Origin: Diacronema lutheri
Taxonomy: Eukaryota > Haptophyta > Pavlovophyceae > Pavlovales > Pavlovaceae
NCBI GenBank assembly: GCA_019448385.1
Contig: JAGTXO010000028.1
Coordinates: forward strand, 248,001-312,000
DNA: 64,000 nt
Direction: 5' to 3'
Shown: one piece after another, positions 1 to 64,000 of the stretch
Layout: each line of letters opens with the position of its first letter
How positions within the stretch are numbered: position 1 is the first letter of the stretch
Made by a program: the position numbers and the translations under genes
The notes under the pieces: model-generated
What the model was told of the DNA's origin: nothing
What the model saw: only the letters and a program-made list of their open reading frames with translations
Databases searched by the model: none

Positions 1-1740
1 GCCCGCCGCCAAGCCCGCCGCCAAGCCCGCCGCCAAGCCCGCCGCCAAGCCCGCCGCCCAGCCCGCCGCCCAGTCCGCCGCCCAGTCCGCCGCCATCTCC
101 GCCACCCAGCCCGCCGCCCAGCCCGCCGCCTTCTCCACCGCCCAGCCCGCCGCCCAGCCCGCCGCCTTCTCCACCGCCTAGCCCGCCGCCAAGCCCGCCG
201 CCAAGCCCGCCGCCAAGCCCGCCGCCTTCTCCACCGCCCAGCCCGCCGCCAAGCCCACCGCCAAGCCCGCCGCCAAGCCCGCCGCCAAGCCCGCCGCCGA
301 GCCCGCCGCCAAGCCCGCCGCCAAGCCCGCCGCCTTCTCCACCGCCCAGCCCGCCGCCAAGCCCACCGCCGTCTCCGCCGCCAAGCCCTCCGCCCAGTCC
401 GCCGCCGTCTCCGCCGCCCAGCCCGCCGCCCAGCCCGCCGCCATCTCCGCCGCCCAGCCCGCCGCCCAGCCCGCCGCCTTCTCCACCGCCCAGCCCGCCG
501 CCAAGCCCGCCGCCAAGCCCGCCGCCAAGCCCGCCGCCTTCTCCACCGCCCAGCCCGCCGCCAAGCCCACCGCCAAGCCCGCCGCCAAGCCCGCCGCCAA
601 GCCCGCCGCCAAGCCCGCCGCCAAGCCCGCCGCCAAGCCCGCCGCCAAGCCCGCCGCCAAGCCCGCCGCCAAGCCCGCCGCCATCGCCGCCGCCACGCCC
701 GCCGCCAAGCCCGCCGCCATCGCCGCCGCCCAGCCCGCCGCCGTCCCCGCCGCCACCTTCCCCGCCACCCTCCCCCCCGCCCAGCCCGCCGCCGTCTCCG
801 CCGCCCAGTCCGCCGCCTAGCCCACCGCCCAGCCCGCCGCCCAGCCCGCCGCCGTCTCCGCCGCCCAGCCCACCACCCAGCCCGCCACCCAGCCCGCCGC
901 CATCTCCTCCACCGAGCCCACCACCCAGCCCGCCGCCAAGCCCGCCGCCAAGCCCGCCACCGAGCCCGCCGCCGTCTCCACCGCCCAGCCCGCCGCCCAG
1001 CCCGCCGCCAAGCCCGCCGCCAAGCCCGCCGCCAAGCCCACCTCCCAGCCCACCTCCATCACCGCCTCCGAGCCCGCCGCCGTCTCCGCCACCGTCTCCA
1101 CCACCGAGCCCGCCGCCCAGCCCACCACCGAGCCCTCCGCCAAGCCCACCGCCCAGCCCGCCGCCGTCTCCGCCGCCGAGCCCGCCGCCGCCGAGCCCGC
1201 CGCCCAGCCCGCCGCCTAGCCCGCCGCCCAGTCCGCCGCCTAGCCCGCCGCCGTCTCCGCCGCCCAGCCCGCCGCCCAGCCCGCCGCCCAGCCCGCCGCC
1301 GCCCAGCCCGCCGCCCAGCCCGCCGCCCAGCCCGCCGCCGCCCACCCCGCCACCCAGCCCGCCGCCCAGTTCGCCGCCTAGCCCTCCGCCGCCGCCTCGC
1401 TTCGAGCCCTTTCCACCGCCGCCGCCGTCTCCACCGCCGAGCCCGCCGCCCAGCCCGCCGCCCAGCCCGCCGCCTAGCCCACCGAGCTCCCCGCCACCGC
1501 CGCCACCGTCGCCGCCGCCGCTGCCTTCCAACCCGCCGCCGAGCCCGCCGACGCCGCCGCCGCCACCGAGCCGGCCACCGCCGCCGTCACCGCCGCCGCC
1601 GCCGCCGCCGTCGCCACGTCCGCCGCCGCGTCCGCCGCCGCCGAGCCGGCCGCCGCCGCCGAGCCGGCCGCCGCCGCCCGTGCCGCCGCCACCACGCTCG
1701 CCGCCGCCGCCACCGCCGTCGCCGCCGCCACCCGCGGCGG
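1..1740 (+). repeat. Proline/serine-rich (PPPS)n coding repeat
   Basis: About 1.7 kb of short degenerate units based on CCGCCGCCAAGC. Read from base 3 they encode PPPS/PPSPPP blocks, in frame with the REJ-type membrane protein that follows. No stop is seen in that frame. Such hydroxyproline-type stretches are typical of pherophorin/extensin-like extracellular proteins of algae. Variants (TCT, GAG-linked, CCC) are interspersed, so the array is old rather than freshly expanded. It extends beyond the window start. Confidence 0.85.
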
Positions 1741-4700
1741 GCAGCACCCTCGTGATCGTCGTGCAGGGCGCCGCGGAGGTCATCAGCATGGCAGCTCTCG
1801 GCGCAGCCGCTCAGCCGGCCGAGGGCGACACGCTCTTCCTCACTGATGCGCCCGACGCGCTCGCGGCGTGCGCGAGCGGCGCGGCCACGCCCGTTGCCGC
1901 GCTCGGCGGCGCACTCGTCGTCTCGGCCGAGCTGACCGTCGAGCTGCTCGCGACGGCGGCCGGGCGCGGCTACGGCGTCTGCCGCACGCCGGCCGATGGC
2001 TCGGCGTCGAGCGCGCTCGCGCAGCTGAGCGTGCACGTGTACGGCGTCGACGCGCACGCGTTCGCGCTCGCGCGCACGGCGCCGCGCCGGCTGCGCCTCG
2101 CCGGCGCGGGTGTCGCGCAGTCTGCGGCGCGCGACGCGGCCGCGTGGCTCGCGGCCGGCGCGTGCACGGCGGGCGACGCGGCGTGCATCGACGCGTTGTG
2201 CGCCGCGTCGCCGAGCGCGCAGCTCGTCGAGCCGGGCGGCTTTGCCACGTTCGCGCTGGGCGAGACGGGCGAGTACGTGCTGTGCTACCGCTTCGCCGAC
2301 CGGCCCGGCCGACCGTTCGTCCTGTTCAGCGAGGCGCGTGCATCGGTGCTCGACGTGACGGCGCTCGCGGACGCGGATGGCAACGCGCGCGCGCTCGTCG
2401 GCGCGCCGACGGAGCTGGCGTTCGCGGGCACGGGCGTGCGCGCAGGCGACAGCGCCTACTTTGTGCCCGCGAACGCGACGTGCGTCAAGCCGGGCGCCGT
2501 GCTCGCCACGTACGGCAGCGCGTATGGCGGCGGCGCGCGCGCACTCGACGCGCGCCTGCGCGCCACGTTCACGTTTGGCGCGCCGGCGGCCGGGCTGCAG
2601 CTGTGCTTTGGCTTCGGCGCGATCGATGACGGCAGCCTGCCGTTCGCGCCCTTTGCCGAGCTCGCCGTCGATGTCGTCGGCGTCGTCGGCCCTCCGCTCA
2701 CCGTCGCGGCCGTCGGCGCGGCCGAGGCGGTCGCGCTGCGCGGCGTCGGCCTCGCGGCCGGCGACGCGGCCAAGTGGGTCGCGCCGTCGTCGACAGACTG
2801 CGCGAGCGCGGCGCCGGTCGGCGCGTTTGGCGGCGAGCTCAGCGCGACCGCCGGCGGCGCGCTCGCCTTCACCTTCACGACGTCGACCGAGGCGACGGGC
2901 GCAGCGGTCCTCTGCTACCGCTTCGCGGGCGAGGTGTGGGCGCGCTTTGGCGGCGTGACAGTGGAGGCGTTCGCGCTCGCGCCGCGCGCGTTCGACGTGG
3001 TCGCCGGCGTGGCGGAAGACATGCAGCTCGCCGGTTACGGCCTGCGCGCGGGCGACGAGGTCTACTTCGCGCCGGCGGCCGACGCGTGCACGGGCGAGCC
3101 GGACGGCGCCTACGGCGGCAGCAAGGTGGTTGGCGTGGCGGGCGGCGTGCGCGCGCTCACGACGGCCATCGCGTTCGAGAGCTCGGTCGCGTGCTACCGC
3201 TTCGCCGCGCGCCGCACGTTTGCGCGCTTCGACGGCGTCATCGTCCAATCGCACGCGCTCGCGCCGCCCGGCGCGACGTTTGCCGTCGTCGGCGTCGCCG
3301 AGCCCGTCGCCTTCGGCGGCTCTGCCAAGGCGGGCGACCATGCCAAGTGGGTGCTGCCCGCGGCAGCGGCGGACTGCGAGGGCGCGCTGCCCGCCGGGCA
3401 CGTCGGAGAGGCGCTCGACGGCGGGCGCATTGGCGGCTACCAGCTCGTGCGCGCCGGCGGCGCGGCGCCGTTCACCTTCACCGCCGCGCAGCCCGCGCTA
3501 GCACTCTGCTACCGCTTCGCGCGCGCGCGCGGCGCGGGCTTCGAGGCGTGGGTGGCGTACCCGGCGGCGACGGCAGTGGCGGCGACGGTGAGCGGGCCGG
3601 CGAGCACGACAGTCGTCGTCGGTCAGCCGAGCACCGTCACGCTGCTCGGCGTCGGGCTCGCGGCCGGCGACACGGCCTTCTGGGCGGCCGACTGCGCGGC
3701 GACGACCGCGGCCGGCTCGCCGACAGGCGCGCTCGCCGTGCGCGGCGCGCAGCTGGCGTGGACGCCGGCGGCGCCGGCGCTCGACCTGCAGCTCTGCTAC
3801 TCGTTCCGCGGCCGCGGCGCGCGCGCCTATCCGGCCGTACGCCTCGCGATCGCGCAGCTGGCCGCGCTCTCTGACGCGCCACTCAGCGCGGGCGCGACGT
3901 CGCCGCGCGCCGCGGCGAGCGTGGCGACGACGACGACGACGGTCTACGTCGCGGGCGTCGGCGCGTCAGTGGCCGACCGCTTTTTTTGGGCGCCCGCCAA
4001 CGCGACGAGCTGCGCGTGCCCGACCGTCGGCTGCTCGGCGGCGAGCGCGGCGCTCGGCGGTGTGGTGCGCGTGCGCGCGCTTGGCGGCGGCCTCGGCGGC
4101 GACGTGCTCGTGCGCGCGGGCGCGGGCGCGCTCGGGCTGCGGCTGTGCTACGCGTTTGGCGACGCGCCGTTTGCGCTCTATTCCGCGTTCACGCTCGACG
4201 CCAAGGAGGTGCGCACGCCCGAGCGCACGGTCGCGGTCGCGGGCGACTTTACGACGCGCATCACGTTTGGCGGCGCGGGCGTCGGCGCGGGCGACACGGC
4301 GCTGTGGCTCGACGTGCGCGCGTCGCTCTCGTGCGCGCAGGCGTTCGCGGGCGGGAACGCGGCGGCGGGTGGTGCGCCCACCGTCTCGTCGGCGCGCGTC
4401 GCCGCCTTTGCCTTCCGCCAGCCGGTCGGCGCCGCGACGCTGTGCTACCGCTTTGCGGGCGCGAGCGCGTTCGTGCGCTTCGCGGCCGTCGAGCTCTTCG
4501 TCGTCGCGTCGACGAGCCCGTTCGCGCGGTTCGCGCTGGGCGCGGCGGTGCCGCGCGGCGTCGCGATCAACAGCGTCGTGCCGCTCGAGGTGCGCGGCAC
4601 GGGCCTCGCGCGCTCCGCGCCAAACGACAATGAGCGCGCCTTCGAGTGGTTCCGCAACGCGGCGCGGCGCGTCGGCGTTGCCTCCATCTACTGCCGCTTC

Positions 4701-7700
4701 GCCGCGAGCGCGTTCGCGAGCGTGTACGAGACGCCGGTGCTCGACGTGACGAGCAGCGTCGTGCGGTGCAACTCGCCCAGGCTGCCGCGCCCGTCCGACG
4801 CGGTCACCTTCTCGCTCGTCGCCGTCGGCTGCGGCGCAGCCGACACGCCCGAGGCGTGCGCGCCGCTCGTCGTGAGCGCATCGTTCGTCGCGTTCAACCC
4901 GAAGCTCGTGCGCGCGCTGCGCGTCGTGCCCGCGTCCGCGCCGCAGGGCACCGCCCCCGCCGACAACGCCGTCGTCGTGCTCGGCTACGCGCCCGACGCG
5001 GCGCCGTCGAGCGGCGGCTACCGCGACCTGGGCGCGCTGCGTGTGCGCTTCCGCACGCCCGGCGGCAACGTCGACGTGTCGGGCGCGATGCCCGACGTGG
5101 CCGCGTCGGCGATCGTCGCGCAGGCGCCGCGCTCGGACGTGCGCCCGATCGCCGACGGGCCGATCGCGTACACGCTTGACGTGTCGCTCGACGGCGTCAC
5201 CTTCTCCGACGACCGCGCCAACTTCACGCTGTACAACGCGATCGTCGCCACCGGCGAGCCGCTCGGCGCGCCGGCGAGCGCGCCGACGGCGGTGACGCTG
5301 CGCGGCGCGGGGCTCGTGCGCACGGACGACACGCCCGTCTGCGCGTACGTGCGCGTGGACGGCGGCTCGGCGGCGGCGGCCACCTTCGTCGTCGGCGCGA
5401 CGCTCGTCGACGGCTCGAGCGAGGCCGTGTGCGCGCCCGCGCCGGCGGGCGCGCCGGTCGGCCTGTACGAGGTGCGACTCTCGCTCAACGGCGGTTTCAA
5501 TTACGCGCCCGTGCAGTTTGAGCCCGTGCAGTTCGAGCTCTTCGATCTGAGCGCGCTCACCGTCAGCGCCGTCGAGCCGCCCGGCGGGCCGCTCGAGGGC
5601 GGCACGTCGGTCACGCTCTCGGGCAGCGGCTTTGCCGCCTACGGCGACGGGCTCGCCGGCTGCGTGCTGCGCGACGGGGACGGCGCCGAGCTCTTCGTGC
5701 GCGCGAGCGTGCTCGCCGAGCCGACGCGCCTCGTCTGCACGCTGCCCGCCGCGCCCGCGCGCCGCCGCCGCCGCCGCCTCGGCGACGGCGCCGCCGCCGC
5801 GAGCGAGGTGACACTCGCCGTCTCGCTCAACGGCGGCGCGGCCGGCACCGTCTCGCCGACGGGCGGCTCGTTCTGGTACTACGAGAGCCCGACGGTGGAG
5901 TCGACGATCGCGTCGCTCGCGCTGCTCGACGCCCAGGGCGGCGAGAGCGTGACCGTCCGCGGCGCCGGCTTTGACAACCTCGCCGCCGTGCCGGGCGGCG
6001 CGCCGTTCGCGGCGCTCGTGCGCGTGCGCATCGGCGCGGTGCTCGCGCCGAGCGCGGCGCTGCAGTCGGGCAGCGAGATCGGCGTGCTCACGCCGTACGG
6101 CGAGGAGGGCGACGTGTTCCTCGAGGTGTCGCTCAACGGGCAGCAGTTTGTCCGCTCCGCCGCGCCCGTCCGCGTCGTCGGCTTCCACTCGCCGAAGATG
6201 ATCGACGCGCGCTTCGACGCGGCTGCGACGCGGCTCATCGTGCGGTGGGACGAGCAGGGCACGGACCGTGCGGGCATGGTCGGGCTGCAGCCGTGCGCGG
6301 TCGTGCTCGACGACGCGACGGTCGCCACGCTGCGCGGCACCGCCGCCTCGCCGCCCCTCTGCTTCTGGAGCGACGACTCGACGCTCGTCGCGCAGCTGCC
6401 GCAGCAGACAGCCGCCGGCCGCACGATGGTGGTCGCCGCGCGCGCGGGCAGCCTGCGCCCGCGCGGCTACGCCGGCAGCGAGGACCTGTCGGTCGAGGCG
6501 GGCGTGAGCGCGACGATCAACCGCGACTTCCCCTGCGGCCGCGCGGCCAGCGGCGCCGACCTCTGCCCGACGCCGGTGATCACGCTCGGCGGCACGCCGA
6601 CGCTGCCGGCGTGCACGGGCGCGGGCGCCCTGCGCGTCGACGCGCAGGGCGAGCTGCGCGTCGAGGCGTCGGGCCAGCTGGGCGGCGGGATCAAGCCGCT
6701 GCTGTACGCGTGGCGCGTTGACGCGTCGGCGTCCGACTTTGCTGCCGAGCTCAACGCGCTGCTCGGCGCGCTGCCCGCGAACGCGAGCCGCGTGCAGCTC
6801 GCCGACGTGCCCGGCAGCCGGTACGTCTTCCAGCTGCGCGCGACCAACTTCCTCGGCCGCACGTCCGCCGTCGCGTCGTTCAGCGTGTCGCGCACGGCGG
6901 TGCAGTCGCCCGCCGTCGAGATCGCCGCGCCCGCCCAGTTCGTCTCCAAGTCGTCCTCGCCCCTCCGCCTCTACGGCTCGGGCAGGACGGCGCCATGCTT
7001 CAGCGGCGACCGGCAGGTCCGGTTCCGATGGGAGCGCGCGCGCACCGCCGAGTCGGCGACGGGCGTCGAGCTCGTCGGCGCCGAGGCGGAGAGCGTGGCG
7101 CTCACCGCCGCGCTCTCGGGGCTGGCGCGGCCGACGCTCTACCTGCCGCCCTTCACGCTGCGCGCCGGCCTCTCGTACACCTTCCGCCTGCTCGGCGCGA
7201 TGCAGAGCGATGCGAGCGCCGTCGCGTCGGCGAGCGTCACGGTCGTCGTCGAGGCGGAGCCGCTGATCGTGCTGATCCGCGGCGGCTCGCCGCGCGACCT
7301 GTCGGAGAACGGCACGCTCGTGATCGACGCGTCGGACAGCATCGACCCCAGCGACCCGACCGACGCGCTCTCCGCGATGGCCCTGGCCATCTCCTTTGCG
7401 CGCGGCGCCGACGGCGCGCCCGTGTCGCCCGCAGTCTCGCGCAGCGGCAAGGTGTTCACCGTCTTGCCGCGCGGCTTCGGCGCGGGCGAGCAGATCATCG
7501 CGACCGTGACGGCCTCGAAGCCCGACCGGCCGGTGGCGAGCGCGACCGTCGTCGTGAACGTGCTCGCGCGCGCCGTGCCGCAGGTGTCGATCAACACGGC
7601 GCTGACGAACCGCGCGAAGGTGCCGCCGTCGGCGAGCCTCAAGCTGCGAGGCAGCGCGCGCTGGCCGGAGGACGCCGCGGTGCGCGCCGACGGCGCCGAC

Positions 7701-10700
7701 GCGCGCTTCGAGTACGGATGGGTGCTCACCCGGGGCGACGTCTCGCTCGCCGAGGTGGCGCTCACGCCCCTCTCCGGCGCCAACCTGGCGATCCGGCCCG
7801 ACGCGCTCACGCCCGGCGCGACGTACACGTTCGCGCTCACGGCCACGTCGCTCGGCTTGGCGCGCGCGAGCGCATCGGCGGCGATCACGGTCACGACCAA
7901 CCGGCCGCCCTTTGGTGGCTCGCTGCGCGTCAGCCCGCCGCGGGGCGACGTGTTCACGCAGCTCTTCACCTTTGACGCGGCCGGCTGGACGGACGACCCT
8001 GGCGACACGCCGCTCAGCTACCGCTTCGCGCTCTCGCGCACGGACGGCGGCGCGCTCTCGGGCGAGCAGACCAGCTCGCGGCTGGAGACGACGCTGCTCA
8101 CCGTCGGCACCTACCTGGTGTGGGCGCGCGTGAGCGACATCGACGGCGCGGCGGCGTTCGTCTCGACGAGCGTCGAGGTGGTCGAGGCAGCGCTGAGCGC
8201 GGGCGAGGCGCAGGCGCTGCTGCAGGCGGGCTTGAACAACATCGGCGAGGGCAACGCGATCCAGGGCTGCCAGCAGGTGCGTGCTGCTGCGCGCGCCTCT
8301 GGGCGCGGGCCCGGCACGCGCCGCCGCCAGCTGCTCGCGCCGGACGCGACGTCGAGCGAGGTCGCCGCCAAGCGCGCCGCGATCGTCGCGATCGCGGCCG
8401 CGCAGACGTCGCTCGGCGCCGCGCCGTCCACGATCGGCGTGGTCACCGGCGCGCTCGCGGACGTGCTCGGCGTCACGGACGACGTCGACCTGCCCGCGCT
8501 CGGAGTCGCCGTCGGCGTGCTCGAGGTGGCGCTCGCCCACACGCTCGACGGCGGCGTGCAACTCGAGGCCGCGACGGCGGCCGCGCTCGCCTCGAGCGCC
8601 GACGCGCTGCTCGAGGCGAGCGCGGCGCTGCTCGCGGGCAACGCGACGTACGCCGCCGAGCGCTTCTCGCCCGCCGCCGCGCTGAGCGCCTCCGAGTCAG
8701 TCAAGGCGGCGCTCGACAAGCTGCTGCTCCTCCTCGCCTACTCGCTGCCCGTCGCGATCCTCGGCGACGCGCTCGCGGGCGAGCCGGGCGCGACGCTCGG
8801 CACGGCACGCTTCACTGTCTCGGCCATGCGCGCGGCGGCGCTCGACCTGGGCGGCGCGACGAGCTTCTCGCCGCTGCGCGGCTCGGCGCTCAAGCTGCCC
8901 GCCGTCTCCACGCTCGGCGTCGCGGCGGATGCGCCGCTCGCCGCGCACTGGCTCGAGCTGGGCGACACGCTCGTCGCGGCGCTTGCCGCGGCCGGGACGG
9001 TGCTCACCACGACGCCCGTCTCGTTCTGGCTGCAGGACGAGGCGGGCGAGGATGTCGGGCCCCTCGCCGCGCCCGCCGAGCTCATCTTCGACGCGCTGCT
9101 CGCCGACGACAACGAGTACGGCTACGACTGCGCGCTGCCGGGCAACGCGCGCTGCTCGGGGCGCGGCACGTGCGACGTCTCGACGGGCCGGTGCCTCTGC
9201 GCGAACGGCTGGTACGGCGCAACGTGCAACCAGTGGGCCGAGTGCGCGCGCTTCGACTTTGAGACGGCGCGCTTCGACACGTCCGACGCGCGCACGGAGC
9301 CGTCGCCGCTCTTCGGCAAGTACCCGAGGGCCGACCCGCCGGGCAACCGGTCGAGCGCCGAGGTGCGCCGCAAGGTGACGTGCCGCGTGACGGAGCTCGG
9401 CCTCTACGCGGCGGTCGCGGCCGATGCGCCGTTCCCGCCCTTCTCGCCGCCGCCCAACAGCCCGCCGCCGCCCGCGCCCAAACGCGCGGCCGCGGCCATC
9501 ATCCCGCGCGTCGAGTCGAGTGCGTTCACGACGGTCGTCGCGGTCGTCGCCGCGCTCAACGCGGTGCTCGTCGCGATCGCGTGCTTCGTCGACGCGCGCA
9601 CGCCGATCGGCAAGCGTGTGGAGACCCACCTGCGCCGCGCGGCGGCGCGCTCGGCGTCGGTCGCGCGCGCGGCCGCGCAGGCCGCGCCGGGCGCGGCGCG
9701 GCTGCCGCTGCTGCTGCGTGTGCGCTTTGCGCTCGAGGACAACCTCGTCCTCCTCGGCATCGCGCGCGGCGAGTCGGAGCCGGGGCTGCGCGCGCCCGAG
9801 CTGCTGCAGGTGCTCTTCACAAACCTGATGGCGCAGCTGTGCGTGCAGGCCGTCTTCTTCTCCGAGGCGTACGCGCAGGCGATCGGCGCGCCGCGCTCGT
9901 GGGCCGACGTCGTCTCGGACGTGCGCCTGTCGGGCTCGTGGCTGCTCGGGCACGCGAGCGTGTGCGCGCTGCTCACGATGCCGCTCATCTACGCGTGCCG
10001 CCTCGTCTTCGTCGTCGCGCTCGGCCTCGCGTGGCGCGGCGCGCCGTGGCGCGTCGCGCAGCGCGCGCTCGTCGCGCTCTACCTCTGCGCGCGGCCGAGC
10101 GCGAGCGTGAAGCGGTGGCAGCCGCGGCGCGAGAGCGGCGCGACCACGCGCGGGCGGACGCAGCCCGTCCGCTCGCGCCCGCCACCGCCCGACACGCCCC
10201 TCCCGCCGGGCGCGGGCGGGAGCGGGTCGCAGCCCAAGAGCGCGCTCAGCGAGACCGACTTGAGCCGCTCTGCGCCAAGGCGCCCTCTGCCCGCGGGCGC
10301 GGCCGGCTCAAGCGAGGGGCGCGGCGTGCGCGAGCGCGTGGGCGTCCCGGGCGTGCTGCTCCAGCCCGCCGCCGGCGGCGGCGCCGCCGCCGGAAGTGCC
10401 GCCGGCGTTTCGGCGGCGCAACCGCTGGCGGCCGCCGCACCCGCGCCAACGTCGGGCGGCGGCAACCTGGTCGCCGATGCGCAGCGCGCGCGCGTCGGCA
10501 TCGTCGAGGATGCGCCGCCCGGCCCGCCGCCCGCGAGCCCTCCGCCCAGCCCGCCGCGTGCGCTGGCCGCGCAGCCGCCCGCGCACGGCCAGCGCGTGCG
10601 CATCGCGCGCGCCGCGCCTCCGGGCCCGCGCCCGCCGGTTGGCGCTCGCCCGCCGAGCCCACCGCCCGGCCCCCCCGCGCCGCAGCCCGGAGCCGAGGCC

Positions 10701-11099
10701 GAGGCTGAGCGCGCCGTGGCGACGGCCGGTGCGGCGGACGGCGGTGCGTCGCAGCCGGTGACGCCGCCTGAGCTCGCCGCACAGCGCGCGCAGCGCGAGG
10801 CCACGGCGTCCGGCGTCAAGGTGGGCGACGACGGCTCGGACATGCTCGAGCCCAAGCCGGCGACGCGCGCCTACCGGTTGCGCGTCGGCGGCGGCTGGGC
10901 CGTGCAGCTGAGCGCGTTTGTGCTCTTGCTCGCGTTCGCGCTCGTGCACTCGGCCGACTTTGACGCGGACGAGACGGCGATCGCGCTGAGCGCCTGGGCG
11001 ATCGCCGTGTTTGGCACGTTCACCCTGCTCGAGCCGGCGCTCGCCGCCTTCTTTGCAGTCGTGCACCACGTGTCCGCCGATTGCATCGGTGGCATCTGA
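1..11099 (+). CDS. REJ/IPT/EGF multidomain membrane protein, polycystin-1-like (5' partial)
   Basis: A single open frame runs from the window start to a TGA at 11097-11099. The first in-frame ATG is at 1680, but the PPPS repeat upstream is in frame, so the true start lies outside the window. After the proline-rich part come about eight ~110-residue modules, nt 1750-4700, each with a G-x-G-L-x-A-G-D start and an L-C-Y-R-F core. Next are three to four IPT/TIG-like repeats ending in V-S-L-N-G (nt 4900-6200), a REJ region with PKD-like repeats (about nt 6600-8180), a region resembling the stalk of polycystin-1 proteins, and an EGF-like module with six cysteines (nt 9118-9250). A TM segment at about 9520-9590 is followed by further hydrophobic segments (9800-9870, 9940-10030, 10900-11080), with a proline-rich loop at 10100-10860. 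No polycystin channel domain is seen. Probably a cell-surface protein; ligand and function unknown. Confidence 0.82.
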   Translation, partial: PPPSPPPSPPPSPPPSPPPSPPPSPPPSPPPSPPPSPPPSPPPSPPPSPPPSPPPSPPPSPPPSPPPSPPPSPPPSPPPSPPPSPPPSPPPSPPPSPPPSPPPSPPPSPPPSPPPSPPPSPPPSPPPSPPPSPPPSPPPSPPPSPPPSPPPSPPPSPPPSPPPSPPPSPPPSPPPSPPPSPPPSPPPSPPPSPPPSPPPSPPPSPPPSPPPSPPPSPPPSPPPSPPPSPPPRPPPSPPPSPPPSPPPSPPPPSPPPSPPPSPPPSPPPSPPPSPPPSPPPSPPPSPPPSPPPSPPPSPPPSPPPSPPPSPPPSPPPSPPPSPPPSPPPSPPPSPPPSPPPSPPPSPPPSPPPSPPPSPPPSPPPSPPPSPPPSPPPSPPPSPPPSPPPSPPPSPPPPSPPPSPPPSPPPSPPPSPPPSPPPSPPPSPPPSPPPPSPPPSPPPSPPPPTPPPSPPPSSPPSPPPPPRFEPFPPPPPSPPPSPPPSPPPSPPPSPPSSPPPPPPSPPPLPSNPPPSPPTPPPPPSRPPPPSPPPPPPPSPRPPPRPPPPSRPPPPSRPPPPVPPPPRSPPPPPPSPPPPAAGSTLVIVVQGAAEVISMAALGAAAQPAEGDTLFLTDAPDALAACASGAATPVAALGGALVVSAELTVELLATAAGRGYGVCRTPADGSASSALAQLSVHVYGVDAHAFALARTAPRRLRLAGAGVAQSAARDAAAWLAAGACTAGDAACIDALCAASPSAQLVEPGGFATFALGETGEYVLCYRFADRPGRPFVLFSEARASVLDVTALADADGNARALVGAPTELAFAGTGVRAGDSAYFVPANATCVKPGAVLATYGSAYGGGARALDARLRATFTFGAPAAGLQLCFGFGAIDDGSLPFAPFAELAVDVVGVVGPPLTVAAVGAAEAVALRGVGLAAGDAAKWVAPSSTDCASAAPVGAFGGELSATAGGALAFTFTTSTEATGAAVLCYRFAGEVWARFGGVTVEAFALAPRAFDVVAGVAEDMQLAGYGLRAGDEVYFAPAADACTGEPDGAYGGSKVVGVAGGVRALTTAIAFESSVACYRFAARRTFARFDGVIVQSHALAPPGATFAVVGVAEPVAFGGSAKAGDHAKWVLPAAAADCEGALPAGHVGEALDGGRIGGYQLVRAGGAAPFTFTAAQPALALCYRFARARGAGFEAWVAYPAATAVAATVSGPASTTVVVGQPSTVTLLGVGLAAGDTAFWAADCAATTAAGSPTGALAVRGAQLAWTPAAPALDLQLCYSFRGRGARAYPAVRLAIAQLAALSDAPLSAGATSPRAAASVATTTTTVYVAGVGASVADRFFWAPANATSCACPTVGCSAASAALGGVVRVRALGGGLGGDVLVRAGAGALGLRLCYAFGDAPFALYSAFTLDAKEVRTPERTVAVAGDFTTRITFGGAGVGAGDTALWLDVRASLSCAQAFAGGNAAAGGAPTVSSARVAAFAFRQPVGAATLCYRFAGASAFVRFAAVELFVVASTSPFARFALGAAVPRGVAINSVVPLEVRGTGLARSAPNDNERAFEWFRNAARRVGVASIYCRFAASAFASVYETPVLDVTSSVVRCNSPRLPRPSDAVTFSLVAVGCGAADTPEACAPLVVSASFVAFNPKLVRALRVVPASAPQGTAPADNAVVVLGYAPDAAPSSGGYRDLGALRVRFRTPGGNVDVSGAMPDVAASAIVAQAPRSDVRPIADGPIAYTLDVSLDGVTFSDDRANFTLYNAIVATGEPLGAPASAPTAVTLRGAGLVRTDDTPVCAYVRVDGGSAAAATFVVGATLVDGSSEAVCAPAPAGAPVGLYEVRLSLNGGFNYAPVQFEPVQFELFDLSALTVSAVEPPGGPLEGGTSVTLSGSGFAAYGDGLAGCVLRDGDGAELFVRASVLAEPTRLVCTLPAAPARRRRRRLGDGAAAASEVTLAVSLNGGAAGTVSPTGGSFWYYESPTVESTIASLALLDAQGGESVTVRGAGFDNLAAVPGGAPFAALVRVRIGAVLAPSAALQSGSEIGVLTPYGEEGDVFLEVSLNGQQFVRSAAPVRVVGFHSPKMIDARFDAAATRLIVRWDEQGTDRAGMVGLQPCAVVLDDATVATLRGTAASPPLCFWSDDSTLVAQLPQQTAAGRTMVVAARAGSLRPRGYAGSEDLSVEAGVSATINRDFPCGRAASGADLCPTPVITLGGTPTLPACTGAGALRVDAQGELRVEASGQLGGGIKPLLYAWRVDASASDFAAELNALLGALPANASRVQLADVPGSRYVFQLRATNFLGRTSAVASFSVSRTAVQSPAVEIAAPAQFVSKSSSPLRLYGSGRTAPCFSGDRQVRFRWERARTAESATGVELVGAEAESVALTAALSGLARPTLYLPPFTLRAGLSYTFRLLGAMQSDASAVASASVTVVVEAEPLIVLIRGGSPRDLSENGTLVIDASDSIDPSDPTDALSAMALAISFARGADGAPVSPAVSRSGKVFTVLPRGFGAGEQIIATVTASKPDRPVASATVVVNVLARAVPQVSINTALTNRAKVPPSASLKLRGSARWPEDAAVRADGADARFEYGWVLTRGDVSLAEVALTPLSGANLAIRPDALTPGATYTFALTATSLGLARASASAAITVTTNRPPFGGSLRVSPPRGDVFTQLFTFDAAGWTDDPGDTPLSYRFALSRTDGGALSGEQTSSRLETTLLTVGTYLVWARVSDIDGAAAFVSTSVEVVEAALSAGEAQALLQAGLNNIGEGNAIQGCQQVRAAARASGRGPGTRRRQLLAPDATSSEVAAKRAAIVAIAAAQTSLGAAPSTIGVVTGALADVLGVTDDVDLPALGVAVGVLEVALAHTLDGGVQLEAATAAALASSADALLEASAALLAGNATYAAERFSPAAALSASESVKAALDKLLLLLAYSLPVAILGDALAGEPGATLGTARFTVSAMRAAALDLGGATSFSPLRGSALKLPAVSTLGVAADAPLAAHWLELGDTLVAALAAAGTVLTTTPVSFWLQDEAGEDVGPLAAPAELIFDALLADDNEYGYDCALPGNARCSGRGTCDVSTGRCLCANGWYGATCNQWAECARFDFETARFDTSDARTEPSPLFGKYPRADPPGNRSSAEVRRKVTCRVTELGLYAAVAADAPFPPFSPPPNSPPPPAPKRAAAAIIPRVESSAFTTVVAVVAALNAVLVAIACFVDARTPIGKRVETHLRRAAARSASVARAAAQAAPGAARLPLLLRVRFALEDNLVLLGIARGESEPGLRAPELLQVLFTNLMAQLCVQAVFFSEAYAQAIGAPRSWADVVSDVRLSGSWLLGHASVCALLTMPLIYACRLVFVVALGLAWRGAPWRVAQRALVALYLCARPSASVKRWQPRRESGATTRGRTQPVRSRPPPPDTPLPPGAGGSGSQPKSALSETDLSRSAPRRPLPAGAAGSSEGRGVRERVGVPGVLLQPAAGGGAAAGSAAGVSAAQPLAAAAPAPTSGGGNLVADAQRARVGIVEDAPPGPPPASPPPSPPRALAAQPPAHGQRVRIARAAPPGPRPPVGARPPSPPPGPPAPQPGAEAEAERAVATAGAADGGASQPVTPPELAAQRAQREATASGVKVGDDGSDMLEPKPATRAYRLRVGGGWAVQLSAFVLLLAFALVHSADFDADETAIALSAWAIAVFGTFTLLEPALAAFFAVVHHVSADCIGGI

Positions 11100-11386
11100 G
11101 GTGTGACCGTCGCACGCCAGGAACATTCGCCAGGCCCAGCAAACTTCCCAGACGGCCTCCAGTCAGAAGAGAGAAGCTCGCGTCGGCGACCGTAAGCGTT
11201 GGTTGGATGTGTCAGTTGCCTCGGACGACTCCATGGCCCAGCCGCTCGCCACGAGGACGCAGGCTGTCTCCGTCCGGCGGCACCGCGCTCACCGCCGACC
11301 CCTCGCAGCGAACCGGCGTCGGCGCGCCGCGCATTGCCGCTGTGCCGCTCGACGCCTCGACGCTCTGCCTCCTCGACGCGCGCCCG
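11100..11386. other. Convergent 3' intergenic region
   Basis: This separates the stop of the REJ-type gene (+) from the stop of the CS-domain gene (-). No coding or structured element is evident. It presumably holds both 3' UTRs. Confidence 0.5.
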
Positions 11387-12379
11387 TTACTGCGAGCGCG
11401 TGAGCTGCAGCCAGCGCATCTGCTTGTGCTTCGCGAGCGTGATGGTGAGCACGCGCGTCGTCGCGCCAGCGCCCGCCGACTCTAGGGTCCAGTTCGACTC
11501 GTCGAGCGAAATGCGCTGAAAGAGCTGGCCGTCGACGATGGTCTGCTGCGCGTCGGGCAGCGTGCGCACGCGCAGCGCGATCGAATCGGCGCGCAGCGCG
11601 CACGCCACGTCCGCCGCGGTCGTGTGCGCCGGGACGTGGACGGTCACGATGACCTCGCTGCCAGCGTCGGCCCAGCTGAGCGGCGCAGGCTGGGCGACGG
11701 CGGCCGCGGGCGTGCCCGCACCGATGCTCGCATCACATACGCTCGCCGCGCCGGCCGGCCCCGCGGCCACGCTCCCGCTAGACCGCCCCGCCGCCGCGAC
11801 CTCGTCGGCGAAGGCCTGCAGCCGCAGGTTGAGCGCCATCTTTACAGCCTCGTGGATGCCTTGCGCGACGAGCGAGCGATTGGCGTCCTGCGCCTGCTCG
11901 AGGAACTCGCGTGAAGCAATCTCGGCGGGCGCAAAGTCGTCCGCCAGCACGTCCACCCCGCTGCGCTCCATGTCCAGCCGCACGCGCGCGACAAAGCACG
12001 GCCCGCGCAGCGTCGTCGGCACGCCGCACGCGGCCGTCAGCCGCGTCGCGCGCTCGTTCGGCGGGAGGCCCTTGAGCGAGCCTTTGGCGTCGAAAAGCAA
12101 GATGGCCGCGACGGGCGTGCCAATGCCCGGCGAGAGCACCAGCGTCGCGATCGCGTGCTCGTGCCGGACGCGCGCGAAGAGCGTATCGGGCACGAGCTCT
12201 GGCTGCGCAAACGATTGACCGGTCGCGGCCGCGAGCGCGGCGAGATCTATGCGCTCCTTGGCGGCAAAGCGGCTTTGCGCGAACACCGCATCAATCGCGC
12301 CGAGTGCCTCGTCAAATCCCGCCGCTTCCTGCGCTGCTGGCTCCTCGTGCCGCTCAGTCGTGATGAGAGCGAACTTCAT
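11387..12379 (-). CDS. CS (p23/NudC-like) domain protein
   Basis: Predicted product of 330 residues, starting at the ATG at 12379 (MKFALITTE). An in-frame codon at 12400 would add seven residues, but it lies closer to the AT-rich promoter and is less likely. The C-terminal ~95 residues (about 230-325) have the CS-fold pattern: S-W-x(7)-V-x-V-x-V-H-V-P, then I-V-D-G-x-L-F, D-E-S-N-W-T-L-E, and a closing L-x-I-x-L-x-K...W strand. NudC/p23-type CS domains act as Hsp90-linked co-chaperones. The N-terminal 220 residues are not recognised. The gene is divergent from the plastid carrier-like gene with 81 bp between starts. Specific partner unknown. Confidence 0.7.
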   Translation of the reverse strand: MKFALITTERHEEPAAQEAAGFDEALGAIDAVFAQSRFAAKERIDLAALAAATGQSFAQPELVPDTLFARVRHEHAIATLVLSPGIGTPVAAILLFDAKGSLKGLPPNERATRLTAACGVPTTLRGPCFVARVRLDMERSGVDVLADDFAPAEIASREFLEQAQDANRSLVAQGIHEAVKMALNLRLQAFADEVAAAGRSSGSVAAGPAGAASVCDASIGAGTPAAAVAQPAPLSWADAGSEVIVTVHVPAHTTAADVACALRADSIALRVRTLPDAQQTIVDGQLFQRISLDESNWTLESAGAGATTRVLTITLAKHKQMRWLQLTRSQ

Positions 12380-12460
12380 AATATTGCGGGCCCTGCGCAC
12401 TTTGAAAAGGGGCGGCGGAAGGGTATAATACTATAATTGATTTTGAGAGTTGCGGACGAC
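12380..12460. promoter_or_regulatory. Divergent promoter between CS-domain and carrier-like genes
   Basis: Only 81 bp separate the two start codons. It contains the lone AT-rich patch of the area (TATAATACTATAATTGATTT, 12424-12443), which reads TATA-like on both strands. A shared bidirectional core promoter is inferred. Confidence 0.5.
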
Positions 12461-15400
12461 ATGGCTCGGCTCGCATTCCTGGTGGCGCTCGCGGCGGTCG
12501 GCGCAGACGCGTACGCGATGGCGGGCTCGCGCCGGCCGCTCGTCGCGCCGCGCAGCGTCGTCAGCCGCACGCCACTTGTGCGCCATGGCGCGGCGAACAC
12601 CAAGGCGGTCATCGAAGGCATGGTGCCGCGCATCATCCAGGGCGCGACGCAGGGCGCCGTTGGCGCGGTCGTCGCCGCGACGCTCTCGGCGTTCACCGAG
12701 CCGGTTGTGAACCGCATCCTGGTGCAGCGCATCTCGGTGATGGAGTCGATCAAGCAGCTTGACATGGCAAAGAGCCGCAAGTTCTTCATGACCACGCTGC
12801 CCACCAACTTCCTCAAGGTGGGGCGGCGACCCGTTGTCGCGATATGCCCGTGGAGGCCACGCGCGCCGCGCCGCGGCATGGCGGGGCCGCTACTCGCGCT
12901 GCCCGTGTACTGCGTCTCGAGGCGCGGTGCGCCACGTAGAGCGCTTTGCGCCGCGCATGGCGCGCGATCGTCGAGCACGCGCTGACGCGCCGTGGCCCGC
13001 CCCCCCCTCCCCCCCCCCTCCCCGGGTTTCTGTCTTGCCGCGCGGCGTCTCCTCGCAACGCCTCCGCCGCAGTTCCCGCTCTTTGAGGCGGTACGCAGCA
13101 CGCCGCGCGCGCTGCGCGCTGCTTTGCAAAATGGCCCGCGCCGCGCATCGTCCGGCCACGCCGCGTCGCTCGGGCGATGGCTGCCCCCATTGCTGCGCGA
13201 TGCGGGTGGACGGGCGCGTCCACCGCGCGCCCATTTGATCGGCCGTTCGTGCGGCCCCGCCTGCGCCTCGTCGCTCGCATGCTACTATTGCCGAGCGTTG
13301 CCCCGACACCGCCCTCCGTCCTCCGCCACCACCAGCTGCGCGTGCCCTGTGTCCTTTTCCGTCGATGCGCTGAGGCCCCCGGAGCGCTGCCTGCCTGCCC
13401 CCCACCCCCTTCCCCCCCCCCCCCCCCCCACCCACCTTGCGGCGTACGGTGCAGGTCAACCTGGTGATGCAGGCGGTGGACGTGCCCGACTCGATCAAGG
13501 GCCTCGTGACGGGCCTTGTCTTCACGACGCTCACGCTGCCCGTCACCAACTACCGGTTCTGCAAGTCCATGGAGATCCCCGTTGATGGCGAGGCGCTCTT
13601 CAAGGTGAGAAAGAGCGCGGGGTGCTCGACGCGCGCGCACACACCCTGCCGTGCGCACACGCACGCGCGCGCCGCGCGCGCACACGCCGCGCGCCCATGC
13701 TGCTGCTGTCTGCCGCTGGGTGGGCTGAACAGGGGCAGGGCGCCCATGCTGCTGCTGTCTGCCGCTGGGTGGGCTGAACAGGGCAGGGCGCCCATGCTGC
13801 TGCTGTCTGCCGCTGGGTGGGCTGAACAGGGCAGGGCGCCCATGCTGCTGCTGTCTGCCGCTGGGTGGGCTGAACAGGGCAGGGCGCCCATGCTGCTGCT
13901 GTCTGCCGCTGGGTGGGCTGAACAGGGCAGGGCGCCCATGCTGCTGCTGTCTGCCGCTGGGTGGGCTGAACAGGGGCAGGGCGCCCATGCTGCTGCTGTC
14001 TGCCGCTGGGTGGGCTGAACAGGGCAGGGCGCCCATGCTGCGCGGGCTCACGTTGCTCGGCGCGGTGGGTCGCAGAGCTTCGCAGCGGCGAGGACGCGGG
14101 GGGGCACGCATCGACACATCCACCTACCGAGACCCCTCCACCCCTTCCACGTGTATCGACACATCCACCTACCAAGACCCCTCCACCCCTTCCACGTGTA
14201 TCGACACATCCACCTACCGAGACCCCTCCACCCCTTCCACGTGTATCGACACATCCACCTACCAAGACCCCTCCACCCCTTCCACGTGTATCGACACATC
14301 CACCTACCAAGACCCCTCCACCCCTTCCACGTGTATCGACACATCCACCTACCAAGACCCCTCCACCCCTTCCACGTGTATCGACACATCCACCTACCAA
14401 GACCCCTCCACCCCTTCCACGTGTATCGACACATCCACCTACCAAGACCCCTCCACCCCTTCCACGTGTATCGACACATCCACCTACCGAGACCCCTCCA
14501 CCCCTTCCACGTGTATCGACACATCCACCTACCGAGACCCCTCCACCCCTTCCACGTGTATCGACACATCCACCTACCGAGACCCCTCCACCCCTTCCAC
14601 GTGTATCGACACATCCACCTACCGAGACCCCTCCACCCCTTCCACGTGTATCGACACATCCACCTACCGAGACCCCTCCACCCCTTCCACGTGTATCGAC
14701 ACATCCACCTACCGAGACCCCTCCACCCCTTCCACGTGTATCGACACATCCACCTACCGAGACCCCTCCACCCCTTCCACGTGTATCGACACATCCACCT
14801 ACCGAGACCCCTCCACCCCTTCCACGTGTATCGACACATCCACCTACCGAGACCCCTCCACCCCTTCCACGTGTATCGACACATCCACCTACCGAGACCC
14901 CTCCACCCCTTCCACGTAGACGTGCGCTGACCTCAAAGGCCATGCGCCCCTCTCCACCCCCCCCCCCCCCCTTCCCCTCGCCAGGCATACGTGCCCACTG
15001 TCCTGCGCGATGTGATCTACGGCATCTCGCGCAACAAGCTCAACACGCTCTTTATCGCGCTCTACCCGGCGCTCAAGGCCTCTTCCGCCGGCCGCGCAGC
15101 GCTCATGTTCCCCATCGTGTTGCTCTCGTGCGCGCCCTTGCCACTGTGGCCCGCAGCCCTGCCCCCGCCCCTGTCCGTCACACGCGCGCGCCTCCGCCTT
15201 CTCTGGCGCCCCCCTTCTCCGTGCACTCGGCTCGTGCGGTTCGCACGGTGTCATTCGCCGCCCTGCGCGCCCTACACGGAGCCCCTCCGCGCCCGCGTTG
15301 CCATGTGACGCCCCATCCCGCCCTCCATGGCGCGCGCGCGCCGCCCGCCGCCCGCGCACACACGCGCGCCGCCCGCGCGCGGCTTTCGCTGCAGGTGCAT

Positions 15401-15626
15401 CATTTCGTCTCCGGGCAACGAGCTGCGCGGTTACTACCTGCAGCCCAAGGAGAAACGTCTCGGCTTCAAGGCCTTCTTCCAGCCGACCAACTACGTGCGC
15501 TCGACCGTCGCCGGCGCGCTCATCATGGCCACGTCGCTCGGCATCGGCACGTACGTGACTGCGCCCGTCCGGCTGGCGGTGATGGCTATCAAGGCCTTCA
15601 TCATGTCCAAGTTCGTCGCTGCGTAA
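12461..15626 (+). CDS. Plastid-targeted carrier-like membrane protein (4 exons)
   Basis: Exons inferred as 12461-12817, 13455-13604, 14985-15118 and 15395-15626. The first two introns are phase 0 with clear GT...AG borders. The third needs a weak GTTGCT donor at 15119 but restores the frame exactly. The product is 290 residues, about the usual size of mitochondrial-carrier family proteins. The N-terminus MARLAFLVALAAVGADAYA looks like a signal peptide followed by a basic stretch, as in proteins sent to complex plastids. Three homologous segments each carry a T-x-P-V motif (FTEPVVNR, LTLPVTNY, VTAPVRLA). These occupy the place of the carrier signature P-x-[DE]-x-x-[KR], whose charged residues are missing. 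Substrate unknown. Intron 2 (1.38 kb) is mostly minisatellite. Confidence 0.7.
13692..14043 (+). repeat. 48-bp minisatellite in intron 2 of the carrier-like gene
   Basis: About seven near-identical copies of a 48-bp unit containing ATGCTGCTGCTGTCTGCC and GGGTGGGCTGAACAG. Two copies have one extra G. It lies wholly inside the intron 13605-14984. Confidence 0.9.
14108..14920 (+). repeat. 45-bp minisatellite in intron 2 of the carrier-like gene
   Basis: Eighteen head-to-tail copies of a 45-bp unit (CACATCCACCTACC[GA]AGACCC...CACGTGTATCGA). They differ almost only at one A/G site, and the A variants are clustered in the 5' half. Because 45 is a multiple of three, several frames stay open, which is not evidence of coding. 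A 15-C run follows at 14957-14971 before the exon 3 acceptor. Confidence 0.92.
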
Positions 15627-15812
15627 AAAGGCCGGACGCGCATGCGTGCGCGGCGCGCGGCACGCGCTAGTACGCAACGCAGTCGGGCGGCAAAAACGCA
15701 GCGGCGCTCGACGCCATGACGACTGCGCCAGCCTTGCGGCTCGCATGCCACCGGTCTGCACGCGCACAGTGAGCGAGTCCGATGACTTCAAGCGAAGTCG
15801 TCACGTGCGGCC

Positions 15813-16928
15813 TCACTCCCCGCCACAGGCGTGGGCGCGCGCCTTCGCACCCGCGTTGGAAAGATCAGCGACGGCGTCGAAAAAGGCGCCAAGCTGGAGG
15901 CCGCCGTTGGCCGCGCGCGCCTCGAGCGCGGCGATCGTCTCGTCGCACAGCCCGAACGTGATGCCGCCCGACCGCGCTTCGGCCGCGCTCACCTCGCCGT
16001 CGCCATCGCCGTCGAGGAGGAAGAAAAGGCGCGACGCGTTCTCCGTCCAACTCGCGCCACGTGCGGCGAGCCAACCGGCGAGGGCGGGCAAGCGGAGCGC
16101 GGCGAGGCCGCGCGCGGTCGCGCGCGAGACCTGCCGCGTCACGCGCAGGTGCGTGCCGTACAGCGTGCACGCGTCGTACACGCCGTGCGCGACGATCGCC
16201 GTGCCCAGCTGGCCGGTCGCGATCGAGAGGGCGCCAAACCACGCGCCCGTTGCGAGCTGCAGCGCGACGGTCACGCCGGTCTCCTTGCTCGCAATCTGCT
16301 TTAAGCCACCGAGCACATTGATGTGCGCGAGGGCAAAGACGAGCGCCGAAGCGGCCACCGCCGCGAGCTTGGCCTCGTCGTGCTCGAGCCCATGGGTCGT
16401 CGCGTACGCCGACAGAGACGGCAGGAGCTGGCCGCGGAAGAGGGTCTCTTCGACAACGCCGACGAGCGCGCCGAGTGCCGCGCTGAGCGAGAGCGCGAGA
16501 ATGGGCTGCGCGCGCGGCCCGAACATGCGCAGTGCGAGCCGATTGGTCGACGCGTTGATCTCGACGAGCGCGCTCGACGGGGACGTCTCGATCACGCGGC
16601 CGAGCGCGAGCAGCGGCAGCGCGCCGAGGCCGCCGATGAGCCAGACCGACGCCGAGTCGAGATGGGCGTGCGCGTGCAGAACCTGCGCGCCGATGCCGCC
16701 GGTGAAGATCGTGTAGCCGACGAGCATCTGTGTGCCGACCAGGCGGGCGAGAAGCGGGGCATCGACCGCCTGCACGCCGGCAGACGTCGGCGCTGGACCC
16801 TCCGGGCGCGAGGTTCGGGCGGGCGTGAGAGGCTGCGCGGGCTTGGCGAGGCGTGAGCCGCTGAACGGGCGCTGCCTGCTTGCGTCCACCGCGCACAGCG
16901 CGCAGAGGACGAGGCTCGACACGCGCAT
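15813..16928 (-). CDS. CPBP (CAAX/Abi-type) intramembrane metalloprotease with C-terminal EF-hand
   Basis: 371 residues from the ATG at 16928, chosen because [14 protein letters not shown] is a good signal peptide; an upstream ATG at 17030 overlaps the SLX1 start. The CPBP core is clear: several TM segments, motif 1 E-E-T-L-F-R-G (E-E-x-x-x-R), motif 2 F-A-L-A-H (F-x-x-x-H) and motif 3 V-A-H-G-V-Y-D-A. These residues coordinate the metal and cut within the membrane in Rce1 and related proteases. The C-terminus adds a canonical EF-hand loop [12 protein letters not shown], so calcium may regulate it. The signal peptide and following basic segment fit plastid or secretory targeting. Substrate unknown. 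Head-to-head with SLX1. Confidence 0.85.
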
Positions 16929-17028
16929 GGTCTTGCGTTCAACGTCCCCGTCCACCTCAAAAGAGGGTTTCGGACTTTCGGTCCCTCCCGCGCGGGTGCC
17001 GGAGGGCGGGAGAGGGGGAGGGCGCAGC
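16929..17028. promoter_or_regulatory. 100-bp divergent promoter region, CPBP protease / SLX1
   Basis: The region between the chosen starts of the two divergent genes. It is G/A-rich near SLX1 (GGGAGAGGGGGAGGG, 17008-17022), with no TATA element. Bidirectional use is inferred from the spacing. Confidence 0.4.
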
Positions 17029-19068
17029 ATGGCCGGCGTGAAGGTGTACTCGTGCTACTTGCTGCGCTCATGCGGCTCGGAGGGGCGCGGGCGCACGTAT
17101 ATCGGCTTCACGGTGAATCCCCTTCGCCGGTTGCGCCAGCACAACGGCGAGATCAAGGGCGGCGCGCGCCGCACCTCGCGCTGGAAGCCGTGGGAGCTCG
17201 TGCTCGTCGTGCACGGCTTCTCGAACAAGATCATCGCGCTCCAGTTCGAGTACGCGTGGCAGCACCCGGAGCGCTCGCGGCTGCTCCGGCAGGCGTTTGG
17301 CGAGCACGTGAAGCGGCGCGGCGCCACCTTGCTTCCTGCCAAGATGACCGTCCTCCTCCTCGCGCTCACGACCGTCCCGTTCAGCTCGCAGCCGCTCGGC
17401 ATCCATCTCTTCGACCCTGCGGCCGGGCAGCGACAATTCGACTCGCGCGAGCACGCGCGACTGCTCGCCGGCGAGCTGCACTTGCCAGGCATCCCGCTGC
17501 ACATGCTCGCGCGCCTCACACGCGGCGACGCCTCCGCGTGCCCCGAGCTGAGCCGCGCAGCCGCCGATCGCTCAGACGACGACGACGACGACGACGACGA
17601 CGACAACGACGACGACGAAGGCGGTGACGGGACGGCTGCCGTCGGCGGCGTGCGAGGCGACGGCAACGGCGTCGACGTGCGGGGCGCCGACGAGCGCGCG
17701 AGAGCAGTCGAGTCGCACGCGCGCTCGAAGCGCGAGGCGCCCGTCGGCGCGCGCGGAGCGCGGGCGCACGCGATGGCGCACGCCGTGCGGCCAACGGCGG
17801 GCGCGTGCGGCGCGGCGTGCGCACTGTGCCGCGCCGAGATTGCTCGCGCGCACGTCGCGTGCGAATGCGGGATGCGCGCGCACCCTGTCTGCCTCGCGAC
17901 GCGCTTCACCGCCAGTGGCGACTCGAACCATCTCATCCCGACTGGAGGCTTCTGTCCGATGTGCGCAGCGCACGTGTATTGGGCGGACGCCGTGCGCCGC
18001 GGGCGGCTGCGAGCGCAGGCGGGCGAGTGCGCGCGCGCGCGCGCCGCGCACGCGCGCGTGGAGCGTGGCACGTCGCCTGCTCGTGCGCCCGACACGCGCA
18101 CGGCAGCGGCCATGGACGGCTTCGGCTTGGAGGCCGACTCGCGCGCGGCCGAGTCGGGCGCGAGCGACGAGCGCATGGTCTCTTCTGGCCTCGCGGCTGA
18201 CTCGAGCGAGAGCGAGGGCGGTGCGGTCTCTTCTGGCCTCGCGGCTGACTCGAGCGAGAGCGAGGGCGGTGCGGTCGACTTTGACCTTGCTGATGATTCG
18301 AGCGCGAGCGAGCTTGGCGGCGGCGCGTTCACGGAATGCGCGCGCGCATGCTCTCCGCCGGCCGCGCCTGGCCTGTCGCCGTGCGTGCGGGTGGGCGCTG
18401 GCTTTAGCGGGCGCGGTCGGGCAGCGGAGCCCGGCGCGCCGCTAGCCGATATGGCGCCTGGTGCTCGGCGCACGGCCGCTGCGCTGCGGGGTAGGCTGCG
18501 CGCGGAGGCGTGCGGCAGCCAGCGCGGCAAAACGTCGGGCTGTGCGTCCGGCAGCGCGTCGGACACGCCACCGGACCCAATGTCGGACTCCAGCCTGGAG
18601 CGCGCCACGCGCCACGCGCGACGGCGTGCGGACGGCGGCGCGCTCGCCGCGAAGCCGACGCGCAGCGGTGCGCCGCGTCGCACATACGCGCGCGACGGAC
18701 GCGCGCCCTCTGCCGACGCGGATGACGACGACGACGAGGCGGTGGCCTGCCTGACGGAGGTGGCGCACGGGGTTGGGTCGAGCGCGTGGTGCGACCTGCA
18801 GTCTTTGGCCGCGGGCCTCGTTGAGCGGACGAGCGCAGCGGGCGGTGTGTGCCCGCAGAGCGTGCCGCGATCCAACTCGTCCTCGCGCTGCAGCAGCCCG
18901 GCGCCGGCGGCGAGCAATAGCCAGCAGCAGCGCGCCGACCAGGCCGAGTCGGCGTGCACGTCACCCGCGCCGGTGCGCATGCTCGCGGCGCAGGCCGCGC
19001 GCGGCGTGCAAGCGGGGGCCTCGCTGGAAGAAGCCATCGTGCTGTGCAGCGATGGCGAGGACGGCTGA
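17029..19068 (+). CDS. SLX1: SLX1-type structure-specific endonuclease (GIY-YIG + RING)
   Basis: 679 residues from ATG 17029 ([12 protein letters not shown]). The open frame extends upstream but is antisense to the CPBP gene. Residues 5-85 form a GIY-YIG nuclease: Y-S-C-Y-L-L, T-Y-I-G-F-T, the catalytic Arg in [10 protein letters not shown] and the catalytic Glu in F-E-Y-A-W-Q-H. Residues ~265-325 hold the SLX1 C-terminal RING/PHD-like finger (C-A-L-C ... C-E-C ... H-P-V-C ... C-P-M-C). SLX1 with SLX4 resolves branched DNA in the nucleus. Unusual for the family: a run of about ten Asp plus acidic residues (17574-17620) between nuclease and finger, and a ~350-residue low-complexity tail with a 48-bp internal duplication (18178-18273). 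Confidence 0.9.
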
Positions 19069-19527
19069 ACGCCATACTGGCTGCCAGTCTCAAAAACGGC
19101 GGCTGAGTTCTACAGGGCTGTCGTATAGATGGTCAAGCCAAATCCGATCAGGGGCACGATCGCGCCCCGAGTGCAGCGCGGGCCGTTCGGAAGGACGTCC
19201 TTGTGAGGGAGCTCTTCGCGTTTGGCGAGCGGGGGAGCACGACGCGCAGCGTTGCTGCGGCGGCGTGCGGGCGGCGAGCAGCGGTCGGGCTGCTCGCGAC
19301 GAGGCCGGAGCAGACGGCGCCGTGGCCGCCGGCGCAGGTGACGCGCGCCGACGAGCCGTAGCGAGCGTCCGTGATCCGCACGGCGGTTGGAGCGGGCCGG
19401 CTGGTGCGGCGCGCTCGGCCACGGGTGGCGGCGTGCACGGTCGTGCCGCGCGCGGCACGCGTCGCCAGCCGCGCGCGACCTGGGCAGAGCCCGCAAAGCG
19501 TCGACCGCTGCGCGGCTCGGCCGTGCG
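19069..19527 (-). other. 3' region of the Fanzor gene, candidate guide-RNA/element-end region
   Basis: It lies between the SLX1 stop and the Fanzor stop (both 3' ends). It contains a perfect palindrome AAGGACGTCCTT (19191-19202) and a GGGGC...GCCCC stem-loop (19151-19168), then the AT-richer sequence 19105-19145. In TnpB/Fanzor loci the guide RNA is transcribed from the 3' end of the nuclease gene and its downstream flank, so this is where one would be expected here. The RNA itself is inferred, not seen. A short minus-strand frame ending at 19110 (…VPLIGFGLTIYTTAL) could instead be an alternative 3' exon with a hydrophobic tail. Confidence 0.35.
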
Positions 19528-22260
19528 TCAACGCCGGCCGCGCTTCGGCCCGCGCGCGCTGCCGCCGCCGGCACTGGCGCTGGCAGCTCCGCGGGCGGGG
19601 GTGCGGGCGCGAGAGCCGCCGCCGCCACCGCCGCCGCGCCCGCCGCCGTCGTCGCCACCGCCGTCGCCGCCGCCGCCTCCCCCGCCGTCATCGTCGTCGT
19701 CGCCGCCGCCGCCTCCGTCGCCGTCGCCGTCGCCGTCGCCCTCGCCGCCGCCGCCGTCGCCGCTGCCATCGTCGTCGTCGTCGTCGTCGCCCTCGTCGTC
19801 GCCCTCGTCGTCGCCGTCGCACTCGTCGTCGCAGTCGTCGCCCTCGCCGTGCACCATGCGCTCCTCACGCTCCCACACCTCGCCGCGCGCCCACCAGGCG
19901 AGCACGAGGGCAAAGCGCTCAGGCGTCGACGTGGTGTCGCGCCCGGCCGCGTGCGCCGCCATGTCGTGCACGTCGTAGAAGATGTTGCGCGCGGCGTTGT
20001 AGTCGCGGTGCACGGGCTTCTTGCCGCCGTTGCACGCCGGGCAGATGACGAGCGCGTGCACCGTGCGCGTGCCGCCCTTTGCCACGGGCAGGCGCGGGTT
20101 CTGCGCGAGCTCCGCGCCGCAGCGCTGCAGCCTGCCGCCCTTGGCGAGCCGCGGCATCGAGCAGTGCATCGACGTGTACGGCTCGGGCACGAAGACGGCC
20201 GCGACGCCGCGCCGCCGCAGCTCGCGCAGCAGCCCCACCTGGAAGGCGGGCGGCGCGCCCTTGGGCTGCGCGCCCTTGTGGTCGCGCAGCCACTTGCCCA
20301 CGCACACGAGCAGCCGGTCGCGCGTCACGCCGTCGACACAGTGCGCCGCGATGAGCGCCTCGGCGACGCGCGCCGCGTTGGACCGCCCGCCGCTGTCGCG
20401 CCGCCAGCGCTCCTTCCGGCGCGCCGGCGCGTCGTACACGTGCTCGGCGGCGCGCTCGCGCACCCGCGCGCTCTCGCGGTGGAAGGCGTGGAACTCGCCC
20501 TCGCCGAGCACCTTGGCGCTGTGCGCCTCGCCAAGCCGCGCCTCGTCCGCCTCCACGCTGAACTCCTCGCCGCGCCCGTCCTTGCGCACGCGCCGCCGCG
20601 CCGCGTTGGTCTTGGCCGTCTCGCGCGCAAAGCCCGCGGCGCGCGCGCGCGCGCGCTGCGTGAACTGCCGCCAGACGGCCGCCCGCCCGACGTGCGCAGA
20701 GTAGGTGGTGATGTTGCCCATGTTCGGGTCGGCCGCGACGACGACCGCCGCCTCGACGTCGATCGCCCGCCGCAGCTCGGAGCCGAGCGCGACGGCGATG
20801 CGCCCGTCCGGCCGGCGCCAGCGGTGCAGGACGCCCGAGCCGCCGGCCGGCGCCTGCGCCTTCGGCACGAGGACGGTCCCGACGGCGTGCACGGCGACGC
20901 CATCTGTCACCACCGACTTGACGGGCTGCCGGCCCGGGAGCGGCACGCGCGGCAGCGGCGCGAGGCCAACCCACGAGCGCCGCGCGTGCCACGGCAGATC
21001 GGCCGGCGGCCGCTCGCGCCCGGCGTAGTCGAAGACGCGGTTGGAGATGTCGAAGCGCGTCGCAAAGACCGCGTACCTGACGCGCACGTCCGACATCGGC
21101 GGGGTGTTGCCGTTTGTGCCTGTCCACTTGATCGGCTCGCCATCGTGGTCGCGCAGGTCCAGCGCCTTGAGCCGCGCGCGCAGCTCCTTGCGCTCGTCAT
21201 CCGAAAGCGTCACCCAGATGGCGCTCGCGGCGAGGCGCACGTTGCGCGGCACCTGCGCGCAGCGCGCGGCGCGCGAGCGCGCGGGCGCGTGACCAACCTG
21301 GCCGCGGGGCGGCGCGCACGGCGGCGGCGCGCGCGCTTGGGCGCTCGGCGGCGGCAGCGGCAGCCACGCCTCGCGCGCACATTGTGCGTGCGCAGCGGCG
21401 CCACATTGTACCGCGGCGGCCGTCCGGTCAGCTGCGTGTGGATGTGCGCGAGCCGGCAGAGCAGCGCCTGCCCCTCGGCCACGTGCTGCAGGGTGCGGAT
21501 CTGCATGAGGAAGTAGCGCGTCGTGTGCCGGTCGTAGTTCCACCTTTTCGTGGGCGTGCACTTGTAGTCGATCTTGTGGAGGACCATGTCGGGCAGGTGG
21601 CGGTCGAGCGCGGCGGGGCAGCCGACGCGCGCGCCCTCCACGTCGCCGCGCAGCAGCCGCTCGCACAGCTCGCGCACGCGCGCGTTTCGCTGCATCTCGG
21701 GCAGCGCGACGAGCGCCTCGTCGCGCTCGACTGCCGCGCGGACGACGTCGCGGAGCAGCCCGTTCACGACGCGCGATGGATGCATCAGGCACGCGGTGGA
21801 CACCTGCGTCGCCTCCGCCTCGAGGATCTCCGTGAGGCCCACCGCGCAGACGGGCTGGACGCCCTCGGCCATCTCGCCGACGGCGCGCGCCGTCGCCGCC
21901 TTGGTCTGCGCGGCGGCTTGCTCGGCGGGCTTGCCTCGGGGCGCTGCACCGTACGTGCTCTCGTCCTTGTGCCAGCCGATGGCCGAGAAGATCGCACGGA
22001 CGGTTCCCTTGTCCATCGTGGTCGACGTGTGCACGCTGGTCGACGGGCCGCCCGACGCCGCGCCGACGGCCTGCGCGCTCGCCACCGCAGCCTCGTCGCG
22101 CACCACCTTGTTGATGACGCGGTACGCCTGTGTCGTGAGCCTGTGCACGGCCGCCGCGATGCGCCGCAGCTCCTTCCGCGCACCGGGCTGCGCCGTCACC
22201 GCCTGCGGCCCCGCGTTGAGCGTCGAGCGCTTGACCACGAAGCCCGGGAGCACGCTGACG
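19528..22260 (-). other. Fanzor (eukaryotic TnpB-like RNA-guided nuclease) module
   Basis: C-terminal ~860 residues of the giant frame. An N-terminal helical domain (22260-21381) ends in YNVAPLRTHN. A 128-bp intron follows, then VPRNVRLAAS and the RuvC core. RuvC-I Asp is in A-A-D-P-N-M-G-N (20716-20742). The Glu of the Fanzor-type R-II motif is in V-P-E-P-Y-T-S (about 20167-20195). RuvC-III Asp is in H-R-D-Y-N-A-A-R-N-I (19981-20013). C-P-A-C (about 20035) forms half of the inserted zinc ribbon; the first half reads H-C-S-M-P, so its second Cys is displaced. An acidic Asp/Gly tail (19560-19860) ends the protein. Fanzors cut DNA guided by an RNA from the 3' end of their own locus and occur in diverse eukaryotic transposons and large viruses. 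All three catalytic acids are kept, so activity is plausible. Confidence 0.85.
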
Positions 22261-25200
22261 CGCGTGCGCGCCGTCGCGCCGCCGGCGGCGCGCGCGCTCG
22301 GCGCAGCGGGCTCGTCCACGCGCGCGCGCTCGACGCCGCGCGCGCGGGGAACGCTCGGCGCGCGCGCGCCCGCGGCGTCGCGCGCGCTCGCGGCGGCACC
22401 CGCCGCGGCGCGCTTGCCCGCGGCGCCCGACTCGCCGTGCGCGCGAAGCGGCGCCGACGCCAATGCCGACGCCGCGCCCGCGCCGCCGCTGCCGCTGCCC
22501 GATACGCCCGCGCGCCGCTTCTGCTCGTCGCGCGTCTTGCGGAACTGGGCGACGAGGTCGCTGCTCACGTTGGCCTCAGGCTCCCACGTGTCGGCGCTCT
22601 CGTCGTAGCCCCGCCACCTGATCCGGAACTGGAACGTCACCTTCTTGCCCGCCTTGCGGCGCTCGTCGACGACCGCCTCGACCTCGTACGTGCGCGCCTC
22701 CTCGTCGACGCTCGCGCCCGCCGCGCTCGCGCCCGTGTCCGGCCACCCAGCGACCGTGCCGCCCAGCCTCTCGGCGGCCGCGCGCAGCTGCCGCTCGCGC
22801 TGGGCGGCCGCGGCGCCTCGCGCGACCAGCGCGGGCAGCATGCCCGCGCCGCCCGCGAGGCCGTGCGCGCCGACGCTGGCGGTCATCAGCGCGTCGAGGC
22901 ACGCGAACGTTGCGAGCGCACGCGCGCCATCGTCGCCGCCGCGCGGCTGCGAGCGCACGACGGGCGATGGCCGCGGCTCCCCCTCGGCCGCGAGCAGCGG
23001 CCAGATCGCACTGGCCAGCGCGACGGCATGCGCGCCGACCGCGACGGCCACGTCCGCGTCGAGCGGCGCAAAGTCGTAGCGCACGAGCGCGGCCGGGCGC
23101 GAGTCGTCCGTCGGCCGGTCGGCGACGAGCAGCCCGACCGGGCGCGGCGGCTCGCCGGACGGCGCGGCGACGGGCACGCAGAGGAGCACGACGAGCAGGC
23201 GCGGCGTGCCGCCGAGCAGCGCGCGCGCGGCATCCGCCCCGTCGGCTCCGCCGCGCGCGGCCGCGGCGAGCAGCTCGGCCGCGCGCGTCGGGCCCAGCGC
23301 CGTGCGCGCGTCCTTGCGCGCGCGTGCGCGGGCCGTGTACGCGGCGCAGGCGTCGTCGAGCACCGCCGCGCTGGGCGCGGTGCCAGTCGTCGCCCACGCG
23401 CGCAGCGCGTCGCGCACCCGCGTGACGATCGCCTGGTCGACCGCCGCCTCGCCGGCAGCGTGCGCCGGCGCGCACGCCGGCGGTGCGGCGGCAGGCGCGA
23501 GCGCGGGCGCGCCGTCGGCGCCGTCAACGCCGACGGCGCCGTCGGCGCGCCGCCACGCGAGCTTCGCCTCGATCTGCTGCCGGACGGCGTGGCAGTGCCG
23601 GTCGATGCCGCGCGCGTCGTCGAGCGCGGCCAGCGCGTCCTCAGCGGCGGGACGGCCGCTCGCGTCCGCGACGGCCTGCAGGCAGAGCAGCGCGGCCGCA
23701 CGCGCGTTGCACGCGCTCTGCGGCTCGGGCGCGAGCGCGAGCTCGAGCTCGAGCGGCGACGCGCCTCGCGCCGCGGCGATCGCGTCCATCAGCACGTCCA
23801 ACCGCTGCACCAGCGCCCTGTGCGCGTCGCGCGGCGCGCCCGTCGACGGCGCGCGCGAGCGCGTCGCCAGGAGCCCGAGCGCGCGCGCCGGCGCGCCCGC
23901 CGGCGTGTGCAGCACGAGCAGCGCCGCGCCCGCCAAGCTCGCGTTGCGCGTGACGAGCGCGAAGATGCGCGTCGCCTCGTGCGCGCCCACCGACGCCCAG
24001 ATCGCAGCGCGATCGGCGTCCGTCTGCGCGTCGCACAGGTCGCGCACGTCGTCCGGCGCGAGCAGCGCGCCGCCGCCGGCGGAGCGCGCGACGATCGCCC
24101 GCGCCTCCGCCACGAAGACGGCCTGCGGCAGGTCGGCGTGGCGCGCGTCGACGATGGCGCGCGTCGCGTGCACGCCGAGCTCCACGCCGCGGTAGAAGGC
24201 GCGCGCGTTGGCCGCGCGCGCGTGCGCCGGCCGTCCGTCCGCGTTGCGCCTCGCGCGCGCCTGCTTGCTCGTGCGCGCGAGGCCGTCGCGTGGCGGTGGC
24301 GGCAGCGTGGCGAGGAAGCGCGCGGCGGGCGGCGGCGCGCGCACGCCGCGCTGCCGCCGTGCGATGGCCGCGAGCCGCCGGCCCGCCGCGCTGCCGCCCG
24401 CGCCGACGTGCTGCCGGCGGCCGAGCGCCGCCGGTGGCGGCGGCGGCGGCGGCGCGGCGGCGGGCGGCGGCGCGACGGCGGGCGGCGGCGCGGCGGCGGG
24501 CGGCGGCGCGGCGGTGGGCGGCGGCGCGGCGGCGGGCGGCGGCGCGGCGGCGGGCGGCAGCGGCGGCGGCGCGGCGGCGACGGCAGCACCAGTCGGCTTG
24601 TCCGCCCACGCACCCGAGACTCTGTCCCAGACCTTGCCCCATGGCGCGCGCCCACGCGGCCGCGCGAACTGCCCCGGCTCGAGCGCCTGGCCGCGCTTGG
24701 CGGCGGCGGCGGCGGCAGGGGGCGGGCGGCCGGCGCGCCAGTCGAAGACAGGTGCAACCGTGGCGGCAGGCGCCGAGTGCCGCGCGTCGGTCACAGAGCG
24801 CGTGGTGCGCGCGGCGACCGTGGCACGCCTGGCGGGCGGGCGGTGAGCAGCGCCCGCCGGCGCGCCGGCGGGCGCGGCCGCCTCGAGCCCGGCGGAGGCG
24901 CCGCGCTTGCGCTTGCGCGTGCCGCCGCGCGTGCGCCTGCGCGCGCGCCCGCCGCGCGCCCGTTCGGCCTGCGCGTCGCCAGCCGCGTCGCCGGCCGCGT
25001 CGCCGCGCCGCACGTAGACGACCGCGAACGCCTCCTCGCCGGTCCCGTCGACGCCGCCGCGCGCGCGGCGCAGGACCGACCGCCACTGCAGCCGCCGCGC
25101 GCGGCCGGGCTCGCACGCAAACCAGCGCCCACCGCGCCTGACGACGGCCACAAAGTCGTCGTCGCGCCGCCCGCGCCGGCGCGTGCGCAGCAGCACGCAC

Positions 25201-28200
25201 TGCACGTCGAGCCAGCCCTCGTGCCAGTCGGCCGTGCTGGGGGCGACGCGAATCGACTGCGGGAGCTCGACGCCAAAGCCGGCGAGGCGCACGATGTGCG
25301 CGACGATGACGCTCGAAATGGCGGGGGCGCTCGACGGGTCGCCCGCTGCAGCGAGCACCGCCCCGCCCCAGTGCTCACGCGTGACGCAATCCGCGTCCTC
25401 GACGTGCACGTGCGCCACGCTCGCGCCGAGCTGGTGCAGCAACGCGCAGATGTCGGCGTCGACCGTCCTCTCCTCCTCGGCCGCCTCGGCCGTGCCGCGG
25501 GCGGCGGCGTCGCCTGCCGGCTGCCCGAGGTACGCGATCGCCCGCTCGACGGCCGCGCGCTCCGCACGCGCTGCGCTGTCGATCGCCGCATTGCCGACGG
25601 GCGCGCGCAGCGCCGCGATCGCGTCTTGCAACGCCGTCGCGTCGCCCGTCGCCGCCGCCGCCGTCACCGCCGCCGCGCTCGCGGTGCCGTGCGCGACGGC
25701 GTGCAGCGCGGCGGCGCGCGCGGCGGGGATGCGCCCGTCCAGCGCGAGCACGAGCGGCGGCCCGGCCGGCGTCTGCTGCCGCCGGTGCCGCCGGCTCGCA
25801 GCCGGGTGGTCGGCGCGCGCGCGCTCGAGCCGCGCGCGCCGCTCGACGACGCGCGCCCAGAAGGCCTGCACCCTCGGCTGCGCGAATGCAAGCCAGCCGG
25901 CGCCGCGCGTCACGACGTGCACGACGATCCGGTCCTCGTGCCTGAGGTACTGCACGTAGAGCGCTTTGCTCACGCCGAGGACGTGCATGCCGAGCTGCAG
26001 CTGATCGCGGTGCGGCTGCGGCGGCCCGTCCTCGTGCGCCGTGGCGCCCGCCTTGGTGAGCGTCTTCACCTCGACGAGGACCTGCTCGTTGTTTTCGGGG
26101 AGGATGGCGAGCCCGTCCGGCGAGAAGGCGAACGGCGCGCTCTTGTCGTGCGGGTCCGCACGCACCATCGGCAGGTTGCACACGACGGTGATGCCGTACG
26201 CGGCCGCCAGCTTGCGCAGCGCGACGGCCTCGCCGAGGATGCCCGCGGTCGTCGCCTTGGTCCGCACCTCGCGCCGCCGCCGGTGCACGTACTCGTCGGT
26301 GAGCGTCTCGTGCGCGACGCCGGCGTTGTCGTTCACGACGTCGCCAACCTTGCTGCCCGTGACCTCCTCCCATCGCTCGTCGTGCCAGCGCGGGCTGCGC
26401 TGCGCGGGCGCGCCCGCGCCGACGGCGTCGAGCACGCGGCGCAGCGCTGTGCCGTCGGGCGCAGCAGGCACGCGCGCGCGGTCCTGGGCCTCGCGAGCGT
26501 CGAGGACGCGGCCCGTAGTGGAATCTTGGGGTAGGTCGAGCTTGCTCGCCTCGCCGTAGCGGCTCTCCAGCTGGCGCGGTGCGTCGGCAGGGCCGCCGTC
26601 CGTGCGCGCACCCGACGCGCCCGCCAGTGCACGCGGCGCAGCGTCCGAGGCGCCCGCCGCGCCCGCGCCGCCGCCAATCGCGCCAGCGCACGCGCGCGCC
26701 GCGACCTGCGGACGGCCAGCCGCAGGGACCTCGTCCGCTCGGCCGGCCGCTGCGTCGGCCGTCCGCTTGGCCACCTCGCGCACGTCTCCGAGCGCGAGCG
26801 TGGCTGGCGCCGTCCAGCTCCCGTTGCGTTTGTCCCAACATTTGAGCAGCCCGCCAAGGAAGGGCGTGCCCGTCGGGCGGTCCTCGGGCACCTCCGCCAG
26901 GATCGCGTCGACGCGCAGCGCGGCCGCCACATCGCAGAACGCGCGCGCGGCGCGCGCCATCCGCTCGGCGCGCGCGCCGCCGTCGTCCGCCGCGCGGCGG
27001 ATGGCGTGACTCACGTGCGCGACGCGGAGCGAGACGACGGCGTGCGCCGGCGCGTCGGCGCCCGTGCCGAGCGTGTGCCGCCGGATGGCCAGCTGCCCAT
27101 CGCCCATGCGCGGCGGCAGCGACGCGCACGCCGCGACGGTCGTCGTGCCGGCCGCGCTGTCGCACAGCCAGCTCGCCTCGCCGCCGCCCGCAAACTCAAA
27201 GGTCGCGAAGCCCTCGCGGCCGAAAAGCGCGACGAAGTGGTCGAGCACCGCCTTGTTGATCGCGCGCGCCGCCGGCCGCGTCGATGCGCCGCGGGCAGCG
27301 CCACCCGCCGCGCCGCGCGCATCGCTGCACGTCGCAGGGCAGGTGCAGCCGGACGCGCGCACGCCGTCCGACCGCGTCCGCGGCAGCTCGAGCTCGCGCA
27401 CCTTGGGGCAGAACCAGAGCGGGTTGGACGCCTCGAGGCACAGCACGACGAGCCGCCCGTCCGTGCCGGCCAGCGCGCGCGCGTCGCGCAGCAGCTCGAC
27501 GGCGAGCTCGGACGTCGCCGCGTGCACCGCCGGCTCGCCCGTCGCGCGGTCGGGCGGGAAGAGGCCGCCGCCGACGAGCGGGCTGGGGCAGCGGCCGAGC
27601 ATCACGAGAAGCGGCGGCGGCGGCGTCTGCGGCGCCTGCTGCCCGACCGCAGCCGCCGTCAGCCCGGCCAGGTCGGAGCTCGTGCGGAGGGCCTTGAGCG
27701 CGACGCGCGAGCCGGTGCCCGCCTGCTCGGAAAACGTGGCGAGCATGGCGCACGTGCTCGCCCTCGCGCCGCACTGCCAGCTGACGCGCGCGAGGAGGCC
27801 TTCCAGCGTGTCGTTTTCGCGCGGCCGCGTGACCGCGTCGAGCGCCGCCGGGCCGAGCTGGAGGCTGCCGGGCGTGACGCACAGCACCGCCTCGTGGTAG
27901 GCGCGCAGCAGCTCCCTCGGCAGCTGCTCGGCGGGCGTCGCCGCCTGCCCGCCCACCCACCGTGCACCGTGGCCGCCGTCGCCCGCGCCCGCGAGCCGGA
28001 CCGCCGGCCCGCCCGTGATCGCCGAGGTCGGTGGCGTGCCGAGCGCGTCGACGAGCGCGCGCACGGGCGCGACACGCCTGCGCGCAGCGTCCGCGCCGAC
28101 GGCGAGCGCGGCGATCTGAGCGCCGTCCCATGCGCGCTCCCTCGCGTCGTCCCGCGCGGCCGCCGGCGCGGCGCCCGGCCGCGCGCCGGGCGGCACCGCG

Positions 28201-30101
28201 CACGCCGCCGCGACGACCTCCGCGCGCGCGCCGGCGGCGTCGGGCGCGTGCAGCTGCGCGAGCGCGCCAAAGAGCGCGGCGGCCGAGCGGTAGCGGCCGT
28301 GCGCCGCGACGAGCGCGTAGAGCACGCGCAGCGCGGCCACGCCCGCCTGGTCGGGCGCGTCGCCAGCGATTTGCTCGACCTCCCACGTGCGCGTGGGCGG
28401 CGGGCTGCCGTCGGCCGGGTCCGGACGCAGCGCCCACGCGCGCTCGACGATCGCGTTGAACACGCCGTGCGCGGCGCCCTCGTCAAACTCGGCGGCGCCC
28501 GCCGCGTGCGCGCACCACCCGTGCACGCGCGACGTGGGCGCGTCCACGGCGCGCTGCACGACGAGCACCGCCGGCCGGTCGACGCAGCCGAGGCTCACCG
28601 CCGCGTGCTTGCCCTCGAGCAGCGCCGCCGCCGCAGCCTCGACCAAGGCGTCATCAGGCGCGTCGCCGACGACGACGGCACAGCCGTCGCCGTACTCGGC
28701 CTGCATCGCGGCGACGCACGACGCGACAAAGTCGCCGCCCGCGGCCGCCGCGTGTCGCGCCGCCAGCATCCGGCGCGCGATGGCAAGCCAGACGTACTCG
28801 GCCGGCGCGCGCGCGGCGCGCGCGCGAGGCGCGCCGGCCGCGCCGCGTGCGCCCGCGCGTGCGCCTCCAGCGGCCGCAACGGCCGAGGCGGCTGGAGCGG
28901 CGGTGAGCGTGCGCCGCGCGCGCTTCGCCGGCCGCGTGATGGGCGATGCACCCGCCATCGCACCGCCCGCAGCAGCCGGTGCGGCCGCCACAGCGCCCGC
29001 CGCAACGCCACTCGTCACGACGCCCGTGGCGGGCGGCGCGGCGGCGGACGTGGCCGCCTCGACGGGCGTCGCGCAACTACCGCCAGCGGTCGCGGACGCG
29101 CCCGGCGACGCGTCGGCGAGGAGGTGGCGCAGCACGCCGCGCGCGAGCGCGACTCGCACGGCGAGCGTCAGCGCGCGCAGGCGGTCGGAAGGCGAGGCGT
29201 CGCGCTCGGCGTCGGCGGACGTGGCGGCAGCAGGCGGGGCGGCGGGCGGCACGGCGGCGGGCTGGGCGGCCGCCGGCGCAACCTCGTCGGCCTTGGCCAG
29301 CCAGACGAGCCCGGCGACTGCGAGCACGACGCTGTACGCGCCGACATCGTCACCCGCAACGCGCGCCAGCCGGGCGTGGGCGTCGGCCTCGGACACGGCG
29401 ACGTGGAAGAGCACGTCGTCGCGGGCAGCTTGCTCGGCAAACTGACGCAGCTGCTTGGCCATCGTCACGCCGGCGACGCACGCCTCGCCCGCCTCTGCCT
29501 CGACCTGCTCGTCCTGGCCGATGGCGGACGCGCCGGCCTCGGCGCCAGCGTCGAGTGTCCGGCGGCGCTCGAGGGCGAAGCCACGCACACAGACGCGCTG
29601 GAGGCCGCCGAGCGCGCCCGCCTTCTCGTGCAGCGCGCACGACAGCTCGACCACCGAGTCCACGCGCCTCGCGGCGGCGCCCCCCCGCTCGCCGCGCGTG
29701 GCCGCGCGCACGACGAACACCGTGAATTGCGCGCGCTTCGCCGCGCGCGCCGACGCGCACGCGTGCTTCAGGAGCCGGCAAAGCGCGGGCCTTTGCGCCG
29801 CTGCGCCCCGCGTGCACAGCAGCAGTTGGCCGCGCTCGTCGCCCAGCTCCTGCTCGACGGCGGCCTCGAGCGCGTCGTCCGTCAAATCGCCGTGCTCCGT
29901 CGAGGCGAGCGCGCGCGCAGCCGCGAGCGCCAGCTCGCCTGCGCCCGCGCGCCGCCGGCGGCGCGCACCGGCGGGCGCGTGCGGCGCCGACGCGTGTGAC
30001 GACGCCGCCGCGTCCGCGCGCGCACACGCGGCGCGCAACGCCTCACGCGCCGAGGCGGCCGCGCGCGCCCTGGGCGCGAGCTTCAAGAACGTGCGCGCGG
30101 C

Positions 30102-30177
<76 letters not shown>

Positions 30178-33100
30178 TCGCCCGCGTCGCCGGCCGGCGG
30201 CGGCGGTGGCGGCGGTGGCGGCGCGGCCACGGCGGCGGCAGCAGCGGCGGCGGCGGCGGTGGCGGCGGCGGCGGCGCCCAGCGCGGGCGGCGGCGGCGTG
30301 GCGGCGGCGGTGGCGGCGGCGGTGACGCCAGCGGCGGCCTTGGCGCCGCGCGTCTGCGGCGGCGTTTCGGCGCCATCGGGGCTGCCCCCGCCGCGCACCG
30401 CGCTCGTGACCGCGCAGACGCCGCCCGGCGCACGATCGCTGGCCGCGCCGGTCAGCGCGACGCGGAGGCGCTCGCCGACAGCGTACATGTCCGCCACGCT
30501 GAACGTGCGCGGCGCGGACGAGCAGCCCGCCGCGGCGAGCGCGTCGTTGAGCGCGCCCACTATCGCGAGGCCGCACGTCGCGCCACGCTGCGCCGCCTCG
30601 TTGAGCAGCAGCGCGCGGCGCACGCGCGAAATGTCGAGACCCGCCGCGTGCAGCGTGGCAGTTATCGCCTTGGCGAGCATGAGCGCCTGCCTGCAGGGCG
30701 ACGCGAGCGTGTCGACGAGCACCGCGTCGTAGCGATGCTCGCCCGCGCGCGCGACGCGCACAAGGCGCAACGCGGTGAAATGGCCGGAGGCGAGCTGCGC
30801 GCCGTCGTCACCGCCCGCGCCGCCGCGCTCGTCCGACGGGCTCCACACGCCGATGACAGCCTGCGTTGTCGCCTCGCTGCGCAGGCGGTGCAGCAGCGCG
30901 GCGCGCTCGGCGTCGTCCTGAAACACCGCGGGTTGCGCGGCGAGCGGCACGTGGCAGACATGCCCGCCGCCGGCCTGCCCGTGCACGCGCAGCACGACCT
31001 CGCAGCACGCGTCGACGGTTGAGGCGAGCATGTCGCCGCTGGCGATGCGCTCCACCTCTGCCTGCGGGAGGCCGGCGCTCGCGGCGGCGGCGGCCAGCCG
31101 GCGCGCAGCCGCGTCGCCCGCCCACGCAAGCAGCGCCGAGTTGGCGGGTTGGAGGGGAAGCTCAAGGGCGGCTGGTTCGGTGGCGGTAGCCTCGTTGGCA
31201 ACGGGCACGTTGGCGGTGCGCGCGTTGGCGGCGGGCGCGGCGGCGATGGCTGGTGGGGCGGAAGACGCGCCCGCGGCGGCGGGCGCGGACGCGGCAGCGG
31301 CAGCGGCTAGTGGCGCGGGGAAAACGCCGTCGGAGGCGGCCTGGAGGGCGGCAGCGGCAGCGGCTAGTGGAGCGGGGCAAAAGGCGTCGGAGGCGGCCTG
31401 GAGGGCGGCAGCGGCAGCGACTAGTGGGGCGGGGAAAACGCCGTCGGAGGCGGCCTGGAGGGCGGCAGCGGCAGCGGCTAGTGGGGCGGGGAAAACGCCG
31501 TCGGAGGCGGCCTGGAGGGTGGCAGCGGCAGCGGCTAGTGGCGCGGGGAAAACGCCGGTGGTGGCAGGCGCGGAGGCGAATGCAGGAGCAACTAGTGGGG
31601 CGGGAAAATCGGCGGCAGGCGCGAAGGCGGATGCAGGAGCGGCTAGTGGGGCGGAAGACACGCCCGCGGCGGCAGGCGCGGACGCGACAGCGGGAGCGGC
31701 TAGTGGCGCGGGGAAAACGCCGGTGGTGGCAGGCGCGGAGGCGAATGCAGGAGCAACTAGTGGGGCGGGGAAAACGCTGTCGGAGGCGGCCTGGAGGGCG
31801 GCAGCGGCAGCGGCTAGTGGAGCGGGGAAAACGCCGTCGGAGGCGGCCTGGAGGGCGGCAGCGGCAGCGGCTAGTGGAGCGGGGCAAAAGGCGTCGGAGG
31901 CGGCCTGGAGGGCGGCAGCGGCAGCGACTAGTGGGGCGGGGAAAACGCCGTCGGAGGCGGCCTGGAGGGCGGCAGCGGCAGCGACTAGTGGGGCGGGGAA
32001 AACGCCGTCGGAGGCGGCCTGGAGGGCGGCAGCGGCAGCGGCTAGTGGCGCGGGGAAAACGCCGGTGGTGGCAGGCGCGGAGGCGAATGCAGGAGCAACT
32101 AGTGGGGCGGGAAAATCGGCGGCAGGCGCGAAGGCGGATGCAGGAGCGGCTAGTGGGGCGGAAGACACGCCCGCGGCGGCAGGCGCGGACGCGACAGCGG
32201 GAGCGGCTAGTGGCGCGGGGAAAACGCCGGTGGTGGCAGGCGCGGAGGCGAATGCAGGAGCAACTAGTGGGGCGGGGAAAACGCTGTCGGAGGCGGCCTG
32301 GAGGGCGGCAGCGGCAGCGGCTAGTGGAGCGGGGAAAACGCCGTCGGAGGCGGCCTGGAGGGCGGCAGCGGCAGCGGCTAGTGGAGCGGGGGAAAAGGCG
32401 TCGGAGGCGGCCTGGAAGGCGGCAGCGGCAGCGACTAGTGGGGCGGGGAAAACGCCGTCGGAGGCGGCCTGGAGGGCGGCAGCGGCAGCGACTAGTGGGG
32501 CGGAAGACACGCCCGCGGCGGCAGGCGCGGACGCGACAGCGGGAGCGGCTAGTGGCGCGGGGAAAACGCCGGTGGTGGCAGGCGCGGAGGCGAATGCAGG
32601 AGCAACTAGTGGGGCGGGAAAATCGGCGGCAGGCGCGAAGGCGGATGCAGGAGCGGCTAGTGCGGCGGGGAAAACACCGTCGGCGGCAGGCGCGAAGGCG
32701 ACAGCAGCAGTGGCTAGTGGAGCGGAGGCGCAGGGCCACGCGCGCGCCAGCCGTGCAAGCCCAAGCCGCGCGCGAGCGACGCACGCGCCGATGGCCGAGG
32801 CGGCGGCGCAGGCCACGACGTGGCATGGCACCGGTGTGGCCAGCCGCTCGCGGGTGTGCACGTCGAGCCGCGCCCCACGCCAAGAACGGCGGCGCGCTGA
32901 ACGGAGGCGCACGACCCCGATCGGTCCGCCCGCGCACGCGCGCGCCGGCTCAGTGTGGCCAACGCGCGCCGCTATGCAAGGCGCGCGCGCGATAACGGCG
33001 GCTGTCGGCCGTGGCGTGCGCGTGGCGGCGCCGCGGCGACGGGCGCGGCACACGAGCCGCTCGGGTGCGCCGCCGCCGCGCGGCACGATGTCGAGCAGCA

Positions 33101-36100
33101 CGGTCACGCCGCGCGCGCGCGCGACCGCCGTGCACGCGAGCCGCACGGGCAGCGGCGGCCCGTCCGGGCGCGCGAGCGCCGCCACCTCGGCGTCGGTGAA
33201 GCTGTGCAGCTCGCGGCGCGCGCGCGCGAACGCGGCAATGTCCGCGCGCAGCTCCGCGTCCGTGCCGAGCGCAACGCGCGCGTGCACGGGGAGCGACGCG
33301 CGCAGCGCGTGGAGCACGCCGCCGCGCGCGCCGCGCGGCGCCGGCGCGCGCTCGCGCTCAGCGCGCGCGGCGCGCGTGAGCTCGCGCACCGCGCGCTCGA
33401 GATTGCGCGGCGCGGCCGCGACGGGAGGGCTAGGTGCGCGCGCGCGCCGGTTGTAGCGCGGCCGCGCCGAGTTGAGGGGCGGCGGACGCGGTGCGTACGC
33501 CGCGGCGCGGCCCGCGCGCCAAAAGGCCGGCGGCGGGCGCAGCTCCGTCGCGTCGACCGCGGCCGCGAGCGCGCCGAGCGCGGCGTCGCTGTCGCCCGCC
33601 GCGTCGGCCGCGTCGACGAGCACGAAGAGCGCGCCGAGCGCGCGCGACGCGGCCGCCTGCGCGGCGGTGGGGCGGGCGCAGGCAGCGACGCATGCGGCCG
33701 CCATGCCACGCGCCGCGGCGAACGCCGGTGACGTGACGGCCGCGCCGATGGCAACGGCGGCGGCGGCGACGGTGGAGGCGGCAGCGCCGGCTATGGAGGT
33801 GGCAGCGGCGGCGGCGCTTGCCATCGCGCGGCGCGCGAGACGCGAGGCGCCACCGACCGCCGCCGCCGCAGCGCGCGCTGCGCGCGCGCCGGTGGCGCGC
33901 ATCGTCGCCGCGCCAGGCGCCGCCGCGCCGATGCCGCCGGCGCCCGCGCCGTCGCCGCTCTCGGCCGTGCAGGGCTCCGATGACGGGCCCGGCGTGCGCT
34001 GGCGCGTGATGCGCGCGCCGAGGCGCGCGCTCCGCGCCGCGCGGCCGGCGACGTCGAGGACGCGCCGTGCGCGCGCCGCGCACAGGCCACGCGCGCGCGG
34101 CGGCGCACCGACAGGCGCCGAGCGCCGCGGCGCGCACGCCGGCGCGTCGCTGTCGGGTTGCGCAGCGCGCGCGCGGGAACTCGGCGCGGCGTGTGCGGGC
34201 GGCGGGCGCGCGCCCGCGCGGCGCAGAGGCGCGAGGCGCCGGCCGCAGACGAGGCGTGTGCGCGGCCAGGACGGTGAGGGCCGCAGGGCGCCGTCGACGT
34301 CGCGCATCGGCGGGCTGCGAGCGCGCCGCGCAGCCGTGCGGCGCGCGCAAGGCGCTCGGCGGCGCGCGCGCCGCACGGCGCGCGCGGCGGCGCGCACGCC
34401 AGCGACGGCTGCGGCCACGCCGCGCGCCAACACGGCCGCGGCGTGCGCCATCGCACCGAGCACGGCGCGTGGCGCGCCGAGCAAGCGCAGCAAGCGCGAC
34501 GCCGTCGCGCGCGCCGGCGCACCGTGTGCAGGGGCCTCGCCAGCGCCAGCACCGACGCCGCCATCGCCGCAGCCGCAGGTGGCGTCGCCGCCGCCGCAGG
34601 CGTCGCGACGGACGCCGCCGCCGCCGAAACAATCGCCGCACACGTCGCCGCCGACGTTGCCACCCCAGCCGCCGTTGCCTGCGTAGGTGGCTGCGGCGCG
34701 TGCGTGCGGGAGGCGTGCCGTGCGCCGCGCATCACACGGGCTGCGCGACGCGAGCGACGCCGCCGGGGGCCCCGCTGCGCCAGGCGCGCCGTGCGCGCCA
34801 GCCTCGCCGGCCTCGCCGGCGCGCGGTCGCGCGCTCGCCTCGACGTGGCCGCCTCCGCCGCCATCGCCGCCGTCGAACCGGGCGGCGGAGGGCTGCCGCT
34901 CGAACCGCTCGTCGGCGTCGGCCGCCACCGCCGCCTCGCGCTCCGCCGCCGCATCGGCCGCACGGCGCGCGTGGCGGAGCGCGCGGCCGCCGTCCGCTGC
35001 GCGGCGTGGTGGCGCGGGCGCGGCCTTCGGCGCGCGCGGCCTCTCGGCGCGCTCGCGGAGCACGGCGAGCGGCGTGCCCGTGGCGACGCTCGTGCAGACG
35101 CGCTGCAAGGCGGCGCTTACGCACGCGTGGACGACGCGCGCCGTCCGCTTGTCGGCGGCGCGCGCGGCGCGGCGCGCGGCCTTGGCGGCGGCCTTTTTGG
35201 CGCGCCTCTGCTCCGCCTGCTCCGACAGCGCGCGCGCCTGGCGCTCGGCTGCGAGCGCTTCCTCGGGTGAAACGGTCGGCCTCGGCGGCCGCGCGCGCGC
35301 GCTGCGACGCTGCGCGCTGCGGCGGTCGGACGGCGGCTGCCGCGGCGGCGAGGACGGCGGGCGCAAGCTCGGCGTGGGCGACCAATCACCGCTGACGGTT
35401 GCGAGCGGCGCAAACGGGTTGTCGTCCCCGCACCCCGCGGCGTGCGACAGTGCACGCGGCGTCGGGCGCCGGCCGACCGCTGGCGGGCCCCACTCGGACG
35501 GCAGCTCCGAGGGCGAGCGCGCCGTCGGCGCCGCGCGTTCCGCGGCCGGCGGCGCCTCCCGGTCCAGCGCCGCCTGCTCTCTCGCCGCGGCCTGCTCGTC
35601 ACCCTCCGGCACGCCACGCGGCGCGAGCACCGCGGTGGCGCAGCGCGTCGCGTTGAGCAACGCCGCCTCCATCTGCCGCACGTTGGCCTTGGCGCACGCC
35701 ACACCCTGTCTCGCCCGGCGCAGCGCCTCGTGCGCGCGGCGCACATCCGCGTCGGCATCTTCGCGCATGCCAAAGTGCGCCTGTTGCAGCCGCAAGTCCG
35801 CAGGGCGCCCCTGCGCGCGAGGGGCACGGGCGCGGCGGCGCGCAGGTGACGGAGCTGGCGCGCCGTTCTGCGCTGCGCGCACGCCAATCGACGGGCGCGC
35901 GCGCGGCGGGGCGCGCGCGCGCGCGCGCGCTGCCTACCCAGCCGCCGGCCGGCTCGCGCGAGCGCGCCAGCTGCTCCGCCGCCTCGGCGTCGAGCACGCG
36001 CTGCTGCGCCTCCTCCTCGCCCAGTGCAGCGAGGTGCAGCCGGCGGGCTGCCTTGCGGCAGTTGCCCTCCGCCTTGCCCACGGCCTTGCGCGCCGCGTCG

Positions 36101-37233
36101 ACGGGGTCGTCGTTGGCTCTGGCGCGCCTGCGCTTGCCCTTGTCGGCGGGCGGCGGCTCGGCGCGCTGCAGCGTGCCGAGCGCGTCGTCGGCTCCGCGCG
36201 CGGCCGCCCGCGGGCGGCGGGCCCCAAAAAGCGCACCGGTCGCCGTGCGCGCCGCGCAAGCAACGACCAGCGCTGACATGCCGGCGAAGACCGCACCGCC
36301 CAGCGCCACGGTTGCCACGATGCGCAGCGTCCCGTGCGCAAGCCGCGCTGCCTCCGCCGCTTTGGCGGCCTCGCGCGCGCGCGCATCGGCGGCTCTCATC
36401 TCGTGCAGCAGCCCGGCCGCGCCGCTCGCGCCGTCGCGGCCGCGCGCGAGCTCGCACAGCACCGCCGCCGCGTGCCGCGTGGGCTCGCGCGCGAGCAGCT
36501 GCGCGCTGCCGTCGGGGCGCAGCTTCTCAACGAACTCGACAAACGTCGCGTCGCGCCAGAGGGACTTGCGGAAGGCCCTGTGCACCGCCCCCTCTTGCTT
36601 GCGCATCCGCCGTGCCGCCCGCCTGCCGTCGCGCGCGTGCGCGTGCGCGGCCGCGTCGAATCCCGCGACGCCGCGCTGCGCGTCGCGCGCGGCCGACGAC
36701 GGCGCCGCCGCGCTGCCCGCCAAGGGCGCCGCAGCGGCGACGCACGCGTGCGGAGCGACGGGATCGCCGGCGGCCGGCGGCTCGGCGCGCTGCGGCGTGC
36801 CGTTTGCTCCGCGCGCGGCCGTCCCGGGGGAGATGGCCGCGATGGCGCCACCAGCCGCGCCGTGCGCCAGCCACGCGCATAGGCTGCCGACGAGCTCGCC
36901 GAGACCCCCGACGGTCGCCGCGGCGGCGAGTGCGCCGGGCTTGCCGGCCGACAGCGGCTCGCGAGCGTCGTCGTCGCAGCCGCCGGCACCCGTCTTGGCG
37001 AGTGCGTCGCGCTCGCCCTCGACGCCCGCCACGACCGCCGCCCCTCCGTCGTCCGCCGCGCCGGCCGCGCGCGCGGCCGGGCGCAGAGGAGGCGTGCCGG
37101 TGCAGCCGTCGCCGCTCGTCTTCGCCGTTTCCTCCACCTTGATCGCTTCGTCGCTACCTGCGCCATCTCCGACGCCGGGGCCCTTGGTCACGCTTGCCGC
37201 CATGGGCATCGAGCCGGTCGTCTCCTGCGCCAT
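19528..37233 (-). CDS. Giant multidomain protein: Ulp1-like protease, YqaJ exonuclease, chromodomain, Fanzor nuclease
   Basis: Inferred exons (minus strand): 37233-35938, 35810-21381 and 21252-19528, joined in phase 0 by introns of 127 and 128 bp; about 5,816 residues. The ATG at 37233 (MAQETTGS) lies ~110 bp below a TATAAAT box. N-terminal exon: disordered, one TM helix (about residues 300-335) and a coiled coil. Exon 2: low-complexity basic/Ala-rich part, 57-bp-repeat tract (residues ~1460-1985), Ulp1-like domain (~1990-2230), poly-Ala, an Arg/Ala-rich region with degenerate protease-like segments, YqaJ exonuclease (~3566-3736), Pro-rich linker, chromodomain (~4806-4861), Fanzor N-terminal domain. 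Exon 3: RuvC core. All recognised domains share one frame, which argues for a single product. Further introns, or several genes sharing the frame, remain possible, since antisense frames are also open over several kb. Probably part of a mobile element. Confidence 0.6.
21253..21380 (-). other. Intron within the Fanzor module
   Basis: On the minus strand the donor is CAAT|GTGCGC at 21380 and the acceptor TGCGCGCAG|GTGCCG at 21253. Removal (128 bp, phase 0) joins the frame encoding the Fanzor N-terminal domain to the frame encoding its RuvC core. Without splicing the upstream frame runs into arginine-rich nonsense and stops at 21210. Confidence 0.75.
22510..22695 (-). other. Chromodomain fused upstream of Fanzor
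   Basis: It encodes Y-E-V-E-A-V-V-D-E-R ... F-R-I-R-W-R-G-Y ... D-T-W-E-P, the full chromodomain signature. All three aromatic cage positions (Tyr, Trp, Tyr/Trp) are in place. Chromodomains bind methylated histone H3 tails. In chromovirus integrases and some transposases they steer insertion to heterochromatin. Here the domain lies ~100 residues before the Fanzor N-terminal domain, in the same frame. Confidence 0.88.
25895..26410 (-). other. YqaJ/lambda-exonuclease-type nuclease domain
   Basis: Frame of the giant protein. The order is R-S-P-R-W-H-D-E-R-W at the start, G-I-L-G-E-A-V-A-L-R-K-L-A, then F-S-P-D-G-L-A and V-L-V-E-V-K-T-L (the D...E-x-K catalytic core of PD-(D/E)XK nucleases), and the conserved Gln motif H-R-D-Q-L-Q-L-G-M-H-V-L-G. 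This layout is that of YqaJ viral recombinases/alkaline exonucleases, which trim DNA ends for strand-annealing recombination. Catalytic residues are intact. Confidence 0.85.
30108..30178 (-). repeat. GCC triplet run (poly-Ala)
   Basis: About 24 uninterrupted GGC/GCC triplets encoding poly-alanine in the giant frame, just after the Ulp1-like domain. Likely a length-variable microsatellite. Confidence 0.85.
30440..31140 (-). other. Ulp1/C48-like cysteine protease domain
   Basis: In the giant frame: G-H-F-T-A-L (His, ~30780), Y-D-A-V-L-V-D-T-L (Asp, ~30715) and A-A-Q-R-G-A-T-C-G-L-A (Gln and Cys, ~30570-30600), in the order and spacing of Ulp1/adenain-type proteases. Such domains process viral polyproteins, or remove SUMO/ubiquitin, and recur in several eukaryotic DNA transposon families. 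All triad residues are present. Self-processing of the giant product is an attractive but untested idea. Confidence 0.65.
31290..32725 (-). repeat. 57-bp tandem repeat tract with 507-bp higher-order unit
   Basis: About 25 units of ~45-57 bp, each beginning at [AG]CTAGTGG. They encode (on the minus strand) 19-residue A-P-L-A-A-A-A-A-L-Q-A-A-S-D-G-V-F-P and shorter variants. A multi-unit block starting at 31541 recurs 507 bp later at 32048 nearly unchanged, so segmental duplication followed unit expansion. The frame is preserved throughout, consistent with translation as a linker before the Ulp1-like domain. Confidence 0.88.
35811..35937 (-). other. Intron 1 of the giant gene
   Basis: Minus-strand donor GGCTGG|GTAGGC at 35937; acceptor GCGCGCAG|GGGCGC at 35811. 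It is phase 0, 127 bp. It links the 5' exon (coiled-coil end …PAGGW) to GRPADLRLQQ, which continues the helical character. Confidence 0.65.
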
Positions 37234-37337
37234 CGCGCGTGCTGGTCGTCCGCGTCGGTCGTCCTCGCGGGCGGATTGGCAGACGCCTTTTGATCCGCTG
37301 CTTTTGAAAGTGTGATAAGACGTCGCTCTTGGCCTCA

Positions 37338-37350
37338 TAAATTTATAGAA
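37338..37350 (-). promoter_or_regulatory. TATA-like box of the giant gene
   Basis: On the minus strand CTATAAATTTATG, with TATAAAT at 37341-37347, about 110 bp upstream of the ATG at 37233. It sits in one of the few AT-rich patches of this GC-rich block. Confidence 0.5.
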
Positions 37351-37518
37351 GGCCCGTGGTGCGCCCCACGGCGAGCGATGTACCACTGCGCTCGTGGAAT
37401 GCATCGCGCTCGTCGCGGCGCTGGGCGTGCCGGACGCGGCCGCCCTAGCGGCTGTTTAAGCGGGAGTTTCTGATGGGAGATTGTCCCCAGCGACCTTATC
37501 GACCGACCCCCCAACCAA

Positions 37519-37546
37519 CCCCCCCCCCCCCCCCCCCCCCCCCCCC
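37519..37546 (+). repeat. Poly-C run (28)
   Basis: Uninterrupted run of 28 C between the giant gene promoter and the decayed exon copy. Homopolymer length may be inexact for technical reasons. Confidence 0.85.
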
Positions 37547-37599
37547 GCCCCCGCACCAGCCACGCCTGCTCCGCCGTGCGGCAGCGGCCGCGTCGACGT

Positions 37600-38030
37600 C
37601 GCGTGCGCCGCACGCCACGTCGCCCGCCGAGGGCGACACGGCGACACCGCGCTCGCACGGCGCGACGAGCTTGTCGGCAGGCGGCAACACGCGCGCGTCG
37701 CCGGCGCTGCCGTCGGCCTCCTTCGCGCCGAGTGCGCCGCCGTTCCGGCCGACGACGACGAGGCCGCCGACGACGACGACGCCGACGACGGCCCGGCTAG
37801 GCCGGCGTGGCTGGCGCGCGGCGCGCCCACGACGCCCGCCACGGCCGACGCCCCTGCCGTCGTCCGTCGCGCCGGCCGCGCGCGCTTCCGCGCGCGAGGC
37901 GACGGAGGCGGCGGCCGTGACGCGCCGGTGTGGCCGTGGCCGCTCATCGCCGCCGCGTCCACCTTCTCGTTCGCTTCAACGCCGCCTGCACCACTCCCGA
38001 CGTTGCCGCGCTGAGTCACGCTTGCCGCCG
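37600..38030 (-). pseudogene. Decayed partial copy of the giant gene's 5' exon
   Basis: Minus-strand translation from about 38030 (MPAAASVTQ, then G-S-G-A-G-G-V-E-A) parallels the giant protein's MPMAASVTK, G-D-G-A-G-S-D-E-A. It keeps matching through the segment with T-G-[AT], P-A-R and V-A-G-V-[EV]-G. The copy then loses the frame and runs into the poly-C tract. It shows that the element's 5' end was duplicated locally, or that a second element copy was truncated here. Confidence 0.6.
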
Positions 38031-38069
38031 CGGGCATCGCGCCGCGCCACCCGCCACGCGCTGCGACCG

Positions 38070-38774
38070 CCCGGCGCTCTGCGCGCGTACGTACGGCTGC
38101 AGCGTGCCGGTGCCGCGCCGCACCGGCCGCGGCCCGCCAGCCGCGGCCGGGCCAGCGGCGCGCCGTCGGCGTCCGCGGCGGGCGTCGCGCTCGGAGCGGG
38201 CGCACTTCCGCTTCACCTCGCGCAGCTGCGAGCATCCGTTGGATCTCCGCAGCTTGGGTACGAGGGTCGTCGCGATGTCGAGCCGGCGCAGCGCCCAAAG
38301 CAAGCCCCTCACCGAGCGCGGGCGGCTTGCCTCGCACACGGCCGCCGCCGCGCGACCGGTGCAGCCAGCTGCCGCACACAACGAGCAGCTGCTCGGGCCG
38401 GAACCCGCGCCCGGTCGCATGCACGCGCTCGAACCGCGCCGCCGCGAGCGTGCACGCGCGCCAGTTGAGGTCGCCGCGCCGCCCGCGCGCTCAGCCGCGC
38501 GGGCGGGTTGTGCACGTGCCGCGTCTGCGTGCGCACATGCGTGTGCGCGCGCGTGAAGCTGACCCGCTCGTTGGCCTCCAGCACCGTGCGCCCTCGGTGC
38601 TCCACGCCGCGCGCCGCATAGGGCGCGGCCGCCCGGCGCACCCGGCGCCGACGGGGGCCGATGCGCTGCACGGTGGCCCGTCTCGCGCGCGGTCGCGTGC
38701 CGCGCGTGCGCAGTGCGCTTGCGCTGCACGAGCGTGACCGAGACGGGCTTCTGTCCCTCGGCCACCCGGCATGT
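38070..38774 (-). pseudogene. Frameshifted coding remnant, unidentified
   Basis: Minus strand pieces in different frames look protein-like: AEGQKPVSVTLVQRKR near 38760, LEANERVSFTRAHTHVRTQT near 38580, FRPEQLLVVCGSWLHRS near 38390 and LDIATTLVPKLRRSNGCSQL near 38270. No single frame joins them, so this is read as a decayed gene between the helicase relic and the duplicated exon. Family not recognised. Introns could explain some of the shifts. Confidence 0.35.
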
Positions 38775-38841
38775 ACGAGGCCCTCAGCGCCCGGGTCTAC
38801 AGCCGCGAGCAAGAGGCCGGCGCGTCGGCTAGCCGCGCGCG

Positions 38842-38842
<1 letters not shown>

Positions 38843-38874
<32 letters not shown>
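38843..38874 (+). repeat. Poly-G run (32)
   Basis: Run of 32 G in the spacer between the decayed segment and the helicase relic. Confidence 0.85.
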
Positions 38875-39085
38875 CGCAATGTGGACCGGGCCGTTCGGAG
38901 TGCGCCACTGTGTGTGTGAGATGCGACGCCTCGCCGAGCCGCCGGGGCTCGCCCTCGTCCTCGCCGCGACACATTTTTCACGTCTTGTCTGCGCGCTGCG
39001 TGCTGCGTGCGCGCGCAACAACTGCCCGGCGCGCGCCGCGGGCTCGGCGCGAGGGGCGGCAGGAGTGGCGCCAGTCCGCAGGGTA

Positions 39086-42000
39086 TCACGTGCTCGATGT
39101 GGCACTTAAATTCATGTCGATGTGACGGCCTCCCTGCTCGATGTGCTGTACGGCCACGGCGTGTCGGATCCGCCCCTCAGCCGTGACCGCAGCTTCGTCC
39201 GGCCACGCAGCGGGCTCCCGCGCGTTGTGCGCGCTCGGCGCGCGAGTGGTGCCAGTGGCGGGCGAGCCTCGTCGCCCACGGAGCCCGCCCCCGGCTCGGC
39301 GGCGCGCCGCCTGCTCGCCGGATCGCGCACCGCCGTCGCCGCCGCTGCGCGCTTGCCCAGCTTGCCGGCAGGCGGCAGGCGGCGGCGACGGCGGCGGCGG
39401 CGGCTGCGGCGCGAGCGCGACGCCGGGCGGCGGCAGCGCCGACGGCACGCGCGTGGCGGCGACCCACGCGGCGGCGGGCGGCGCGCCGGCTTGAGGCCCC
39501 TGCACGCCGGCCGCATTGGCGCCGCCCTGCGCGCCCGCGAAGGGCGCGCAGGTACGCGGGCCGGTCGCGCGGCGCGCGGTGCTGGCGAGCATCCGCCGGC
39601 TGCGCGTCGGCGCGAGCGGCGCGGCGGGCGTCGCGCCGGCGGGTGCTGGCCAGCACCGCGCGCCGGCGGCGCGCCCGCCGCCAGCGCGCCGCCCGCCGCC
39701 GGCGCCGCGCGCGCCGTCCGCGCCGCGCCCGCCGCGCTCGCCGCCACCGCGCGCCGCCGCCGCGCATTCGCGCGCGGCGGCGACGGCGGCCGCGGCGAGC
39801 GCCGCCGCCGCCGCCTCGCCACCGCTGACCGCGCGGAGCACCTCTTTGAAGACGACGCTGCGCGTCACGAGGTCCGCGCCGAGCGCAAAGCGGACGCGCG
39901 ACGTGTGCCCGACGCGCGAAGCGGCCACGTGGAGCTGGCCGTGCGTGAAGCACGGCTCGGCGAGCCACACGCCCGCGCACCCGAGCGCTTGCCCCTGCGC
40001 CTCGTTACGCCGGCCGCACCGGGGAACTGGCGGCGCATCCGCACAAGCGCGAACGTGCCGTCGTCGGGCGAGTGGTGGTCGACACGCGCGACGAGCACGG
40101 TGCTGTCGCGCCCGGCGGCCGCGCCGGGGCGTGCGCACTCGAGCAGCCGGCCGCCGGCGCGCACGCCGCGCACGATCAGCCGCGTGCCGCCGCACAGCCC
40201 CTCGCCGGGCGAGAGGTTGCGCGGCAGCATCACCACCATCCCGGGCTTCAGGTCGAGGACGCGGTGCGGCATCTGCGCGTGCTCGAGCGAGTCGAGGAAT
40301 TCGACCGACGCCAGCGCAATCTGCTTGCCCGCCCCGTCGTCGCGCCAGCTCGTCCGCCGACGCGCACCTCGCCGCCGCGCCCGGGAAGCGGCCGATCACC
40401 AGCCAGTTGATCCGCGCCACGTCCGTCTGCTTGGCGCAGAGCACCGCGCGGTCGCACAGCGAGCCGTCGTCGGTCCAACACGTCGCGCCGTGGACAAAGT
40501 CGTCACGAGCTCCGTCGGGTAGGCCGAGCCCACGCGGATGGGGACGCCGCCGACGGCCTCGGGCAGCTGCACGGGATCGAGCGGGAATGCGCCGGGCATG
40601 GCCCCGGCCGCCGGCACCGCCGCGGGAACGGCGCCATCGCCGGGGCTGCGCAGCAGCTCCGCCCACTCGCCCGCGCCGAGCGCGTCGCCCGTGTCGCGCG
40701 CCGCGCTCGAGGCGCGAACGTTCTCGACCAAGGCGTGCTGCCGATCGTGCTGCCACGGCGCCGAGTACTTGAGGCAGGAGCGCACGATCTGCGCGCGCGA
40801 GCCGCGCCGCACCACCGGCAAGCACTGGCGAAAGTCGCCGGCGAGCAGCAGCGTCTCGCCGCCGAAGCGCTCGTCGACGCCCGTCACGTCGCGCAAACAC
40901 CGATCAGGCGAGTCGAGGTGGCACCGCGTCTGCATCGGCGCCTCGTCCCACACGACCAGCCGCCGCGGCGGCCAGGGAGCGCCCGCGCTCGGAGCGCGGC
41001 ACGCCATTGAACGGCTTGCCCGTCGGAGTCGGCACCGCCGGGCACCTTGAAGGTCAAGTGGAAGGTGCGGCCGTCGGGCAGCAGCGTGGCGGCGACGCCC
41101 GAGGACGCGCCCACGACGACCGCGTGCCCATCCGCGCGCACGGCGGCGATAATGGCGCGCTCGACGAACGTCTTGCCCGTTCCGCCCGGCGCGTCGCAAA
41201 GATGCAGCCGGTTGCCCACGCCGCGCAGCGCCGATTTGACGACCGCGCCGTGGAGCGCGCACTGCTGGCCGCCCTCGGCCATCGCCGCGCGCGCCGCCGC
41301 CGCGCTCGCAGCCCGCTCGGCGCGATGGTAGCCCTGCGCGCGCGCGAGCTCGCGCCCGCCCGGCCCGGCCGGCGCGCGCGCCGTGCGCAGACCGGCCACC
41401 GCCGCGAGCGCCGCCGCGCGCTCGCGCTCGTCGGGCACGTACAGCCCCGTGGAGTCGAACGTGTCGGCCCAGGCGGGCACGCCGTACGAGGCGAAGGCGT
41501 CCGAGCCGGGCTGCGGCCGCTGCTCGGCGCGCTTCAGGAGCATGACCCCGCACACGTTCCACTTGGTGCCAAACATCGAGCCCGTGAGCCCCGTGTAGAC
41601 GCGGTCGAGCTGCGTGGCGATGGCGCAGACGTCCTCGTGCCGGATCTCGTCGACCGGTTCGCGCCGCGCGTCGACGAGCGGCACGACGCGCTCGGAGCCC
41701 GCCCACGTGAACGTGCGCGTCGACATGTTCAGCCGCGTGTGCGCGAGCGTGTCGTCCTCGTACTTGGGCTTGACGGCGGGCGAGAGCTTGCCGCGCACCT
41801 CCTCCTTCGAGAGGCCGCGCGTGTTGAGCAGCTCCTTCTGGCGCGCGTGCACCGTCTCGACGCGCTGATCGTCGATGGCGCGCAGGGCGCCAAAGTAGGC
41901 GTCCATCTGCGCGAGCGGCGCGCCTTCAATCGGCAGCTCCTTGTCGGTCACGCCGGCCGTGTACGCCGCCTTGTCGACGTCCGTCGGCCCGTACATGGTG

Positions 42001-42197
42001 CCAAAGTTGCCGTCGCCCGTGAGCTCGGGCCAGTCGACGACGCAGGGCGGCGAGACGAAGGCGAGCGCGCGGCGCGACGGCCCGTAGCTCAGCTTGTCGA
42101 CCGTGCGCGCCTGCTCGCTCGGCTTGACCGGCCGCGTGCTCACGATCTCGCAGTTGACGAGCGCCGCGTCGAAGGCGCGCAGGTCGATGGCGGCCAT
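39086..42197 (-). pseudogene. Pif1-family (Helitron-type) helicase with ssDNA-binding-like N-terminus, frameshifted
   Basis: Minus strand; ATG at 42197 (MAAIDLRAF). The N-terminal ~200 residues (about 42197-41540; P-P-C-V-V-D-W-P ... M-F-G-T-K-W-N-V-C-G-V) resemble OB-fold ssDNA-binding proteins of large DNA viruses. This assignment is tentative. Then come helicase motifs: I D-A-P-G-G-T-G-K-T-F (~41190); Ia S-S-G-V-A-A-T; II V-V-W-D-E-A-P-M (~40940); III L-L-L-A-G-D-F-R-Q-C-L-P-V-V (~40820); later L-C-A-K-Q-T-D-V-A-R-I-N and the C-terminal G-Q-L-H-V-A-A-S-R-V-G (~39920). D-E-A-P-M is typical of Helitron-type Pif1 helicases. At least four frame changes are needed (near 41000, 40510, 40320, 40020) with no room for introns. 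No HUH replicase domain is seen. Read as a decaying helicase of the adjacent element. Confidence 0.75.
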
Positions 42198-42300
42198 GGT
42201 CGTTGTGCGCGGGAGATCACGCTGCAGGCGGCTCCACAGTAGGTTCGAGAAAAAAAAAAGCTGGGCCAACGGTCAGTCGAGCGCCACAAGCAATCCTCGG

Positions 42301-42672
42301 GAGCCGGTGGCCCAACCCAACCCAACGATCTTCGTCGCCACCCTTCGCGCGTTTTCCGTTCGCGCCCAAGCAGACAATGAGACCACAATCTCGGTGCTGC
42401 TCGGCGCGATGATGGGCCTCAGCGGCTCGGTGGCGATCGTGCTCTACGTGCGCGCGCGACGTCGCGAGGTGCAGCACGGGCGCGTGGCGACGCCGCGCAT
42501 CATCCAGCGCCAGCTCGAGCTGCAGCTGCCGTGGGGCCGGCCGGACGAGGCATCCGTCGCCTCGCGTGCCGAAACGCCGGGCGTCGAGGCCGCGTCGCGC
42601 TCGGTGCGCGACGCGGCGCCCGAGCCGGACCCGGACGAGGGCTACGTGCGCGTGGCGAGCGCGGCGTTCTGA
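42301..42672 (+). CDS. Small single-TM protein, probably a 3' exon
   Basis: The + frame ending in TGA at 42670-42672 encodes T-T-I-S-V-L-L-G-A-M-M-G-L then V-A-I-V-L-Y-V-R-A-R-R-R-E (one TM helix with a basic stop-transfer), followed by an acidic tail ending Y-V-R-V-A-S-A-A-F. No good in-frame ATG precedes the TM. A possible acceptor CAAGCAG| lies at about 42374, so it may be the last exon of a host gene whose 5' part has been separated from it. Family not recognised. Confidence 0.4.
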   Translation, partial: EPVAQPNPTIFVATLRAFSVRAQADNETTISVLLGAMMGLSGSVAIVLYVRARRREVQHGRVATPRIIQRQLELQLPWGRPDEASVASRAETPGVEAASRSVRDAAPEPDPDEGYVRVASAAF

Positions 42673-42776
42673 GGCGCGCACGACGTCGCCCAGCCAGAGC
42701 AGCCCGGGGCGGGGCGAGTCCGGCTGCGCGGAGGTCCGGCTCGAGCGGGCGGGCGCCATGCTCTGAGGCGCCGCCG

Positions 42777-43080
42777 CTTTCTAAAAGGGTGTAGGGTGTA
42801 GGGTGTAGGATGCAAAACAAGCCCTCCCCACATTTGGGCCCGACGTCATTCCTTCTTCGAAGCCGTGACGTTACTCACATACGAGTACTTTTACTTAGTG
42901 TAGGATGTATCTATTCTCTAAGTATTTGCATAGTGTAGGGTGTAGGATAAGTACGGTTACGAAAGTCCTACAGGGAGTGAAGGAATGACGCTGTGACGAA
43001 AGAAGGAATGACGTCGGGCCCAGATGTGGGGAGGGCTTGTTTTGCATCCTACACCCTACACCCTACACCCTTTTGAAAAG
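42777..43080 (+). mobile_element. MITE-like palindromic element, copy 1
   Basis: 304 bp, AT-rich against its surroundings. Its ends are inverted repeats of about 75 bp: CTTTCTAAAAGGG, three TGTAGGG-type repeats, GGATGCAAAACAAGCCC, then CCCCACATTTGGGCCCGACG. No coding. It contains internal GTGTAGGATG repeats. It lies in inverted orientation to the copy at 43328-43632. No clear target duplication is seen, because the flanks are themselves palindromic (GGCGCCGCCG / CGGCGGAGCC). Confidence 0.8.
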
Positions 43081-43327
43081 CGGCGGAGCCTCAGAGCATG
43101 GCGGCTCGACAGCATGGCGCCTATACAGCATGGCGTCGTCCAGCGTCACGCCGCGTCGTGGTCCTGCCGCTCCTCCGTGGCGCACGGATGGCGCTCCTCC
43201 GTGACGCAGCCGAACGACGTCGCGGCGTCACGGCCCGGGCGCAGTCGCCATCCTGGACGCCACGCTGGACGACGCCATGCTGTCGAGGCGCCATGCTGTC
43301 GAGCCGCCATGCTCCGAGGCGCCGCCG
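43081..43327. repeat. Palindromic spacer between the two MITE-like copies
   Basis: Imperfect inverted repeat centred near 43204. The left arm (43081-43150) has CAGCATGGCGTCGTCCAGCG; its counterpart in the right arm (43258-43327) is CGCTGGACGACGCCATGCTG. With the flanking elements, most of 42757-43632 could fold into one large cruciform. Confidence 0.75.
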
Positions 43328-43632
43328 CTTTCTAAAAGGGTGTAGGGTGTAGGGTGTAGGATGCAAAACAAGCCCTCCCCACATTTGGGCCCGACGTCAT
43401 TCCTTCTTTCGTCACAGCGTCATTCCTTCTCCCCCCTATGGGACTTTCATAACCGTACTTATCCTACACCCTACACTATGCAAATACCTAGAGAATAGAC
43501 ACATCCTACACTAAGTAAAGGTACTCGTATGTGAGTAACGTCACGGCTTCGAAGAAGGAATGACGTCGGGCCCAAATGTGGGGAGGGCTTGTTTTGCATC
43601 CTACACCCTACACCCTACACCCTTTTAGAAAG
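43328..43632 (-). mobile_element. MITE-like palindromic element, copy 2 (inverted)
   Basis: 305 bp, the reverse complement of copy 1 with a few substitutions and a short replaced stretch near 43425-43445. Same TGTAGGG-repeat termini and CTTTCTAAAAGGG/CCCTTTTAGAAAG ends. Non-coding. Confidence 0.8.
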
Positions 43633-43764
43633 CGGCGCCGAAGGTGGGAGGATGCCACCCGTATGCGCGCGTTTGAACGTGCGCGGACGGCCGTTGGCTT
43701 CGCGCCCTTTCGCCCACGGTTTGCGCGCCAACGGACCAGTCCTCCGCGGGCGCCGCGCATCGTC

Positions 43765-44043
43765 TCAGGGGCGGTCGGTGTGGTACGCCGCGCGCATCGT
43801 CAGCGCCGCGGCGTCGAGCTCGGCGAGCGAGGGCGCGTACGTGACGCCGCTCAGCACCTCGTCCGCGCCCGCCCTCGTCGCGCTCGCCGCCTCCGCAGTG
43901 CGCGCAGGCGGCTTCGTGACGGCACGCGAGGCCACGCCGCGCGCCGCAGGTGCCTTCGCGCGCTGCATCGTCTGTCTGCCGGTCCGACGCGCTCTGCTCT
44001 GAACGAACGGACGGCACGCCCGACGAGATCTCGTCGCGTGCAC
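43765..44043 (-). CDS. Short hypothetical frame
   Basis: 92-residue minus-strand frame ending …LSGVTYAPSLAELDAAALT…HTDRP. The last 60 residues have ordinary protein composition, unlike the Arg/Ala-rich shadow frames around it. It could be the 3' end of a gene or a fragment. No family recognised and no promoter seen. Confidence 0.25.
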   Translation of the reverse strand: MHATRSRRACRPFVQSRARRTGRQTMQRAKAPAARGVASRAVTKPPARTAEAASATRAGADEVLSGVTYAPSLAELDAAALTMRAAYHTDRP

Positions 44044-44054
44044 GCTCGCACAGC

Positions 44055-44887
44055 ATGTACCCCCAGAACGTCTCCGAGCTGCTGCCCGACGAGATCTTCG
44101 GCGACGAGCTGCTCGTCGACCGGCACTACCGCGTGCGCATCCTTCAGCGCGTCGCCCGCCGCCGCGATGCGGCCGAGGCCAACTTTTGGCTCGACGGCGG
44201 GCCCGCCGACTCGGTCGTCGGCGCGTGCATGTGCGGCCGAATCTACGCGCTCAAGTGCATGGGCCGGCTCGTCCGCGGCGCCCGGATCCTCGCGCTGCTG
44301 CGCAAAAATGTGGCGCTCGCCACGTGCCGCGCACACCTCATGGGCCACATGCTCCAGCGCATCGTCGGCGACAGCGGCGTCGCGCGGCTGCTGCAGCTGG
44401 TTGCAGCTCGTTCGCGAGGATCACGACACGCTCAACGCCGAGCACCAGGCCTTGGAAGCACAGCATGACACCGGCCAAGTCATGCGACGGCATGTGCGCG
44501 CGCGCCGACGCGCTCTCCAAGGACCTCGCACGGGCGCACGAGCACGCTCACAAGCTCGATGGCTATCTGGTGTGGTGCAGCGAGCGCCTCGGTGAGAGTG
44601 ACTCTTTCAACGGAGCGCTCGAGAACCTGAACACGCGGTGCAGCATGAGATGTGCTGGCTCCACGCCGAGATGTCGTCGCTCGTTGCGAGTTCGCCCGAG
44701 GCTTACGCGAACGACAGCGAGGCCACCGACTTCAAGGACCACGGCGTGTGCGTCGAGTTCGATGTCTTCAACCGCGACGGGGTCGAGGGCGCGCCCGTGC
44801 CCGCGACCGCGCCCACGAAGGCAGAGCCGGGCATCGAGTCCGAGTGCATCGCGCCCGCACAGGCAGAGCCGGGCAGCGAGTCCGAAG

Positions 44888-44920
<33 letters not shown>

Positions 44921-45099
44921 GGCAGAGCCGCGCACCGAGCCCAAGTGAGCCAACGTGCCGCCGAACTCGCCCAAGCTCTCGTCGGTCGACAGTCAGGCCA
45001 CCGAGTACAAGACCTCCTACGCGAACTCACGTGCTCGCCACCTGCAACGCCTCGAGTTTACGCACGCGTTCGAGTCTGTGCAGGCCGAGGTCGCTTAGC
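44055..45099 (+). pseudogene. Frameshifted gene of unknown family
   Basis: It begins at ATG 44055 (MYPQNVSELLPDEIFGDELL) and ends in TAG at 45097-45099 (…FTHAFESVQAEVA). The protein-like sequence switches frame at about 44405, 44475 and 44640. The first switch coincides with a 10-bp tandem duplication (GCAGCTGGTT/GCAGCTCGTT); counting it once restores the frame into Q-L-V-R-E-D-H-D-T-L. The middle is predicted helical, with E-H-Q-A-L-E-A-Q and L-S-K-D-L-A-R-A-H-E. The last third is acidic and proline-rich. No domain recognised. Confidence 0.5.
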
Positions 45100-45547
45100 C
45101 AAAGCGCGCCAAGGTTCCGGCCACCGGCGCATCCAGCCGCTGGCTGCGCAACACGGCGGTGCGCAACACCCGCAGCTCGGCCAACGGCAAGTAGCGCGCC
45201 GGCGCAGCGCACGGTATGCCGCGGCGAGCTCAGTCGCGAAGAGTGTCCGACTGGCCGCGCCCTCCACGGGGTGCACGCGCACTCGGCGCGGTCCGGTCAG
45301 TCAGGGGGCCTCAGCTTGCGCGATGCCAGTTGCGAGCCCCCCCGGAATCCGCCATTCTATTCTACTAGGCGTAAATCACCCAAGCCCTTCCGGTCGCCCG
45401 CATTCCGGGGTCGGACCCTCCGTCGGCCCGGCTCGGGCCCTCCGTCCGCCGCGCCCGCTCGACCCCGAATTCTACTCCAAATCGGCCGGTCAGGAGGGTG
45501 TCTCGGTCCTAGGCTCGTCATAAGCCTCGCCCCGACCCCTCGAGCGC
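45100..45547. other. Intergenic region, no gene seen
   Basis: About 450 bp of C-rich sequence with short repeated CCCTCCGTC / TCGGCCCGGCTCGGGCCC motifs at 45415-45450. No coding or RNA gene is recognised. Confidence 0.4.
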
Positions 45548-45640
45548 TCATTGGCTGGCTTTTAACCCTTGATTGTACGACCCGGGTCGTACTCTCAGCC
45601 TTACACTGGCCGGACCAGCCCGGACCGCGCCGTATATAAA
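45548..45640 (+). promoter_or_regulatory. Promoter-like module: inverted CCAAT, 18-bp palindrome, TATA
   Basis: ATTGG (45549-45553), then the perfect palindrome GTACGACCCGGGTCGTAC (45575-45592), then TATATAAAA (45632-45640) with a 13-A run. Order and spacing resemble a Pol II core promoter pointing right, yet the next gene in that direction is the 3' end of the minus-strand CobW-like gene. An antisense or non-coding transcript, or a relic promoter, is possible. Confidence 0.4.
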
Positions 45641-45711
45641 AAAAAAAAAAGTTTTCTCACACACCCGTAGCGGCAGTGGGGCGGGTCCCACGCGCGGTGT
45701 GAGCCCACCCC

Positions 45712-47628
45712 TCACGCCGTGTGCACACTCGCCGCCCCGTCCTCACCCTCGCACAGGCAGCTGTCAAGCAGCGCGCTGAGCCGCGCTGGGACCATCTCGC
45801 GCGTGCCCACGAACACGAGCTCCTGCCGGCGGACGCCGAGCGTGCCGCAATCGCCGCCTGCTCTGCACGACGGTCCAAGCCCGCGCTGCAGCTCGGCGGC
45901 GGCGCGCGTGGCCGCCTCATCACCGTGCGGTCGACCCACCGCGCCGCCGAGCGCGCGCGCGTCCGCGCTCGGCCCCACGCCCTCCCACAGCCCGCACGCG
46001 GTGAGGTGCGCGTGCCCGCCGGCGTACTGCAGCTCGTAGGCCTGCAGCTCGTCGGTCGCGAGCCACACGAACCCCTTGACGCGTAGCAGCCCTCGCTGCC
46101 AACCAGTCGGCGAGGGCGTGCCGGCGCCACCGGGCATGCCGAGCTCGTGGGCACTGCCGTCTGCAGGTGGCCCTCTTCCGCCGCCATCGTCAATGCCTCG
46201 CGCGGCGGGTTGGACACACATCCCCGCGAGGTGCGCGAGCACGCGCGAGCGCAGCCGCGTGGGCGAGAAGGGGCGCGAGCGGCGGTAGCTGAGGGTATGA
46301 GCAAGGGGGCGCACACCGCGTTTGCCGCCCGCGGTGTTGTCTTCGAGCTGGCGCCATGCGCTGCCGCCGCCGCTTGTCGCACGGCTCCAGTTCGCACGCC
46401 CGTCGTGCGCGCCGCTGCTCTCGTCGATCTCGACGCACCACTGCGCACCGTCGCCATCGTTACCCGCCTCTGCGACAGGGCCGCCATCGTTCTGAGCAGC
46501 GCCGATCGGCACGCGTCGAGGCGTAACGGTCGGCGTCGCGCAGAGCGCGGCCTCGGGCGGGACGCGGCCGTGTGTGCCCTGCAAGATGGTCGCTCGCGGG
46601 TTGAGCGCGCGTAGCAGCGCGACCGCCTCTGCGACAGCGACGTCCGCACCGTCTGCTCGCGCGCCTTGATGCCTCCCGTCCGCAGCGCCGCCGTCGTGAC
46701 CGTCATCGCGTGCGCCCACCTCCGAGCGGCGCGGGCTGTGCAACTCGGCGTGCGCGGCGCCGCCGAGCAAGTCGAGCTTGTTGAGCACGAGCACGTCCGC
46801 GCACTCCACCTGCGAGACGAGCAGCTCACCAATCGGCTCATCGATCGAATCGACAAAATCGGCGCCCATCGTGACGGTTGGCGCGAGCTGCTCACGCGCC
46901 TGCCCCGACTCGGCAGGCTCGGCGCAACGTGAGCGGTCGGCGGGCTCAACGTCGATAAGATCAGGCCGGCTCGAAAGCGGCGCGCTCGCGCGCAGCAGCT
47001 CAACAAAGCTGCCGCCATCAACGACTGTTACCATCGCGCCAAGCTCCAACCACGCAAACAAGGTGCTGCCCCCGTCCCGCGCGTCGAGCAAGCGGTCGCG
47101 CGTGCCGTACGGGTCGGCGACGCCGGTCGACTCGACGACGATGTGGTCGTACAGCGGCTCGCACGGTGACGCCGCTGTCGTCGCCGCCGTGATGCCCTCA
47201 GCGTCGCCGCCGCCGCCGCCGGCGGCGGCGGCTGCGGCGGGCGTGTGCGAGGCACGCAAGTCCGCAGCCGCGATGGCGACGCGCACGAGCTCGGCGAGAC
47301 CGAGAAGAAGGTCGTCAGCGGCCGAACAGCACACGCAACCGCCGGACAGCTCGACGAGTTGCACCGCCGCCGCGCGCTCCTCCGCGCCGCCCGCCGGCCG
47401 CTGCGCCGCGCGTGAATCGGGCGCATCGCTCGCGTCGCCATCGCCCGCGGCCGCGCGCACGAGCGCGCCGTCAATGTTCATGCTGGCGAGGTCGTTGACG
47501 ACGAGGCCGATGCGGAGGCCGCGCTTGTTGCTGAGTAGGTGGCGCAGTAGGCTGGTCTTGCCCGCGCCGAGGAAACCCGACACGATCGTGATCGGCGCTT
47601 TTGGGATGATTTGCGCTTGGCGCACCAT
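45712..47628 (-). CDS. COG0523/CobW-family G3E GTPase (metal chaperone-like)
   Basis: 638 residues from ATG 47628 (MVRQAQIIPKAPIT); an in-frame codon at 47715 would add 29 residues. Near the N-terminus is the Walker A G-F-L-G-A-G-K-T-S, then V-V-N-D-L-A-S-M-N-I-D, the metal-binding G-G-C-V-C-C, Walker B/E-S-T-G-V-A-D-P, and the guanine motif N-K-L-D. The C-terminal CobW_C domain (R-V-K-G-F-V-W-L ... E-L-V-F-V-G) is also present. These proteins bind zinc or other metals through CxCC and hand them to client enzymes in a GTP-dependent way. Longer than the usual 350-450 residues because of low-complexity insertions after CxCC and between the two domains (about 47250-47150 and 46680-46150). Client unknown. 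Confidence 0.88.
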   Translation of the reverse strand: MVRQAQIIPKAPITIVSGFLGAGKTSLLRHLLSNKRGLRIGLVVNDLASMNIDGALVRAAAGDGDASDAPDSRAAQRPAGGAEERAAAVQLVELSGGCVCCSAADDLLLGLAELVRVAIAAADLRASHTPAAAAAAGGGGGDAEGITAATTAASPCEPLYDHIVVESTGVADPYGTRDRLLDARDGGSTLFAWLELGAMVTVVDGGSFVELLRASAPLSSRPDLIDVEPADRSRCAEPAESGQAREQLAPTVTMGADFVDSIDEPIGELLVSQVECADVLVLNKLDLLGGAAHAELHSPRRSEVGARDDGHDGGAADGRHQGARADGADVAVAEAVALLRALNPRATILQGTHGRVPPEAALCATPTVTPRRVPIGAAQNDGGPVAEAGNDGDGAQWCVEIDESSGAHDGRANWSRATSGGGSAWRQLEDNTAGGKRGVRPLAHTLSYRRSRPFSPTRLRSRVLAHLAGMCVQPAARGIDDGGGRGPPADGSAHELGMPGGAGTPSPTGWQRGLLRVKGFVWLATDELQAYELQYAGGHAHLTACGLWEGVGPSADARALGGAVGRPHGDEAATRAAAELQRGLGPSCRAGGDCGTLGVRRQELVFVGTREMVPARLSALLDSCLCEGEDGAASVHTA

Positions 47629-48179
47629 GCTTACGCCGCGCCAGCGGCCGACGCCAGCCCAGCTGCGCGACCGATCGTCGCGCGCGTGCGCTCGGCCTGC
47701 GGCGCAAAGCTGCACGCGGCGGGAGCACGCAGCAGGACGCCGTAGCGCGCAGGCGCGCGCACGCCTTTGGCCGGCGGTGGGGAGACGCGCGCGTGAGCGT
47801 CGCGCCGCGCGTTCTCGTGCCGCGCACGCAACGGGGGGAGCCGGTCCTCAGCGGTCCAAACATGTTGGTCGTCACGGCGACCGAGGTCGTCAGTGGATTG
47901 ACAGATTGCTTTCCTCATCACAGGGGGCGCGCGCGCGCGCAAGCTCTGGCGTGGCGGCGACGCGACGCGCGGCGCGTACGTCGAGAAGAGCCCAACCTCT
48001 TTTTAAAATGGGGCGCCGCGGGGCAACGAACGAACAATCATAGCAAGCGAAAGAGCGCGCGCGCGCAGTTCCGAGGGCAGAGCGACGACGATGTGCACGC
48101 CGGCAGCGGGGATGACATCAACGGCAAGGACGCGGCAGGAAGCTACATTTGGCGGGCCACAGCCATGAAGCCGCATTCG
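47629..48179. other. Intergenic region, 5' of CobW-like gene / 3' of RING ligase
   Basis: No supported gene. It contains a short GT/CA-like GCGCGC run (47930) and TTTTTAAAATGGGGCG at 47998-48013. Presumably the promoter of the CobW-like gene at its left end. Confidence 0.4.
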
Positions 48180-48206
48180 CCCCCCCCCCCCCCCCCCCCC
48201 CCCCCC
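48180..48206 (+). repeat. Poly-C run (27)
   Basis: Uninterrupted C run just past the stop codon (48209-48211) of the RING ligase gene, i.e. in its 3' UTR. Confidence 0.85.
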
Positions 48207-48208
48207 GG

Positions 48209-51200
48209 TCATTGCCGCTGGACCGCGCGGCTCTTGCCCAGCCACGTGCCCTCTGACGCGGGCAACTCTGCGCGCTTTGCACCCGTGCCCGTCGAGCGCG
48301 ACGTGGCCTCGATCGGCTCGCGGCAGAGCGGGCAGATCGTCAGCCCGGTGACGCACGCGCTGCAGAAGGTCGAGTGGCCGCACGGCTCGAGCTGCGTGTC
48401 CTGCGGCCTTTCAAAGCAGATCGCGCAATCAATGTCAAGCTCCTCGTCGAGCTGGCGCAGCGCCTGCTCTCAGGCCGCGCGCGCACGGAGGGGAAAGTTG
48501 GGGGGCGGGGACGCCACTCGTGAGCGCGGCGGGATGGCGCGCGGTCGAGGGCGGCCTGTCGCTGCGCCTGCGCGCCCACCTCTGCGGACACGTCGTATTG
48601 CTCGTGCGAGAAGCCGGCGGCGAAGGCGCCAAAGTCAAAGCCGGCGCCCACGGCGGCGCCGTCCGGCGCGTGCGCTGCGCGTGCGCCGGCGGCAGGCGTC
48701 GCGGCGTTCGCCGCGCCGCCCGCCAACGCCGGCTGTCTGCCAGAGGCTGTGCCCCAGAGCAGAGAGTTCCACAACGAGCCGTGCGCGTGCTCGAAGCCGC
48801 CCGATGCTGCTGCACGCCTGCTCCGTTCAGCGAGACTGTCGGTGCCCGCGCTCCACAACGGCCCGCGCGGCGCGGCGGCGAGCGCGTCTGGCGCGGCCGC
48901 GGCGCTCGTCGGCGCGCCGCGCGCAACGCTGGCACCCGACCAGTCGCCCAGGCCGGGCGGCAGCGCGCCGAGGGCGCGCGGCGGCATGGCGCGCGGCGGC
49001 ATGTTTGGCGCGCCGCGCTCGCGCTCGGCCATGCTGAACGCTGCCGAGCGCGCGAGCGGCGCGAGGTCGAGCATGAGCGATGGGTCCTCGTTGAGCCACT
49101 CGGGCGGAGCATCGGACGCGCCTTGGCGCTCGTTGTCCTCGTCGCCATCTGCACCCTCCTCACCCTCCTCCGCCTCGTCGTCAACGCGCTCTGCCGCGGC
49201 TGCAGCAGCCGCGCACCGCGCACTCAGCGCAGTGGGCTCGTCCTGCTGCGCTGCCAAGCGTTGCAGCGCCGTCTGAGCGGGCGGCTGGAGGGATGGTCGC
49301 GCGGACGGCGCCGGTGGTGGTGGCGGCGGCGCGGGGTGTGCGGCGGCTAGCATTGGCTCGGTTGGCGGCGGCGGCGGCTGCGGCGCGCACAGCGCCGCGG
49401 GCTGCGCGGACAAAGGCGGCGACCTCGCGCCTGCGCTTGGCGGCGCGGCCAACGCCGGCGGGCGGTAGACGAGCAGCAGCTCACCCAGCGCGCCTTTCGG
49501 GTCGGGCGCCATCATCAGCGTTTCGTCAGCTGCACACATCTCCTTTGCAACCTCGCGCAGCTTGGGCTTGGGTGCACCGGGCGGCACAAGCCAGCCGAGT
49601 TCAAGCGCCGTGCCCGGCGCGTGGCCCGGCGGCGCGTATCCAATCTGCTGCAGCTTGCCGAGCAACCTGCCGAGGTTGACACTGTGCGAAGCCTCTTCGA
49701 CGAGGAGCGCGCGCACGGCGGTGTGCAGAGCGCGCACCTGCGCCGCCACCCACACGCCCGACGCGCCAAGCGCGGCGGGCGCGGCGGACGCGGCGGGCGC
49801 GGCGGACGCGGCGGACGCGCGACCAGTCGCTCCGAGCGCGGCGGCGGCGCAGCCGGCGGCGGGTGCGGCGGCCGAGCGCGTGGACGCGTGCCCGCGCGCA
49901 GCGGGCGGCTGCGGCAGCGCGGCGGCCGCGGCGCGCTGCGACGAGAGCGTGGGCGGCGTAGGCGGCGGCTGCGGGTACAAAGCGCCGCCCGCAGCGCCAC
50001 CTTGGGCTCCCTCCTCGTCATCGCCCTCGTCCTGCTGGACGAGGAGCCAGAGCGCCGCGGCTTGGGCGTCGCCGCCATGCGCGAGCAGCGCGAGCGCGCA
50101 CGAGCGCTCCGAACGGCCGGTCATCTCGCGCAGCAGCTTGAGCGCCTGCGGGTCGGCAGCCATGGCCGCGTCGGGCCCGGCTGCGCCGCCCGCGCGCCCT
50201 GTCGGCACGATGGGCGCGGGTGCGCGCGGCGGCGGCGCGGTGCTCGCGGCGGGCGCTGCGTCAAGCAGCGCGCTCACCGCCGCCGCCTCGTCACCGCCAT
50301 GCTGCACGAGCGCAGCGAGGCAGGCGTCGGCGCTGAGGCCGAGCGCCTTGGAAAGCTCCACCGCCTTCCCCTCGAGCTCCTTGCTCACAGGCGCGCTGGG
50401 CGCAGCGCCGATGGTGGCGCGAACGGCGGCCGAAGCGCCGCCGCTGCCGCCGCCATCCGCCGCCGGCTTGGACGCGCCAACCGCCGACTTTGCGTCGCCA
50501 TTCGTGAGCGTGAGCGCGCTCGCCGTGCGCGCCCGCCCGCAGATGCCATCGTTGCAGTGCGTGCGCCACTTGAAATTGAGGTTGCCGCAGTGGGCGCAGT
50601 ACCAGTCACCGGCGAGCGCGGGCGGCGCGGGCACGTGCGCGCGCGTCGCCGCCGCCTTGCTGCGCGTCGTCGCCGCCGCCGCCGCCGACGACGACGACGC
50701 GCAGCCGCTGCCGCTACCAGCCGCCGCCGCCTTGGCCGCGCTCGCAGCGGCGGCTGCGATTGCGGAGGCGCCGTGGCGCATCGGCGGCGCTGGCTCGGCC
50801 GCCGCCGCCGCGTCGATCCGCGACTGCTTGGCCGCAGCGAGCCTGTGCGCAAAATCGAGTGCGTCGTCGTCGTCCTTCTCATCGCCCTCCTCCTCGTCGG
50901 GCTCGTCGTCGGGCTCGTCCGCGGCTTTGCGCTCGGATGAGGCTGCGTTGCGCCCGCCGGCGGCGGACGCGGATGCCGAGCCGGAGGCAGCGGCGGCGGC
51001 GGCGGCGGCAGCTGCCGCCGCCGCCGCCGCCGCCGACGTGGCGCGCGCCTTTGCGAGCGCGCGCTTCTTCTCGCGCTTGTCGGCGCGCGACTTGTCGCCG
51101 CCGCCGCCGCCGCCGTGCGACTCGCCGAGCAGCTCGGCGAGGGCGAGCTCGCGCGCGCGCTCCTGCGCGGCGACGTTCTTCGCGAGCAGGTACGAGTGCG

Positions 51201-54200
51201 CCGCGTTCTCGAAGAGCAGCGCGAGCGCGAGTATCTCGATCCACTCGCGGCACTCGGCGGCTCCAAGGAGGGCGAGCTGTCTTGTGCCAAGGGGTGCGCA
51301 CCGCCCCGTCGTGAGGGAGCGCATGGAAGAGCGCGCGCAGTGCTGATACGCGTCGCGCATCACAATGAGCGCGTCCGACGCGTGCCGCGCGAGCTGCGGG
51401 CCGAGCACGATGTGCCCGCCCATGGACAGCACGCGCGCGCCCGCCGGTGGCTTCGTGGCCGCGGGGGCGGTCGCGACGCGCAGCAGCGCGAGGGAGGAAG
51501 CCGTCGCCTCGTCGAGCGCAAAACCCCAGAGGCCGGCGCGGCCCGCTTCGACGATGAGCCGGCTCACCGGCACGCTCAGCGCCTGCACGCGCTCCGCCGA
51601 TGAGAGCGCCAACCACCACGCCGAGAGGTCGGCATATGCACGCGCCGGCATGCATTCAACCGCCGCGCGTGTCGTTACACGCTCGCGCTCGGCGGTCGCA
51701 GAGAGCGTGGCGGCGGCGAGGGCCTCTGGCGAGCGCTGCGCGACGGCCGACGGCGCCGCGCCGCCGCCACCGCCGCTGTTGCCGCCGCCGCTGCCGCCGC
51801 CCGCGCCGGCGGGCACGAAGAGCAGCGCGCGCAAATAGCTGTACGCGGGGCGTCCGCCTGCGCGGCGCACGTCGAGCACGTTGAGTGGCGTTTTGAGGAA
51901 ATGGTCGGGCGAGTTGACAACCTCCTCGACGTTGGCGTCCACGTATGCATCGGGCAGGACACGCAGCTTCTCGCTCTCCGACCGCCATCGTCTCGACGAG
52001 GCCGCGTCGCGCCAGAAGAGGTCGGCGGAGAGCAAGTCGATGAGCGCCGAGGCGATGAGCGCGTCGCGCGGCCACCCGCCCTGCGCGCCGGCCTCCGCCG
52101 ACGCGGTCTGCCGCGCGCCGCTGCTCGCGACGAGCGCGCCGCGCGCAAATCCGGCGCGCGCGCCCCAGGCGGGGACGCGCAGCGTCGCATCGTCAACGCA
52201 CCAGTAGCTGTCGGGCCACGGCTTGCCGCCAGGCTGCATCGTCTCGAGATCGTCGGCGCGGTCCAGCATCTCCTCCCAGCTGCTCGCGCCGAAGACGTAC
52301 GCCTTGCGCCAGAAGCTGGTGCCAAAGGCCCAACGGCCAATCAGGTCGCACCCAAGCTGCACGAGCCACTTGGTCGCAGCCGTGTCCAACTCGGCGCCAG
52401 GGTTCGCGTCGGAGAAGCCGCTGAGCGTGAGCGGCGCGTCGGGCTCAATGCCGGCCATCTCGCGCACCACGCTGCCGCCGTACAGCTCGGCGATCGCCTC
52501 GAGCAGCGGCGCCACACGCGTCTCGTTCACCACCTTGAGCGCCGCCGTCGCCGCCTCAACGGTGCGCGCCGTGTCTGCCGCGGTCGGCTCGTTGGACAGC
52601 GAGTTGGCCGCGGCGGTGACGACGGCGGTGGCAGCCACGTCCATCGGCGCGGCGGCGAGCTGGCTACTGATGACGAAATCCGACGCGAGCACGAAGTAGG
52701 CGCACGACTCGTGCAACGCGTCGTCGGGCGCAAGCGGCGGCACGCCCGCGCGCGCGCCGCCGCCGCCTCCGCCCGCGCCGCCGGCCGCCCAGCCGGTGCC
52801 CGGCGCGCAGAGCGCGTGCAGCGGGTCGGCGCGCGTGAGGGCTTCGAGGGTGCGCGCAAGGATGGGCAGCGCGCACACGCCGTTGACGAGGAGCCAGGGG
52901 GACGCGTGATCGTCCGACTGCTGCAGCATCGGAACGAACGACGCTTCGTCAAGCGACGGCACGAGCATCGCCAGGAGCGCCTCGGTCACGTACGCGGCGA
53001 GCTCGGTGCCGCTGTGTATGTCGAGAAGTCTGCGAATGCGCACAAAGACACTCTCGCCGCCAAACTGGCCGTGCGCCGCCTCAAGCCGCGCGTACCGCGC
53101 GAAGGAGGACGCGCATGCGTCTGCACGATGGCTGCTGCTGCTGCCGCCGTACGGCGGCGGCATGCACGCCGAGATGAGCGCGCGCATCGAGCGCGCCATG
53201 TCGCCGGCCTGCTGGTACTCGAGCACGTCCTCGTCGTGTTCCGTGCCCTCCGCGCTGAACGCCGGCATCTCCGGCGGACAGAACGGCTCCACCTCGAGCC
53301 AGCCGCGCACGTCATCAGGCGAGACCAGCGGCGGCGCGGCGCGCGCGCGGTGCGCGCCCGCCGACGCCGCTGCGCTCGGCCGCGCGGACGCGCCGTCCGA
53401 GCTGACGTGCGGCTCGGCCAACGAGTCGAGCGCGATCTCGTGACACACCGCGCGCGAGAGGCTCGCGAGCTTGAGCGCGTTGAGCTCCGCCTCGATGAGC
53501 GCAGGCCGCGCGTCCAACCTGTCGCACCGCACGACCGCCGATGCGTCCGCCATCCCCGCGCCGCTCACGAGCAGGCGGATCGACTTGATCGAGCCGCTGC
53601 GCGCGGCGAGCGCGAGCGCCGACGGCACGCGCGCGCGCTCGCCGCGCGCGCGCCGCGGCGGCACGCCGAGCGAGCCGGCCTGCGCCTCCGCCCAGCGCGC
53701 GACGAGGAGCGCGACGAGCCCGGACACGGCCTCGGCGCCCCACAGCAGCTCGCACGGCATGAGCTCCGCGTCAAGGCGCGGAGCAGTGCCGCACAGCGCA
53801 GCCACGAAACCGATGCCCGACAGCTGCAGTCGGAAGCGCTCGTTGCGACTGCCCAGCGCGAGCTTGACGCGCGCGAGCGCCGCGTGCGTTGCGCCAAGCC
53901 GCGTCCACGGCGCGCCGCCATCGTGCACGCCGGCGGGCTCGGCGCGGCGCGCATCATCGAGCTCGCAGCGCGCGGCGATGCGCACGGCCGTACCGAAAAC
54001 CTCGCGTGCGCCGTATCGCGGCAGCAACCGCAGCACCGCCGCGGCGCGGCCGCGCCACGCCGCGAAGTGCAGCGGACTGAGCATCGGTCCGGTCGCCTCC
54101 TCTCCCTCACCGTCCGGCGCGCGGCGCGCGCCGTGCGTGCGCGTGAGGATGAGGCCCAGGCACGGATCGAGGCGCGCGGCCACGTGCGGCGATTCCGCGC

Positions 54201-57200
54201 CGGTGAGCGCGAGCATCTGCGCCGCGACCTCAGCGAGCGGGTTGCTGCCAGACGCGCGCAGGGTCGCCTCGGCGCTCGCCAAATCGCAGCGCAGGCTGGT
54301 CACAAATGCCGACAACGTGATCTTTGGCGCCGGCGCGGCGTCGGAGGGCTGCGCGGGCGGCTGGTCGGCGCGGTGCACGCGCTCCCACGCGAGCGGGTAC
54401 GCGTCGGGCGAATTCGCCTCATCGCCATGCAGCGCGGGCCGGACGTCCGAGATTGGGACGGATTTGAAAAGGGGGCGGCCACTCGGCCAATCAGCGACAA
54501 GCCAATGGCCGGCGGCGCGTTCGTCGACGGCGCAGCCAGAGGCGGCCTGTGCGCCGCCGCCGCCGCCACGCCCGTCCGTGCGCGCAGCTGCGCTCGCGGG
54601 CGGCACCCAGATCATCGTCGCGATCGGCTTGGCGCGCGCCTTGTCGTCGGCAACATCGTCACCGACGTCGTCGGCGCCGTCCGCGGCGGGCGCGTAGGAC
54701 CGCACGGCCGCATCTCGCGCCAGCCTGCCGCCCGAGCCCGCGCGCTTCGACGCCGTCGAGCCCCAAAGGCCACTCAGGGAGAAGGCGCCTTTGGTCGTCG
54801 ACTCGACCGCTCCCTTGGCGCGCGCCGACTTGCCGCGCGCCGCGCTCGCCGCGCGCGGCTGGTGCACCGGCGCGGGCGCGGCGCGTGCGGCTGCGCTCGC
54901 GGCTGCGGCGGGCGCAGCCCCATCACCCAGCCGGTCCTGGTTGGCAACGGTGCCGTCCCCGCCGCCACAGCCCGCCGCCACGTCCACGCGCGCGCTGTGG
55001 GCGTGCGGCGGCCGGTCGTAGAGCACGTACTGCGCCTTGGCCTTGCCCGCCGCCGGCTGCTCATTGACGAAATCTTCGAGGCGCGCGTTCACGAGAACAG
55101 CGTGCATAGCGGCGCTCGCACGCGGCTCGCCGCCTTCGCCTCGGCCCGCCGCGAGCTCATCGATGGGCGAGACGCCGCCGCACTCGACGACGTGAGAGCT
55201 CGTCGCCGACAAGACCCACGTGCCCGCAAGCACGCCCAAGTCTGCGCTCAGCAGTTCGAGCGTCTCGCGCGCGCACGGCGGCGGCGGCGGCGTGGGCGAC
55301 GCGCGACGCGCGGCCTCGAGCGCGAGCGCCGTCTCGACTGTCCGCTCCCAAAGGCCAAGCGACGCATTCCGCCAGCTCTCCGATGCACCCTCCTCGCAGC
55401 CTGCCACGTCCACGCTGCTGCTACTCCCGGCGGCCGTGTGATCTTTGGCGCCGCCTGCCACGTCCGAGCCACGGCTGCCATTGGCACGCCCGGCGGCAGC
55501 GCGCAAGCCACTGTGCGCCTCGTCGCGCCTCAGCTCGATCATCCACGCGCACAGGATCGGGCATGCCTCAAAGGTGAGCAGCTTCGCCTGCCCAAATCCG
55601 TCGAGGCGTGCAAGACCGTCGAGGACATCGAGCGATGGGCGCGCAGCGGACGAAGCGTGCGGGCAGTCCTCCCCATGGCGGCAGCAGTCGGAGAGGCCCT
55701 GCCGCCCACGCACGTCCGCCGCGAGCGCGCACAACGCGAGGTGCTCGAGCCTCTCGCGCTCGGCCGCGGCGAGCGCCTCCGCCCACGAGCCGCCGCACAG
55801 CACGCCGCCGTCGCGCGCGCCATACGCTGCGCGGAGCACGGTGCTCAACTCGGTCAGCGCGCGCACGCGCCGCGTGATCGCCGCGCGCGTCGGCGCGCAC
55901 ATGCGCTCCGTTGCGCGCCACGCGTGCGAGACGAGCGAGCGCGAGAAGGGGCCAGCCCACGCGTCGCGCAGCGCTCGTATGAGTAGGACTGGCTCGCACA
56001 AGTTCCGGCTGCGCGGCGCGGCGCGCTCACACGAACCGCTCGGGCTCGCGTAGCCATTCGCGGCGGCGGCAAGCGCCCACGGCGGCAGTTGAGACAGCGC
56101 GGACGCGCGCAACTCGCACGCCGCCGCCGCTCGACCGCCGCCGCCGAGCGCGCCGGCCATGGCCGGCTCGCGCGCGCGCGCGCCGCCGCCGAGCCCAGCG
56201 TCAGCCGCGGCGGTCGAGTCGCACTCAAGTAGGCACGACGTGACGACGCTGTTCACGTCGAGCATGGCCATGTACACGCCGAGCGCGCGAGAACCCAGCA
56301 CACCGCCACCTCCCGCCGGCCCGTCCGCCTCATCGCTCAAAGGCGTCTCGAGGCCCCGCGCGAGCGCGGCCGCAAACGCGCTGCACGCGCGCGCGCGCAC
56401 GAAGCCAGCCGCGCCGGGCTGCGCGGACGGCGACATGTCGTTCGCCCTCGGCTCGCCCAGCGGCACGACCGCGCCGTCGACGAAGCGCGCCGCGAGCGCG
56501 GCGACGAAGCGCGCGGAGCACCCGGACTTTCCGGCGGTGCGGCCGTTGAGCGCCGAATTGGTCGCGACGACAAACCGCACGGCGAAGCGCACGTTCGTCG
56601 CCTCGCTCGGCGTGCTGACGAGAGCGACGGCCGGCAAGCAGAGCGGACCGCTTTCATTCGTCGCGTGCAAACACCAGCGCTCGCCGTGCGCGCCAAACTC
56701 GACGCCGAGCGGCGCGTGTGCCACGTGGCCTAAGCCGGGTGTGGTGCTCCACGCGAACGGGGTACGCGTGCTGGCGTCGCCAAGGCGCAGCCGGTCGTGC
56801 TCGTCGAGCAGCTCGTGCGCGCGCGCGAGCACGGTGCGCAGCCGCACCATTGCTGGCGACGTGGATCGGCGCATCGCCTCCTCGACCTCGAGCGGCGTGC
56901 ACGGCCGTTGGCCGTCGTCGCTTGGCGCGGCCGCCGTGCGCGACGCGACGACGACGAGCGCGTGCCACAGGTGTGCCGAGTACGCGCGCGCGTGCTCCGA
57001 ATCAAAGGCCACGAGCCCCGTGGGCAGCGCGTCGGCGCCAAGCTCGGCCGCCGCCTGCCTGCGCGTGCTGCCGACCAGCCGCTCGTACCATGCGGAGAGG
57101 GCGCGCCCCTTGTCGGCTGCGCTCGCCGGTTGGATCGACTCGCCGCTCGAGTCGGCGAGCGCGCGCGGGATGCCGAGCCAGTCGGTCGCCAACTGCGCGT

Positions 57201-57429
57201 CCATCCCACCCGTAACAAGCACCACGTACGCGCTCGCCAGCCGCAGCACGACGAGCGCGCAGAGCACGCCGTGCACGGGCTCCGTGTCGGGCAGCGCGTC
57301 GGCCGGCGGCAAGTTTTGCCAAACGTTGTGGTCGACAGCGTCGAGCAGGTCGGGCCAGCCTGCGCGCTGCCTCTTGGTGGACGCCGCGTCGCCCGACGAC
57401 GCGGACGGCTTCTTCTTCTTGGCCGGCAT
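48209..57429 (-). CDS. Very large RING-type E3 ubiquitin ligase with UBA and RanBP2-type zinc fingers
   Basis: Start ATG 57429 (MPAKKKKPSASS); the frame stays open for ~2,970 residues down to about 48540. A short intron (borders unresolved, about 48475-48540) then leads to a terminal exon in another frame with a C3HC4 RING: D-C-A-I-C-F-E ... L-E-P-C-G-H-S-T-F-C-S-A-C ... C-P-L-C-R-E-P (48300-48435), stop at 48209. Other domains: an ankyrin-like L-H-F-A-A-W-R-G (~residue 1115), a RanBP2-type finger W-Y-C-A-H-C-G-N-L-N-F (~2275), two UBA-like helices (~2345-2395 and ~2420-2460), and a possible LOTUS/OST-HTH domain (~2555-2655). The N-terminal 2,000 residues are not recognised. The layout suggests a ubiquitin-binding E3 ligase in cytosol or nucleus. 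The frame continues upstream to 59412, but that part is antisense to ORC2. Confidence 0.75.
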
Positions 57430-57591
57430 CAGTGCTTGCGCCGCTGTGTCGCTGTGAGAGGCTCTCCCTCGCGCTTCTCTTCTCCCACTGCCCACTCTCC
57501 TGTTTTTTTTGTCTTTTCTTTTTGTCTTTTTTTTTCCTTGTCCTTTTTTTCCCTTGGCGGGCAAAGTGCGAGCTCGCGCGCGAAGGGGCCG
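57430..57591. promoter_or_regulatory. T-rich bidirectional promoter, RING ligase / ORC2
   Basis: 162 bp between the two divergent ATGs. It contains pyrimidine tracts (T8-T9 runs at 57500-57550) that stand out strongly from the >65% GC surroundings. No TATA box. Shared control of the two genes is inferred. Confidence 0.5.
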
Positions 57592-60164
57592 ATGACGCCT
57601 ACCCGAGGAGCGCGACGGCGCGGCGGTGCGAGCGGCGCGCGCGGCGGCGAAGCGGCGACGCGCACGCGCGGCCTGACGACAGCTGAGCCGAGCACCGCGG
57701 CGCACGCGACCCACGCGCTTCGCACGCCCCCGTCCGCGGTCGCGCGCGGCGCGGCCGGCGCGCGCGGCGGCGACGGTCGTGAGAGCGAGGGCTCGTTGTC
57801 GGACGGCTCGTCGTCCGACGCCGCCGACGAGGACGACCAAGAGGGTGATGCCGACGCCGTTGCCGCCGCCGACGGCAGCGCTCAGTATCGCGCTCTCCTC
57901 GCGCGCGCCGCGCGCGCGGCCGCTCGCGCGGACGGCGACGCGGGCGCCGACGAGGCCGAGCGCGGCGACGAGCGGGCGGACGCCTACTTCTCGGCGCAGC
58001 GCCGGCATTCGGGCGTCGACCTTGGCCGCCTCATCTCCGCGCTGCCCGGCGCGGGTGACCCCGAGCAGCTGCGCGCGTCCACGCGCGCGCTCGGCACGTC
58101 TGAGCGCGCGCGGCTCTCCGCAGCGCAGCAGCGCGCGTTTTGCGGCCGGCACGCGCGCTGGCTGTCGCTGCTGCGCTCGGGCGTACACGTGCTGCTGCAC
58201 GGCGCCGGCTCCAAACGCCCCGTCCTCGACCACTTTGTTGCGCACACGCTCGCGCGCACCGGCGCGCCTGTCGTCGTGCTGCGCGGCTATTGCGCGCGCG
58301 CGCGCATGCGCGACCTGTTCGCCCTCATCCTCGCGCGGCTGGGTGGAGGCGGCGGGCTGGGCGCGCAGCCGCTCGTGGCGGCGGCGAGCGCGCGTGACGC
58401 GTGCGCGGCCATCGAGGCCGCGCTCGCGCGTGGCAGGCTCGCCGCGGATGCGGCCGCCGCGCAGCGCGACGACGACGACGAAGGCGACGCCGACGGCGAC
58501 GGCGACGGCTTCGACGGCGACGGCGACGGCGCCGGCGCGAAGCGTGGCGGCAGTGGCGCGCACACGAGCGGCGCAGGCGCGGGTAGTGGCAGCCCCGCCA
58601 GCTGCAGCGCGGCTCAGCGGCGTAACGGCTTCTTGCCCGCCTTTCGCGCGCTTCTCCCGCGCCCGCCCGCCGGCGCGGACGCGCGCGCGCTCGGCGCGCT
58701 CGGCGCCGCGCGGACGCTCGCGCACGAGGAGGAGGAGGAGGAGGAGCGCGCGGAGGGCGAGCGCGACGGCAGAGGAGGCGGCGCGGGCGACGGCGTCGTC
58801 GCGAGCCCCGCCGCCGCAGTGCTCCGCCGTCGGCTGGGCGGCGCGCGTGGCGTGAACGCCGATGCGCTCGTCGTCGAGTCGGTCCGCGGCGCCGCGCGCG
58901 CGCTCGGGCTCGCGCCCGCGCCGCTCGCGTCCACGGCGGCGGCGGCGGCGGCGTGCGCGTCGGCGCGTGCGCAACAGCGCTGCAGCGCGGGCGCGCACAT
59001 CCCGAGCGAGCTCTTCGTCGTCGCGCACTCCATCGACGCGTCCGCGCTGCGCGGCGAGCGGTCGCAGGATGCCCTCGCCGCGCTCGCCGCGTGCGCGGGC
59101 GTGCGGCTCATTGCGAGCGTCGACCACGTGAACGCGGCGATCCTCTGGGACTCGGCGCGCTCGGCGAGCTTTGGCTGGGCGTGGGAGGCGGCGCACACCG
59201 CGCTGCCCCACCTGCAGGAGATGACCGACGGAGATGCCCTCGCACAGCTGCTTGGCGGCGCGGCCGGCGGGCGCGGCGGCGCTCTGGCGCTCGCGCACGT
59301 GCGCGCGCACGCGCTGCATGCCGAAGCGAACGCCGGCGCGCGTGCGCGCGCGCGCACGCGCGCGCGCGGCAGCTGCGCCGTGCGTCCCGCACAGCGTGGC
59401 TATGCCGCGCATGGCGGTGTGGGACGTGCGGCAGCGGCGCCATGCTGCTCACGCGCGCTCGCCGTGCGTCCCGCACCGCCATGCGCGCGCGCGCGCGCGC
59501 GTGCTGCCTCGCCAGGCCGCGTCCGCGCGGGCGGTTCTGGCTGCGCTCAACAGCACGGGCAAGAAGATCTTCCGCGAGCTCGCGCAGCGCGCGCTGCACG
59601 CGGCCGAGCCCACGTGCGGCGGTGGCGACGACGGCGGCAGTGGCTGTGCCGACTCGGAGGGGGAAGAGGAAGGGGGCGTGTGCGACGATGGCGCGTGGGG
59701 CGCGCGCGGGCACGCGCCCGCGCGCTCGGCGGGCGCCAAGCGCAAGCGTGGCCGCGCCAAGCGCGCGCCTGCTCCTGCCGTGTCCGCCGCCGCCGCGCGC
59801 GCCGCCGCCGCCGCCGCGCGCGGCCTGACGCTGCCCGAGTTGATGGAGCGCTGCCGGCGCGGGCTGATCGCGACGGCGCATGCGGGCGTCTGCCGCCACT
59901 TGGGCGAGCTCATCGACCACAAGCTCGTCGCGCTCGAGCGGAGCAGGTGCGCAGCGCGCGCGCGCGCGGCGCTCTGCCGGCGCGCGCCTCTGGGCGGCGC
60001 GCCGTCGGGCGCAAGCGGCGGTCGGGCGCGCGCGCTCACCCGTCCGCCCGGCGCGCGCGACGCCATGCGCGTGCCGCTCGGACAGTGGCTGCGAGCGGTA
60101 TGCGTGCGTGTTGCCGGCGCCCATCATCAGGGAGCTCCTCTCGGGCGCCTTGGCGCAGCTCTGA
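57592..60164 (+). CDS. ORC2: Origin recognition complex subunit 2
   Basis: Inferred exons 57592-59298, 59516-59946 and 60086-60164 (738 residues). The last intron (139 bp) has GTGCGC...ACAG and phase 2. The first intron's donor could also be GTGCGT near 59381. Start ATG 57592 (MTPTRGARRR). After a disordered acidic N-terminus come the ORC2 marks: Y-F-S-A-Q-R ... S-G-V-D-L, W-L-S-L-L-R-S-G-V-H-V-L-L-H-G-A-G-S-K-R, V-V-L-R-G-Y, then V-V-A-H-S-I-D-A-S-A-L-R and L-I-A-S-V-D-H-V-N-A-A-I-L-W-D. Exon 2 adds the winged-helix end (L-T-L-P-E-L-M-E-R-C ... H-L-G-E-L-I-D-H-K-L-V) and exon 3 the C-terminus L-P-A-P-I-I-R-E-L-L. ORC2 is part of the nuclear complex that marks replication origins. Low-complexity acidic inserts at 58470-58560 and 58720-58760 lengthen the AAA-like fold. 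Confidence 0.88.
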
Positions 60165-60281
60165 ATTCGGGCCCAGCCGAGTTGATAAAGCGCTGCCGCT
60201 GTGGTGGCAATATGCGCCTTGACATGCAGCCCCGCAGCCGCGCTTTGTCGACCCTTTCATTCGCGTCGAACATCGTGCCGA

Positions 60282-60344
<63 letters not shown>

Positions 60345-60984
60345 GGGAGGCCAGACGCTGCTCATCACGCTACCCTTGCGTGTGCCGTCCATTCCTCAAA
60401 GATTGGCGAGCGTGTGTGGGCTCAGCGCCGCGCGGCCCATGAGCGTCGCGCGCGAATCATTGCCGAGCGCGCGCTCGGTGCGCAGCGCGCTGAGCAGCGC
60501 GGCGTGCGCGGCAGACCGGCACCGCGCGACGGGCATGGCGGCGTTTGGCGGTCGAGGCCGTGCCGGTACGAGAATCGCAGGTTGCCGTCGCACGCCGAAG
60601 CGGCCGCGACCGGCGCGTGCGCGAACCAAGACTAGCGGCCGCGGCCGGCGCGTGCGCTAACGAGATGAGCAGCCGGGGATGGGGGTGGAAGGTGGGCAAT
60701 GGCGCGCGCGAGAGCCTCCGCGTCCGCGGCGATTTCCATTTTCAGAAGTCCTGCGATACCTGCGAAAGGAATGCTCCAGGACCGCATCCGCCATTGACCT
60801 AAGACGATGTGATGTCATAGGCTCGCTGATCATCAGTCCCTTTTGGGGTGAATACCGTAACTGCTCAGGGACTTCCGGAAATCGCCGCGGACGGTTGGCG
60901 CGCCGATCTACCCGTCCGAGACAGCTCTCGTCAATCGATCGAATTATTAGGAGGATAGCACGACTTGACAAAGGTGCCGGCGAG
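60165..60984. other. Intergenic region between ORC2 and TIR-like gene
   Basis: No supported gene. It contains a 61-G run (60283-60343), a direct near-repeat of CCG-rich ~45 bp (60585-60660: GCCGAAGCGGCCGCGACCGGCGCGTGCG then GCGGCCGCGGCCGGCGCGTGCG), and an AT-richer stretch at 60735-60965 that probably holds the promoter/5' UTR of the next gene. Confidence 0.45.
60283..60343 (+). repeat. Poly-G run (61)
   Basis: The longest homopolymer of the window, 61 consecutive G, just downstream of ORC2. Likely G-quadruplex-forming if real; exact length uncertain. Confidence 0.85.
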
Positions 60985-63156
60985 ATGGTCGGGGCGGTGA
61001 ATGCTGCCGCGCCCGTCCCCGAACCCGCCCCGGACTGCACGCCCGGCTTGCTGGAGCGCGGCCAGGCGCGCGCGCTGGCGCGCGATAGCGCTGGCAGCGG
61101 CGCGGACGGCGCGGACGGCGCGCGCGGCTGCTCTGCCGCCTCGGGCCAAGGCAGTGACGACGGGCCGGCGCGCATCCTCGACCGCGTGTCCGCGCTGCGC
61201 GCCGAGGGCCTGTGGCGCCGCCGCGTCGTGCAGCTGCCGCCGCTTTTTGGCGGTGTGGTGCTCGCCGTGTGCGGCGCGACGCTCGCCGCGCACAACCAGC
61301 AGGGCGACTCGCCGTACCGCACGATGGGCGGCTTGATCTGTTTGCACGTCGGCTTGTGGTGCGCGATCCTGTCGCTCCGCCCTCAGGATCGCCGCGCGGT
61401 GCGCGCCATGTGCGGCGTGGGCGCGCTTTTCTGCATGGCGGGCTTTGCGGTCGGCCTGCACCAAGCACTCGTCGCGGCCGCGCGCGCGCGCGCCGCCCGC
61501 GACGGCACGGAGACCGCACTGCTGCTGTACGCGATCGCGTTCGTCTTCGTGGTCGTCGGCTGTGCGCTTGCAGGCGCAGTGTGGCTTCTCGCGCTCGTCG
61601 CCGACGTTGCGCTCGGCGCCTCGCCACCCATCTCGTTGCAGCGGCTCTGGCACGGCTGCGGCGTGCTCGAGCTGCTGCTCGCCTGCGCGCATGCGCAGCG
61701 CGCTGCGACCGCGCTCCTCTTCCCGACGCGCGCGGTTTTCGAGCGCGAGGAGGCGAGCGTGATCGTGCCGCTCGCGCTGCTCGCTCTCGGGCTCGGCTGC
61801 AGCGCCTTTTGGCCGCCACTCCGCACGCGCGTGCACGAGCACCTCGCGCGGATCGGCGAGGGTGTCTCGGCGGCCGCGGGCATCGCCGAGCTGCTCGGCG
61901 GCCTCCCGCCTGGCAAAGTGCTCGCGCACGCCAAGGCGACGTTTCGCGCGATGCCGGCGAGCGCGCTCACGCTCGAGCACTTCACGCTGCCGCTCGTACC
62001 GCCCTCCGCTGCGCGGGTGGCCGAGTGGCGCGCCCTAGCTCACACGAGCGGCGCGCAGCGCTTTGCGCCCGTGCGGCCGTGGTCGGGCGCGGACGAGGCG
62101 CTCGACGCCGACAGCGAGCGCGGCTCGCGCGCCGGCGGCAGTGGCGTACGCGCGCCAGGGCCGGCGCCGCGCAATTATTTTGGCGCGTCCTCGCCCGTCC
62201 AGCTTGGCGCGATCGACGCGTTCATCTCGCACTCGTGCGCGCAGCTGGCCGCGCGCCGCCTCGGCGGACAAAAGCCGCACGCCGCGCGCCGCCGCTAACT
62301 GTCGCCGTCACGCGCGCGCGCGCGCGTTGCGCCGCGCCCGCCGCGTCTTTGCCCATCTGCGCGCGTGCAGATGGCACGACGACCCGATCAGCAAGTTTGC
62401 CGCGCTCCAACAGTGGCGGCGTGAGTTTGTGCGCATGCACGGCCGGGAGCCGACCGTCTGGTGAGCGCGCACGCGGCGCGCGAGCGCGTGGCCTCGAGGC
62501 GCCATGTCTTGCAGGCCGTGTGCGGCGAGGAGCGTGCGCGGGCGGGCGGGCGGGCGGGTGAATGGGCTGCCAGACGTCCGCCGCAGCGTGCACGGTCTCA
62601 GCGCACGATTGCCCTCCCTTCCGCTGTTGGGGCGGGCGTCGCTCGCGCAGGCTCGACCGGGTGTGCATCGCAGCTACCGGCGCTACCCGTGTATCTCGCC
62701 GGCTGCAAGAGCCTGCTCGCGCTGCACGGGCCCACCTACTTTCAACGGCTCTGGTGCGTGCTCGAGCTGCACATCTTTTACCAGATGGGCGGCTCGCTCG
62801 ACCAGATCCAGTTTGTGCGCGTCGACGGCGGCGTGCACGCCGCGTTGGCCGCATCTGCCGTCGGCGGTGGGCCGTCAGCTTCGCCGCCGCCCGGTGACGA
62901 GACGCCGTCGCGCAACCTCTTCGACGTGCGGCGAGCAACGGCGACCGACCCGTTTGATCACGCGCGGCTGCTCGCGGTGATCGAAGGGAATGGCCAAGGC
63001 ATTGTCGCCTTCAACGAGTGGGTGCGCGGACTTCTGCACCTCGCGCATATGCGCGACGAGCTCAGCGCGCAACGGCGCGCCGCCGCGGCCGGCGGCTCCG
63101 TTGGCACTGGGTCAAGGGGTCGCACGCCCTTGAGTGTCAGGCGCCACCCGGCTTAA
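60985..63156 (+). CDS. Multi-TM protein with C-terminal TIR-like domain, probably disrupted
   Basis: Exons inferred as 60985-62234, 62371-62460 and 62651-63156, each with GT...AG borders. The first two junctions are phase 2 and complete the codons of F-I-S-H-S-W-H-D-D-P and P-T-V-W-L-D. Start ATG 60985 (MVGAVNAAAP). Four to six TM segments lie in 61220-61800. The C-terminal domain has F-I-S-H-S-W-H-D-D, W-L-D-R-V-C-I, L-P-V-Y-L-A-G-C-K, G-P-T-Y-F-Q-R-L-W-C-V-L-E-L, a pattern I associate with TIR-like signalling domains of algae and oomycetes. The exon sum is 1,846 nt, one over a multiple of three: at 62670-62673 the frame shifts and the usual D-Q...L-A segment is missing. The gene is therefore either broken or misassembled there. 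Function unknown. Confidence 0.65.
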
Positions 63157-63172
63157 ATTTGACAACGGCCTT

Positions 63173-63802
63173 TCACCGCGCGTGCGCCGCGCGGCGACTC
63201 GCCAGCCGCGACGCCTCGGCGTCGGCGTACGCACTCGGTCCGCCGCGCATGAGACCGGTCTGCCAGCCGCCAAACTGCGCGAGCGCGTGCGCGCCGTGCG
63301 CGACGATGGCGGCGGCGGCCGCACGCATCTCGTCGCCGAGTGAGGTGCGCCAGTTGCCCGGCGGCGCAAGTGGCGCGAGCGAGCGCCGGACCTCGACGCG
63401 GTTGCACCGCTCCGACGCGAGCGTCGCGTCGAGCAGGATCCGCCGGCAGAGGCCGGCGCGCAGCGCATCGAGCCATCCGCCCGTGCGCGCGTGCGCGTCA
63501 AAAGAATAGGAGATGCGGAGGAGTGGGAGGAGGAGGAGCAGCCGGAGAGCGACGACGAGGAAGAGGCCGAGCGCCGCGGGCTCGTGGAATGTCGCGTGGC
63601 GCAGCTTCGCGACAATCTGCGGCACGAGGTGCACGATGGCCGCCTGCGCCGCGTGCGCGCGGCGCGGCGCGGCGCGGCGCGGCGCGGCGGCGCAGCGTCG
63701 AATGCGCGGCGCGGCGTTCAGCGCGCGCACGCGGCGCGCAAGCGCGCAAGCCGAGCCGCGCGCACGCGGCACGGCGCGGCACGGCACAGCGCGGCGCGGC
63801 AC
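63173..63802 (-). CDS. Hypothetical membrane protein (3' portion)
   Basis: The minus-strand frame ends at 63173, 17 bp from the stop of the convergent TIR-like gene. Residues ~50-209 look genuine: A-A-I-V-H-L-V-P-Q-I-V-A-K-L-R, a TM helix A-L-G-L-F-L-V-V-A-L-R-L-L-L-L-L-P-L-L, then a soluble tail with G-N-W-R-T-S-L-G-D-E-M and G-W-Q-T-G-L-M-R-G. The first ~50 residues are translated from a GGCGC/GGCAC repeat (63655-63810) and may be non-coding or intronic, so the true 5' end may lie at or beyond the window edge. Family not recognised. Confidence 0.5.
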   Translation of the reverse strand: MPRRAVPCRAVPRARGSACALARRVRALNAAPRIRRCAAAPRRAAPRRAHAAQAAIVHLVPQIVAKLRHATFHEPAALGLFLVVALRLLLLLPLLRISYSFDAHARTGGWLDALRAGLCRRILLDATLASERCNRVEVRRSLAPLAPPGNWRTSLGDEMRAAAAAIVAHGAHALAQFGGWQTGLMRGGPSAYADAEASRLASRRAAHAR

Positions 63803-63815
63803 GGCGCGGCGCGCA
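63655..63815 (+). repeat. GGCGC/GGCAC short tandem repeats
   Basis: Clusters of (GGCGC)n at 63660-63690 and (GGCACGGCGC)-type repeats at 63765-63810. They make the open frames here unreliable. The remaining sequence to 64000 shows no supported gene. Confidence 0.7.
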
Positions 63816-64000
63816 CGTGCAGCTCAAACGCGAAGGCTGCGCCACGCTTCTCCCACCGCGCCGCACGCGCCGCGCCGATGGCGCCACGCCGGCCGCCGCC
63901 GCCGCGCCGCGGGGCACGAGGCGTGCCCGCGCCGCGTGCGCCCGGCGGCGGTGTGGATGGCAAGCGGACGCGCGCATGCGCGAGGCTCGTTGCGATGCGC

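Follow-up and report, generated by a model that had tools for sequence, protein, structure and literature searches.

A giant, high-copy mobile element of the haptophyte Diacronema lutheri with a predicted Fanzor, exonuclease and chromodomain gene

Results

A very long coding frame on the minus strand

The window discussed here is the whole 64,000-bp stretch C3:248001-312000 of the Diacronema lutheri assembly, whose 43.49 Mb in 103 contigs were the search space. Between positions 21210 and 35933, its minus strand holds a frame that is stop-free over 4,907 codons, counted stop to stop. The frame and its proposed extensions contain the following features, in window coordinates:

35938-37233, minus: proposed exon 1 of the window copy, 432 codons (coding pattern in the exon frame; homology to the copy on C43 ends at 37215)
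35781-35937, minus: proposed phase-0 GT-AG intron, 157 bp (read from the sequence and from the frame switch of the coding pattern)
21381-35780, minus: proposed exon 2, 4,800 codons of the 4,907-codon frame (open frame, coding pattern, simulations)
31275-32725, minus: 57-bp (19-codon) in-frame minisatellite inside the giant frame, far shorter in the C43 copy
30402-31250, minus: candidate cysteine-protease-like (Ulp1-like) region (H-D-Q-C residue order at about 30531-30788)
25977-26387, minus: predicted RecE/YqaJ-type exonuclease domain (PHROG 434, TIGR03033 and Pfam YqaJ matches)
22536-22688, minus: predicted chromodomain (PF00385, E 6e-12, over cut-off)
21253-21380, minus: proposed phase-0 GT-AG intron, 128 bp (same evidence as for the other intron)
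19528-21252, minus: proposed exon 3, Fanzor C-terminal half, 574 codons (coding pattern, TNB domain; stop at 19528-19530)

The initial annotation of this DNA had claimed a very long, real coding frame, and this is borne out. A GC-only estimate gives P of about 1e-21 for such a frame being open by chance, and the longest ORF obtained across 200 order-1 Markov simulations, all frames considered, had 1,602 codons (mean 820), far short of 4,907. A coding-type GC pattern, i.e., GC-rich third and GC-poor second codon positions scored in half-kb bins, follows this frame throughout 21.5-31.0 kb (19/19 bins); a loss of coding signal between the domains, named beforehand as the observation that would speak against a joined frame, is not seen there. 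The pattern is absent over the minisatellite (0/4 bins, 31.0-33.0 kb), is weaker at 33-36 kb (5/6 bins), and shifts to the frames of the other two proposed exons at 36-37 kb and 19.5-21.5 kb. It should be noted that the stretch is 79% GC and that on its plus strand, too, ORFs reach 1,787 codons, which would suit a frame open merely through GC-richness, with domains that are chance matches or scattered exons. We give this explanation almost no credence, however: periodicity and simulation contradict it, and three domains lie in order on one strand. The giant open frame is real and not an accident of GC content.

Phase-0 introns at both ends and a product of about 5,800 residues had also been proposed. 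GT-AG introns are possible at both places, and the three-exon model of the window copy, with its predicted introns, comes to 432 + 4,800 + 574 = 5,806 codons; the N-terminus of this copy is, on the other hand, rearranged (see below). Because the 4,907-codon frame has no stop, an upstream gene in it could end only by splicing out.

Domains of the giant gene

Profile searches support a chromodomain, a RecE/YqaJ-type exonuclease and a TnpB/Fanzor nuclease as predicted domains. The claim that all domains share one frame holds for the chromodomain and the exonuclease, but not for the catalytic part of the Fanzor (19981-20220), which lies in the frame of exon 3 and is presumably joined to the giant frame through a proposed intron only. 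The exonuclease matches the RecE-like PHROG 434 (E 4.6e-17), NCBIfam TIGR03033 (E 3.8e-7, below its cut-off) and Pfam YqaJ (E 0.034 and 0.0027, both below cut-off).

For the Fanzor/TnpB catalytic part, Pfam TNB (PF07282) gives E 4e-6 and 27.3 bits against a cut-off of 26.3, NCBIfam TnpB E 0.023, and PHROGs no match below E 0.1. Alignment of the exon to a second Fanzor family of D. lutheri gives 29% over 112 residues (E 6e-6), and a profile of both families matches Cas12f1 in the PDB with E 9e-5, compared with E 0.27 for the giant-element Fanzor alone. The assignment also draws on the RuvC D-E-D and Zn-ribbon cysteine motif, which we take to mark Fanzor/TnpB nucleases: the E, the last D and the Zn-ribbon-type cysteine positions align between the two families, and the first RuvC D was read by eye, outside that alignment. 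The second family, found at C11:803083 (L118), C1:154701 (L119) and other sites and about 29% identical to the giant-element Fanzor, scores higher for TNB and has open frames that reach 1,779 codons.

The built-in Ulp1-type protease of the initial annotation is best described as a candidate, recognised by a residue pattern, the H-D-Q-C order that we take to be the Ulp1/C48 motif. Searches of Pfam and PHROGs returned no family for this region, those of NCBIfam and the PDB nothing relevant, and its predicted fold is unusable (mean pLDDT 36.9). Repeated protease domains had been suspected by eye; self-comparison gave nothing convincing. The idea of a self-cleaving polyprotein finds no support here, since the frame contains no confirmed protease.

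A giant mobile element with fixed ends

The gene lies within a repeat that has fixed ends, diverse insertion sites and a high copy number, and that is thus a giant mobile element. Its remaining features in the window are these:

19122-45638, no strand assigned: whole mobile element, window copy, 26.5 kb (aligned copies and terminal patterns)
19122-19150, plus: left terminus (CG)TATAGATGG... (alignment of copies; conserved preceding G)
19122-19530, minus: stretch between the Fanzor stop and the element end, where, judging by position, a guide RNA would be expected
37216-39219, no strand assigned: sequence unlike two fuller copies (the match to L120 ends at 37215, that to L029 starts at 39220)
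39900-42230, minus: PIF1-like helicase gene, broken up over several frames in the window copy (PF05970, E 1e-24 and 4e-14, in two frames)
45613-45638, plus: right terminus ...CCGTATATA (end set from the C5 and C19 copies)

The view that the exonuclease and the Fanzor belong to a large mobile element is upheld by copies with defined ends: terminal patterns with at most 3 mismatches occur genome-wide 224 times for the left end and 239 times for the right, and reversed controls give 0. The genome search for further copies and their ends, which had been suggested as a check, thus revealed a high-copy repeat; in size, the window copy represents one of its less common forms. With a 601-bp probe, the 40 best-scored of 226 candidates were all 100% identical; a left end near 19122 is reached by 19 of 20 fetched copies, L020 being the exception; and all 150 scored loci (the best 150 of 236 candidates) show at least 98% identity in the exonuclease region. 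Pairing of ends, which drew on 100 listed left and 55 listed right ends, gave 31 pairs, with 14 elements of about 31.0 kb, 7 of about 21.5 kb, 5 of about 29.2 kb, 2 of 26.5 kb (the window and C5 copies), and one each of 26.0, 12.65 and 35.9 kb. Internally deleted copies, such as that of 12.65 kb on C28, keep both ends. The copies number well over a hundred and, by our estimate, make up about 4 Mb, near one-tenth of the genome, if 150 of them average 28 kb; truncated copies would reduce this share.

The two ends are not inverted copies of each other. A moderate DNA hairpin is seen at the right end (z -2.2 and -1.75 for the two strands), and no notable one at the left. The Fanzor stop (19528-19530, minus) and the element end at 19122 are about 400 bp apart, and the predicted RNA fold of 19122-19421 is slightly better than that of shuffled sequences (z -1.66; 10 of 200 shuffles as good). 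Rfam at gathering thresholds gave no match in the window and three loci.

Several other features of the window deserve mention. Inside the element, an 887-bp palindromic block with TAGGGTG repeats (42754-43640) is matched by the C5 copy in both orientations. Directly adjoining the left end is an SLX1-like GIY-YIG endonuclease gene, apparently of the host (16717-19068, plus), and 13691-14917 holds two minisatellites that are almost perfect (7 units of 48 bp and 18 of 45 bp). A further very long open frame of 3,702 codons, with only weak Pfam matches, lies outside the element (48340-59448, minus).

The window copy compared with fuller copies

Compared with fuller copies, the window copy is a rearranged form: the ubiquitin-protease gene is missing, the sequence upstream of 37,215 is different, and PIF1 is split over frames. 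The C43 copy (31 kb, L120) matches the window no further than 37215, and its upstream exon is open and coding for at least 650 further codons; its gene model would have at least about 6,000-6,050 codons. Because this homology ends at 37215, the Met at 37233 lies in rearranged sequence, and a start at 37233 is not ancestral. The stretch 37216-39219 takes the place of the extra 5' coding sequence and the USP gene of the fuller copies.

The USP-type gene scores over the PF00443 cut-off in fuller copies (L029, E 5e-9; L072, E 7e-15), is open for 498 codons in 86 of 86 scored loci (the best 86 of 238 candidates), and is missing from the window copy. The neighbouring helicase relic noted earlier was correctly recognised as such, with further PIF1 pieces read in a third frame; at its position, many other copies have a frame of 686 codons, against 509 in the window copy (best 150 of 414 candidates).

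Of 150 scored copies, 105 have a giant frame of 4,000 codons or more, and 45 a shorter one. The frame measures 4,490-4,525 codons in 65 copies, less than 3,000 in 23, and at least 4,900 in 11, including the window and C5 copies; a stop within the exonuclease region occurs in 2 of the 150. In the C43 copy, the frame has 4,513 codons, and the minisatellite is short with the frame still open. The C19 variant (21.6 kb), which has a USP of its own (L072) with PDB matches to USP46/USP12, has the N-terminal half of the frame replaced and keeps the part below 31.25 kb; therefore, the halves can part.

Such separability, together with a coding pattern that disappears in the 57-bp repeat and is weak between 33 and 36 kb, would be expected if the open stretch consisted of separate genes or splice forms sharing a frame, with no giant fused protein. 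We consider this unlikely in view of 4,907 codons without a stop, a coding pattern that is continuous from 21.5 to 31.0 kb, and the C43 copy, whose frame is open across a short repeat.

Selection on the frame

Exon indels that are common to at least two copies or present in the C19 variant are multiples of 3 in 7 of 7 cases, and helicase-region indels in the same comparison in 3 of 8. Several of the frame-keeping exon indels fall within short repeats, and the length of most single-copy indels is not divisible by 3. Substitutions between subfamilies, counted with the repeat positions 24401-24749 and 30051-30399 omitted, comprise 64 replacement and 23 silent changes at 21.4-24.4 and 24.75-30.05 kb (expected silent, 28%), and 8 replacement and 1 silent in the Fanzor exon. 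Thus, neither the Fanzor exon nor most of the frame shows purifying selection between subfamilies. At 30.4-31.05 kb, the protease-like region, the counts are 40 replacement and 33 silent (33/73; expected silent, 27%), a result that rests on the C19 variant and indicates probable constraint. Private substitutions of single copies look unconstrained. The evidence on recent function of the giant gene is, in our opinion, mixed.

Insertion sites

On the left, G precedes TATAG in 42 of 42 distinct flanks, all of them exact matches to a 28-base pattern, which excludes non-exact left ends such as L015 and L019. On the right, the next base is G in 35 of 41 distinct flanks (C in 4, A in 2), at a background G frequency of 0.35 (P about 3e-11); in the window copy, it is A. 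Other flank positions are near flat, except that the second base out on the left is C in 20 of 42. Seventeen of 18 flank pairs are without a target duplication, having no repeat longer than 4 bp, and one copy has a repeat of 13 bp. The diversity of the flanks argues against guides choosing new sites.

Judged by eye, a dispersed repeat with the motif ACTAACG holds at least 6 of the 41 flanks on the right and 4 of the 42 on the left, mostly at its start. The motif had been considered as a host-intron branchpoint because of its presence near several flanks; this was rejected, as it belongs to the dispersed repeat and is absent from the window. The dispersed repeat starting (TAT)ACTAACGRCGCTT has 940 exact sites of a 13-base pattern genome-wide (reversed pattern, 0), and the giant element is often located within this repeat or abutting its start, as seen in the flanks of L024, L021, L040, L046, L049, L059, L088, L090 and L097.

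In at least 10 contigs (C1, C3, C5, C6, C8, C12, C14, C32, C33 and C43), one end coincides with the left terminus to within a few bases. The idea that contigs stopping there mark chromosome ends was rejected, since PIF1 lies about 4.57-4.63 kb from the contig starts of C32, C49, C69 and C72, which suggests contig starts near the right terminus too. Contig ends at element termini are probably assembly breaks at a repeat boundary, a reading that leaves an excess of left over right ends unexplained.

Recombinases, relatives and the origin of the element

No transposase or recombinase was recognised in the element frames scanned. With Pfam, these frames, outside which lie about 3.8 kb of the 31-kb form, gave no Y1_Tnp, DDE, integrase, polymerase or capsid match. 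The profiles run genome-wide were PF00239, PF14214 and PF00589: serine recombinase (PF00239), by which an IS607 element would be recognised, has 0 matches; Helitron Rep (PF14214) has one locus, C63:35738 (L074, E 8e-23); and tyrosine recombinase (PF00589) has 16 integrase-like loci, against at least 150 element copies. One of the latter loci was read as a possible helper in trans (L115) and was rejected, as it looks like a DIRS-type retroelement.

These results bear on the possibility that the element is non-autonomous and moved in trans, and that its giant gene, once functional, is now decaying. The lack of purifying selection between subfamilies over most of the frame, the split PIF1 of the window copy, the absence of a recombinase from the frames scanned and the internally deleted copies with both ends retained all fit such a passenger. 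Yet the frame is still 4,490-4,525 codons long in 65 of 150 scored copies, subfamily-level indels preserve the frame, the protease-like region has its silent excess (33/73), and the genome contains no multi-copy serine recombinase (0) or Helitron Rep (1) that could serve as a helper. On balance, we think a decaying passenger somewhat unlikely.

In the protein database, the PIF1 piece matched its own window protein and a PIF1 helicase at E 1e-6, and the Fanzor piece gave a single match, a 99% identical record (in both cases among the best 8,000 candidates); the exonuclease piece had no match at E <=10. Large algal DNA viruses possess a gene set resembling this combination of helicase, exonuclease, proteases and Fanzor, and the element might accordingly be an endogenised large-DNA-virus or polinton-like element that kept its replication genes and lost its particle genes. 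We judge this improbable: the frames scanned, with the exception of the 3.8 kb mentioned, contain no capsid, polymerase or integrase match; two element pieces searched against viral contigs had no relative there; and fixed ends, high copy number and diverse sites are transposon-like.

Discussion

A possible mechanism of multiplication

The reading we prefer, with a probability of roughly 45%, is a giant Fanzor element that multiplies by nuclease- and exonuclease-assisted copying and whose main gene is made as one giant protein. In the gene as modelled, the exonuclease and the chromodomain precede the Fanzor nuclease on the minus strand, and the single product would have about 5,800 residues in the window copy and about 6,000 or more in that on C43. 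The element would multiply by peel-and-paste or cut-and-copy. A recombinase, unrecognised as yet or supplied in trans, would move it precisely; the Fanzor, guided by an RNA from the left end together with flanking DNA, would cut the emptied or uninserted allele; and the fused RecE-type exonuclease would resect the break, after which repair would copy the element in. The chromodomain may tether the giant protein to chromatin. The protease-like part, together with the separate USP of the fuller copies, may alter SUMO/ubiquitin control at the break rather than cleave a polyprotein. Cut-and-copy has been described for TnpB and suggested for Fanzors (PMC10432273).

A stronger version of this proposal is a new superfamily without a classical transposase of its own, in which a single giant protein unites nuclease, exonuclease and chromatin anchor for spread by RNA-guided cutting, resection and copying, and which occupies about one-tenth of the genome. 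That version is, in our opinion, doubtful. The role of Fanzors for the elements that carry them is, to our knowledge, unsettled. Here, a Fanzor is coupled with a recombination exonuclease plus a chromodomain in an apparent single gene. Because there are many near-identical copies, exact ends and a predicted Fanzor-exonuclease fusion, the cut-and-copy idea is directly testable in this culturable alga.

The D. lutheri NIVA-4/92 genome was described as 43,502,671 bp in 103 contigs with 73% GC and 22.9% repeats, LTRs making up 32.7% and LINEs 3.8% of masked bases, and the main text of that paper has no word beginning with "transpos" (PMC8379373). The giant element may explain part of the repeats that were left unnamed there. 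In the open-licence literature, our searches on transposable elements of D. lutheri, haptophyte Fanzors and giant Fanzor or Pavlovales elements found no report of the element among the papers listed, and no paper combining Fanzor and YqaJ was found; nor was any precedent for a Fanzor, an exonuclease and a chromodomain in one gene.

Comparison with known systems

Starships are very large elements with precise ends. Cryptons and Starships carry a tyrosine recombinase within the element; the 16 PF00589 loci found here are far fewer than the copies. Some KDZ and Polinton elements carry Ulp1-type proteases. The present element, whose Ulp1-like protease is a candidate, differs from them in that its scanned frames gave no DDE, integrase, polymerase or capsid match; moreover, Polintons and virus-derived elements are expected to have inverted terminal repeats, unlike the ends described above.

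Helitrons combine a Rep-helicase with insertion at A/T and a CTRR end. With them, the element shares a PIF1-type helicase and the lack of target duplication, but it contains no Rep domain, of which the whole genome has one locus, and its ends (GTATAG...CCGTATATA, mostly followed by G) are at odds with the Helitron rule. ISL2EU, of the PHIS superfamily, carries a YqaJ nuclease, and a YqaJ-type exonuclease is present here too; unlike ISL2EU/PHIS, however, our element has no DDE match in the scanned frames and lacks, in 17 of 18 flank pairs, the target duplication expected of that superfamily. A link of YqaJ with transposable elements is made in the PHIS paper (PMC4482050).

In the nuclease itself, the likeness is to Fanzor elements and to the TnpB of IS200/605 and IS607, with which the giant gene shares the TNB domain, the Zn-ribbon-type cysteines and the E and last D motifs. 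Bacterial elements have TnpB placed near the element end, and in Fanzor and TnpB elements alike the nuclease gene ends near the end of the element, as it does here. The SpuFz1 locus, at about 2 kb, has a stand-alone Fanzor (PMC10432273), whereas in D. lutheri the Fanzor would form the C-terminus of a giant gene in an element of 21-31 kb.
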